DNA of 64,000 nucleotides from Ascidia mentula (taxonomy: Eukaryota; Chordata; Ascidiacea; Phlebobranchia; Ascidiidae). Within the stretch, counting starts at the first letter, position 1, and the number at the start of each line of letters is the position of its first letter. Positions 1-64,000 of this stretch are shown here, in pieces. The translations under genes were made by a program, and so were the position numbers. The notes beneath the pieces are model-generated. The model worked only from the letters and a program-made list of their open reading frames with translations, searched no databases and was not told the DNA's origin. Location: contig OX387202.1 of NCBI GenBank assembly GCA_947561715.1, forward strand, positions 20,845,001 to 20,909,000, read 5' to 3'.

Positions 1-185
1 GCATGGCAGGAGTTTCTTCCATATCCTCAAACGTCAGGGGTCACCAATTAAAGCGGGTGCTTCGTAACGTGTATTTTTCTGAATGCGCGTCGTTGCCAGA
101 AAACGCTTAATTGTTTCGAGACACGCAGAAAAAGGCAACACTAAAAGCAAAACTTATCACGCTTCAGTGAATTCAAGGGTGGCAT
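1..185 (-). mobile_element. Edge of fossil Ty3-type (CsRn1-like) retroelement
   Basis: The first bases repeat the stretch at about 5106-5290, which is the gag start and leader of the fossil Ty3-type element at 3380-5285. The window therefore begins inside a second copy of that element, lying on the minus strand and continuing off the left edge. Only the gag start, the primer-binding-site region and the leader are inside the window. It is a fossil fragment; its age should match the tandem duplication that carries it. Confidence 0.6.
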
Positions 186-189
186 CCGC

Positions 190-1236
190 CACAACCTGGT
201 CACTGTGATTAACTGCTATGGTGGCGCAACATGCGAAATCTACATCAACTCTTTCACCACTGCTGGAAAGGCAAGTAGAGCATTGCTGCAAATTGTAATG
301 TCGAACACTCGGAAGTATTTCTTGTATAATTTTGAATTGTATTTTCTTCTGATGATCCGGTTTTGTTGGTTGGTGGCAAACATGCTTCTTTTTCAATATT
401 TGTTATTAAATTATGTTCTGCATTTTTATGTGTTCAGAAGCGTTTCGTTGTTTTAGTTACAAAATATTTTTACTTTAAATTAGAGGAGTTACTTTAGACA
501 GTTTACGTCCAACTTTGGTGTTCAGGTTGTCCAGAAACTCCAGCATGGAATGAACGTGGAAGGGAATAAGAACACGTTCGCATTATTCGAACACAAGGGC
601 GATGTTGACAGAGCGATTGAACCAAACACTTTCCTCGCTGATATCGTTGCAAAGTTCGAACAGTAAGTTGCCGTTCGAACTTTTTACTTTATTTGAGAAG
701 TCTAGTTACAAATTCGTTGCAAGAAATTGGTCACACAGCTCAAAGAAGAAAATAAAAATATTATCGTACAAAGTAGATTTCGTAAATATTTAAAATATTT
801 GAATTTTTTATCAAACATGGAAACTTGGGGTGTTACAAAATCATGTCGTTTGCATCTGACTACCAAATGTAGATGGAGGAGATTGAGAGGAATGCCGCAA
901 GAAGACGCCGTGGTCAGTATCACAATAATCTCACTAAACAATAAGACTGGAGTTTTGTGTTATTGGATGTCGGTGCATCTCTGCCCGTGGTTGATATTTA
1001 TTGGCATTGTATTTGGGTGCTTGATGTTTAAATATTATTCGCATAATTTTATGTTCAGCATATTTCGCGTTCTCTTCATTCCGTCTAATTCCTTTTATCT
1101 CAACAATTTGTTTCAGGCTGAATATGTTAACCTTGCACGTCGGTGGCCCGGATACGGATCCTACTTGTTTAAAGTTGAAAATCACGACGCGCAGTTCGGT
1201 CAAACCCTTCTCACTCTGGCGATATCGGCGCAGGTT
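190..1236 (+). pseudogene. Myosin-X FERM-region fragment copy (unit 1)
   Basis: This is a near-identical mosaic copy of parts of the myosin-X gene at 35.8-38.3 kb. It contains the 3' half of the exon at 35630-35843, the whole next exon with its introns (the exon lies near 526-662), then the 3' end of the exon at 37763-37933 and most of the exon at 38138-38313. The source DNA between about 36350 and 37890 is missing and replaced by about 100 bp that I cannot place. The copy stops within the last-but-one exon and runs straight into repeat R. Introns are kept, so it is a DNA-level duplicate, not a retrocopy. Motor, PH and MyTH4 parts are absent, so it cannot make a myosin-X tail. Confidence 0.8.
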
Positions 1237-2718
1237 TTCGGTGACTGGAAATTCTATTTATCGAGTAATTTATTTCGAGTTCAGGAATCAATTCTACAAA
1301 ACTTCACTCTCTCCATGCCATCTACATTCTGCCATGGAATGCAACCGGCAGACGCATCAGACGCGTCTGTGTCCTCCACAAACTGCTGCGTTAAGTTTGG
1401 TTATTACACAAGAGTGTATAAGGTCTAACCTTGGGAGGTGACAAGAAAATGATTTGTAAAGGAAAGCCAAAGCTAGTATGCTACTCATGCCGAAGCAAAC
1501 GTTTCAAACACCACTGTGTTCATCATCAGTGCCAAGTAAGAATGAGTTGCAGCAACGTGTGCGCAGAGGGAGGCAGGTAACTGAACAGACAAAAACAACA
1601 ACACAAATGAAACACGTGACAGACGCCACTCGAAAGCCCACGGCCGTGACGTCATCATTTGGGCTGCAATGAGGACCTGGGTGTTGACAAGAAACCTTGT
1701 TACACAATTTACCCTCACATAAAACCTTTCCCATAAGTCGGAGAAATGGCGCCGCGATATCCGCACATTTCTGTAAATATTTGGGGTGAATTGGCGTGAC
1801 TGTATTTTGGGGTTTATCAGAGAAAGCCAAAATGAACTGAATCAAATTTACTGACATCCTCGAATCAGAAATCAACTGTCAAATCTGATGGATCAATGTT
1901 TATATTTACATGGATTATCAACATAAAGCATGGAAACGGTTGCATGCGATATTACAACAACGACATGATATACAAGGAATGATAAAACGGAATATGTTGT
2001 CAATATCTAATTGACACGTTGACATAATTCTATGGAAGAAGTGCCATCCGAAACACACAGAATGTAATAATAAGTAGTGTCGACGTCATATTTGCAATTA
2101 TTATGTTGTTTTTTTTCTGGCATCAACCGTTTTTTTATTAACGTCGGATAATAATCACGCTGTAAACCAAGTTTACCTCATTTACGGCGAACGTGCTATT
2201 CGTTCGTTGACACTTCCAGCAACAAGCCGCCTTTTCAAATGAGTCACGTGGTAATCCGAACTCAAATAACCCGGTATGCATTTTCTATATAGGCCACATG
2301 TCTTTTGCGTAAAAAAGATACGAAGGGACAGAGGACAAAGGACATATAGGACAGAGACATTTTGTACGCGTGGTTTGTAACGTGTTAATCCTCGTGCGCT
2401 TGTTTATTATATATTAAACTGATCGATTGACTGTGGGTTTGATAGCAGCCTTTTTATCAGGAGTCAGATATACGTCAGTGTTATTATTTGTGTAGACGTT
2501 TTAAGTAACGCCCTACAAATACCATGATAATAACAAACATGCAAAATGGCAAAGTTTTCGCTACTAACACAAAAACTGTAAGGATTTGTGAAATAAATTC
2601 GGTTCGGTATAATTGCTTTCCTGTTATTTACGATTTAAAGCCTTTATCAAAACTGGTGAAAGTATTTACAATGTCTGTCAATAATTGTCAATTAACACGA
2701 CGTTGCCATGGTAACTAA
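1237..2718. repeat. Dispersed repeat R, copy 1
   Basis: About 1.48 kb nearly identical to 6341-7822 and strongly similar to 39936-41166 and 21370-22030. It begins in the stretch with the short motif ATTCTACAAAACTTCACTCT and ends near CACGACGTTGCCATGG. The right half (about 2000-2520) has a TATATA box-like run, a later ATTAAA and a transition to CCCTACA, so a solo-LTR-like origin is possible but unproven. I see no convincing coding frame. It always sits at a joint between duplicated blocks. Confidence 0.75.
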
Positions 2719-2759
2719 CGACGCAATGTTAATTTTCGTCACTTAAACCTCCCCAACAA

Positions 2760-3345
2760 TTATTCGCATTTCACTTTCATCTTAGAACTCATTATTCCGC
2801 TCCATGAGTTTTTCCAATAATACCAACTCATAGTGTTGTAATCAGTAGAAGTTCTCGACCACGGACCATTGAGGTGGGCATCTGAACAACTACGATGCCA
2901 CCAAGCTCCACCATCAGTCACAGCACAATTACCTCCATACCTGCAATTATAATTAAGTCGGTTGTCAACAACTCTGTGTTACAACTGATTTAAACTCAGT
3001 TAAAACTTGTGTTTAACTAAAACTTTAACGCAACCGCCTGTTTCAGAGCAATTGATTTTTACAATTGTTGATTTAGGGTAGGCGGTTAACTTTGTCAACG
3101 AAAATCAACTATTTGAGGAAATGCATTTCATCTTTATTAAAACAACTCGATTTACTTCGTTAGTAAAACAGAAATATAATCAGACACGTTGTATCATTAT
3201 TACTCACGTATCACGGTCTCTGTTGCGTGTTGAAAATCTCATCCCGTTTAGATTGTGGTGCCCAGTCATGGAATCTCCTATATTCCCCGAATATCCGGAT
3301 ATAGTAATTGTGTAAGAACTTCCTTCATCGCCAATGCTGAAAGTA
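2760..3345 (-). CDS. Duplicate terminal exons of ficolin-like gene
   Basis: Two exons on the minus strand, 3345-3208 and 2940-2760, copy the last two exons of the ficolin-like gene at 8452-8315 and 8045-7865. Both keep length (138 and 181 nt), reading frame, splice sites (TTTTCAG acceptor, GTGAGT donor, TGCAG acceptor) and the stop. They encode the C-terminal part of a fibrinogen-related domain, with [28 protein letters not shown] and a final KVKCE. Compared with the upstream pair, the loop after GDSM reads TGHHNLNG instead of IRWINLNG, and RDRDT replaces RDNDA next to the usual Ca-binding segment. With no upstream exons of their own, they are either an alternative C-terminal cassette for the gene upstream or a fresh duplicate not yet decayed. 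I cannot tell which from sequence. Confidence 0.75.
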
Positions 3346-3379
3346 CTGAAAACAACAATGTCATAATGTTTAATTTGAT

Positions 3380-5285
3380 TAAAAGGCCGCATTCCTGCAG
3401 GCGGCGGAAAAGCTGTTCTAGGTGTAATTTATGTTGACTTGGGGAACTGCTGGCCACCAGTATGTCGTCCAGGTAAACAAAAACAAATGGTAATGATTGA
3501 CATACCTGGTCCATAAGCCGTTGAAAAGTCTGGGCTGCATTTTTCAGACCAAAAGGCATTCTTAAGAATTCAAACAGTCCAAACGGAGTTATGATAGCAG
3601 TTTTTTGGATGTCTTTCTCGGCAACAGGGACCTGGTGGTAGCCCCGAACTAGGTCGATCTTCGAAAATATCGTGGAGCCGGACAACCGCGATGTGAAGTC
3701 TTGGATGTGCGGAATGCTGTAGCGATCTGGCTGGGTGGACACATTTAGGCGGCGGTAGTCACCGCAGGGGCGCCATTCACCTGATGGCTTTGGAACCATA
3801 TGTAGTGGTGCGGCCCAAGGACTGGATGAACGACGAATGATACCCATTTGAAGCATCTTGGCAAACTCCGCTCTAGCGATTGCAAGCTTTTCGGGGGATA
3901 AACGACGTGCCTTTGCATGAACCGGTGGTCCAGTTGTGCAAATGTGATGCTGGACCTTGTGTCTGGGTACAATGCTGGAAAACTTCGGTGCAGTTAAAGA
4001 CGGAAATCGTGAGAGAAGTCTTGTAAAATCTTCAGTGGATGTGGTCAATTTGCAAATGCGCGACGATTTGTCATTTGTGGCCTTTATAGGAATGCTGACG
4101 AATGATGTTGAATGAACAAGGCAACTGTGGCGTAGGTCTACCAGCAAGGAATGTGCACGCAGAAAGTCGGCTCCCAGAAGAGGTTGCGATACAGCGGCAA
4201 GTATGAATTTCCAACGAAATTTGCCAGCTGCGAGTTCCAAGTTGAGTACCTTTTCCCCAAAAGTATTAATCCTGCTGCCGTTAGCTGCAATTAACTTGAT
4301 TCCTTTAGCTTGCTGTTGACGAGCAAGACGTGATGCCGGAAAAACGCTTACCTCGGCGCCTGTATCAACTAAGAAATAACGACGAGTGGTTTGATCCCAA
4401 ATGTGAAAAAGGTTATGAGCTTTGCCGGCCGATGAAGTAACTAACAACGGCCGGCTGACGAGTTTCCCTGGAAACTGCAGGGAGGTTGACATTTCTTTGC
4501 CTTTTCACCAAAGCGCTGATGGTAAAAACAAAGTCTCTGATTTGCTGCAGTGCGTGTCGATGCACGTGGAGACGCCGCGAGCATGTTGCGCTTGTCTACC
4601 TTTGCGACAGCCGTGAACGCGTGGCGCTCCTCGCTTCTTGCCTGCCAAAGAGTGGTAGCACGTCGTGCAAAAACACGTGGGTCGTCAAAATCTTCTTTTG
4701 CGAGTATAATTCGTATTTCTTCGGGCATCCTTTGCAGAAAGATATAACGAAAAAGGAAACACGGCTTATGACGGCCTAACAATGACAGCATCTCATCCAT
4801 TAATTCTGCTGGAGATCGGTCTCCAAGTTCAGATGCATGTAACAGTTTATGCGCTCTTTCATAATCTGAGCAGTCGTAAGTGTTTATCAAACGTTGCTTT
4901 AGGTAATTGTACTTATCGTGATCCGGTGGGTTTTCCAATAAATCCAATAGTCTACCGGCGCTTGCTTGATCCAGGGACGAAACAACGTAAAAATATTTCG
5001 TTTCATCAGCAGAAATGCTTCGTAGCGCAAACTGGGCTTCTGCTTGCTGAAACCATATTCTTGGTTGCTGTGTCCAAAACGTTGGCAGTTTCATAGCAAC
5101 TGCGTGCATGGCAGGAGTTTCTTCCATATCCTCAAACGTCAGGGGTCACCAATTAAAGCGGGTGCTTCGTAACGTGTATTTTCTGAATGCGCGTCGTTGC
5201 CAGAAAACGCTTAATTGTTTCGAGACACGCAGAAAATGGCAACACTAAAAGCAAAACTTATCACGCTTCAGTGAATTCAAGGGTG
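3380..5285 (-). mobile_element. Fossil Ty3/Gypsy retroelement, CsRn1-like
   Basis: Parts seen from 5' to 3' on the minus strand: a leader piece, a primer-binding site like tRNA-Trp (TGGTGACCCC, near 5150), a gag region (about 5127-4441) with a Cys-His-Cys-Cys motif, then a pol region with an aspartic protease ([10 protein letters not shown]) and a reverse transcriptase core ([20 protein letters not shown]). The CHCC gag motif and a tRNA-Trp primer are known marks of the CsRn1 clade. RNase H, integrase and a second LTR were not seen, so this is an incomplete, broken fossil with few visible breaks. It lies beside the duplicated ficolin exons and repeats at the left edge, so it took part in the 5.1-kb tandem duplication. 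Confidence 0.85.
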
Positions 5286-5289
5286 GCAT

Positions 5290-6340
5290 CCGCCACAACC
5301 TGGTCACTGTGATTAACTGCTATGGTGGCGCAACATGCGAAATCTACATCAACTCTTTCACCACTGCTGGAAAGGCAAGTAGAGCATTGCTGCAAATTGT
5401 AATGTCGAACACTCGGAAGTATTTCTTGTATAATTTTGAATTGTATTTTCTTCTGATGATCCGGTTTTGTTGGTTGGTGGCAAACATGCTTCTTTTTCAA
5501 TATTTGTTATTAAATTATGTTCTGCATTTTTATGTGTTCAGAAGCGTTTCGTTGTTTTAGTTACAAAATATTTTTACTTTAAATTAGAGGAGTTACTTTA
5601 GACAGTTTACGTCCAACTTTGGTGTTCAGGTTGTCCAGAAACTCCAGCATGGAATGAACGTGGAAGGGAATAAGAACACGTTCGCATTATTCGAACACAA
5701 GGGCGATGTTGACAGAGCGATTGAACCAAACACTTTCCTCGCTGATATCGTTGCAAAGTTCGAACAGTAAGTTGCCGTTCGAACTTTTTACTTTATTTGA
5801 GAAGTCTAGTTACAAATTCGTTGCAAGAAATTGGTCACACAGCTCAAAGAAGAAAATAAAAATATTATCGTACAAAGTAGATTTCGTAAATATTTAAAAT
5901 ATTTGAATTTTTTATCAAACATGGAAACTTGGGGTGTTACAAAATCATGTCGTTTGCATCTGACTACCAAATGTAGATGGAGGAGATTGAGAGGAATGCC
6001 GCAAGAAGACGCCGTGGTCAGTATCACAATAATCTCACTAAACAATAAGACTGGAGTTTTGTGTTATTGGATGTCGGTGCATCTCTGCCCGTGGTTGATA
6101 TTTATTGGCATTGTATTTGGGTGCTTGATGTTTAAATATTATTCGCATAATTTTATGTTCAGCATATTTCGCGTTCTCTTCATTCCGTCTAATTCCTTTT
6201 ATCTCAACAATTTGTTTCAGGCTGAATATGTTAACCTTGCACGTCGGTGGCCCGGATACGGATCCTACTTGTTTAAAGTTGAAAATCACGACGCGCAGTT
6301 CGGTCAAACCCTTCTCACTCTGGCGATATCGGCGCAGGTT
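5290..6340 (+). pseudogene. Myosin-X FERM-region fragment copy (unit 2)
   Basis: Second tandem copy of the 190-1236 mosaic, offset by 5104 bp and almost identical to it. It has the same internal joints: exon-19 end, whole exon 20 with intron, the unplaced 100-bp filler, exon-24 end, most of exon 25, then repeat R. Identical joints in both units show that the mosaic formed once and was then tandemly duplicated. The fragment lacks most of the FERM domain and all upstream domains, so no product is expected. Confidence 0.8.
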
Positions 6341-7822
6341 TTCGGTGACTGGAAATTCTATTTATCGAGTAATTTATTTCGAGTTCAGGAATCAATTCTA
6401 CAAAACTTCACTCTCTCCATGCCATCTACATTCTGCCATGGAATGCAACCGGCAGACGCATCAGACGCGTCTGTGTCCTCCACAAACTGCTGCGTTAAGT
6501 TTGGTTATTACACAAGAGTGTATAAGGTCTAACCTTGGGAGGTGACAAGAAAATGATTTGTAAAGGAAAGCCAAAGCTAGTATGCTACTCATGCCGAAGC
6601 AAACGTTTCAAACACCACTGTGTTCATCATCAGTGCCAAGTAAGAATGAGTTGCAGCAACGTGTGCGCAGAGGGAGGCAGGTAACTGAACAGACAAAAAC
6701 AACAACACAAATGAAACACGTGACAGACGCCACTCGAAAGCCCACGGCCGTGACGTCATCATTTGGGCTGCAATGAGGACCTGGGTGTTGACAAGAAACC
6801 TTGTTACACAATTTACCCTCACATAAAACCTTTCCCATAAGTCGGAGAAATGGCGCCGCGATATCCGCACATTTCTGTAAATATTTGGGGTGAATTGGCG
6901 TGACTGTATTTTGGGGTTTATCAGAGAAAGCCAAAATGAACTGAATCAAATTTACTGACATCCTCGAATCAGAAATCAACTGTCAAATCTGATGGATCAA
7001 TGTTTATATTTACATGGATTATCAACATAAAGCATGGAAACGGTTGCATGCGATATTACAACAACGACATGATATACAAGGAATGATAAAACGGAATATG
7101 TTGTCAATATCTAATTGACACGTTGACATAATTCTATGGAAGAAGTGCCATCCGAAACACACAGAATGTAATAATAAGTAGTGTCGACGTCATATTTGCA
7201 ATTATTATGTTGTTTTTTTTCTGGCATCAACCGTTTTTTTATTAACGTCGGATAATAATCACGCTGTAAACCAAGTTTACCTCATTTACGGCGAACGTGC
7301 TATTCGTTCGTTGACACTTCCAGCAACAAGCCGCCTTTTCAAATGAGTCACGTGGTAATCCGAACTCAAATAACCCGGTATGCATTTTCTATATAGGCCA
7401 CATGTCTTTTGCGTAAAAAAGATACGAAGGGACAGAGGACAAAGGACATATAGGACAGAGACATTTTGTACGCGTGGTTTGTAACGTGTTAATCCTCGTG
7501 CGCTTGTTTATTATGTATTAAACTGATCGATTGACTGTGGGTTTGATAGCAGCCTTTTTATCAGGAGTCAGATATACGGCAGTGTTATTATTTGTGTAGA
7601 CGTTTTAAGTAACGCCCTACAAATACCATGATAATAACAAACATGCAAAATGGCAAAGTTTTCGCTACTAACACAAAAACTGTAAGGATTTGTGAAATAA
7701 ATTCGGTTCGGTATAATTGCTTTCCTGTCATTTACGATTTCAAGCCTTTATCAAAACTGGTGAAAGTATTTACAATGTCTGTCAATAATTGTCAATTAAC
7801 ACGACGTTGCCATGGTAACCAA
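6341..7822. repeat. Dispersed repeat R, copy 2
   Basis: Tandem partner of 1237-2718 with only scattered single-base differences. It abuts the 3' end of the ficolin-like gene, whose stop codon lies at 7865-7867 on the other strand, so it may supply part of that gene's 3' flank. Confidence 0.75.
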
Positions 7823-7864
7823 CGACGCAATGTTAATTTTCGTCACTTTAAACCTCCCCAACAA

Positions 7865-10800
7865 TTATTCGCATTTCACTTTCATCTTAGAACTCATTAT
7901 TCCGCCAAATGAGTTTTTCCAATAATACCAACTCATAGTGTTGTAATCAGTAGAAGTTCTCGACCACGGACCATTGAGGTGGGCATCTGAACAACTACGA
8001 TGCCACCAAGCTCCACCGTTAGTCACAGCACAATTACCTCCATACCTGCAATTATAATTAAGTCGGTTGTCAACAACTCTGTGTTACAACTTATTTAAAC
8101 TCAGTTAAAACTTGTGTTTAACTAAAACTTTAACGCAACCCCCTGTTTCAGAGCAATTGATTTTTACAATTGTTGATTTAGGGTAGGCGGTTAACTTTGT
8201 CAACGAAAATCAACTATTTTTGCGTAAATGCATTTTATCTTTTACTAAACAACTCGATTTACTTCGTTAGTAAAACAGAAATATAATCAGACACGTTGTA
8301 TCATTATTACTCACGCATCATTGTCTCTGTTGCGTGTTGAAAATCTCATCCCGTTTAGATTGATCCACCTAATCATGGAATCTCCTATATTCCCCGAATA
8401 TCCGGAAATAGTAATTGTGTAAGAACTTCCTTCATCGCCAATGCTGAAAGTACTGAAAACAACAATGTCATAATGTTTAATTTAATGCAAAGTAATTTAA
8501 ATAACAACGGACAATTTGTTGTTTTAAATCAATCCGCTTACATTGGTTTGTTACTCATGGAAATGATTGTTAAACATAAAACCCTTTATGACGTAATAAA
8601 CGACATGTGTCATACATTGTGTTGTGTTGTGTGGGATAATTATTTCTCAACTAAGCAATAAACACGGAGTGGCATTAGAAGTTTTGAGAAGGAAACCCAG
8701 ATATTTTTCAACTTTAAGTTCACAAACGGCTGGAGGATTACAAGGAGGCTTTATTGTAGCTGAAGAACAAAGCGGATAATTCTAACTTTCCAGTCAAGAT
8801 GCAACGTTTTGGCAAAGGTCAGTACTTGGGACTCAAAATTTTACCACAAGGACTTGGGCAACAACGACCGCATAAACTCGTCTGGGCAACAGATTTTCCT
8901 CAACCTTTTTTAAGTGGTTCTTAACCTTTTTTATCTCATTTCCCACTTCCAGTGTAAACGGAATCCTTATTTCCCACTGGTATTTACATTTTTTAACTCA
9001 GAATTTGATTATTGTATTTTCGTTATATCTGTTATACTTTTTTAACTTTTTCTACCGCATGGCATTACCAATTACCAATAAGTGTACAACACACAGTGAA
9101 TACATATCATTATATTTCTTTTCCGACTACTTTTGTGTATTTCGGTGCCGACTAATTATCCACCTACAACCCTAAAATTTCCTACAGGGTTAGAACCACA
9201 GGCCTAAGGAATTAACTCTGCAGGCCAATGCACCCATTTTCTTGCATAGAGACCAAACAATATCCAATCAACCACGCAACGACCAGCAGCTAACCCAGGG
9301 GTGGGCAAAGAGAACACAGAGTGTTTACACTATACAACTTATACACTGACAATCAAGTTGTGTCAGCGTCTTACACGTCGCGATTACGGGATTTTTGTTG
9401 CCTCATTCAAAACCTTGGGAGCCGAGCATGTTGGGCAGAAAATCGAAATTTCAAACACTGGATTATGCATGGGTGTTAGATGGAGAATATAATAACCATT
9501 TGATCCCATATATCGATGCGGGACACAGCACTAATATTCACTGGATTGCTGCCATCAATTGTCAAACGGTTTGGCCGTGGTTAATTTCGCTTGAACTGAC
9601 TTCCATATGCCTACGCTTCAGAAGATTTGGAATCAAGGGAAAGAAAATTTTCTGCAGCCACATTCTCTAAGCGCAAAAAGGTGACATTCGACCCAATCCG
9701 AGCCCCACTGAGCTCGGTCCCGGCAATCCGCGACCAAGCGATCGCGCAAACCTCAAGAGCGGTGATGTGGGGTCGTTACGAGTTGATTACCATCCCTATG
9801 TGTGTGCGGTATCTAAACTTTTTGTTTTCATAATTATTCCGAACTGAGTAAATGCATTGAAACACAGCAAGAATATTCTGTGTTGCTTCAAACTTAAATC
9901 CCGAATTTTGGGAATCTGACGTAATAAGGGGGGTATTTCCCTAATATATTTTAAGATTTTGTTAGTTATGACGACCTGGCAGCATCGGGTAAATTATCGT
10001 TGAAACAATGGCATTAGATTGAAAACGTTAAATACGTCATAGTCTTACCTATACTCGGCAAAACCTTGACTCCCGGAAAAATCCTGGAGGTCAACACGAA
10101 GGCGACATCTAGTGGACGCACTGGTGATTTGATGCAGTTTCTCCAAACCTGATAACATTTGTTGCTTGTAATGATATTGCTGAAAACACTGGAATTTAAA
10201 TTGGATTAACTGATGCTGTTGTATTGGCACTAGGATTGTTACGTAGCTTGCTTGAAACGTTTTGCTTGGTAGGCCTGTATATTTAACTGGGTGTGCACAA
10301 GTTATAACAATGTGTTCAGTAAAACAAACCTGGAACTCCTGTTGCTGCCGGGCATATTGCAATTTAAAATGTACCGCTCTTCTGGCATAAAATATACGTG
10401 CTGTATTTTTACGACGTTTCGTCTGTCATTCAGCGAGACCTCATCAGGTATTGATACCGCAATTTCAAAGTAAACTGCACTAAAACATTCAGGGCACAAA
10501 AACGAAAAAAGGACAGGTTGACACCGCTTGTCAGATCACGTGGCAGAGGCAAAACACGAAACACTGCGGGAGGCGAAACAGTTACAACAAATTGTTATAA
10601 ACTGCAGGAAAGTAAACACATTGTTCTTTGTCGTTGACCCATCCACTGTTTTTGTGAATGTGAAACGACTCAAGAAAGAGCCGCTTGGTGTGGTCCAACT
10701 CCTTTTCCAGAGCTTGGAAAGGGCTTTATCAAAGGCAACTTCGTATCGCAGTGTCACCGCATGCTTGGCCAACGCAGTCTTGCTGACACGAAGTTGCCTT

Positions 10801-13322
10801 CGATAAAGCCTAAGTTCTGGAAAAGGAGTTGGACCACACCAAGCGGCTCTTTCTTGAGTCGCTTTACATTCATTTACTTTCCGGCAGTTTATAACAATTT
10901 GTTGTAACTGTTGCGCCTTCCGCAGTGTTTCGTGTTTTGGCTCTGTCACGTGATCTGACAAGCGGTGTCAACGTGCCCTTTTTTCTTTTTGTGGTCCTTA
11001 ATGTTTTAGTGTAGTTTACTTTGAAATTGCGGCATCAATACCTGATGAAGTCTCGCTGAATGGCAGACGAAACGTCGTAAAAATACAGCACGTATATTTT
11101 ATGCCAGAAGAGCGGTACATTTTATACTAAAACAAACTATTATTCAAAGTTTTGCAACATTTGTACTTGGTTAAGGATTGCTTTATTGAAATACAAACCA
11201 ATCCAAACTTCTGTTGATAGATCCCCAAACCCGTTCTTGTAATCCACCCAATCTCTGTCGAAACTCACAGATCCATCATAACGACGCTGGAACACCTGGT
11301 ATTTATCAAGTAAAACACTTGACACTGATTTTCGGAGAATTGGTCTAAAAAAGTTAGATGACCTCCATGTCAATATATGACTTTTCACTTTCATGTGTAA
11401 TTTCCTGACCTTTACAAACAACACAATCCCGGGCGTATGGTTAAGTATTGTAGTGTGAAATCGGAAATTACATGGCGTGCATAATAACCTCGCTTACCCA
11501 ACATAGCGTTGGTGCCAGGGATTGCCCACCCCTGTGTTAGTGATATTTACCACATTATCAATACCTGCCAGCCATCTTCACAGTAAACTTCTTCTCCCGA
11601 TATGAGATGTTGGCGACCTTTAATATCTGAAGTTTTACAGGAGCCCGGTGGAAGAGAATATATGAAATTCCTGAGATCTGCAGACGGTTAAAACTCATCA
11701 GATTGGCAGAAGTATTTGAGTTAAACTCATTCACACGCAAGTAGGCGGTGAAAACCCCACAATATTTGCACGACCTGCATTATGACCAGAATATACCGGT
11801 GCCAGATGGAACCCTCTCTGATTCGCACGTCATGACGTATATGTTGGGTTTGCCAATACCTTTGCCCGTAAGTCAAGTCATTACTCGCTTCTGCCCCTAG
11901 TGGTGTAGATATCTCACCAATCTATACCACTAGGGGCAGAAGCGAGTAATGACGTGAGTTACGGGCAAAGGTTTTCAGAATTTGACACATATGTAAGATT
12001 TACATTTAAATAAAGTAAAACTCAACTGTTGGAAGTGTTACTCAGTTGACCTTGCAGTTGATCCACTCTGTTCGACAACTCTGTGAATAAAATGTTCGAT
12101 GTGTGAGTGGACATTGGATGTTAAGTGCATGAACTTAACTGTTAGATGTGCGGTTCTGCTCACTCTGCATTTGATCCACTCTGTTCGACAACTCTGTGAA
12201 TAAAATGTTAGATGTGTGAGTGGACATTGAATGTTAACTGCATGAACTTAACTGTTAGATGTGAGGTTCTGCTCACTCTGCAGTTGATCCACTCTGTGCG
12301 CCAAATCTGTCAACAAAACTCACGTTTACGTTGGCATGTTTTCGTCAGTCAAAGAGTTTGGGGCTAAATGGTAAAAAAATCCTTTAAGCCGAATAATCCT
12401 ATTAAAAATAAGCTTCAGCTTAATCCCTGACAAGTGATGCAAATCTTGACTGTGGTTGCTATATGCAATAATTACTTTGCACAAAACAAATCTCTGCCAT
12501 ACATCCAGGTCACTTGTGTCGTACCACGAGGCTTGCAAGGGTAAGTCAGATAACTAACAATAAAAACACAATACTTGACATAAACAAACTATTTTCAAAA
12601 AGAATCTGCTTTTATTGTGGGTGGTACGACATGAGTGACCTATAGTAACCCCGACGGACTGTTCCGTTACGAAGGGGATTTGAGTTTTGTCACGTGATTG
12701 GTGAGTACGCAGGTATTTACACCACTAGGGGCAGAAGGGAGTCATGACGTGAGTTACGGGCAAAGGTTTTAGCATTTGTTATCTTGACACATCTGTGAGA
12801 TATCAATTTATATGAATATGAAACTCAACTGTTGGAAGTGTTACTCAGTTGACCTTGCAGTTGATCCACTCTGTTCGACAACTCTGTGAATAAAATCTTC
12901 GATGAATTTACTTTAATATGATTTTATGAGAGTTCACCGTGTAGGGGATTTGTGGTACTGCTGTGTTTGTATCAAATATCTATCTGTACTGCTTGGTTTG
13001 TTAAAGTTTCCTATCCAATAATAAATTTTGTCGAAAAGTGTTTAGAGAAGAATCTTATACCTGTAACAAGTCTCATCAAATCTTCTTTGCCAGCCACAGG
13101 TCCTTGGTCTCCCTTTTCACCTCGGTGACCTTGAGGTCCACGTGGTCCCATCTTTCCTGGTCTTCCAGTCTCTCCTCTGGCACCTTTCAAGCCGGAATGT
13201 TCTATCTCTGATCCTTGTTCTTGTCCATCACAAATGGAAACAACTCTGCATACTTGTTGTTGTTGGTGAGTTATGACAAGATGGCCGACCAACAAAACTC
13301 CAAACAACATCAATTTCAACAT
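7865..13322 (-). CDS. Ficolin-like lectin (collagen + fibrinogen domain)
   Basis: Secreted pattern-recognition lectin of the ficolin type: a collagen stalk for multimer assembly and a fibrinogen-related head that binds acetylated sugars in innate immunity. Ten exons (minus): 13322-13061, 12883-12845, 12306-12277, 12193-12164, 12080-12042, 11677-11565, 11295-11199, 10148-10049, 8452-8315 and 8045-7865. All introns are GT-AG, phases agree throughout, and the exons sum to 1029 nt (342 residues plus stop). Residues 1-20 form a signal peptide, Cys25 and Cys31 could link subunits, 44-76 are eleven Gly-X-Y triplets, 77-133 a heptad neck, and about 139-342 the fibrinogen head with [30 protein letters not shown] and KVKCE. 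The ATG at 13322 was chosen because it starts the hydrophobic leader. Length matches vertebrate ficolins. A second copy of the last two exons lies downstream at 3345-2760. The exon model is inferred and not transcript-tested. Confidence 0.9.
8480..10040. other. Intron of the ficolin-like gene, no gene seen
   Basis: This is the 1.6-kb intron between the ficolin exons at 10148-10049 and 8452-8315. Short open frames at 9301-9833 on the plus strand have no family features. CAGGGGTGGGCAAA at about 9297 looks like a hAT-type terminal inverted repeat, but its only mate found is far away near 11534. Confidence 0.4.
10363..11124. repeat. Near-perfect palindrome of about 760 bp
   Basis: The left arm (about 10363-10743) is mirrored by the right arm (about 10788-11124) around a 44-bp spacer at 10744-10787. 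The left arm carries about 40 bp, near 10620-10660, not present in the right. The outer part of each arm holds a CTGATGA ... GAAACGTC motif (plus strand 11042-11100, minus strand 10450-10375) that resembles a hammerhead ribozyme core, as known from Penelope-like elements and retrozymes. The palindrome lies in the ficolin intron between exons 11295-11199 and 10148-10049. It is probably a fold-back or tail-to-tail insertion of a repeat; a partial relative lies at 18830-18895. Confidence 0.8.
11858..11974. repeat. Hairpin inverted repeat in ficolin intron
   Basis: Two arms of about 55 bp, with cores CTGCCCCTAGTGGT and ACCACTAGGGGCAG, flank a loop of a few bases. A single arm of the same sequence occurs at about 12718-12770 in the next intron upstream. 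It looks like a small fold-back element of the kind that moves as a MITE. It lies between the last neck mini-exon and the first fibrinogen exon. Confidence 0.75.
12042..12883 (-). other. Array of four neck mini-exons (ficolin-like gene)
   Basis: Four exons of 39, 30, 30 and 39 nt (12883-12845, 12306-12277, 12193-12164, 12080-12042) encode near-identical heptad-like peptides of the type LSNRVDQLQ. Each is flanked by duplicated intron sequence, with the acceptor TTTATTCACAG (one GTTGACAG) and donors GTAACA or GTGAGC. All have the same phase, so any number could be included or skipped without a frameshift. They arose by tandem duplication of exon plus intron, and the 39-nt type adds GQL. They lengthen the coiled-coil neck between the collagen stalk and the head. 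Confidence 0.85.
12506..12641. repeat. Short inverted-repeat element
   Basis: CAGGTCACTTGTGTCGTACC near 12508 is the approximate reverse complement of the stretch near 12620-12641, giving a MITE-like unit of about 135 bp with imperfect ends inside a ficolin intron. No coding content. Confidence 0.45.
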
Positions 13323-13419
13323 TGTCAAACAAGCTAGACTTTGAAAATCTGTAAATAGTTGCTCAGTCATCACATGGAAATTAACAAAGTAAACGCCAAC
13401 GTTAAATTGCACCAAAATT

Positions 13420-16400
13420 ACCTAATTAACAACTACATTGAAAATATGGAAGATTCACTGAGACCTGCTGGCGAAAATCAATACACATTTATGCTGCGTA
13501 GATGAAACAAATATGAAAATAATGCAAATGATAAATGTGGATTATCGCAAATTACATCTGGCATCTCTACTTGGTTTTAACTTCACCTTCAACTCTATCA
13601 GTTATAACTTGTCCAAGCACAAGTGACTTTAAACCACGGTCAGCTACAATACAAGCTTGATCTGAACTGGATCACGTTGCGTTTCCAACCACACAGACCC
13701 GAGCAAACTCAATGCAGTAATCACGACGCAACTGTGACTTGCTTAAAACCTCCTTCAAGTTGCCGGAGACCTTTGAATTTCCGAGGACCGAATAACGTCA
13801 CTGATACGAAAACACGGCGTATCAAAATACATCCATGCAAAGGAAGTCGGTTCAAATACCTAAGTGCGTGCGCTCGTTTGCAAGAGTTCGTAAAACCTGC
13901 ATTTATTCTGGCTTTGAATTCTCGCTCCCTTTAATCGGTGCGTTTGGGTTGGTTATGGAACAAGACGCAGTTAAACTCAGTGCAATTTAAGCTGTTCTAT
14001 CTGAATACTAATGGTTGACACTGAATTGAGATGAAATAAATATGTTGGATGACTTGGACGGTGGTAAAAGCCGCTTAAATATACAAGTTTTACATGTGTT
14101 GCGACCTATATGCCAATTATGAGCCTCAATCCGGTACTTAACAATATTATTTATGATCGATGGGAAATCCTATTTGATTAACGCATTTGACATAAGATCG
14201 CACGTGAGTTCTAATTGTTGTGTTTTCCTAACCTGACTTTAATTGAAACTTGATGCAAACATTCCAACAATATTCATTTAAAATGAACAATTTTGGACAC
14301 GAAATTAACATGCGCAATTATACCAACGCCAAACTGAGTGAATTTACGCCCAAACGCACAGACAAAATTGAGCAGAACCAAATCACAAAACCGATGAACT
14401 GAGATGAGCACAGTACAGCTGCGCTGCCCTGCCCTGTCCTGCCTCGGTCCTCAGCTAAACGCACACGGAAAGTTACAAAGAAAGGTCGGTTACTGAAAGA
14501 CGATGAAGGACAGTCACATGGGAAAACTTAAAGTCTCAAAGCGACCAAGTCACTTGAGATTAATATGACGCAAAACAGCTGTTAAACCATATCACACAAA
14601 AGCCAAAAAAAGACACAAATCACGTGAATGGTCAGCTGTTGCTATCGCTAAATTTTGAAATGAAACCCGCTTGCCAAGACGATCTAAAAATACCAATTAC
14701 CCAACCCAGTGGAGTGAGACGCCAAAATGACAACTGGCCATGCAACCTTAAGTCCATTAATGCAACCGTTGACATGTAATGCAAAATCACGTTACAACAT
14801 GTACATATTCAAATGAAATATTACACACAAATATTTTCGTATCTTGCTCCTGGTTTTCAGGTGAATTTCTTTTCTCACTTTAACAAAACCAGGCGGATGA
14901 CGGATCGTTAATATTAAAGAACTTATGCGTGTTTCTTTTCCTAATCCTATGCTTTCAAACAAACTCTTACAAACGCAACTATTCAGATACCAAAAATAAA
15001 CCTTTTAATGCTTTGTCTAATATTAATATAATGACTACAATCGCTTAACATCCTATAGAACGTTGGCAACACAATTGACGTCACGACGCAAAACTGCAAA
15101 AAAGTGGGGAAATGCTTCGTTGGCGCTGAGCGTGAAGTCAATACAAGTTTGTAGTGAGGCGTGAAGGAATGTGGTTGTGGGGCAAATGGAGTTGCACTGG
15201 TTTCACTAAATGGGCGCCTGACTTTATTAAACGGACTAATGTTAAAAACGACAATAAAACATACATACAATTCCAGTAGTAATACATGCTTTCGCATAGC
15301 AAGGCAGGATCGCCCCACTTGGGGGGCAGTGAAAGCGTGATATTACTTCTGCGTTGTCTGATTACTGTGGTGGAGATCCTCTACGCATGTGAAGGTCGCC
15401 TGACAATCCAGCTCGGCTGCAATGCCTTGGCTGCGAAGCCCAAACTTTACAATTCCAGTAAACGCCCGACACTAAAAACAACCGTACAGCTCAACGCACA
15501 TCTCAAGACTAACGGGTCATACACACAGCACTTCTTGCACCGGCTAATCAACCAATCAACTGTATGTTCAGGCAGGGGAAGATACAGGTTCAGTTGCGCA
15601 GTCAAACTTGAGACAAGCAAAACACTCGTTCATGAGGCGGCAACCGCAACACGAGAAAGGCAATGACGCGCTTCGATGCACAGGCGAACACTGTGGTCGC
15701 CATCATCTAAATTTTACTTTTCGCCCCACCTAAAAGATGTGCACAGAGGTAACAAGTTGCCAAACACTCTTTCCCACTGGTTGATTTGGTCACACACACA
15801 TATATATATATCAATGGATTGGTTATTGTTGTATCTGCTTTGGTGATGCTAGCTGGAGCACAGGAAGGCGCATCTTACCGATATTTTGTTTTTTCAGAGT
15901 ATGACGTTTATCAGATTACCAACAGTCCGAAGTAGTACCTGTATTGATGATCACTTACCATTGCTTCCAGAATAATGAACACAACATTACGGCAAACAAC
16001 CATATTTGAGGGTTTTGAGATAAAATGGCCTCCAATTTAACATATTCAGGGTTAAGTCCGTCACCACTAGTTACTTGGAGATTTGATGTAATGTAAATCG
16101 TCCCCTACTGTGTGAATTTGCTGCCCTCCCTTGGGGCATAACGATAAGAATCCAACTTCATGCTCCGGGAACCGTTGCTTGTGGACAATATCAGCATCAG
16201 CACTCGCAGGACAAAGCACAGCCTGCTGTTCTTTCATGAAGTCGATATTGAGTTGATTTATTAGCGAAAGATAATTGTAGACCCAACTGCTACCTTTCGG
16301 TTAAAAGATTGAACACGAATTTAAACAACAAAACGAAGTTCTCCATGTAAGCGAAAAGTTCAATAATACTGCAAGTATATCAACCTGCGCTGCTCTGGAG

Positions 16401-16780
16401 GGACCGACAAATCTGTCCCATCTTTTCAAATATAAAATATAAAAAAATATGATTTAACATTCCAAAAGACTTTAATTTGGGCCTCATCGGGGTTCCAACT
16501 AAACTACGTTATTTTGCATTTCAGGCATTTCGCATGCTGTCCATAAAACAACTGGCTGGAACACTAGTGCACTGGCCCAACATCGATAAAGACATTTTGA
16601 ACATGTGTCTTAAGAGCTGTACATCTTAAGCCAAACATAAAAACATGGTGCCGAATGCTCCCGTACATCCATGGTTGTTGACCGAGAAGCCATGGAATTT
16701 AGGTCTCATGAATCCGTCATTTAAATGTCAGATGTATAAAATTCCAAATAAGGTCACTTTCAACTCGATACAAAGTTACA
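13420..16780. other. Intergenic, no gene recognised
   Basis: The 5' flank of the ficolin-like gene and the 3' flank of the next gene. Open frames of up to 126 codons (15286-15666 plus, 15318-14983 minus) show no domain, splice structure or family motif and are probably chance. No repeat shared with the rest of the window was noticed. Confidence 0.4.
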
Positions 16781-16783
16781 ACT

Positions 16784-18165
16784 TCACATGTTTAAATGTA
16801 AGATGGAAAGGACTTGTTTGTACAGCTTGCGCTCAAAGTACAGTTTTGCACCAGTGTCTTGGTATCGGGACAGGGATTCTTTGTTATTTAAGACAGCTCT
16901 GAGATTGTGCAATTTATTTGAAATTCTGTTCATATTAGTTAATGCTGCATCGCCCGTGATGAGATTCACCTTTTGCTTCCTGCTATACAGAGCTGATATA
17001 AACCTACTTTCTTCAGAGCATGCAGGGTCACTTAAATAATCTGAATCGACTTTTAATTTCGCCTGCATCAGTTTCAGCTTTTGGTACTTGTTAAGGGAGT
17101 TACTTTCTTTGACGACTTCCAAAAGAGACTTTGTGACTACAGAGCACTCTGGTGCCTCGTTAGGTTTAATTGTTGAATTTTGAGCTGCAGGGGCTTCTGT
17201 TATAACTGCAGAGGACACTCTATCTGCCTTTAAATCCACAATTTCTTTGTTCCTTTCCCGGTTTGTTTTTTGTTTTGAGACTGAGGCATGTCGATTCTTT
17301 CCAGCAGATGAAATTCTTGTTCCTTGTGACTCAACCCCAGTTTTTGATTTCATCCAAACCCTGTTTTTTGTCAAACTCAACTTCTTAATATTTTTGTTTG
17401 TTTTCACCATAAACATCTTGTGCTTGGGGCAGTTTCCTCTCGTGCATAATCTGCATCCTTGTTTTGTTGACTGAGTTGGGGCAGAAGAGGAACGTTTTGA
17501 TGATTCTCCACCAGTTTCTCGAATTAATTTAGCTTTTTGAAGCATGCTGTCGACACTTTCAATTTCTTTTTGAAGCTTTACATTTTTTTCAACTGTTGGT
17601 TCTTCTTCTGTGGTTAGTTGACTTTGCTTGCTGTTATGTCTTTCTTTTACCCATGGCTGTAGCAAGCTTTCTGAAACATAACACACGTTGATTTTTTCAT
17701 GTTTATGTGTCACAGTTTAAACATTTCAAATTCGCACTCAGCAAAATTTTTTGTAAGGTAATACTGAAGCAGAATAATAAAAAGGTGCACTCTAGTCCGA
17801 GGTTCCAGACTGGGGTCTGCACAGGAGGTCTGTGAAGATATGGCAGGAAATTAAACTTATGTTGTGTAAAATTGCTACAGTGATTTGGGAGCTTTGCAGT
17901 TGTTGCTCAGTTTTGTCAATTATAGTTTTTCAAACTTACAGTCTGTCGAGTTGCTGCTAATAAGATCTGCCGTTCTGCATATGCAAAAAACTTATAAATA
18001 TGCCGGAGAAAAATATATTCACAAATTCACATCGGAGTTCCGTAGCAAAGAGTTTCCTGCTCTATACAAACACTTACCATATTTTTCTGCGCGATATCTT
18101 TCCAAAGTCGTCCTTACATCAAGCGTTCGATCAAGAATTTCGAGAAACACTTTAAGGTTATTCAT
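16784..18165 (-). CDS. Two-exon coiled-coil protein, possibly TEDC2
   Basis: Exon 1 (18165-18078) starts at an ATG and ends with a GTAAGT donor. Exon 2 (17670-16784) follows an acceptor TATGTTTCAG, and the two join in phase to 324 residues. The N-terminus (MNNLKVFLEILDRTL, then ERYRAEKY joined to ESLLQPWVKE) and a second helical stretch at about 45-70 are likely coiled coils. A Cys-rich patch CRLCTRGNCPKH follows a Ser-rich linker, then a long Lys/Ser-rich, low-complexity middle, and a helical C-terminus with YQKLKLMQAKLKV. The order (short helical N-terminus, paired helix, disordered middle, helical end) recalls TEDC2 of the tubulin epsilon/delta complex at centrioles, but that is a weak resemblance, so no symbol is given. 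The exon structure is well supported; the function is not. Confidence 0.65.
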
Positions 18166-18537
18166 TATACGAACATGGAATCGGGGAAAATTTTAAAACT
18201 TTCCTTTCTTCAACTCATTTTATCGCTAAAAAACTCCACGCAGGGGAATAACCACAATTTTTAACTTTAGATATAGGAAATAATTGTTATTTTAATTTCA
18301 GCCAAAATATAATCGTTAAAAGATTGAATGGAGTGATCTATATATTTATTTTATCTGAAATTCCACAATTATTTGAATCTACAAATTTAATTTATTGCAC
18401 GCTCCAATGGTTTTGAGGGCACCATCCCTATTTTTAGTGTTAGTTGTATTATATGCACTCTGTATTTGATCTGTATTAAACACTATGGGATCCGTATCAG
18501 TATTAAATCCCCCATATCAAGTTCTGAGGTGTTGCAT

Positions 18538-19950
18538 CAAACTTTATATTATTCTTTGTTATTCTTTGTGTATCGTAATTAGGTCGCGTACATGCGCATA
18601 TGTTGTTTCGAGGTAATCGCTTTGCTTCACCCACACATATGGGGAAAATCTCTGACATAACGCAAGTAAATGTGGATCATTGTTAGGTAATGCCTAACCA
18701 GCATTTTAATGGTTACGTCATGTTATGCCAACCTCATATAATGTCGTGCGGAAATAACTAAAAAATTTTTTATTGCGGGACTAAGTACTCGAAATTGACT
18801 TAACATCGGACGTGGATAATCCTGAAATTCCTGTTGATGAAGTCTCGCCGCATGGCAGACGAAACGTCGTAAAATACAGCACGTTTATGCCAGAAGATCA
18901 GCGGATAACCCTATATGTTGTCTGTGATGTAGGATACGGTATAACAATGATTTTAGATTTGCTGTTGTCATGTTTAATTCCAAAACGTAAACTTTTGTAT
19001 AAATTGATCAACTTGTCAATAGGAAAACAACAGGATAATTACATTTATACAGAATGGTGTTTTCAGTGAGCAATCACAGGGCTATCGCGCTGGTCGCGAC
19101 GCATTCACTCAATGCACACATCTCTTTCACTATACCGGACAACGAGTCCGAAGAGCAGCACATGACTGCTAGTCGCACGGCGCACCTGACGCCTCAACTT
19201 CGCAAGTGACCAGACGCCATACACTTGTTTACTGAGCCTGGAGTCATGCATTGCTCATAACCTTTATGGTTTTATCGTTGCCCATGCCATTTAATTTCTT
19301 TGTATATTGTTCTTACGCGTAGTTGCTTTTATTGCAAAATAAACATGATTTGATTTAATTTGATTAGTGGACTGTATCGAATGCCATTCCTGGAAATTAC
19401 TAAAGACATGTTTGATATTTTTTCACTGTTGATTCGAACTTTTGACACATGACAATACGCAAAGCTATTATTATTTGTAAACTATCCTCAGGTTTTTTTC
19501 CTTGTTGTTTTGCGCTTAAATTAAATGTCACTTGCATCGTTGCAACAAAACCGAAGCTGTTTGTCACGTAAAAATTGAAATATACCAGACAAGTCATATT
19601 AACGCGCGAAACCTATGTAGAAACTTGGGCCTAGGAAATTTAAATTGTTTGTTCGAGTATCTGTACAGATTACGACAACCTTTCAACGATCTCCATAAGT
19701 GTACGCTTAAATGCTACGATTGATGAAGATGTTCGGAATGATTCAACCTCAGCACGCTAATCCATGACGCACGTACAACACCTTACAACCACCCGGCAAA
19801 CATTTTCGAAACGGGGACTCCTGCAGCAAAACTTTATATTATTCTTTGTTAATTGTGACAAACTGTATTTCCGCCGCGTATACATGCACAAGGTATTTCG
19901 AGGTAATCGCTTCGCTCCTCCCACACATATGGGTAAATCTCTGACATATG
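18538..19950. repeat. Diverged dispersed repeats
   Basis: About 125 bp at 18538-18665 recurs at 19830-19950 (shared TTATATTATTCTTTGTTA and CCCACACATATGGG). At 18830-18895 lies a relative of the palindrome-arm motif (GATGAAGTCTCGCCGCATGG, then GACGAAACGTCG). At 19265-19320 lies a stretch similar to 37474-37530 (TTTTATCG...ACGCGT), probably a SINE-like tail. No gene is seen between 18170 and 21370. Confidence 0.55.
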
Positions 19951-19959
19951 GAAATCAGC

Positions 19960-21365
19960 TTTGGGTTCAATAATCAAATCGACGTTTTAATAATCCTGTC
20001 CATATTAATATTTTTTCCTCATTTCGACCACGATATAAATATCGCCACGACCATAAGCTAAGAGGGGAGCGAAAAGAGAATAAGCTAAGCGCAGACTATG
20101 ACAGAGGGTAGACTTTGACAAGTGGGGAGAAGGCTGCATTGAGCGCCTACGTGTAGTGGTCTGAGGTATGTATTATTGTTCTAATTATAAGGTTGTAAAG
20201 GTAGTTCGTGGCAAATATTCTTTTGATAGTCATTGGAGTCGGGAGTGTTTTCTTTCTGCAAACGTGAGTCCCTGCAGTGTTTTTATGTTTCGCCCGTTCA
20301 GTTGCCTGCCTACCTCAGAGCTTTCTTGGTTGCAACTCTTTCTCAAGTTGCACTGATGATCGAAACGTTTGCACATAATGTATAGCAGCATATTAGCTTT
20401 GGATTTCTTGTTTAAAGTTTTGAGGCTTTTTAGCATTAATACGCATACTGAGTAACTTGCGTTTTTGCCAAAGAATGTAAATTCGGCTTGTCATGCTTTG
20501 AAACATTTTAATATTTTGTTTAAACTTTCAAAACCGCTTTCTACTCTTTTACATTTACACCCGTCTTTCTGACGCCATTGCTAGTTATCTCGCTTGCGTT
20601 ACGTCATTCAACTTGTGCTACTTCTTCTGAGTCTGCTTTGTCGCGTAATCGCAGCAATTATCTCTTTGTTTCTGCGTCATCTTTGATATGTTCCTATATA
20701 TTTGCGACACTTTCCACAAATAAACATATCCTAACATTCGGTCCAACTCAGATCGCAATGTGGTTTCTTGGGTTACAACATTTGGTCTCCTAGGTCCTAA
20801 CATGTGGTCTCATGGATCACAGAGATCGCAGTTTCGTCTCAGAGTCCAGAACTAGGTTAGATCCAAGAACTAAACACTGATGACGATACCTATACCAACA
20901 TGATGTCAGACCGAGACTTTCTTGGCAGACTTGATGATGGGTCGCGAAGGTGGAAACCCTTTTCAAAAACATTTCCTGTGGCTTATGACCTATGAAGGCA
21001 CACTAGCACTAAATATTCAAAAAAAAAACAATCATTGCAACTGCATTGGACAAAACACAGCAAGGATCTGAGGAGCATTCAGGAGGATCTTATGCCCAAT
21101 AGGATAGCAGAAATAGCTCCCAGGGGGCAACCAAAGCAACTTTCCCGACAAAAATGTTTTTACCATTGCACAGAAAAAGGCTTGGGGACAACATTGAATT
21201 GCAAATTGCATGAGGTTTTTGTGATTTACTTTTTCACAAAACCAATCGACACTTTTGAAGACTTTTTTACTGAAATAATGTCCGACCTGGGGGCAAAATA
21301 CTTTTTTTGACCCGAGTGCGTAGACAAGTCAAATCAAGGCATACTTCTGTAATTCAATTTCTATC
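19960..21365. other. Intergenic, no gene recognised
   Basis: Short open frames only. CACTGATGATCGAAACGTTT at about 20350-20370 is another GATGA...GAAAC motif, like those seen in ends of Penelope-like or related retroposons. It lacks room for a stem between the two boxes. Confidence 0.35.
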
Positions 21366-21369
21366 AAAA

Positions 21370-22030
21370 TTTCCTTGAATAATTCTACAAAACTTCACTC
21401 TCTCCATGCCATCTACATTCTGCCATGGAATGCAACCGGCAGACGGATCAGACGCGTCTGTGTCCTCCACAAACTGCTGTGTTAAGTTTGTTTATTACAC
21501 AAGAGTGTATAAGGTCTAACCTTGGGAGGTGACAAGAAAATGATTTGTAAAGGAAAGCCAAAGCTAGTATGCTACTCATGCCGAAGCAAACGTTTCAAAC
21601 ACCACTGTGTTCATCATCAGTGTCAAGTAAGAATGAGTTGCAGCAAGGTGTGCGCGGAGGTAGGCAGGTAACTGAACAGACAAAAACAACAACACAAATA
21701 AAACACGTGACAGACGCCACTCGAACACCCACGGCCGTGACGTCATCATTTGGGTTTCAATGAGGACCTGGGTGTTGACAAGAAACCTTGTTACACAATT
21801 TACCCTCACATTAAACCTTTCCCATAAGTTGGTGAAATGGCGCCGCGATATCCGCGCATTTCTGCAAATATTTGCGGTGAATTGGCGTGACTGCATTTTT
21901 GGGGTTTATCAGAGAAAGTCAAACTGAACTGAATCAAATTTACTGACATCCTCGAATCAGAAATCAACTGTCGAATCTGATGGATCAATGTTTATATTTA
22001 CATGGATTATCAACATAAAGCATGGAAACG
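21370..22030. repeat. Dispersed repeat R, copy 3 (left part)
   Basis: Matches 1285-1945 of copy 1 with scattered substitutions and stops at TAAAGCATGGAAACGGTTGC, where a foreign coding fragment begins. The rest of repeat R is missing here. Confidence 0.75.
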
Positions 22031-22033
22031 GTT

Positions 22034-22567
22034 GCATGCGATAATGCGATGCTCAGATGAGCAGACACAATATTTTCTGGCTTCTTTACTCAATGAGGAA
22101 TTGGACAATTTACCGAGGGACATAAAACACAGAGCACTTGCAGCAGATAAATCTAAATCAAATCCAGCTGTGTTAAATGCAGTTCCATTGTTTATGTTAC
22201 GAATGTATGAAAGAAACAAACAACCAAACTTGAAAGTCAGTTATGCATCAGCTTTCCTTATGTGCTATAACCCGCAGTGTGAGGTCGATAAAGCTGGAAA
22301 TCTTGTTTCAAGAAGTTTGGTTGCTCGGGGAAGAAACTTTACTCAAATACTTCAAGCTCTGCTTTCTGAAGTCACAGTGGATTTGAAACAGTGGAATTCC
22401 AGCATGCAGGCCGTCGTATCATGGAGGTTGTTTATTGGGAGATGTTTTAATGCTTTGGTGGAAAGTAGAAGAACTGAACTTAATCTTCAACTGAAACAGA
22501 AAAGTTGCCAAGAAGAAGATGATGATGTTGAACACAAACTTGCAACCTGTGAGCTTTCATGTAGAAC
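22034..22567 (+). pseudogene. Captured coding fragment, unknown protein
   Basis: An open stretch of about 178 codons, with no intron and no stop until the repeat resumes, starts abruptly inside repeat R and ends abruptly in another repeat. The sequence is protein-like: an acidic helical start (SDEQTQYFLASLLNEELDNL), HEAT-like helices (VLNAVPLFMLRMYERN, VSYASAFLMCYNPQCEVD), and an acidic end (EEDDDVEHK). A 25-base direct repeat (ATAAAGCATGGAAACGGTTG plus CATG) brackets it at 22016 and 22569. I do not recognise the family. It probably derives from a larger host gene, copied without introns or from one exon; no poly-A is visible, which argues against simple LINE-driven retroposition. As it lacks its own start and end, it is treated as a gene fragment. 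Confidence 0.55.
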
Positions 22568-22589
22568 ATAAAGCATGGAAACGGTTGCA

Positions 22590-22765
22590 TGGTATAATTG
22601 AACCAATGGTTTTTCACAGCAGCATCCCGCTTAGACGCCGTTCTACACACCGCTTTGTAATGCAGTTACGGCATCATTTCACACGCTCAAAACAATCGCT
22701 CACATGTCAAACGCGGTCACATCACACAACCAGAACTAAAATAATATATGTCCTCTCCTTTTAAG
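22590..22765. repeat. Left piece of the block paralogous to 41.8 kb
   Basis: This matches 41808-41970 (shared TTCACAGCAGCATCCCGCTT) up to the motif ATGTCCTCTCCTTTTAAG. The match resumes at about 24685 with CAGTCGCCTTGCACTCTCGC, so about 1.9 kb is inserted here relative to the paralogue. Confidence 0.7.
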
Positions 22766-22769
22766 CCTT

Positions 22770-24680
22770 TAAGCGCCACGCCCTATAATCAACAATTGAA
22801 GATTTTTCATTGTTTAAGTTCAGGAAGCTATAACTTTTTATCTACAAACGCTAGACTAAAAATTAAAACACAAAAATCATATACAAATTCATACTCTACA
22901 CAGTCATCGCTTTCCAGTTCAATAACTCCATGTTTTGGAGTAGTTATATCCAAAAATGTAACCACCCCTACTAAAATAGCTTCCAAGCCATAGGTACCCT
23001 ATTTAAAATTTCCATAACTCCCGAAATTGTGCGAATTTTAAAATAATTCGACTGTTGACTGAATCAGTGTGAACACCAAGACGCAATGAAGCGAAAAAAC
23101 TGGGTCGCTGCGGTCGCTGCATTTGATATTTTTGAGCGACGGTACTGTCTAGTAAACTGAAATTTTAGGGAGTTATTTTGGTATAACCTACTTATACTGT
23201 TAGTTATTGCTTGTAAAAGGGCTTGTAAACTTTATAACACAGATCAGGCGTTTGCTAACTGATAGCAGATGAATTTGACAGCACTTCTGAAAAAATTTTT
23301 TTTGTTTGTTTCTTTTTGTGTTCAACTGGTAGTGTATGTCAGCAAGTTGAAGAAAAAGAAGGCATAACATCAATGTATATTGATAATTGAATAGACAAGC
23401 CTTCTACCAGTGCATATAAACCTTTTCCACAACATAACAGAGACAATGTAGAAAAAAAAACAAGGAAAAAAATCAGTTGTATGAAATTGAAGCTACCCTT
23501 ATTACTGGGTGACGCCCACAGCCACACCCACAACTGTTGGATACTTGAACAAATTGCATGAATATGGTTCCATATATGATGCTTTGATAGCAAATTATAC
23601 ATCAGGGATGTTACAGAGGTTACTGTGACATGAACAAATCATCATCATTGAACTTTTTGTGGTTCTGTTTTGGATATACCCTTCCGAGAACAATTGGCGA
23701 TTGTTATGCAAAGAAAAGAATATGAATAATTGAATATACAAGCCAACTACCAGTGTATAAGCCTTAGCCACAACATGACAGAGACACTCTAAAAAAAGAC
23801 AAGGAAAAAATCAGCTGTATGAAATTGAAGCGATCGTATTTACTGAGTCACGCCTTCAACGACACCCACAACCCTTTGATTCTTGAACAAATTGCATGAA
23901 TATGGTTCAATATATGATGCTTTGATAGCAAATTATGCATCAGGGATGTTACAGAGGTGACTGTGACATGACCAAATCATCATCTTTGAACTTTTTGTGG
24001 ATATGTTTTGGATATACCCTTCCGAAAACCATTGGCGATTGTTATGCTGAGGAAAGAATTACTCAATTGTCTATTGTCCGGAAAGCAAAACCAGTGTTAT
24101 GGAACCAGAATAAAAACCTGTGACTATAAGTAATGAAGGTGTTCTATTTTTTTGTAAATTGGTGTTTTTTATGCTTCGGCGAAAAAAAAAAATTTTTTTT
24201 GTTTATTTATTATAATTTTTTTCTTTATTTTTTTTATACTGCACCCTCATAATGTTTATTTCATGTTATGTACATTTCTTCCTGCTATTTTGTTGTTTTG
24301 TACGCAAAAAATACAGCAATACCACCAGTCAAAATTTGCATGCGCACATCTCGCCATTGTGACGTCATAGAGAGAAACGGAAACCGCCGATCGAAAGCTG
24401 AGACCCTCGCGCACAATTCGTCTGTAGAACGTTTCGCGCTACTCCCAACGAGTAGTTTGCCATTTAATAGGACATGCAATCAGACCACCTGCTGTGCTGG
24501 TTTGTTCATAATGATAATCATCATCAAATGAATGACTAATTAGTCAAAAAATTTCAATGCAAATGTATTTTTTTTTTTCAATAAACTTCACGCTTCAAGT
24601 TGTCTGTTGCTGAAAACCTTATGTCTCTAGGCCAATCACAACGGAATTGATAATTAATCAAAAAAAGCACCTCGCTTAAA
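22770..24680. repeat. Inserted 1.9 kb with diverged 0.4-kb tandem repeat
   Basis: The segment absent from the paralogue at 41.9 kb contains two diverged copies of one unit, about 23385-23730 and 23745-24070 (shared AAATTGCATGAATATGGTTC and ATGATGCTTTGATAGCAAAT). One frame reads HEYGSIYDALIANY and another CFGYTLPKTIGDCYAEER, which look protein-like. They could be exon remnants of an unknown gene, but no full exon can be defined. Nothing else is recognised. Confidence 0.5.
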
Positions 24681-24684
24681 GGGT

Positions 24685-25003
24685 TAAGCAGTCGCCTTGC
24701 ACTCTCGCATTAATGTGTGCCGAAATGTGCCCAACTGTGCCCGAATTTATGCTCGTCGAGCAAAAGCGAGCACATCCTAGCACAGACCGGCACATTCCAT
24801 CCCAGCACAACTCAGCACGCGCGCACAATAAAACAAACACGGAATCGTCTGTAGTGTAAACGGGCCTTTAGTGTGTAACAACGTTTTTGCGTAAACAAAC
24901 TTAATATTAGAGTTATAATATTGCAAAGTCTTCGTGGAAACTAATGTTGAGTAGCCACGCATGAAACGGAGAAATCCCGTTTCGCCCATCCGTGAGGTGG
25001 TTT
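24685..25003. mobile_element. Right part of nested inverted-repeat element
   Basis: Paralogous to 41975-42293. It keeps the right inverted repeat of the inner element (TGTAAACGGGCCTTTA near 24858) and of the outer one (CGTTTCGCCCATCCGTGAGG, ending near 25000). The left ends are not in this copy. Confidence 0.7.
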
Positions 25004-25017
25004 AAGTGTCTACCGTT

Positions 25018-25759
25018 TTTTTTTTTTTTTTTTGCTCAGTGACATTCATTTTACACAATTACGCTACCACAATACACATAAGAAGCAGAGCCAAAGGGAG
25101 CATAGCGAAAAGTTAAAAAAAACATGACAAATTACGTTGAGTACTTTAGACAGTATGCGACAATTAACTTTCATGCAAATATAAAGTATTTCTTTTTTTT
25201 TGCTAGGTTAATTCACAGTTACGTAGATTCTTCAAAAAAAGCACAAATTTCGTTAAGGTCGGGTTCGTTTCCGCGTATTTGCCACTGTAAATCACATATC
25301 TGGCGCAAAACAACGCACAATTTATAAAAAGTTGACTTGGCAAATCAGAATGCATTCCAAAAAGTTTTTCTGCATCTGTTAAAATTAAATTTTGTCTTAT
25401 TCTAGCACTTAAATATGAAATTACATCCTCCCAGTATACATTTACAATGGGGCATGAACAAAAAAGATGACACACAGTTTCCACTTGCTTCTTGCAGAAA
25501 ACGCACATGTTACTAATTACTTTCCCAAAAGAATGTAGTGGTTTGTTGGTTGTAACGGCATTGAGATTTAATTTAATTTGGATGCTTCTTAATTTGGTTT
25601 CTATGGTTGATTTGTAGACGTTCTTGTAAACAAGGGGCCATGGGGTGTCTTCCCCTAACCTTTTGTCCCAGATGTCTTGTGCTTTTGGTTTAGAGGCTTT
25701 ATTTTTCAGAATGGAATATATATCTTTTGTTTTGTTCAATGCATGCAACGTCTGAATTA
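25018..25759 (-). mobile_element. 5'-truncated LINE (L1-type C-terminus)
   Basis: A 742-bp insertion bracketed by a 14-bp target-site duplication AAGTGTCTACCGTT (25004-25017 and 25760-25773). A poly-T run at its left end is the poly-A tail of a minus-strand retroposon. The minus-strand frame encodes the tail of a LINE ORF2, including the Cys/His motif CVFCKKQVETVCHLF typical of the zinc-binding region after reverse transcriptase in L1-like LINEs. The reverse transcriptase itself is missing, as in a 5'-truncated insert. The paralogous site at 42300 is empty, so insertion came after that duplication. Confidence 0.9.
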
Positions 25760-26028
25760 AAGTGTCTACCGTTCGTAACACTGGGATGAAAATGTACGCA
25801 CAGCGGCACCACGTGGTCACTTTCCAGCATTACAAACGCGCCATTAAAGTAACTCGCCAACGAACAGTGATGTTTCCACTGCAGTCAGTACAGTTTAGCA
25901 GTTTAGTAATTGTAAGGGGACACAATTTTTGCCCCCTGTTGCATTTCATACCGATGTTTACGTTTGCACGCTTCAATGGTTTTTCGGGTGCTTTCCCTTA
26001 TATTTGATGAAACTGATTTCTGGTCAAA
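25760..26028 (+). promoter_or_regulatory. 5' flank of USB1-like pseudogene
   Basis: Shared with 42296-42567 upstream of the second USB1 fragment, so the duplicated block includes the original gene's flank. No TATA box stands out. Confidence 0.4.
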
Positions 26029-26956
26029 ATGGCGGCCTTGGCTTCGCTTTGCGACGCTTACGGCAGTGATTCTAATTTTAGCGATAACGACGAGCAATTT
26101 ACGCAAGTAGATCAAGCTGGCACCAAAGTGAATTTGCCTTTACCGCAAGCTATTTCTTCATTGTTTGGAGACACCAAGTCGTTGAAACCCCAGGAACACC
26201 GAGGTCGAATCCGGTCGTTCCCCCACGAGCACGGAAATTGGGCAACGTATGTTTACATACCGTACCCTTAAAAGAAGTTTGGATGAATTTAAATTCAACG
26301 TTGAAAAAACACTCGAAAGCAGAGAAAAGGGTATTAAATTATCTGCTTAAATTATTGTGTACAGTTTTAAATGTTTGTGAATGAATTGATAGAATCGACA
26401 TGGCATCTTGTGGATGATTTCCATGTGAGTATTTCAAGGACTAATGTCATACCTCACCACTGCATAGACCCTTTAGTGGAGTCCCAGACAAAATTTAAAA
26501 CGGTTTTGAAGATTTTTAATCACATTATCATCTGATGATTTGAATATTTATGTGAACGATGAAAAAACAAGATCATTTTGTGGGTTTAAGGTAAGGGTGA
26601 AACTTTTTTGACAGCATTTCTTGTCTTGATTTGGTATCAGATTGTTTGTTATTGTTTCCAAACAATTCCAGATTTCAGCACAACCTGCCGTTCAGCAACT
26701 GAATAAAGTCGTTCAGATCGTGGATAATGCATTCATGGATTTTCATTGCAAGCCTTACTACACAAACCATCCTACCACATGAGTGTTGCTTGGCATCTCA
26801 ACCAATTCACAGAAGAATCCAAATTATTTTCAAAACTTTCATCAAATTGGAACAAAATAGAATTGGAGAACCCTGAACTTTTTACAATTGATGTGGATGA
26901 GGTTGTTTGTAAAAGTGGCAACAAAATGTTTTCATGTAAACTAAGTTCCATCAGTT
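26029..26956 (+). pseudogene. USB1: USB1-like U6 snRNA phosphodiesterase, decayed
   Basis: USB1 is a 2H phosphodiesterase that trims the 3' end of U6 snRNA in the nucleus. Recognisable parts: the N-terminal GRIRSFPHEHGNWATYVYIP (26029-26268), an exon with the first HxS motif (FHVSISR, near 26420), IYVNDEKTRSF (26545-26590), a retained intron (GTAAGG at about 26591 to TTCCAG at about 26671) and a last exon with the second HxS motif (YHMSVAW, near 26776) and VDEVVCKSGNKMFS. Three frame changes break it: near 26266 (the paralogue at 42805 is in frame there), near 26525 and near 26763. Introns are kept, so this is a duplicated gene that has decayed, not a retrocopy. A sequencing error at one site is possible, at all three unlikely. 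Confidence 0.8.
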
Positions 26957-26959
26957 GAC

Positions 26960-28110
26960 ATCCACAATACTCACATGGACATCGGTATTGTCAACATTTC
27001 ATCGGATTTTTAGTGAGTTTTTCCACTTTTTGTGGTCGAGTTAAATTCTTGTTTAGCTCCAGATTTTAACTGCTACATTAAATCTTTTGTGTAACATTTT
27101 GTTCTTTTAACAAAATTTCTGTTTAACTTTTATTGTTTGTTTCATACAGGTTCCAGCACAAAAACCTGTTGTGAACATTTCTAAACATGAGAACCAGCGG
27201 TGTTTGTCAACGTGATATCATGAATTGCTGAACAGCCGCAAAATGCAGGTTTTTAATTTGAACTGTTTATTATCACGTTGAGTTTATGCCGACCTAAACT
27301 CCATACATGAAGTAAAAACAAATTCGCTTAAAACAAAATTGATTCTAAAGAAATATGCGTATGAGCCATAACAAACCATATGATTTGATACTGTTGGATA
27401 CCAAGCAGTTGTTTGGGCATAATGCGCTCCACAGTGGTTCGTCTATATTGTTTGATGCCCAGTTATGGGTACCCAACTGACTTACGTTGAAAAATATCTG
27501 TTCCTGGCTAGTTTGCGAGCTAGCCCTGGGCCACAGTCACCAACTGCACTTATGAGACCCCTACAAGTCAAAACCATCCACAGTGTCCCCAGGTCTATTT
27601 CAATAAGGTTGGAATAGGAAAATTTTGTCTAAAAATATTTGTTTGTAAAAGAAACAGAAAACAACAGCTCATCAAAATAATCTCATCAAAATAATCCCCA
27701 CCGAGAAATGAAAGTTTTCTCAAGGAAAATCAGGAATTAAATATTTTTCAAAAAATCAAATCTGCATTTCCCCAACTCCAAAGAAACAACTTCCAACCTG
27801 CAAAACGTTTTCATGACAGAAAGTTTGACAAGACAAAACCGAAAATTATTCAACACTTGCTTGCAGCACAAAAAAAGACAAGTCTTCAAATATATTTGGA
27901 CAAACAATGGGACAATACTACTTTGTGAAAATAATGTAAGTAAGATCAGAGCCATAACTCAACTGCTGATTTGAAACAGCATTGAACTTCCATCTCTATA
28001 AAGCAAAGTATTGTATTTACATTTTTTTGTTATTTAATGTGAACAATGACTGTATTTTATACAAATCTACTACACAACATGTGTGTTTCTTGTTTTCCCG
28101 CCATTATTCA
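26960..28110. other. No gene recognised; myosin-X motor not here
   Basis: The gap between the USB1 remnant and the first IQ exon of the myosin-X tail. I searched the translations for motor-domain motifs (P-loop, switch, converter) and saw none. Short frames only. Confidence 0.4.
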
Positions 28111-28111
28111 G

Positions 28112-29023
28112 GGGTTTGTTGGGCGGAGGAAGTTCAAACGAGTTCACAAGGCGATCATCACAATGCAGAAATTCGAGCAAGAAAATTATTCAAACTTCTT
28201 CTCGCAGAAAAACGAGAGAGGGAGAGAAAAAGGGCGGAGACGACGATCGTCTTCCAGAAATACACGAGAGGGCGGGCAGCCCGGAAGATGTTTAAGGTAG
28301 AATGTTGCTGTTTTTGGATGGTTTCAATGCATAAATTGTTGGTAGTTTAATACAGGAGTACACAACCCATGTGTGTCATATTAGTTGTCACATGCCAAAC
28401 ATTTGCGTGACCTCTTTTCAGTGATTGATGCTTGCTGGCAAGGAAACTTGACGCAATATTGTTGGACAACATACTATCAATGACCACACTTGGAGTTTAC
28501 GATTTTCTACTTAAAATACTAAATACACCCAAAGCACTGTCACTTTGTGTAAAAAGTCATTGAGTGCATTTGCTGATACGATTTCCATGGCAACCTTTAT
28601 GTTTACACCTTTCCCATTGTTTAGATCCTGCTTGAAAAACACAGACAACTCAAGGCTCTTAAGGAACAAATGGAAAGGGAGAGGTAACAGAGGGAGGAAC
28701 AGGTTTGTCCGTCCCTTACTTTCCTTTTACCCCCCAGCTTTATAAATTTAAAGGTCACAATAACATTGTGTAAGAATCCTGGAACAGAACGGTTTCCTCC
28801 AATTTTGTGAATTTCCACAGAAATTGTTTGACTAATATTTAAAGTTTGACTTCGTGTTTGCAATAAGTTTGTTGAGGTTTCAAAAGTTGGGCGAATTGTT
28901 CTCAAAAATTAGGTTTTTGAATAAACTAAGCCAAGAAAATGGGTTCTGTAGGCGCGCTTGGAACGGGAGAGACTCGCGAGGGAGGAAGAAGAAAAAAGGC
29001 GAAGAGAGAAACAGGAACAAGAG
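28112..29023 (+). pseudogene. MYO10: Myosin-X IQ / SAH exons, interrupted
   Basis: Three exons correspond to the IQ motifs and start of the single alpha-helix of myosin X, which bind calmodulin-like light chains and extend the lever arm. Exon 28112-28296 reads GFVGRRKFKRVHKAIITMQK, then must shift by one base near 28169-28174 to continue RARKLFKLLLAEKRERERKR and IVFQKYTRGRAARKMFK. Exon 28625-28702 reads ILLEKHRQLKALKEQMERER followed by a TAA (28685-28687) where CAA would continue QREEQ to a GTTTGT donor in the right phase. Exon 28952-29023 (ARLERERLAREEEEKRRR) is open. So the lever-arm part carries one frameshift and one nonsense codon, and no motor precedes it in the window. Confidence 0.75.
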
Positions 29024-29295
29024 GTAGTAAAAAAAAACTTCATAATTTTGTGGTTTCCTTGCATAGAAGGAAAAGTTACCTTTCCTGTGTTGATTGTTTG
29101 AAGAAACCCAGACACCAAATTGCTTTAAATCTCAACAATCTGATTTTTGCAGTGGAAATACTGAAAAGATTTATTTTAGCAATTGGTTGACATGTTTGTA
29201 CAAGTAACACGAAAAGTGCAATATTTTCTGTGTGGTAATCATTCCCACAATACTTGGTCACTCTCTGATTATCTGGTGAAATTTCCCCTTTCCAG

Positions 29296-32200
29296 ATGGC
29301 GAGAGAGGCTGAAATGGCCAGGGAAGCGACGGAGAACGGATTGGAGGAGGACGCTGAGGGTCTTCCTTCACCCCCACCGCCCCCACCTTGTGAAAAAATG
29401 TACAGCCCACGCAAATCCATGGATGGCGAACACGTGGGTGCTTGTGTGTGCTACGTATACGTTTTTGTGAAACAAATCTCGTTCTTTTAAACAAAATACT
29501 TGCTTTTTGGGTTGGTTACTTTCTAACACTTGGAACTTTTAATTGAATTGTTTCTTGGTTTCCGCCAGCAAGAGATTCAAATCATATTTCTATTGTAAAA
29601 AAACAACTCGCCTATCTCTTCGGGCAGGAATCGGCTCTTGCGTCACTCGACGCCGTCATAGATTCCGCTGACGTAGACAGTGCTTACTCAACCGTAAACA
29701 AGAGGATGCTCTCATCCGGTGGAGAGGAGGAGCTTGATGATGCGGAACGGGAGGAGATGGAGAGGATTTCCCAACTTGAACTTGAGATCGCGCAGATGCA
29801 TCGACGAAGCGAGGCCAGGGAGAGTCTTGCGCTGGAAGTGGTGAGAATAAGTGTTGTGATGTCATAATATGATTCAGAATACTGGAAGGTATTTAAGAAC
29901 AATCTAAGTTGGCAAAAAAATAATCTGGTATTTTTACAAAAAAAGAATTTTTGTTTGTTTTGCTGACTCTAATAATTTTTAATCAGGATCAACCTGAAGC
30001 AACCGATGAATTTGTAACGAACGTGGGTGAGGAATATTACCCCGACGAGAAGGCAGACGAAAACAGAGGAATGGACATTCTACAGGTTACAAATATAAGT
30101 TGTTTGCGTGCAAACAACACTGTGAATGTTATTAGGATTTTATTTTGTCCATACTAACAATTCAATCCGGCTCGATTGTTTAATGGTGGTTGCTATTTTT
30201 AAATTCACTAACAAATGATTTTGCGTAACCCGAGATCATTCTTATCAGTTGTAATTCCGATAATCAATCCGATGACGTCATCCTCGTTACGTAGCAAGTC
30301 AGCTTGTATTAGGTCTGAAATCATCTTAAAATAATTTACCGTTTAAATTATAATTGGTCTATAGTTTAATGGCGTTTACTGATTGATTTTAAATTGCCCC
30401 CGAGTGCGTAATATTGTGATTTATGCAACGCATAAGCGAGTTACTCGCAACCACAAAGCAAAGTTCGGGGTGCTGGCGATACTATGGACAAAAAAGAAGG
30501 TTTTTTAAACATTTTGTTGCTCCAGGATTTGGGTTTTGAAGATTTTGAAAGCCAAGTGGACGCAATGATGCATAACACATCGTATGACGTCGATCAAATG
30601 AATGTACGATATTTGTTTTTGTTTTAAGCTGATTTGCACGTTGTTTTGTAACAGTTACCTGAGTGGCGACGAGTCACATTGTAAGTTTCCGAGACGGGGA
30701 AGAGGTTGTGGTTATATTGTTTATGTTTGCAGGGAAGTATTCTCGCACTGGGTGACAATTAGTAAACAACAATATGGCAGTCGTTTTATTTATGCTAAGA
30801 GCAAACGATTTGATATTATTTTATTAAAACGTAACTCTGCAGTTGCCTGTGTGCGTTTTTCTTTTGCTACAAACAGACAAGGGTTTTGATTCTTGATTAT
30901 TTAAAGTTAATTTTTGTCGTTTCTCAACTAACAACAAGTGTAAAAGGTTAATTTCAACCTTACATGGAAAAAGTTAGTAAACAAATATTTCCCCGACCCA
31001 CAGAACACACAGGATGGAATTGTTCCAGATGACGAGGAGAATTACGAAGCGGAAGACATTAAAACGTCTGATATGGACGACGGTAAGTGTTTAAACGCTT
31101 TGTTTTAAAATTTCGCAGTTTTGACACGGGGTGCTATTACTTCTATGGCAAAGTAGTGACGACATCATGTGATTTGTCGTGACGTCATCAATGTTTTTGT
31201 ATTGAATTGATGGGTTGAACTATTGCTGGTGTTTTCAATCAAACTTGTTGATAATTAAACATTATTCATGGGTGTTTACCCACTATAGAGAGTTATTACA
31301 CTGATTCGTCGTTTGATGACGTCGATGATGACGACATGAGTGACGATGGAACGTCCACTAGTGGCGGTATGGAGGTCGCAGAGAAGTGGAGTCCCAACGT
31401 ATACTTTCATTCCTACCTCGACGTGAAGGTTAGACGGAATAATATGTTGGACTGAGATTTCCACCTTCGTAGATCCCAGTCTTCACAACTCGCATTCGTC
31501 CAATATGTTCTCACGGCGCACTGAAATTTCGTGACGTTTTAGGGATGTAATAGTAATACAGTTGTTGATATTGATCAGTTCGCTTGTTACGTATCACATT
31601 GATCAGTGCAACAACTAAATGGCTCAGTTTGTTATGGAAATAAAATTCAACTCCACGTAAGTTGGCCAACAACATTTAAGCAACAAACTAGCAAACGTCA
31701 CACCAACCTCTGCCACTGTGAAGATTGGTTGATATTTGAAAACACATCATTGCACAACCTTACAACCTGTTATAGGGTGGCCTCATGAGCCAGTGGAAGA
31801 GACGGTGGTGCGTCCTGAGTAACAGCACTTTCATGATCTTCAGAAGCAAACAGGATAGTTTAAAGTGCGGCTGGCTGTTTAAGAAAGCTGACAGTGGCAA
31901 AGGAACTCTGAGAGGAACTCTCCCAAGGAAGAATTGGCAGAAAAGGTTGGTGGTCGGCGATGTATTTCATATTATATTTCCGTTGTTAGTTCTACGTAGC
32001 AGTTAAGTTACACGAAGCTTGAACACTAAACAAGGTACAACAACAAAACACTAAACAAGGTACAACAACAAATAACCAAATCCAGATGGTTCACGCTGCG
32101 CAACCAGGAGTTGAAGTTTTACGATAACGACGAAGAGAACGCCAAGTGTCGGGGGACGATCGACCTCAGTCAAATATCCGACGTAACTGACGTCACAGAG

Positions 32201-35200
32201 AAAGAGAATGGCATTGACATCATTATGACGTCATCAAAAGTGCACCACCTTTCGGCGGAATCGAGCGAGGAGGCGGGGGAATGGTACAGGTGAGTTTAAA
32301 CCAGAATCGCCAACGTTTGGTAAAAAGTCTTTGGATGCAGTGCGGACTTTCACTGAAAATACTGTGAAATGTTATTGAGTGGAACTTTTTTTCCGCAGCA
32401 TGTTGATGAAGATTGTATCGAGCACGGAGAAAGAGATAGCAAACATGGAAAGCGAGTTCGCGAACCCGAAGAACGCTCTGATGACGGTCGACGGTCAAAC
32501 CGTTACCCAGGCAACCGCAACATCTGTGTCAGGTGACTCTCGTGTATTTTAGCAAGTTGTCAGTTTCTCTTGAGAAAAAGACGTTACAATATAAATAGGC
32601 TTTAGGGGTTCTGGCACTGATTTTAATCTCAGGAATCGGATACATTATGGATGCTACATTAGAACCAATTACTCCTATCGTGGCATCGTGGCGACAAGAT
32701 GTGAATAATATTAAGTGGTTTGTGACTGCAGGAAAGTCGAACACGTTCACTGTGACGACATCGCAACGTGTTTACACTTTCGCGAGTGATTCGGGGGAGG
32801 AAATGCATCACTGGATCACTTTACTCAATGAGAGCAAGAACACAGCAAGTTCAGGCGACTCGGTACGTGTTAAACAGACAGAAACCAAATCCCATTTGAC
32901 TTCAGGTTTTATAATGATTGCTTCACAATTGGTCACAAATCAAAACGACAAAGTGAATTTTTAGAAAAATTACACAATAAGTTTTGTCAAGAAAATAAAA
33001 GTCAGTAACACTTTCTTTTATAACTCAATACATATTTTCTTTGTGGTAAGAGAACTCTTCAGGCTCGCCCACAATCTCAAATATTGTTAATACACTTTCA
33101 GTCTGGCCAGGATTCTTTCATACAGCAAGGTTGGTTGCTTAAAACATCTTACGAGAAGCAGAAAGTGAGTCACCAACGTCGGTGGTTCGTTCTGAAACCA
33201 AACGCGATCGAATATTTCAAGAACAGCAACCGCGATGCCCAGAAGATCGGGTCGATGGGACTCAACAGTCTCTGTGTTGTCACCTCACCGGACGAGAACG
33301 TCTTTGTAAGTCCCTGGTGTATGTAGGAGTAAAAGTGAGCTTTCGTGTGTTTACTAGAGATGAACACTTGTTAATCGAACCTCGCTGTGAGATCCTGTAT
33401 AGCTGGACGATTCCGTCTTACCATGTAAAACATGTAACACTTAAAATCATAAAACGAATGTAATAAAGTTTAATAATATGTATGTTGCCTACACAAAAAG
33501 CACTTGTTTAAACATGATCAGTCTGGTATAATACAAGGGAAATATACGTTGATTCCTTTAAGCATGTGATTTTTTGTGTAATATTACTGAACATTGACCG
33601 GCAGCTGTAGTTTCGATCCACACTTTCTATACTAGAAGTTACGCCACCTCTATTTCACTACAGACGCAGACAGGTTTGTGGGAGATTGTGGTATACGGGA
33701 GGAAGCACACCCTCCGACTCAGCACGGAGGTAGAGGAAGACGCGAACATCTGGAGCAGTGAGATCCAGGCTATGATAGATGGACAACCTCTGATTATCAC
33801 CAAAACAAAGATCCTAATGGACAAGATCAAGGTACAGAAGTGTAGAATTGAAACTGAGCTTGTTGCTTGGAGTAATCTGCTTACAGGGCAACTGCTTCGA
33901 TCTAATATGTCGGTGATGTGTCTGGTGATATCTTGCCACTTAGGTAGCCAGGCGAAAAGCTTATTGCATTGAAATTACCTGCTTAAAAAACACATCAGGA
34001 AATATTATTACAATGTTGTTAACAAAACGACTCTGCCCAAAGCATTTCATTCTTTCACTTATATTTAGCATGTTGACCATAGTGTATGAAAATATGACTA
34101 AAATTTGTGTATGTTGCAACAGCGTTCCGATGACAATGAAAAGGAGATCGACTTAATCTACAAAAGGAACCCAATCTTCAGGCAATCAAGCGAACCTTTA
34201 AGATCCCCTTTGCTATCCCTTCCATACGAACAGGTGACCCAGCAATTATTACAACTATCCGTCCCAGAATCCAATACTAACGCAAACTTATTAGTGCTGC
34301 AAGTATCCATGTGGTTGTCATAAAACCACGATGACGTCAACAACATCTTACCCGAACTATCTGTGACGTAACATTGCTCACATTGTTGTGTTGCTTACGA
34401 ACCAAGTTGATTATTCAAAAAAAAATATGAAAGTATTGGTTTCGCTACTTAGAAAAAAAAGGCATAGAAATCATAATCAACCGATGTTTGCTCACAGGTG
34501 CCCTCTCGTGACGACCACTACACGTTGAGGGACGAGGCTGTGAGGATTTTTTACGTCCTCCTTCAAATGGAAGAACGGACTTTTCAGAACATTGAGGAGG
34601 AAGCGAAATCACTCCAGGTAAAAAAACTGAAAAAATTGTTTTTAAATTTTGCTTTTTGATATTTCTCGAATTCCCGCCTGTAATTGAGTTTCCTCCCCTA
34701 TATATTTGCACATGTTATGACGTTTGTCAGGTAATTGTGGATCTTCCTTTGCAATGAGTGGGGAATGATGTTCACAGATCACAATTTATATCAAAGTTTT
34801 ACTTGAAGTCAATAAGCATTCAAAACAGACAATCAAAAAGCATTGCGACACCGTCCAGCCAACAAACTATCTATCTGTTCGTTTCAGGCGATCATGCGAG
34901 TGTGCCACGGCTCCAAGCTATTCCAGGACGAGCTTTACCTCCAATTAATCAAACAAACCGCCATCTACACCCTCCAACTCACCACAGACGAGCAAATGTG
35001 TGACCAGCTTCATGTGACGTCATGTCCGCATTACTGGCATCTCATAGCTTGTATGTGTTGCGCGTACCACCCATCACGTCCCGTGCTGTCTTACCTGAAG
35101 CTGCATCTAAAGAGGTATGACGTCACTAAAGTGTGTAAATAACTTGGTTATCCAATGTAGAGTTCGCGGAACCCTTAACACAAAAGGTTTACTAAATTTT

Positions 35201-38200
35201 TGGGGTTCTTTGTTAAGTTAAACAATCGTTCTAGGTTTCGCAGACGAAAATTTTGTGAATATCTGATCTGAGCGCTAATTCTAAAACATCTCTAACCCCA
35301 CTTTTGTTGGTAAACCAGAATTTATTGCTTGCCTCAATGCTTTGTATTCCCAGTAAATTTGAAACAAAATGCTCGTTTAATGAGAGATAAGCCAAGAAAT
35401 ATCTTAAGCTTTCACGCCCACCGACGATTTTGCCGGGCAAAACTGGTGGGGCGTGCGCCACTGAGAAGCACTTGCTACTAAGCAGTAGTTTTGCATTACA
35501 GCGGGTCGGGTTATCTTACCTCACGCTGTTGACTGCACACAAATGTGCCATAAGATGCCTGGGAATCTGTACAGTAATGATTATTCAGGGATCCCTTTTC
35601 ACCGTTTGTTTATTAACATCCGTAATCAGGGTACAAGAGCGATTTCCTGGCACTCTTGGTGGAGCTTATGCTGAGTTCGGTGAAAATGCGCTGAGTCAGC
35701 AGACGTCACGTCGACGTGAGATGGTTCCTTCCATTGCTGAGATTTGTGCTGTGCTGGAGATGAGGGACCTGGTCACTGTGATTAACTTCTATGGTGGCGC
35801 AACATGCGAAATCTACATCAACTCTTTCACCACTGCTGGAAAGGCAAGTAGTGTTTTGTTACAAATTGTAATGTCGAACGCTCGGAAGTATTTCATGTAT
35901 AATTTTGAATTGTATTTTCTTCTGATGATCTGGTTTTGTTGGTTGGTGGCAAACATGCTTCTTTTTCAATATTTGTTATTAAATTATGTTCTGCATTTTT
36001 ATGTGTTCAGAAGCGTTTCGTTGTTTTAGTTACAAAATGTTTTTACTTTAAATTAGAGGAGTTACTTTAGACAGTTTACGTCCAACTTTGGTGTTCAGGT
36101 TGTCCAGAAACTCCAGCATGGAATGAACGTGGAAGGGAATAAGAACACGTTCGCATTATTCGAACACAAGGGCGATGTTGACAGAGCGATTGAACCAAAC
36201 ACTTTCCTCGCTGATATCGTTGCAAAGTTCGAACAGTAAGTTGCCGTTCGAACTTTTTTACTTGATTTGAGAAGTCTAGTTACAAATTCGTTGCAAGTAA
36301 TTGGTCACACAGCTCAAAGAAGAAAATAAAAATATTATCGTACAGAAGTAGATTTTCGCATCATGTAATTTAACCCTTTCTCATGTAACGCGAAACATTC
36401 GAATTTAAACAGAACAAACTCGGAATCACAAACGAATCCGGATAGTGGCGGTAAGGATTCGGAATGGGTGTTCTACTTCAAACTTTACTGTGTGTTCGAT
36501 CCGATTGATGCACGGGAAGACTCAATCGAATATCACTTCGTTTACGAAGACGTGATTCGGGAGTTTCTCTGTTTCCATTCAGTGATTTTAGTTTTTTTGA
36601 TTGAAAACTTGCCTCGGTTGATTCTGTCGTCATGGTAACCTGGCATCCAACGCGGATTTCACGGAGCCGTAGAATTCCTTACATGAGCTACTGGACACCT
36701 TAAATCGTCTGGGTTCCTTCTCAACTCAAATAACTTTGGCGAAAAAATTTCGGGAAACACTGACCTTGAGTGCTTGACTTAAAATAAATATTTACTCATT
36801 TTTGTATTTTGTATTTTCTAAACGCAGGAGTTTCCAATGCAGAAAATAAATTTCATACAACCTCTAGCTTTCTTAAAAACATTAACTCAGAACTTCCCTA
36901 ATGTTGCAGGTCCACGAACAAGTGATACAGGGACTTTACCCTCTATCTGATGACGTATTGAAAGATATCGCAGCTTTAAGGTTGCAATTCGCTGAAGGAA
37001 ATTACCATCAAATCAATATTGAGTAAGTTTATTTAAGTGGAGCCGAAACTTTATCTTCATTGCTTCGTTCCGTTTAACCAACAAAAAGCATAAAAATATA
37101 AAACTGCCAATGGATTTTCAAGACTTCTTTTGCGAATATAAAACATGGATTTCTTTTTCCAGTGCTGACATTGGCAAATATTATCCAATAAACAAGTTGA
37201 TGGCCGCTTACGAGATCACAAACGAAAACGAAGACTTCTACTTCAAACGAACCGATTCTTTCTCGAATGAATTAAATGCAAACTCAATGCCAGCCAAGAA
37301 ACGTTCTGTGAGTAAAGGTTTTTGTTCGGTCTCAATTTGATTTTTTCGATAATTAAGACGTTCTCATAAATTACGTAAAATTTCAAACTCGCCACGTAGA
37401 TCTCCCCCTCTTCGAACACATCCTTTCATCCCATGCTAGTTATCCGATCCCATGGGGGCCTGACTCGATAAACTGTGGTTTTATCGGTGCCTGTGCCATT
37501 TTATTCCGCATATTTATTGTTCACACGCGTTCAAGTCGTTTTTGTTCAAAAGAAAATTGAGTTATATTTGGACGTTGGCATCAACCGCGCATGAATCGTA
37601 TTCCACAACTAATCGTCATTCTTTAAATCAGCTCGTATATTGATAGTTAGTAAAACAACAAAGCATTTTAATTTGTGGACGAAGCGAATTGAGGCCGAAA
37701 CGTTAAAATTGAACAAATCGTTTTTGTCAACGAAGAGTTTCGTCAGATTTTAATTCTTTCAGGGGTCGAGTCTTTTCAACACGTTCCGGAAGAGAGGGAT
37801 GAAGAAGGTGAAGGAGGAAGGTGAGAGCGGTGAGATGAAGAGGACTCTCTTCCTGGAGGAACTGCAGGATGTCAAATCAAACGTCCTGGATAGATGGAGG
37901 AGATTGAGAGGAATGCCGCAAGAAGACGCCGTGGTCAGTATCACAATAATCTCACTAAACAATAAGACTGGAGTTTTGTGTTATTGGATGTCGGTACATC
38001 TCTGCCCGTGGTTGATATTTATTGGCATTGTATTTGGGTGCTTGATGTTTAAATATTATTCGCATAATTTTATGTTCAGCATATTTCGCGTTCTCTTCAT
38101 TCCGTCTAATTCATTTTATCTCAACAATTTGTTTCAGGCTGAATATGTTAACCTTGCACGTCGGTGGCCCGGATACGGATCCTACTTGTTTAAAGTTGAA

Positions 38201-38872
38201 AATCACGACGCGCAGTTCGGTCAAACCCTTCTCACTCTGGCGATATCGGCGCAGGGAGCAACCGTGTTCAAACGAGGTCACTCACAGTCCCTGGATCATT
38301 TCTCATATGAAAAGTAAGTTTGATCGAACGCAATAGTTCGTTTTCAACGCGGGAAGACACGAAACTTGTTGGAGTTATTGGCTCTCAACGTTTCTGCTTA
38401 TCGGTCTTATGAATATAATGCAGTTTATTTTACGAAACATAAACTTACCATAACCATAGTAGTGGGGTAACGTGGAGTCCATATTTCCCTGCAGTTTATT
38501 TGGCGTCAGAAAACAAAATTGTTGGTGAACTACGGCCCAAATGTTTGATTCGGTCAAATGCCCACTTACAAAAAAAGTTTTCAAATAGAGTCTCGGGTTT
38601 GCTGCGGCCGGTTCGAATTCGGCTCTGACGTTTGAAAAGTCTCAGAACCACTGTTCCAAACAATTAAACAAGATTTTGCAGCTACATTCCTTGAGTTGAA
38701 CATTTTATTGTGTCTTCCTCTCAGGATCCAGTCTTTCGGAGCGGGATCTGCGAATGTTTTCAGACTTCAGACCGAGTCAAGAGGGGACATTTCCTTCACC
38801 GCAGAACAAGTTAACGAGATTGTGAAACTCATGCGAGCTTACGTCACCGCCCTCTTCCGCCGAAAGCATTGA
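29296..38872 (+). CDS. MYO10: Myosin-X tail (PH, MyTH4, FERM), headless ORF
   Basis: Myosin X carries cargo to filopodia tips; this tail binds PIP3 (PH), microtubules (MyTH4) and integrin/netrin receptors (FERM). 23 exons: 29296-29433, 29628-29840, 29987-30085, 30526-30603, 31004-31082, 31289-31428, 31776-31945, 32086-32289, 32399-32532, 32633-32862, 33102-33305, 33664-33831, 34123-34233, 34498-34617, 34888-35114, 35630-35843, 36099-36235, 36413-36551, 36910-37022, 37163-37307, 37763-37933, 38138-38313, 38725-38872. Phases agree; the total is 1185 codons plus stop. An acidic linker is followed by split PH domains (MSQWKRRWCVL, WFTLRNQEL, QRRWFVLKPN), MyTH4 (LYLQLIKQT, HLIACMCCAY) and FERM (FYFKLYCVFD, RWPGYGSYLF). 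The first exon starts with ATG. One intron is GC-AG (after 35843). Interrupted IQ exons upstream suggest a headless product or loss of the head. Confidence 0.9.
37474..37530. repeat. SINE-like tail in myosin-X intron
   Basis: TGGTTTTATCGGTGCCTGTG and the next 35 bp resemble 19265-19320 (TGGTTTTATCGTTGCCCATG). Two copies in unrelated contexts suggest a short interspersed repeat; its full length is unclear. Confidence 0.4.
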
Positions 38873-38879
38873 AAGTTGA

Positions 38880-39935
38880 CACCGAGCACTTTTATTGCGT
38901 TCAGATTTTAACGAAACTTTAGTATTTGTCGTTCTAGCCACAAACTTGAATGTTAAGATCAGGGGTTTTCCACAGGGTCACCATATGGACCACAGCGATC
39001 TATATCAATGGCTTCCACATTACCACACAATATTACCTTCGCCGATGCATGTTTTTGTGACATTACTAAGCAAAAACTTTCGTCGGTTGGGAGGATCCAC
39101 AGAATTAACCAGGGTGTCGTTGGACCCGAACAAGCTCGCGAGTTGTTCCAAGTCTTTCACGTCCCAATAAGGTTTATTTACAGGATCATGTATCTTATAG
39201 TTTCGGCATATACGCTTACACCCACTCTCAATACTCCGCTCCAGTGTTTAAACCTTGCAGTGACGATTTTCATTTGTTTTGCCACTTTCACATGTTTTTT
39301 TCGCTAGTCATATTCTTTCTTGTCCTGAAGCACTTGGTGATCTTTTCTGTCTATTTTGTTTTCGGGAAACCAAATTCCATAACCATAGAAATCACAACCA
39401 GTGATAAAGTTGTCAGTCCCACTCATGGCATTTTAACTTGTGATTTGTAATTTCAATATTATTTCACAATTATTTCGCCCCAATCATGACCCACACCCAA
39501 AACATGTGTGTCTGCTTAATTTTAACATCTAAATAGCGTCATCAACACGACGACGTCACCACGTAACATGAAATATTCCAACCGCTTTTGTACCGATTGT
39601 TGTTAACTCTTTTATCCTTAGACTGCCTATCTTTTAACATTGTTATCTGTCTAATATTATTTATTGTACATTTGCATCAATTTATTGCTTCTTCGATTTG
39701 GTTGTTTTATAAACACAGTTCCTTGTATGTCTGCGGCAAGCCAGTTGAGGCCTGTGATGTCACAATTGCTTATTGTTACGTTCCAATTACTGATATTGTT
39801 TCACTGTCGCTCGGTTTTGAAAAAGAAACAAACCCTGAATTGGGATCGAAAAGAAATTCGTATTTTGAGATCTTGTCGGAAAATTCTGGTTTTTAACATG
39901 GCCTGAAACTGACGTCATGACCTTGGTTTTTGGTG
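38880..39935. other. 3' flank of myosin X, no gene recognised
   Basis: Short hydrophobic open frames only (39588-39896 and others), with no family motif. Repeat R begins at the right end. Confidence 0.4.
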
Positions 39936-41166
39936 GCTGCAAATTCTATTTATCGAGTAATTCATTTCGAGTTCAGGAATCAATTCTACAAAACTTCACT
40001 CTCTCCATGCCATTTACATTCTGCCATGGAATGCAACCGGCAGACGCATCAGACGCGTCTGTGTCCTCCACAAACTGCTGTGTTAAGTTTGGTTATTACA
40101 CAAGAGTGTATAAGGTCTAACCTTGGGGGTGACAAGAAAATGATTTATAAAGGAAAGCCAAAGCTAGTATGCTACTCATGCCGAAGCAAACGTTTCAAAC
40201 ACCACTGTGTTCATCATCAGTGACAAGTAAGAATGAGTTGCAGCAAGGTGTGTGCAGAGGTAGGCAGGTAATTGAACAGACAAAAACAACAGTCAAACTG
40301 AACTGAATCAAATTTACTGACATCCTCGAATCAGAAATCAACTGTCAAATCTGATGGATCAATGTTTATATTTACATGAATTATCAACATAAAGCATGGA
40401 AACGGTTGCATGCGATATTACAACAACGACATGATATACAAGGAATGATAAAACGGAATATGTTGTCAATATCTAATTGACACGTTGACATAATTCTATG
40501 GAAGAAGTGGCATCCGAAACACACAAAATGTAATAATAAGTAGTGTCGACGTCATATTTGCAATTATTATGTTGTGTTTTTCTGGCATCAACCGTTTTAT
40601 CATTAACGTCGGATAATAATCACGCTGTAAACCAAGTTCAACTGATTTACGGCCAACGTGCTATTCGTTCGTTGACACTTCCAGCAACAAGTCGCCTTTT
40701 TAAATGAGTCACGTGGTAATCCGAACTTAAATAACCTGGTATTTTCTATATAGGCCACATGTCTTTTGCGTAAAAAAGATACGAAGGGACAGAGAACAAA
40801 GGACATATAGGACAGAGACTTTTTGTACGCGTGGTTTGTAACGTGTTATTGTTAATCCTCGTGCGCTTGTTTATTATGTATTAAACTGATCGATTGACTT
40901 TGTGTTTGATAGCAGCCCATTTATCAGGAGTCAGATATATGGCAGTGTTAGTATAGACGTTTTAAGTAACGCCCTACAAATACCATGATGATAACAAACA
41001 TGCAAAATGGTGAAGTTTTCGCTACTAACATGGAAAATGTAAGGATTTGTGGAATAAAGTCGGTTTGGAATAATTACTTTCCTGTTATTTACGATTTAAA
41101 GCCTTTATCAAAAGTGGTGAAAGTATTTACAATGTCTGTCAATAATTGTAAATCAACACAACGTTG
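39936..41166. repeat. Dispersed repeat R, copy 4
   Basis: Matches 1237-2715 with an internal gap of about 240 bp near 40290 and several percent divergence. It is cut at its right end by the inverted-repeat element starting at 41167. This copy lies just downstream of the intact myosin-X gene. The mosaic copies at 1.2 and 6.3 kb join repeat R directly to myosin-X exon 25, so they look like deletion-bearing copies of this locus. Confidence 0.75.
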
Positions 41167-42293
41167 CCACCTCACGGACGGGCGAAACGGGATTTCCCCG
41201 GTTCGTCGTGATATGGTTGAAATAGCATTTCAAACATGTTTGTTGGAAATATCATTCCTTCTGAACTAAAATAGTTATCAAGGCATTGTATAGAGGTATG
41301 TTAAAAAGCAAGCAAAACATATTCCATCAACAAAACGTTTGTTTCGTGCACGACGTGCTTCGGCAATGCTCCACACGTCCTAAACTATCAAAATTCTCGG
41401 TCTTTTGCCAAATCTACCAAAAAACAAAATGCTCTTAAGGCCCGTTTACACACGAACACAGTATGGCACGGCACAGCACAGTCTGGCACACACGGTGTTT
41501 ACACTACTGGAATAATCGAGCACGACTACGGGGATTTTCCTGTAATGAACACGAAACCGACAAGTGAAAGTGACAAGTTACGTTGATAATTTTTTCAAGG
41601 TTGTCAGTCTTGCCTTGCATTTCTCGGCCCCGCCACCGATATTATAGGCACAAATTAAAGTTGTTGCTATTGGCTGTACGTATTCTTCAACAAAAACATG
41701 TACTGTTTTACATAGTTAAGGCAGGTACTCCTTTTACGTAATTTTTTACGACGCAAGGTAACACTACAGTATGTTGAACTAAACAGCACAGATTATGAAA
41801 ACAAAGATGGTATAATTGAACCAATGGTTTTTCACAGCAGCATCCCGCTTTGACGCCGTTCTACACACCGCTTTGTAATGCAGTTACGGCACCATTTCAC
41901 ACGCTCAAAACAATCGCTCACATGTCAAACGCGGTCACGTCACACAACCATAAATAATATATGTCCTCTCCTTTTAAGCAGTCGCCTTGCACTCTCGCAT
42001 TAATGTGTGCCGAAATGTGCCCAGCAACTGTGTCCGAATTTATGCTCGTCGAGCAAAAGCGAGCACATCCTAGCACAGACCGGCACATTCCATCCCAGCC
42101 CAACTCAGCACGCGCGCACAATAAAACAAACACGGAATCGTCTGTAGTGTAAACGGGCCTTTAGTGTGTAACAACGTTTTTGCGCAAACAAACTTAATAT
42201 TAGAGTTATAATATTGCAAAGTCTTCGTGCAAACTAATGTTGAGTAGCCACGCATGAAACGGAGAAATCCCGTTTCGCCCATCCGTGAGGTGG
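41167..42293. mobile_element. Inverted-repeat DNA element, outer
   Basis: A 1.13-kb element with about 30-bp inverted ends: CCACCTCACGGACGGGCGAA at the left and its near reverse complement ending CCCATCCGTGAGGTGG at the right. It has no transposase and no clear target-site duplication. The right end is shared with 25003. It carries a second element nested inside. Confidence 0.65.
41438..42160. mobile_element. Nested MITE, PIF/Harbinger-like
   Basis: A 723-bp element with inverted ends AGGCCCGTTTACAC, flanked on both sides by TTA (41435-41437 and 42161-42163). A 3-bp TTA/TAA duplication is the known mark of PIF/Harbinger elements. No coding region. Confidence 0.65.
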
Positions 42294-42295
42294 TT

Positions 42296-42837
42296 TAAGT
42301 GTCTACCGTTCGTAACACTGGGATGAAAATGTACGCACAGCGGCACCACGTGGTCACTTTCCAGCATTACAAACGCGCCATTCAAGTAACTCGCCAACGA
42401 ACAAGGATGTTTTCACTGCAGTCAGTACAGTTTAGCTGTTTAGTAATTGTAAGGGGAAACAAAGTTTGCCCCCTGTTGCATTTCATACCGATGTTGATGT
42501 TTGCACACTTCAATGGTTTTTCGGGTGCTTTCCCTCATATTTGATAAAACTGATTTCTGGTCAAAAAATGGCGGCCTTGGCTTCGCTTTGTGACGCTTAC
42601 GGCAGTGATTCTAATTTTAGCGATAACGACGAGCAATTTACGCAAGTAGATCAAGCTGGCACCAAAGTGAATTTGCCTTTACCGCAAGCTATTTCTTCAT
42701 TGTTTGGAGACACCAAGTCGTTGAAACCCCAGGAACACCGAGGTCGAATCCGGTAGTTTCCCCATGAGCGCGGGAATTGGGCAACGTATGTTTACATACC
42801 TTACCCGAAAAAAAGTTTGGATGAATTTAAATTCAAG
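42296..42837 (+). pseudogene. USB1: USB1 first-exon fragment (second copy)
   Basis: A copy of 25774-26310: the same 5' flank and first exon from ATG at 42568. The exon reads GRIR, then a TAG after about 62 codons in this copy, yet keeps the downstream frame intact at the point where the 26-kb copy shifts (YLPYPKKSLDEFKF). The copy ends abruptly at about 42837, and none of the catalytic HxS exons follow. It is a truncated duplicate. Confidence 0.8.
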
Positions 42838-43010
42838 GGTCTAGTGCGGAATCGTACGTACCTATGTTCCAGAAACCGGGGAAACCCCAAATTACGTCAC
42901 AATAAAGGTGGGGTCAAGTTATGACGTCACACCAAAAATTACGTCACTGTGACGTCACTGGCTGAAGATACGCACCGACGAAGATTCTCGCCTACACGTA
43001 CATACGCAGT
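42838..43010. other. Junction segment with CRE-like palindromes
   Basis: It starts with CTAGTGCGGAATCGTACGTA, which is nearly the AAGTGCGGAATCGTACGTAA motif of the 333-bp units inside the adjacent element. It then has several TGACGTCA / TTACGTCA palindromes between 42892 and 42960. It may be an eroded outermost piece of the element. Confidence 0.5.
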
Positions 43011-43379
43011 TCTCCTATAGGCATCGAAAAGGCGACGAAAGGCACAACAGCAACGAAGAAAATACGTGTTTACGCTTCATTGATTATTCAATAAAATAAA
43101 CATTTTACAAGCTTGAAATTGCCTACGATCAACCACAAGGGTATCCAAAAGCAATATAAGAAAAAAATGAAGCTAAGCATAGCGCGTATTAGCGCCGTTG
43201 GCGGTAAATATGTCACAAAGTGAACAATTGTATGTCGCCCAGAAGGAGATGTCGCACAGACTTAATTTTTTGCACAGACAACCACAAGTGTCACCAAACC
43301 ACCTTACTTGAAAATCTAGGCGATAACGAAATATTAACCCTATTTAAATCGACGACAAACTTTTGTTTGTGACGTAACA

Positions 43380-45390
43380 ACGTTGATGATAGATGGATTA
43401 GATCAAAATTGTAGTCATCTTATAACACAGTCTCTTCTGTACAATCGTATCCATTTATACATTTATCGGACCAGTACTTTAGCTTGTACACCTCGAAACA
43501 TACACATATCTCTACGCACTCTGGCGCCGTTGGCGGCAAGAGGGGGTACCAAGTGCGGAATCGTACGTAACCATGAAGGAGACGTCGCAGAGACTTGAAA
43601 TTTGGTACAAATTATAAGAAGAGACATATAACAAACATACTAAAAACACAATTCGCTACCTCTTTATTAACCCTCTTTTAAACAACGATACACATTTGTT
43701 TATGACGTAACAACGTTAATGATAGATGGATTGGATCAAAATTACAATCATCTTATAACACCGTCCCTCCTGCAGAATCGTACCAAAATTTACAATAATC
43801 GGAGAAGTACTTTACCTTTCACACCTCAAAACATACACACACCTCTTCGCACTCTGGCGCCGTTGGCGGCAAGAGGGGGTACCAAGTGCGGAATCGTACG
43901 TAACCATGAAGAAGACGTCGCAGAGACTTGAAATTTAGTACGAATGACAAGAAGAGACATATAACAAACATACTAAAAACACAAGTCGCTACCTCTTTAC
44001 TAACCCTCTTTTAAACAACGATACACATTTGTTTGTGACGTAACAACGTTGATGATAGATGGATTGGATAAAAATAACAATCATCTTATAACACCGTCTC
44101 TTCTGTACAATCGTACCCATTTATACATTAATCGGACCAGTACTTTAGCTTGTACACCTCGAAACATACACATATCTCTACGCACTCTGGCGCCGTTGGC
44201 GGCAAGAGGGGGTACCAAGTGCGGAATCGTACGTAACCATGAAGGAGACGTCGCAGAGACTTGAAATTTAGTACGAATGACAAGAAGGGACATATAACAA
44301 ACATACTAAAAACACAAGTCGCTACCTTATTATTAACCCTATTTTAAACAACGATACACATTTGTTTGTGACGTAATAACGTTGATGATAGATGGATTCG
44401 ATTAAAATTACAATCATCTTATAACACCGTCCCTCCTGCACAATCGTACCAAAATTTACAATAATCGGAGAAGTACTTTACCTTTCACACCTCAAAACAT
44501 ACACACACCTCTTCGCACTCTGGCGCCGTTTGCGGCAAGAGAGGGTACCAAGTGCGGAATCGTACGTAACCATGAAGGAGACGTCGCAGAGACTTGAAAT
44601 TTGGTACAAATTATAAGAAGAGACATATAACAAACATACTAAGAACACAAGTCGCTATCTTATTATTAACCCTCTTTTAAACAACGATACACATTTGTTT
44701 ATGACGTAACAACGTTAATGATAGATGGATTGGATCAAAATTACAATCATCTTGTAACACCGTCCCTCCTGTACAATCGTACCAAAATTCACATTTATCA
44801 GACCAGTGTTTTAGTTTGTACATCTCGAAACATACACAAACTTCTAAGCACTCTGGCGCCGTTGGCGGCAAGAGGGGGTACCAAGTGCGGAATCGTACGT
44901 AACCATGAAGGAGACGTCGCAGAGACTTGAAATTTGGTACAAATTATAAGAAGAGACATATAACAAACATACTAAAAACACAATTCGTTACCTTTTTATT
45001 AACCCTCTTTTGAACATCGATAAACTTTTGTTTGTGACGTAACAACGTTGATGATAGATGGATTAGATCAAAATTGTAGTCATCTGATAACACTGTCTCT
45101 TCTGTACAATCGTACCCATTTATACAGTAATCGGACCAGTACTTTAGCTTGTACACCTCGAAACATACACATATCTCTACGCACTCTGGCGCCGTTGGCG
45201 GCAAGAGAGGGTACCAAGTGCGGAATCGTACGTAACCATGAAGGAGACGTCGCAGAGACTTGAAATTTGATACAAATTATAAGAAGAGACATATAACAAA
45301 CATACTAAAAACACAAGTTGCTACCTCTTTATTAACCTTCTTTTAAGTAATGATACACTTTTGTTTGTGACGTAATAAAGTAAGGTTAGG
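43380..45390. repeat. Left subterminal array, six 333-bp units
   Basis: Six head-to-tail units, with the landmark GATAGATGGATT near 43388, 43721, 44053, 44386, 44719 and 45052. Each unit contains GGCGCCGTTGGCGGCAAGAG and GCGGAATCGTACGTAACCAT. Unit variants follow the same order, counted from the element's end, as the first units of the right array (first NCSH type, then NYNH type), so the arrays mirror each other. Each unit keeps a 70-71 codon open frame, but both strands are open, so coding is doubtful. Confidence 0.85.
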
Positions 45391-46780
45391 GTTAGTGTTG
45401 TAAAACAAAACGGTTAGGTGCATTTTTTTCAAATACTCAACCGAAACTTTGGGGTTAATTGCGTAAATTAATTAGGGCAATGAATTGGTAAGTAATATTA
45501 GCTCATTTCAAAGTATGTGAATTTCCCAGCTTTTCTCATATGAAAGATATGTAAACAAATTGGAATGTTGCAAACGCTTAGATGTATTTCAGATCAAAAT
45601 TGAATTGCCACAACCATTAAACAATTCACTATTTTTGGGCTATATCCTAACGCACTTATGAGGTGGAACATATTCCTCCCTGCACGCAATAAATAAACAT
45701 TATTTAAAGGATTTTCCTACATATTATCTACCCTACTGCCTGCTGCTGGAGCTCATACACTTGTTATTTTGTTTGGTTAATGTACTCATATGGTATAGAG
45801 TCGGGATATCTTTCAGGGCGTGTCCAAATGTTATGGTGATATCTGCGCATTCCCCTTTCTGACGGAAAATACTACTACACCGGGTCACAAAGTTTTTTCC
45901 AAACTTGATCCACATATAAGTATGTGTAAAAAATAAATCTGTGCCAATTTGAATGATTAGGCGTGAACAGTGCGCACCGCCTGTTGTTTTTGTTTGTAAC
46001 TTTGAGTTGAAATACCACCCGAAATCGGAGCGTTTATATTCGCACAGATTTATATGTGATTTGGGCTTATATGTGGATCAAGTTTGGAAAAAACTTTGTG
46101 ACCCGGTGTAAAAGTATCTCCCTTTCTGACCCCTTATTTCTGACTTCCATGAGTATTGCATCAACTGTGACCCATTGGGCTCTGGCGGATGACCAATGAA
46201 AAAATTTAACTTTCTAATTTTGTTGAAACTAGTGTAGCTATGCATTTCTTACATTGTCGACCAACCAGGTGCGGTTAGCGGTTAAAAGGGCCTATGCGAG
46301 ATCACAACCGTAAAGAATGTATCAAAGAAACTCGAAATATAAATCGCTACAAGTTTATTAACCACGACCTTACGGTGATCGACGGAATTTGCGGCCTTGT
46401 TTTTACGATACGAATTCATTATATTCTTTTAGGAGACCGATTGCTTAATTTCAGCAGGGTCAAGCCGTCGATTAGGAATTGTCTTATTACCAGAGAGATC
46501 AATACAGTGTGTAGTTGAAAGGTCTTCTGTTGGAGTGCAGCCATGTAGGTAAATCGATGTTTCCATAGTTTGTAATGAACTAATAACTAATTCCAAACCG
46601 AAATATATTGTTTCAACCAAGTTTAAGTCTTCCAGCAATAAAATAAATTGCCAAAAGTGTTTTACATTTCCACAACTGCTTTGCTGTGGTACATGTTGGT
46701 AAAACTAGAATGCTAACTGTAAGCAATGAATCATGCTTGTATTTGTTGAAAGTTTAATTTCGCAATACCAGGAAGCATAT
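45390..46780. other. Inner spacer of the Merlin-type element
   Basis: Between the left array and the transposase. It holds a small MITE at 45877-46110 and otherwise short open frames (46294-46518) with no family motif. Confidence 0.4.
45877..46110. mobile_element. Small MITE with TA-flanked 42-bp ends
   Basis: About 230 bp with long inverted ends starting CACCGGGTCACAAAGTTTTT and the exact reverse complement at the right, flanked by TA on both sides. TA duplication and end length fit a Tc1/mariner-type non-autonomous element. It is inserted within the 9-kb transposon. Confidence 0.75.
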
Positions 46781-46785
46781 TTTCG

Positions 46786-48125
46786 TTGCCTTATTTGGTA
46801 ATCCCATGTCTCTGCAAGTTTGTCAATAATGCTCATTGTTTTCTAATAATGGGCATCTTAAAAACTTTGGTGTCGCCTTTTTCTTTTTTTATGATGTGGA
46901 ACGTGAAACGCAAAAAACTGTCTTTTCTTGCAAATTCGTGTGCTATCAACATGAACTCGCTTGTAGGTGTAAACTCATGTCAACTTTCTCTGTGTGGTGC
47001 TTTCCTCCACAACAACGATGCCATTAATTGGGCTCGGCAACATGGGTTGCTGTGTTTAACAAAAATATGTGTCTGCGGGTCAGACATGACCGAACAACGT
47101 CTGCAAGCGTCCAAGGACGGACGAGTTTGGAGGTGCCCTGACAAAGTAGGTTTTTATCAATAACGGTGGCTTTATTGATTTTAAAGTGTATATGCTAAGG
47201 TTAATCATTTGTGTTTGCATCGAACAATGCCAGGAATGCAAGAAACGCATGTCGATACGTGCAGGCTCATTGTTTGAGAGGAGCAACCTCTCCATGGTGC
47301 AGCTCCTAACCATCCTCTATCATTGGGCAGAAAGTACACAAGATGCAATCTGCAAAGAGGCAGAGATTGCCAACGGAGCGTGCGTCGATTGGTGCGGTTT
47401 TCTTCGCGAGGTAACTAGTATCAAACTTGTCATATGACATTTCGTGTGTAACTAATATGTCTTGGCACGTTTAGATTTGTACAGAAGATCTGATGACCAG
47501 TCCTATTTTGATTGGAGGTCCTGGCCACGTAGTGGCTATTGATGAATCGCTGGTGGCGCGAAGAAAACCGTGCTCCAATGCCCAGGCCCGCGCAATTCCG
47601 CAACAATGGGTTTTTGGCGGCATAGATATGCAGACCAAGTAATTTTTTTAACAATACCATCAACAAAGCACGTAATATGTTTTTTATTTAAGTGAGTGCT
47701 TCATGCAACTGGTTCCCGCCCGTGACCAGCAGACCTTGGAAGCGGTTATCCGTCGCCACATTCTCCCGGGCACAGAAATCTGATCAGATGAGTGGAGAGT
47801 TTACAGAAATCTTGGAAGTAAGATTATTGTGATATTTTTTTTGTATATCGTAGACGACTACAACATTACCTTTGCAGACATCGGATACACACATAGGACT
47901 GTGAACCATTCGCAGCAATATGTGACAGCTGCTGGTGTCCATACCAACAGCATTGAGAGTTTATGGGCTTCAGCCAAAAGAATGATGAGAAAAAAAAACG
48001 GGGTGTCCAGGGATTTCATTCCATCTTACTTGGATGAGTTTTTGTGGAGACAAAGGAGGCCAAAATCTCATTATTTTAATGATTTGATTTTGGCCATAAA
48101 AAACAATCCAAAGTATTTGGTTTAA
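46786..48125 (+). pseudogene. ISXO2/Merlin-type DDE transposase, one stop
   Basis: Cuts and joins the element's ends as a DDE transposase. Exons: about 46850-47145, 47234-47410, 47475-47638, 47693-47817 and 47878-48125, all with GT-AG introns and agreeing phases. A zinc ribbon (CVCGSD ... RVWRCPDKECKKR) crosses the first junction; next come IRAGSLFERSNLS, then the catalytic core with the first Asp in HVVAIDESLVARRK, QQWVFGGIDM, LVPARDQQTL, the second Asp in SDEWRVYRNL and the Glu in HTNSIESLWASAKRMM. The second-Asp region has TGA (47781-47783) where the family has Trp (EIWSDEW). That is the only break I see. The exact start in exon 1 is uncertain. Standing midway between the inverted arrays fits an element-borne gene. 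Confidence 0.8.
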
Positions 48126-48129
48126 ATGG

Positions 48130-48520
48130 GCAAGTATTGTTAAAAATAGACTACAAACACCAATTTAGGTGACAAGTTAACGCTTTTAAACTTGTGCAGG
48201 TGACAATGCTGCCCGAGAAACGCAGGTCAAGTATTCCAAACTTCGTGAGAGGACCTGCTCTGAAAAAAACCTAAAATGTAAATAGGCACGTACAATACGG
48301 CTACCGGCAAAAGGTCCTGCAAAAAAAAAACCTAACGACTGCGTTGAGATTACCTCACGGGTGCAGTTGGAAAATTCTCAAAGCAATAAAATAAGTTTAT
48401 ATTAACATCCGAGTTAATGCAGTTTGTGTGTGTATTTGTGATATCGTTCTGGCAATGCTAATCCGAACCCGATAAATAAACTGGCAGCGAATTCAATTTT
48501 TAATGTGTCATGTCCCTCAT
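48130..48520. other. 3' flank of transposase, no gene seen
   Basis: AATAAAAT near 48386 may be a polyadenylation signal for the transposase. No other feature before the right array. Confidence 0.35.
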
Positions 48521-51500
48521 TGTAAAGGTGTGTGTGTGTTTCGAGGTGTACAATCTAAAGTACTTCTCCGATTATTGTGAATAGTGGTACGATGGTGCAA
48601 AAGGGACGGTGTTATCAGATGACTACAATTTTGATCCAATCTATCTATTATATATTGTTACGTAACAAAGTTTATCGTTGATTTAAGGAAGGTTAATAAA
48701 GCGATAGCGACTTGAATTTTTAGTATGTTTGTTATATGTCTCTTCTTATAATTTGTACCAAATTTCAAGTTTCTGCGACGTCTTCTTCATGGTTACGTAC
48801 AATTCCGCACTTGGTACCCTCTCTTGCCGCCAACGGCGCCAGAGTGCGTAGAAGTGTGTGTATGTTTCGAGATGTACAAACTAAAACACTGGTCTGATTA
48901 ATGTGAATTTTGGTACGATTGTACAAGAGGGACGGTGTTATAAGATGATTGTAATTTTGATCCAATCCATCTATCATCAACGTTGTTACGTCACAAACAA
49001 AAGTTTATCGATGTTCAAAAGAAGGTTAATAAAAAGGTAGCAACTTGTGTTTTTAGAATGTTTGTTATATGTCTCTTCTTGTCATTCGTACCAAATTTCA
49101 AGTCTCTGCGACGTCTTCTTCATGGTTACGTACGATTCCGCACTTGGTATCCCCTCTTGCCGCCATCGCCACCAGAGTGCTTAGAAGTGTGTGTATGTTT
49201 CGAGATGTACAAACTAAAACACTGGTCTGATTAATGTGAATTTTGGTACGATTGTACAAGAGGGACGGTGTTATAAGATGATTGTAATTTTGATCCAATC
49301 CATCTATCATCAACGTTGTTACGTCATAAACAAAAGTTTATCGATGTTCAAAAGAAGGTTAATAAAAAGGTAGCAACTTGTGTTTTTAGAATGTTTGTTA
49401 TATGTCTCTTCTTGTCATTCGTACTAAATTTCAAGTCTCTGCGACGTCTCCTTCATGGTTACGTACGATTCCGCACTTGGTACCCCCTCTTGCCGCCAAC
49501 GGCGCCAGAGTGCGTAGAGATATGTGTATGTTTCGAGGTGTACAAGCTAAAGTACTGGTCCGATTAATGTATAAATGGGTACGATTGTACAGAAGAGACG
49601 GTGTTATAAGATGATTGTTATTTTGATCGAATCCATCTATCATCAACGTTATTACGTAACAAACAAAAGTTTATCGATGTTCAAAAGAAGGTTAATAAAA
49701 AGGTAGCGACTTGAATTTTTAGTATGTTTGTTATATGTCTCTTCTTGTCATTCGTACTAAATTTCAAGTCTCTGCGACGTCTCCTTCATGGTTACGTACG
49801 ATTCCGCACTTGGTACCCCCTCTTGCCGCCAACGGCGCCAGAGTGCGTAGAGATATGTGTATGTTTCGAGGTGTACAAGCTAAAGTACTGGTCCGATTAA
49901 TGTATAAATGGGTACGATTGTACAGAAGAGACGGTGTTATAAGATGATTGTTATTTTGATCCAATCCATCTATCATCAACGTTGTTACGTCATAAACAAA
50001 TGTGTATCGTTGTTTAAAAGAAGGTTAATAAAGAGGTAGCGACTTGTGTTTTTAGTATGTTTGTTATATGTCTCTTCTTATAATTTGTACCAAATTTCAA
50101 GTCTCTGCGACGTCTTCTTCATGGTTACGTACGATTCCGCTCTTGGTACCCCCTCTTGCCGCCAACGGCGCCAGAGTGCGAGGAGGTGTGTGTATGTTTT
50201 GAGGTGTGAAAGGTAAAGTAATTCTCCGATTATTGTAAATTTTGGTACGATTGTGCAGGAGGGACGGTGTTATAAGATGATTGTAATTTTAATCGAATCC
50301 ATCTATCATCAACGTTATTACGTAACAAACAAAAGTTTATCGATGTTTAAAATAGGGTTAGTAAAGAGGTAGCGACTTGTGTTTTTAGTATGTTTGTTAT
50401 ATGTCTCTTCTTGTCATTCGTACTAAATTTCAAGTCTCTGCGACGTCTTCTTCATGGTTACGTACGATTCCGCACTTGGTACCCTCTCTTGCCGCCAACG
50501 GCGCCAGAGTGCGAAGAGGTGTGTGTATGTTTTGAGGTGTGAAAGGTAAAGTACTTCTCCGATTATTGTAAATTTTGGTACGATTGTGCAGGAGGGACGG
50601 TGTTATAAGATGATTGTAATTTTGATCCAATCCATCTATCATTAACGTTGTTACGTCATAAACAAATGTGTATCGTTGTTTAAAAGAAGGTTAATAAAGA
50701 GGTAGCGACTTGTGTTTTTAGTATGTTTGTTATATGTCTCTTCTTATAATTTGTACCAAATTTCAAGTCTCTGCGACGTCTTCTTCATGGTTACGTACGA
50801 TTCCGCTCTTGGTACCCCCTCTTGCCGCCAACGGCGCCAGAGTGCGAGGAGGTGTGTGTATGTTTTGAGGTGTGAAAGGTAAAGTAATTCTCCGATTATT
50901 GTAAATTTTGGTACGATTGTGCAGGAGGGACGGTGTTATAAGATGATTGTAATTTTAATCGAATCCATCTATCATCAACGTTATTACGTAACAAACAAAA
51001 GTTTATCGATGTTTAAAATAGGGTTAGTAAAGAGGTAGCGACTTGTGTTTTTAGTATGTTTGTTATATGTCTCTTCTTGTCATTCGTACTAAATTTCAAG
51101 TCTCTGCGACGTCTTCTTCATGGTTACGTACGATTCCGCACTTGGTACCCTCTCTTGCCGCCAACGGCGCCAGAGTGCGAAGAGGTGTGTGTATGTTTTG
51201 AGGTGTGAAAGGTAAAGTACTTCTCCGATTATTGTAAATTTTGGTACGATTGTGCAGGAGGGACGGTGTTATAAGATGATTGTAATTTTGATCCAATCCA
51301 TCTATCATTAACGTTGTTACGTCATAAACAAATGTGTATCGTTGTTTAAAAGAGGGTTAATAAAGAGGTAGCGACTTGTGTTTTTAGTATGTTTGTTATA
51401 TGTCTCTTCTTATAATTTGTACTAAATTTCAAGTCTCTGCGACGTCTTCTTCATGGTTACGTACGATTCCGCACTTGGTACCCCCTCTTGCCGCCAACGG

Positions 51501-51650
51501 CGCCAGAGTGCGTAGAGATATGTGTATGTTTCGAGGTGTACAAGCTAAAGTACTGGTCCGATAAATGTATAAATGGATACGATTGTACAGAAGAGACTGT
51601 GTTATAAGATGACTACAATTTTGATCTAATCCATCTATCATCAACGTTGT
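48520..51650. repeat. Right subterminal array, about ten 333-bp units
   Basis: Same unit as the left array in reverse orientation (CCATCTATCAT near 48966, 49300, 49633, 49966, 50299, 50632, 50965, 51298 and 51631, plus a diverged unit near 48644). Units 50060-50725 and 50726-51391 form a nearly identical 666-bp dimer pair. The right array is therefore longer than the left through recent local expansion. Confidence 0.85.
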
Positions 51651-52016
51651 TACGTCACAAACAAAAGTTTGTCGTCGATTTAAATAGGGTTAATATTTCG
51701 TTATCGCCTAGATTTTCAAGTAAGGTGGTTTGGTGACACTTGTGGTTGTCTGTGCAAAAAATTAAGTCTGTGCGACATCTCCTTCTGGGCGACATACAAT
51801 TGTTCACTTTGTGACATATTTACCGCCAACGGCGCTAATACGCGCTATGCTTAGCTTCATTTTTTTCTTATATTGCTTTTGGATACCCTTGTGGTTGATC
51901 GTAGGCAATTTCAAGCTTGTAAAATGTTTATTTTATTGAATAATCAATGAAGCGTAAACACGTATTTTCTTCGTTGCTGTTGTGCCTTTCGTCGCCTTTT
52001 CGATGCCTATAGGAGA

Positions 52017-52234
52017 CCACCGTCATTTCGGCGAAATGGAATTTGGTTAAAACCGAAATTATTTCACGCATGAATGAACACGGCTTCAAACAATTGTGTT
52101 CACACAAAATAAGCATTAACTCACGAAAAAAACAAAAATGAGTTGTAATAACAAACATTTCAATCAGCAAGGTGTCCAATATTTGCAAAACAATATCTAC
52201 ACTTTAAAATTGCAATTTTTGAACACCTATAAAG
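52017..52234. other. Spacer between transposon and satellite
   Basis: About 220 bp with no recognised feature; it lies between the right end of the 9-kb element and the first satellite unit. Confidence 0.4.
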
Positions 52235-55200
52235 TATATAACAACGAAATGGGTTTGACTGCGGTGTCGCTGTGTGAATCCCAGCATTCGCGTATTTTCG
52301 GCGCTGCATACAAGTGCCAATTTAATGATGTTCCGGGCCATAGGATTTTTTATAAATTGGTGGAGAATAGGCTCAGAACATGTAGATCACATTGCAATAG
52401 CGTTTTTTGAACACCTATAAAGTATATCGCAACGAAATGGGTTTGACTGCGGTCACGCTGTGTGAATCCCAGCGATCGCGTATTTTCGGCGCTGCATACA
52501 AGTGCTAATTTAATGATGTTCCGGGCCATAGAATTTTTTAAAAATTGGTGTAGAATAGGCTTAGAACATGTAGATCACATTACAATAGCGTTTTTTGAAC
52601 ACCTATAAAGTATATCGCAACGAAATGGGTTTGACTGCGGTCACGCTGTGTGAATCCCAGTATTAGCGTATTTTCGGCGCTGCATACAAGTGCCAATTTA
52701 ATAATGTTCCGGGCCATAGGATTTTTTAAAAATTGGTGCAGAATAGGCTCAGAGCATGTAGATCACATTACAATAGCGTTTTTTGAACACCTATAAAGTA
52801 TATCGCAACGAAATGGGTTTGACTGCGGTCACGCTGTGTGAATCCCAGTATTAGCGTATTTTCGGCGCTGAATACAAGTGCCAATTTAATAATGTTCCGG
52901 GCCATAAGATTTTTTAAAAATTGGTGCAGAATAGGCTCAGAGCATGTAGATCACATTGCAATAGCGTTTTTTGAACACCTATAAAGTATATCGCAACGAA
53001 ATGGGTTTGACTGCGGTCACGCTGTGTGAATCCCAGCATGCATGCGCATTGTTCGTCAAAGGCTTTGACTCAAACAGAAGGCAGTGAGCATTTGCGGCGC
53101 TGCATACAAGTGCCAATCTAATAATGTTCCGGGCCATAGAATTTTTTAAAAATTGGTGTAGAATAGGCTCAGAGCATGTAGATCACATTACAATAGCGTT
53201 TTTTGAACACCTATAAAGTATATCGCAACGAAATGTGTTTGACTGCGGTCACGCTGTGTGAATCCCAGTATTAGCGTATTTTCGGCGCTGCATACAAGTG
53301 CCAATTTAATAATGTTCCGGGCCATAGGATTTTTTAAAAATTGGCGTAGAATAGGCTCAGAGCATGTAGATCACATTACAATAGCGTTTTTTGAACACCT
53401 ATAAAGTATATCGCAACGAAATGGGTTTGACTGCGGTCACTCTGTGTGAATCCCAGCGATCGCGTATTTTCGGCGCTGCATACAAGTGCTAATTTAATGA
53501 TGTTCCGGGCCATAGGATTTTTTGAAAATTGGTGTAGTATAGGCTTAGAACATGTAGATCACATTACAATAGCGTTTTTTGAACACCTATAAAGTATATC
53601 GCAACGAAATGGGTTTGACTGCGGTCACGCTGTGTGAATCCCAGTATTAGCGTATTTTCGGCGCTGCAAACAAGTGCCAATTTAATAATGTTCCGGGGCA
53701 TAGGATTTTTTAAAAATTGGTGCAGAATAGGCTCAGAGCATGTAGATCACATTACAATAGCGTTTTTTGAACACCTATAAAGTATATCGCAACGAAATGG
53801 GTTTGACTGCGGTCACGCTGTGTGAATCCCAGTATTAGCGTATTTTCGGCGCTGCATACAAGTGCCAATTTAATAATGTTCCGGGCCATAAGATTTTTTA
53901 AAAATTGGTGCAGAATAGGCTCAGAGCATGTAGATCACATTGCAATAGCGTTTTTTGAACACCTATAAAGTATATCGCAACGAAATGGGTTTGACTGCGG
54001 TCACGCTGTGTGAATCCCAGCATGCATGCGTATTGTTCGTCAAAGGCTTTGACTCAAACAGAAGGCAGTGAGCATTTGCGGCGCTGCATACAAGTGCCAA
54101 TCTAATAATGTTCCGGGCCATAGAATTTTTTAAAAATTGGTGTAGAATAGGCTCAGAGCATGTAGTTCACATTACAATAGCGTTTTTTGAACACCTATAA
54201 AGTATATCGCAACGAAATGTGTTTGACTGCGGTCACGCTGTGTGAATCCCAGTATTAGCGTATTTTCGGCGCTGCATACAAGTGCCAATTTAATAATGTT
54301 CCGGGCCATAGGATTTTTTAAAAATTGGTGCAGAATAGGCTCAGAGCATGTAGATCACATTACAATAGCGTTTTTTGAACACCTATAAAGTATATCGCAA
54401 CGAAATGGGTTTGACTGCGGTCACTCTGTGTGAATCCCAGCGAACGCGTATTTTCGGCGCTGCATACAAGTGCCAATTTAATGATGTTCCGGGCCATAGG
54501 ATTTTTTAAAAATTGGCGTAGAATAGGCTCAGAGCATGTAGATCACATTACAATAGCGTTTTTTGAACACCTATAAAGTATATCGCAACGAAATGGGTTT
54601 GACTGCGGTCACGCTGTGTGAATCCCAGCGATCGCGTATTTTCGGCGCTGCATACAAGTGCTAATTTAATGATGTTCCGGGCCATAGGATTTTTTAAAAA
54701 TTGGTGTAGTATAGGCTTAGAACATGTAGATCACATTACAATAGCGTTTTTTGAACACCTATAAAGTATATCGCAACGAAATGGGTTTGACTGCGGTCAC
54801 GCTGTGTGAATCCCAGTATTAGCGTATTTTCGGCGCTGCATACAAGTGCCAATTTAATGATGTTCCGGGCCATAGGATTTTTTAAAAATTGGTGTAGTAT
54901 AGGCTTAGAACATGTAGATCACATTACAATAGCGTTTTTTGAACACCTATAAAGTATATCGCAACGAAATGGGTTTGACTGCGGTCACGCTGTGTGAATC
55001 CCAGTATTAGCGTATTTTCGGCGCTGCATACAAGTGCCAATTTAATAATGTTCCGGGCCATAGGATTTTTTAAAAATTGGTGTAGAATAGGCTCAGAGCA
55101 TGTAGATCACATTACAATAGCGTTTTTTGAACACCTATAAAGTATATCGCAACGAAATGGGTTTGACTGCGGTCACGCTGTGTGAATCCCAGTATTAGCG

Positions 55201-57535
55201 TATTTTCGGCGCTGCATACAAGTGCCAATTTAATGATGTTCCGGGCCATAGGATTTTTTAAAAATTGGTGTGGAATAGGCTCAGAGCATGTAGATCACAT
55301 TACAATAGCGTTTTTTGAACACCTATAAAGTATATCGCAACGAAATGGGTTTGACTGCGGTCACGCTGTGTGAATCCCAGCATGCATGCGCATTGTTCGT
55401 CAAAGGCTTTGACTCAAACAGAAGGCAGTGAGCATTTGCGGCGCTGCATACAAGTGCCAATTTAATAATGTTCCGGGCCATAGAATTTTTTAAAAATTGG
55501 TGTAGAATAGGCTCAGAGCATGTAGATCACATTACAATAGCGTTTTTTGAACACCTATAAAGTATATCGCAACGAAATGGGTTTGACTGCGGTCACTCTG
55601 TGTGAATCCCAGCGAACGCGTATTTTCGGCGCTGCATACAAGTGCTAATTTAATGATGTTCCGGGCCATAGGATTTTTTAAAAATTAATGTAGAATAGGC
55701 TTAGAGCATGTAGATCACATTACAATAGCGTTTTTTGAACACCTATAAAGTATATCGCAACGAAATGGGTTTGACTGCGGTCACGCTGTGTGAATCCCAG
55801 TATTAGCGTATTTTCGGCGCTGCATACAAGTGCCAATTTAATAATGTTCCGGGCCATAGAATTTTTTAAAAAATTGGTGTAGAATAGGCTCAGAGCATGT
55901 AGATCACATTACAATAGCGTTTTTTGAACACCTATAAAGTATATCGCAACGAAATGGGTTTGACTGCGGTCACTCTGTGTGAATCCCAGCGAACGCGTAT
56001 TTTCGGCGCTGCATACAAGTGCTAATTTAATGATGTTCCGGGCCATAGGATTTTTTAAAAATTAATGTAGAATAGGCTTGGAGCATGTAGATCACATTAC
56101 AATAGCGTTTTTTGAACACCTATAAAGTATATCGCAACGAAATGGGTTTGACTGCGGTCACGCTGTGTGAATCCCAGTATTAGCGTATTTTCGGCGCTGC
56201 ATACAAGTGCCAATTTAATAATGTTCCGGGCCATAGAATTTTTTAAAAATTGGTGTAGAATAGGCTCAGAGCATGTAGATCACATTACAATAGCGTTTTT
56301 TGAACACCTATAAAGTATATCGCAACGAAATGGGTTTGACTGCGGTCACTCTGTGTGAATCCCAGCGAACGCGTATTTTCGGCGCTGCATACAAGTGCCA
56401 ATTTAATGATGTTCCGGGCCATAGGATTTTTTAAAAATTGGCGTAGAGTAGGCTCAGAGCATGTAGATCACATTACAATAGCGTTTTTTGAACACCTATA
56501 AAGTATATCGCAACGAAATGGGTTTGACTGCGGTCACGCTGTGTGAATCCCAGCGATCGCGTATTTTCGGCGCTGCATACAAGTGCTAATTTAATGATGT
56601 TCCGGGCCATAGGATTTTTTGAAAATTGGTGTAGTATAGGCTTAGAACATGTAGATCACATTACAATAGCGTTTTTTGAACACCTATAAAGTATATCGCA
56701 ACGAAATGGGTTTGACTGCGGTCACGCTGTGTGAATCCCAGTATTAGCGTATTTTCGGCGCTGCATACAAGTGCCAATTTAATAATGTTCCGGGCCATAG
56801 GATTTTTTAAAAATTGGTGTAGAATAGGCTCAGAGCATGTAGATCACATTACAATAGCGTTTTTTGAACACCTATAAAGTATATCGCAACGAAATGGGTT
56901 TGACTGCGGTCACGCTGTGTGAATCCCAGTATTAGCGTATTTTCGGCGCTGCATACAAGTGCCAATTTAATGATGTTCCGGGCCATAGGATTTTTTAAAA
57001 ATTGGTGTGGAATAGGCTCAGAGCATGTAGATCACATTACAATAGCGTTTTTTGAACACCTATAAAGTATATCGCAACGAAATGGGTTTGACTGCGGTCA
57101 CGCTGTGTGAATCCCAGCATGCATGCGCATGTTCGTCAAAGGCTTTGACTCAAACAGAAGGCAGTGAGCATTTGCGGCGCTGCATACAAGTGCCAATTTA
57201 ATAATGTTCCGGGCCATAGAATTTTTTAAAAATTGGTGTAGAATAGGCTCAGAGCATGTAGATCACATTACAATAGCGTTTTTTGAACACCTATAAAGTA
57301 TATCGCAACGAAATGGGTTTGACTGCGGTCACGCTGTGTGAATCCCAGCATGCATGCGTATTGTTCGTCAAAGACTTTGACTCAAATAGAAGGCTGTGAG
57401 CATTTGCGGCGCTGCATACAAGTGCCAATTTAATAATGTTCCGGGACATAGGATTTTTTAAAATTGGTGTAGAATAGGCTCAGAACATGTAGATCACATT
57501 ACAATAGCGTTTTTTGAACACCTATAAAATATATC
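52235..57535. repeat. Satellite array, about 188-bp units
   Basis: About 27 head-to-tail units, each with GAACACCTATAAAGTATATC, TGGGTTTGACTGCGGTCACG and ATGTTCCGGGCCATAGGATT. The window after CCCAG varies in four types: TATTAGCG, CGATCGCG, CGAACGCG, and a longer CATGCATGCG form with about 40 extra bases (TTCGTCAAAGGCTTTGACTC). The long form occurs near 53036, 54020, 55380, 57117 and 57350, giving a loose higher-order pattern. The first unit is the most diverged. No unit encodes a convincing protein. It is not CRISPR: units are too long and there are no unique spacers. Confidence 0.9.
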
Positions 57536-57539
57536 TCAA

Positions 57540-59700
57540 CGATTATGTTATGTTAATTAAATATACCTCTTAGTATCACAATCTCCCCTTTTTTATTTCC
57601 GCCCACGCATAACAATGTAAATGTTGCGAAAATAAATCATTCAAAACATAAATGGAGGTATTTTCGAATATGTCCGTGTTTCGAAAATGTGTGGGATGAA
57701 TTTTAAGTGGCAACGTCGACGTTTAACTGATATCACATTACAGTGAATTATGTGGGTGAACGTTTTCATTGATTAAGTGACGATTCTTTATCTTGTGTGG
57801 CGTAGCAAAGCCCAATGGGGATTTAACAAGGCGTCAATGGTGCGTCGCAGCATACTCAGCTATTTAGCATCATTAAAAAAAAAAATTTAAGAAATTCCTG
57901 GGGGCATTGTGTGCGGCCGCACTTCCAACGAGGCATCTGTTGCGATACAGGTAAGTTGTTTAAAATTCATCTTTCTTTTCGTTTGCTAGAAACCATAGTG
58001 TTGCAGCTTCTCACTACTTGTGGGGCTGCTACGACGGTGGGTTGGCAAACTACAAACAAAATTTTTGTAATTAATGTAAATGATTTTACATTACCATTCA
58101 ATAAAAGGACACAAGGATACTTTTGGGCGGTAAAAAACGCTTTGAATTGTGTTTAAAGTCACATCCCAGTCAGAAAATTATCCCGGTATCACTCATGTTT
58201 TATCAAGCCATCATTAATTATCATTATAGATTTGCACCCCCAAATTCGGCAATAATTCTGGGATATATCCCCATGTTAATACATGAAAGGTAACACCTGA
58301 TCATGAATGAATATACTTGACCGTCATGAGTGAGAATATGGGATATATCAGATACTGCTCATGGATAATCACGCTAATGTCGGGTATAACCTAATTCTGC
58401 TGCATTTGCTTGAAAAAACGACATGCTCACACAATATATCTTTTCATAACTTTATTGAGAACCAAAACGAACATGTGAGCTCACAACGACATTGACCGAC
58501 TGCATTAAACCGGACAGAGCGTGTTTTTGGCGTCAGTCGCGGTCGACCTCGTCAAGAGGTTCCATAAAACTACCGCTTGAACTGGCGCATAGCCTTCAAC
58601 GTTTTTTCCCTCCGTCCCAGTCTTAGGTGTTGGAAAGCACTACCACGATTTCTTTGTTAATATTGGAATTTTTTAATCCTTTCATCCCATAAATTGTAGA
58701 GAATCTGCAAAAAAATCAAAAGTATAAATCAATTAGTTCTGGTTGTGTGATGTGACCGCCATCACGACCAGTGAATGTTGGTGCTTAATGGGGTGTGAAA
58801 CGATGAACAATGGCATAACAAAGCCGTGCGTATAAGGGAGTCCCAGTGGAATAACGCTCCACTTTACCCGTGGTTATGTTCAGTAACAATAATGTAAAAG
58901 ATTTCCAAATCCTTACCTAACAGTTTGAAGAACAGCTTTGTGTCTTGAAATGCTTTTTTGCTGTGATGGCGCTGATTACCAACTCAAGTCCCCTCCGTGA
59001 ATAGGCATTCTTCTTTTGTTGATTTTTTCTTCTTGCCCACTTGTTTTCTTGATAATTTGTCACAAGGTTTGTAGAAACTCATATTGCTTTTAGTGCGAGG
59101 CATTTTGCTAAACACTTGAAAAATTAAAAGTAGCTAATCCTGCGAAAACAATTATATTTGTATACCGGTAGCCTAGTAAACATTTAGCCCGACGCCACGC
59201 ATGGTAGCATCGAACATTAACTCAGCAAGTACCTCACCTAACATCCTTCCTTTTGGCGACAACAAAACTAACAGGATACAAACTCACCTTTTTGCACTAA
59301 TTACTTGCTTGGCCTTAAGCACCTGAGCCGAAGCTTTTATTAATTTGATACAAATACGTATTTCAGTAAGCGTGGCTTATTTCACTGTTAACAAGCAACA
59401 CTTAAAAAGTTAGAGCATCCTTTTTGTCCCAACTTTCTATAACTTTGTGGCGCACATATTTGGCGCGATTTTTTTCAAATTGAATTTTGAAAAAGGGGGT
59501 GACGTCACACACCACCGGCTGCGGCACAGATTGGGAGTTAGCTTGAGGGAATGTGGTGATTCGCTGACGGTTATATCGTAAGCGAACAAAGGAATTGTTG
59601 CGCATTTGTTGGGGGAGGGCATCTAAATTCGGCCGTTAATGTCTGGGCGATGGAAACTTTGCGCTGAATATGGAGACACCATGGCTTGTAATGCATAATT
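57540..59700. other. No gene recognised
   Basis: A 2.2-kb stretch with short open frames only. The 57911-58156 and 59402-59605 frames show no domain. No RNA gene could be supported. Confidence 0.4.
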
Positions 59701-59709
59701 GGTAATGCA

Positions 59710-60066
59710 ATGAATTGTATATATTCTATTATTTTACAATGCCTTGATTGCAGTACTCAAACCGAAAGACCTAAATCATTATATTGTCCAAACCCTAAGA
59801 CCCATAAAATCAGTAAGAACATGGAATTAAATGGTCGGGAATTGCCTAAATTCGTGATTACTCAAATGAAACAAATCCGAAAAAAGATAAAATTTGCGCA
59901 GCCAAACAGTCAATACCATATATTACGAGATTTATTCCATATTTTCGTCAGATTACCACAGGGCTTGTGGTATAATTTGGGAATAAATCACAAAAAAATA
60001 GTTTACTTGTCATATGCGTGTCAACGATATGATAAACTTCCGATCTTTATTGCCGACAATCAGTGA
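59710..60066 (+). CDS. Hypothetical 118-residue open frame
   Basis: An open frame starting MNCIYSIILQCLDCSTQTER and ending FIADNQ, basic in the middle (QMKQIRKKIKF). It is not recognised. It could be an exon or a degenerate piece of the element that encodes the large minus-strand frame next to it. There is no transcript-type evidence and the start is arbitrary. Confidence 0.2.
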   Translation: MNCIYSIILQCLDCSTQTERPKSLYCPNPKTHKISKNMELNGRELPKFVITQMKQIRKKIKFAQPNSQYHILRDLFHIFVRLPQGLWYNLGINHKKIVYLSYACQRYDKLPIFIADNQ

Positions 60067-60069
60067 TAA

Positions 60070-60655
60070 CGCCTTTCCGTGACAAACTAGGAAAGATCAC
60101 AGATAGCCAGTGGTCTCCATTAATGATTCAGTGATACGACTGGGATAAAGTTTGACTGGGATAAGCTTGTGCAAAAATAATTTTACAAACATATTGTATC
60201 ACTTGCCGGTATTTGTTTAAAGCCACTACACCACGTCAAGGTTCCGGCAACCGTAGTGGATTTATTTTAAAGATTTAACAAATAAACAGTTATTTGGCAG
60301 ATTGAAGTTGGAGTTTAAAGTTAAAGCAAGTTCTAATAAGATTTTAGCATAAGTAGACCACGGCCTTTAAAATTATTGGGTAAAATAACATATCTGGCCT
60401 TACATTGATTAACGCAACAACGATTTTAAGTACAAGAGGTTTGTCCTAGCGGCAAATGCAAAAAATATAAGATTAACACAAAAACAAAACATTCACAGCA
60501 TAATTACGATTACTACAACTTAAGGCATGCAACGACCCAAACAACACAAATATTTTTTTGGTTTCACGTTGGTGAAGTTTTAAAAAGTCTCATACAACAA
60601 ACATACAGTCACGGGAATGAACACAAATCGACACAAAGTATTCACAACAACATGG
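60070..60655. other. 3' flank of the two-protease frame
   Basis: No gene seen. AATAAA-like runs on the minus strand are not distinct. No terminal inverted repeat was found within the window to bound the element. Confidence 0.35.
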
Positions 60656-60658
60656 ATT

Positions 60659-63600
60659 TTATAGATTTTTGTACATCAGTGCAGGAAAACCAAGCTTAAG
60701 AGAGGCATCTTCGTACGTAAAATTATTAAATTTCATTACGTACAGAATTTCTGCCTCAAAATTGAGTATTTGACACAAAATAAACCTGGATTTTATCTTT
60801 TTGTCCAACACTATATGTCCCAACATGGTATGTTTACTGATCAACTCAGGTTTTAGCACAAAATCAGCAATAGATTCTCGAAAAATTTGTGTCCCCACGA
60901 GTTGTTGTCGGATAAGGAGTTGACAAAAGGAGAACTCTACAAATCTCCAAAGGTTCATATGGACATTTGCCGATAATATTTGTTGCCGTACAGTTCGATT
61001 ATACATTATAAGGCTTTTAGTGTGTTCCCGGTAACATAAACAAAGGCGGTAACAATCTGTCCGGAACTGACCTTGTTCAAACGTCTGAAAAAGAACTGTT
61101 TTGAGCTGTTTCGCAACGAAATCGTAGATATCTTTAATGTCTGAAGATAAATCGTCCAATTCCGAAATTTCAACATCTTTACCGTTAACTTGTTGTTTTA
61201 AAGTAATATTTTTATAAACCAGGCATTCGGTTGATTTTGCTGCCTCTTCGTTGAAGCGGCGTCGCTTCCGACGAATTACAATCTTTGGTTGCTGGTTAGG
61301 ATCGTGAAGGTTAGATTTAACTCTTTTGTAAAATAATGTACAACAACCAGTAAGAATTCTTTCTTTAACACTAGCCCAAGTGACGTGTTTTAAAACTGCG
61401 TCATCAAATTCAGTTAAACCAGATTCACAAAATTGATACGCCACGTAGTGACCCGAGCTTAAACTGTCTCCAATGTGCACGAGAACGGACACTAACTGAA
61501 AAGAGAAATGTTGCGAAATATGTAAAACCTGATTTGGAACGATTCTTCTCTTTCGTTTGTGGCCATCCACATTTCTGTGAAGTCCAATACACAATATATT
61601 CGAAACATCAGTGATCTGGCCTTCCATATTTGTGGTAGCTTGTTTATGACAAAAGGGGCATGTCCTAAATGCCGTGTTTCGAAACTCAGCATCACAGTAT
61701 GTGGCCAGATCACTATTGTCAGCAATGTTATCGGCAACAGGCAACGTCAGTAGAGATTGTTCTTGCACTGACTCGGTAACATTACCACAGGACTGGCAAG
61801 TTGCAGATGTTTTGTACTGAAAACACATGTTAAGATTACAGTATTTTAAAATAGAGCTAAAATCAAATACCATTAAAAATTCATTTGGGTCTTGTTGCTG
61901 ACCCAACTTCCAGCCAAGTGCGCCACATACATCTTTGACCAACTGCAAGTACAAGTTGTTATCTGATTGTTTGAGATAGAGGCGACAAATGAAGTTAGCG
62001 ATTCTTTCTCGTAAAGTTTCACCGATGGTGGCCACTGGAATCTCATCAAATAAACATTGGGCTGCTTGAAACAGACTACTTAACCAACAGTTGTTGTGAA
62101 CATTAGGGAGACCCAGCTGGACCAAACTATTTTTCTTCAAAAATAGTGCAACTTTGTCGCTGCAACTTGCAGAGTCTTCAACTAACGCGTATAACATCCA
62201 AATGCGAAAGCGCGCAACAACAAATTCCAATTCACTTACCTTCAGTACATAGTTTGTAATGGTGTCAACAGTAAAACATGCACATAAGCCGCAACTTGAC
62301 AAATCTTCCTGCTCAACTAGTGAGCTGTTTTTCTGTATGATTTCATTGCTTGTGAAAAGGCATAAAATCGGTATCAAGTTTTTCCTAATTAAACTTGATA
62401 ATTGTCTGCTGGACCCCGGAGCTGAATTAAAAAGTATCAGTTCTCCATTAACCTGTTTAAACCATAAAACCACAAAATGTCGCTCGAACAATGTTGGAAT
62501 GAAAATATTTTCGCACAATTTTTCTCCAAAAAACATTCCATGGCATGCCCTTCGTATGTTTTTTAACTTCTTTCCACTCAGTATTTCACCTGCTAATACG
62601 GTTGAAAGAAAACCAAACTTACCAGGGTGTACGGAATTAGCATTTCTGACTGTTCTGGAAATATAACAATCTACTACATTATTCGTTAACCATCCAATCG
62701 TTGCATCATTATGAGTGTTGATTGGATTTTGAGTTAAAGAGATATAGGTTTTACCTCTAGGTTTACTGCAAAGCGAACACAAATCCAACCATGACAGTGA
62801 CTCACCAGAAGGCGTGACTAAAGCTGTATTAAAAATAGAAGTGGGAGTAAATGGAATAAGATGCCAAACATAGTAAGCAAGATCCTTGCACGATGTATGA
62901 ATTTCGCTGTGATCTGGACAAAACGTAAAACGTGGCAGAACTGGGGTGACAATAAGTTTTTCGAATTTTTGAGAGGAATCGCATGGCTTATTTGCGTATT
63001 TCAGATTTTGAGAAAACGTTTCTGAAGAGTAAAAACTTTTCTCTTTTCTTTTTCTCTTTTTGAATTTAGATTCTACCACCTGCGTACGCTTGACAGCATC
63101 CGAAGTGACATTTGTACGTCTACCAGGCTTGGTATATAAATGTGTAATGGAATCTGCAAATAATTTTTGTAAAATTAGTATTGATTCATGATATTTAATG
63201 ACAAATTCATCTAATCGCGCAACTCTTTTTCCGTCTAATATGTTTGATTTCAGGTCACCAAAATGCTCTTCGATTATTCCTTGCGTTTGATTGTTCTGTA
63301 AAATGGTCTGATGTTTACAATTTTTTAACAAGTTACATTTTCTTGAGTACATATTAAACAGTTGTTCCTGTTGATAAGTGGTTTTTTCTTTGTTTATATG
63401 TCGGGATAAATCCCCCAGCAGTAATTTTGATGTAGCACAAATTCTACTCAAAATTATTTCTATTACACGTGCACAAAATGTTGGGTTGTAATACACATTT
63501 TTACTGGTACTTGTATTGAACTTCTGGGACACATCCGACTTCAAGTAGGAGTCAAGCTTGCTTCGATATCTGAGATAAAAAGGTGATTGGCGTTCTTGCA

Positions 63601-64000
63601 GTTTATCTGAATGCTTGGATGTGTAAACAAAATCGGAATTAGAAACAAAACATTCGCCTTCGTTTATGTCGCAGTCGGCTTGGTCAGAAAATACCTTTTC
63701 TTTTAAACGCTTAAAATGAAGTTCCACTAATGATGAAGTGGATTCGTTATTGGTTAAAACTATAAAACTTTCCACCATACTATCTAGTTCAAAAATAGTT
63801 ACACAACAAAAAAATGCATTAATCCAATACAAGTATGTTTTCAGGAGTTTTTTATTTTCACTATACTTGTTGCATAGCACTTTAGCTGCTTTCATGGCAT
63901 GGCTATAGCAATTGTGCACGAAAGTTTCTTGCATGTCATTCTTCAACGGAACTCCTGTAACAATACGGTAACATCGGTTGTAAAAGGTCAATCGTGTTTC
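60659..64000 (-). CDS. Ulp1-like + USP-like double protease, partial
   Basis: One uninterrupted frame of at least 1110 codons, open at the window edge, so the N-terminus is missing (counting residues from 63991). Residues about 205-275 (GIIEEHFGDLKSNILDGKR) resemble the tail of DNA-transposon transposases. Residues about 430-585 fit a Ulp1/C48 SUMO-protease fold: His505 in ERHFVVLW, Asn522 in ILFNSAP in the Asp position, Gln561 and Cys567 in QEDLSSCGLC. Residues about 625-895 fit a USP/C19 deubiquitinase: Cys635 in GLPNVHNNCWLSS, QQQDPNEF, zinc pairs CQSC (732-735) and CPFC (778-781), His848 in SSGHYVAY, FDD (862-864). A basic stretch IRRKRRRF (906-913) may be a nuclear signal. With no intron and two Ub/SUMO proteases, it looks element-borne rather than a host gene. 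Catalytic residues are all present. Confidence 0.8.
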   Translation of the reverse strand, partial: ETRLTFYNRCYRIVTGVPLKNDMQETFVHNCYSHAMKAAKVLCNKYSENKKLLKTYLYWINAFFCCVTIFELDSMVESFIVLTNNESTSSLVELHFKRLKEKVFSDQADCDINEGECFVSNSDFVYTSKHSDKLQERQSPFYLRYRSKLDSYLKSDVSQKFNTSTSKNVYYNPTFCARVIEIILSRICATSKLLLGDLSRHINKEKTTYQQEQLFNMYSRKCNLLKNCKHQTILQNNQTQGIIEEHFGDLKSNILDGKRVARLDEFVIKYHESILILQKLFADSITHLYTKPGRRTNVTSDAVKRTQVVESKFKKRKRKEKSFYSSETFSQNLKYANKPCDSSQKFEKLIVTPVLPRFTFCPDHSEIHTSCKDLAYYVWHLIPFTPTSIFNTALVTPSGESLSWLDLCSLCSKPRGKTYISLTQNPINTHNDATIGWLTNNVVDCYISRTVRNANSVHPGKFGFLSTVLAGEILSGKKLKNIRRACHGMFFGEKLCENIFIPTLFERHFVVLWFKQVNGELILFNSAPGSSRQLSSLIRKNLIPILCLFTSNEIIQKNSSLVEQEDLSSCGLCACFTVDTITNYVLKVSELEFVVARFRIWMLYALVEDSASCSDKVALFLKKNSLVQLGLPNVHNNCWLSSLFQAAQCLFDEIPVATIGETLRERIANFICRLYLKQSDNNLYLQLVKDVCGALGWKLGQQQDPNEFLMVFDFSSILKYCNLNMCFQYKTSATCQSCGNVTESVQEQSLLTLPVADNIADNSDLATYCDAEFRNTAFRTCPFCHKQATTNMEGQITDVSNILCIGLHRNVDGHKRKRRIVPNQVLHISQHFSFQLVSVLVHIGDSLSSGHYVAYQFCESGLTEFDDAVLKHVTWASVKERILTGCCTLFYKRVKSNLHDPNQQPKIVIRRKRRRFNEEAAKSTECLVYKNITLKQQVNGKDVEISELDDLSSDIKDIYDFVAKQLKTVLFQTFEQGQFRTDCYRLCLCYREHTKSLIMYNRTVRQQILSANVHMNLWRFVEFSFCQLLIRQQLVGTQIFRESIADFVLKPELISKHTMLGHIVLDKKIKSRFILCQILNFEAEILYVMKFNNFTYEDASLKLGFPALMYKNL

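Follow-up and report, generated by a model that had tools for sequence, protein, structure and literature searches.

Why transposases carry ubiquitin-like proteases is a question on which a single locus of a tunicate genome may bear: one long open frame there encodes both a Ulp1 (C48)-like and a USP (C19) protease domain. Such proteases occur in several kinds of transposase, as passages of PMC2836005 describe. The stretch analysed here, called the window, is 64,000 nucleotides long (C70:20845001-20909000) and belongs to a 196-Mb assembly of 79 contigs. The questions are what kind of gene the frame represents and what two proteases would do within one product.

The cox1 gene of the same assembly, on contig C79, has an open frame under invertebrate-type codes, and its AGA and AGG codons read as glycine, as in the ascidian mitochondrial code, a tunicate trait. 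Read in this way, the gene gives the usual glycines of cox1, for example those of MIGGFGNW.

The frame and its copies

The frame at 60659..64000 is real; it is read from the minus strand and runs past the end of the window. Extended beyond the window it comprises 1953 stop-free codons (L009:1662-7520:-), and its product, P0001, contains in order a PHD finger, a Cys/His-rich region, a transposase-like core, the Ulp1 (C48)-like domain, the USP (C19) domain and a C-terminal region. Features within the window are listed in Table 1.

Five full copies (A–E) are present in the genome, dispersed over four contigs and 99.4–100% identical. The 1953-codon frame is kept in copies A–D; over its 5862 nt, identity to copy A is 99.93% for copy B, 99.69% for copy C and 99.56% for copy D. 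Copy E is frameshifted, with 99.44% identity and four gap openings over the same length. A genome search with P0001 returned at least 34 matches at at least 24 loci (24 scored among 361 candidates). In 17 of the 24 scored loci the frame begins before residue 500 and is unbroken through both proteases, with open-frame lengths of 1562 to 2596 codons; one further scored locus is unbroken through both from residue 839. Five near-identical copies together with intact divergent subfamilies make a chance origin of the frame untenable. The preliminary description, made from the window alone, had proposed a single long frame joining two protease domains, and this is borne out by one 1953-codon product in which the pair is kept across subfamilies.

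Table 1. Positions in the window of the transposase-protease frame, its domains and the surrounding element (copy A)
Feature	Position	Strand	Remarks
Transposase-protease frame, 3' 1113 codons plus stop	60659..64000	-	continues to C70:20911520, ~2.5 kb past window end
Transposase core, C-terminal part (P0001 841-1130)	63131..64000	-	C871xxH874 and E1084 invariant
Ulp1/C48-like protease (P0001 about 1201-1460)	62141..62920	-	GWLT 1276-1279, H1348, N/D1365, Q1404, C1410
USP/C19 protease (P0001 about 1463-1735)	61316..62134	-	C1478, Q1543-D1544, C1575/C1578/C1621/C1624, H1691, D1707
Conserved C-terminal region (P0001 1736-1953)	60662..61315	-	basic near start (RRKRRRF); no Pfam family above cut-off
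8-bp target-site duplication, TATAGGAG on + strand	52008..52015		adjoins element's low end; identical 8 bp beside both tips
Terminal inverted repeat, outer part, tip 5'-ACCACCGTCATTTCGGCGAAATG	52016..52199		same tip at both ends
188/232-bp tandem-repeat array within inverted end	52200..57542		unit copies on opposite strands at two ends
Nested insertion, 1996 bp, short CCCAGTC inverted ends	58165..60160		in copy A; absent in copies C and D

Element ends and target-site duplications

The preliminary description had suggested extending the contig past 64 kb to see whether a transposase core and terminal repeats complete an element. Extension gave a core resembling a transposase, together with inverted ends and duplicated target sites. 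Copy A forms an element of 20.2 kb (C70:20897016-20917227), of which a nested insertion accounts for 2 kb. The outer 215 bp of its two ends are 99.07% alike, the twin of the duplication in the window lies outside it at C70:20917228-20917235, and the repeat array recurs inverted at the opposite end (C70:20912216-20917043), such that the arrays flank the coding part. The nested insertion and its plus-strand frames were considered as parts of the gene and dropped, since copies C and D lack the insertion.

A genome search with the element end gave at least 40 matches (40 scored among 137 candidates), and among the matches listed 14 pairs of ends face each other by position. The 8-bp flanks are identical in 12 of the 12 pairs compared (12 of the 14 facing pairs), in two cases once the boundary of the right end is displaced by 1 bp. 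The 12 pairs represent the five copies, one divergent 20-kb element, an element of 31 kb and five derivatives sharing these ends, which at 0.8 to 5.4 kb are too short to contain the frame. Terminal inverted repeats and target duplications of fixed length, marks of a cut-and-paste element, are found together. This frame is the principal gene in a family of large cut-and-paste DNA transposons of a tunicate, and the architecture and transposon identity can be regarded as nearly certain. Near-identity of the copies, combined with target duplications, points to recent mobility, and these copies of the element are probably recent.

Transposase-like core and PHD finger

The PHD finger is recognised by Pfam (P0001 342-383, E 3.7e-7) and was matched in all six subfamily representatives. 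Besides PHD and UCH/C19, nothing in P0001 rose above cut-off in the Pfam scan, and no transposase family of Pfam or NCBIfam matched the protein. The transposase-like core is located between the PHD finger and C19. Its residues D751, D825, C871xxH874 and E1084 do not vary among the 10 sequences aligned, of which L046-L048 are close to each other; D751 and D825 lie beyond the window.

The relationship of this core to MULE transposases was considered. A CxxH motif between the second D and the E is a MULE criterion, and such a motif is present here (C871xxH874), as is a target duplication of 8 bp, within the 8–11 bp range of MULE elements. In one weak hhalign alignment with a MULE, the two Asp motifs are in register. 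In 10 proteins searched at E up to 10 there was no match to the MULE family PF10551 or to the KDZ family PF18758. By hhalign the core scored 0.1–0.6% against MULE frames of the same genome, a comparison that says nothing either way because its positive control, two Pfam-positive MULE groups aligned with each other, gave only 1.0%. A profile of the core had no match in the PDB, a scan of viral contigs with the transposase profile produced 24 pattern matches, none of them a relative, and a search of phage records with P0001 gave no match.

The two protease domains

The assignment of the predicted C19 domain is secure by Pfam. UCH was matched in 7 of 7 members tested, with a best E among the six representatives of 2.9e-11; in P0001 the match covers residues 1470-1720 (E 1.3e-9, 38.5 bits against a cut-off of 23.9), and in the deep subfamily L049 it reaches 78.6 bits against the same cut-off. 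A USP profile retrieved 45 USP-type chains from the PDB at E up to 0.01. Among solved proteins, USP12, USP46 and USP36 stand closest to this profile, and USP36 to L049. The Cys box, QQD motif, zinc pairs and His box that had been read from the window are each kept in 6 of 6 representatives, as is the final Asp, D1707, and the catalytic Cys, His and Asp are invariant in all seven USP-bearing sequences aligned. The usual USP Cys box is GNTC. That of the main family is divergent (NNC), while L049 has a near-canonical Cys box and an N in place of the second Q of QQD.

The C48-like domain is too diverged for Pfam and is identified, as a predicted protease, by remote-homology methods. Pfam C48 (PF02902) matched 0 of 7 dual-protease members at E up to 10, and none of the 87 Pfam C48 matches found genome-wide lies at a dual-protease locus. 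When P0001 alone was searched against the PDB, all 38 matches fell in the PHD region, with no USP and no SENP among them. When the PDB was searched with a profile of the Ulp1 region, however, the sole matches at E up to 10 were SENP1 chains (E 0.0028 and 0.0029), in an alignment that brings His, Asp, Gln and Cys into register. By hhalign the region scored 92.7% against the C48 domains borne by MULEs (L055, L056), rising to 95.6% with L049 added; the negative controls gave 0.1% and 0.3%. The proposal that profile searches would return both families therefore stands for C19 at the level of Pfam, whereas for C48 it fails in a plain Pfam search and holds at profile level. The Ulp1 triad originally numbered H505, N522 and C567, with Q561, is present as H1348, N1365 and C1410, with Q1404 (P0001 numbering adds 843). 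All six subfamily representatives, and all 10 aligned sequences, keep H1348, Q1404 and C1410; position 1365 is Asn in three of the six representatives and Asp in the other three.

Relatives and constraint

Distant relatives in the genome have transposases that are 26–27% identical to that of the dual-protease family (hhalign 99.9%). In three of these, L046-L048, the order is transposase, C48 and C-terminal PHD. Pfam C48 passes in all three, in the same place as the Ulp1 region of the dual-protease family, and UCH had no match in them at E up to 10. The Pfam scan covered these three; a fourth relative, L050, has a stop in its frame. In L049 and the main family the order is PHD, transposase, C48-like and C19. 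Since distant transposase-C48 relatives exist without C19, the most economical history is one in which C19 apparently joined a transposase-C48 protein that already existed; its loss from the L046-L048 line is a possible alternative. In the tree of each of the three domains a single inner branch is well supported, so the trees do not prove that the domains were inherited together.

Estimates of dN/dS (NG86) were restricted to the pairs among L016, L017 and L019 because the other three of the six pairs are at or near synonymous saturation. The ratios are 0.17–0.19 for the zinc-finger/DDE region and 0.09–0.16 for the PHD finger, compared with 0.32–0.42 for the Ulp1 region and 0.23–0.37 for the USP. 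By this measure both proteases are evidently constrained, albeit less so than the transposase.

Possible function

C48 and C19 enzymes are deconjugases of ubiquitin-like proteins, and hosts have well-established pathways in which heterochromatin formation depends on SUMO and protein turnover on ubiquitin. The whole is best explained, with good likelihood, as a transposon protein that would bring about local removal of SUMO and ubiquitin. The protein would bind the element's ends and its putative D-D-E core would cut DNA. At the site of transposition C48 would remove SUMO and C19 ubiquitin, activities suggested by their motifs; the substrates would be the transposase itself, histones or proteins of silencing and repair, and transposition would as a result escape host silencing or degradation. 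Both proteases are quite probably competent for catalysis. Since host silencing and turnover use SUMO and ubiquitin, a transposase carrying the two deconjugases to the ends of its own element might evade silencing and turnover alike. That the purpose is local counter-silencing or stabilisation is proposed only tentatively, at somewhat below even chances; the preliminary description had likewise suggested that the protein may shield its transposase or the chromatin of the element from host SUMO and ubiquitin control. A broader reading is a speculative one and rather doubtful: an undescribed superfamily of giant transposons, in which SUMO and ubiquitin proteases would jointly undo SUMO-dependent silencing and ubiquitin-dependent removal at the element, and in which the USP was added to an older transposase-Ulp1-PHD lineage of the same genome.

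The proteases may instead trim SUMO or ubiquitin at the broken donor site, where they would steer or calm repair after excision rather than counter silencing. A role in repair for Ulp1 and OTU in transposases was suggested by Bao and co-workers in a passage of PMC2836005, and fusion with a transposase would place protease activity at the break. The PHD finger points to chromatin, yet is compatible with both repair and counter-silencing, and the repair reading is considered a serious, if improbable, alternative.

It is also conceivable, though unlikely, that one or both domains are inactive and now only bind SUMO or ubiquitin, holding the transposase on modified chromatin. The Asn in place of Asp at 1365 in half of the representatives and the divergent USP Cys box are consistent with such a role. 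The invariance of the Ulp1 His, Gln and Cys (10/10) and of the USP Cys, His and Asp (7/7) argues against it, as does the near-canonical Cys box in L049.

Cleavage of the giant protein by its own proteases, in the manner of a polyprotein, would free the transposase, and the very long single product, whose C-terminal half contains both cysteine-protease domains, is reminiscent of such processing. The recognised activity of C48 and C19 is, however, deconjugation, and self-processing is held to be distinctly improbable. Lastly, a spliced host gene family, which a large conserved multidomain protein with chromatin-type domains might have suggested, is already contradicted by the terminal inverted repeats, the 8-bp duplications, the dispersed near-identical copies and the short derivatives with the same ends, leaving it scarcely any probability.

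The dual-protease copies and their C48-only relatives offer a natural series in which each protease could be removed and excision, integration and silencing measured.

Comparison with known systems

The closest solved relatives of the two domains are SENP/Ulp1 and USP36, USP12 and USP46, with which the catalytic residues match. These are separate host enzymes without a transposase.

Among transposons, Rehavkus resembles the present family in having a PHD finger in the transposase protein, a minisatellite adjoining the inverted end and a single frame (passages of PMC6446971). The two are compared by description only, and differ in that Rehavkus has 9-bp duplications in place of the 8 bp found here and inverted ends of 26–400 bp compared with about 5 kb in copy A; the passages concerned mention no protease.

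Ginger1, as described in sections of PMC2836005, likewise has a C-terminal Ulp1 or OTU within one transposase, with a PHD in addition in one listed family. It differs in its Gypsy-type integrase core, in having either Ulp1 or OTU where the present family has Ulp1 and USP together, in its listed element lengths of 2.6 to 7.1 kb and in its duplications, such as CCGT. MULEs with Ulp1, described in the same source and represented here by L055 and L056, combine a transposase with Ulp1 and, in L056, have a C-terminal PHD. At these two loci no USP was seen, and in contrast to the present frame the transposase and C48 lie in separate frames. A Trichomonas protein, XP_001314237.1, cited in PMC2836005 as transposase_11 plus peptidase C19, shares with the present family the joining of a transposase domain to C19. 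It belongs to a protist, its transposase is of another family, and the portion of the paper that cites it makes no mention of C48.

The tandem of C48 and C19 had been called unusual, and this impression holds: each domain has been reported singly in transposases (sections of PMC2836005), and no report of a transposase with both was found in the portions of the openly licensed literature searched. Because Ulp1 in transposases, along with OTU and PHD, and one transposase-C19 protein have already been published (passages of PMC2836005), the novelty of the present family lies in the combination.

N-terminal region of the dual-protease proteins

Ahead of the PHD finger, five of the seven dual-protease representatives carry a strongly hydrophobic, membrane-like segment, an odd feature in a transposase; neither the L018 line nor L049, the deep subfamily, showed it. 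The 5' parts of the subfamily loci L015, L016, L017 and L019 contain 51- or 57-bp tandem arrays with 0% indels, and the L018 line (L018 plus L060) has 15 repeat units, each of 17 or 18 codons. All of these arrays lie in frame and upstream of the conserved part, which suggests that the proteins have a translated N-terminal repeat region.

Other mobile and repeated sequences

The 1996-bp insertion in transposon copy A is a second, nested transposon: an AT duplication adjoins it, and copies C and D are without it. The 31-kb element has the transposon's 188-bp repeats and satellite arrays of 77 bp and 190 bp in the 20 kb that was read, with no frame longer than 150 codons in that part.

Elsewhere in the window, two plus-strand frames of 233 codons, 5104 bp apart, enclose the minus-strand reverse transcriptase and DUF7041 frames, and the whole is probably a retroelement with its putative long repeats. 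The zf-RVT frame is probably the remnant of a second retroelement.

Features of the window, of related loci and of the transposon protein P0001
Feature	Location	Strand	Details
Probable retroelement	window 727-6532		minus-strand reverse transcriptase and DUF7041 frames between plus-strand frames
Reverse transcriptase match	window 3281-4492	-	E 1.1e-27
DUF7041 match	window 4444-5127	-	
Frame with zf-RVT family	window 25206-25820		E 2.9e-10
Tandem array	window 48522-51695		333-bp unit, 9.6 copies; immediately outside transposon
Nested insertion in copy A	window 58165-60160		1996 bp; short CCCAGTC inverted ends
31-kb element (L057, L058)	C71:810486-841778		same ends as the transposon, with 8-bp duplication
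Hydrophobic segment	P0001 64-120		also corresponding N-terminal parts of L015, L016, L017, L019

MULE loci with a C48 match

At two MULE loci of the same genome, L055 and L056, the MULE match is followed, about 1.7-1.9 kb further downstream, by a C48 match in a separate frame; PHD-like sequence is found at the end of L056.
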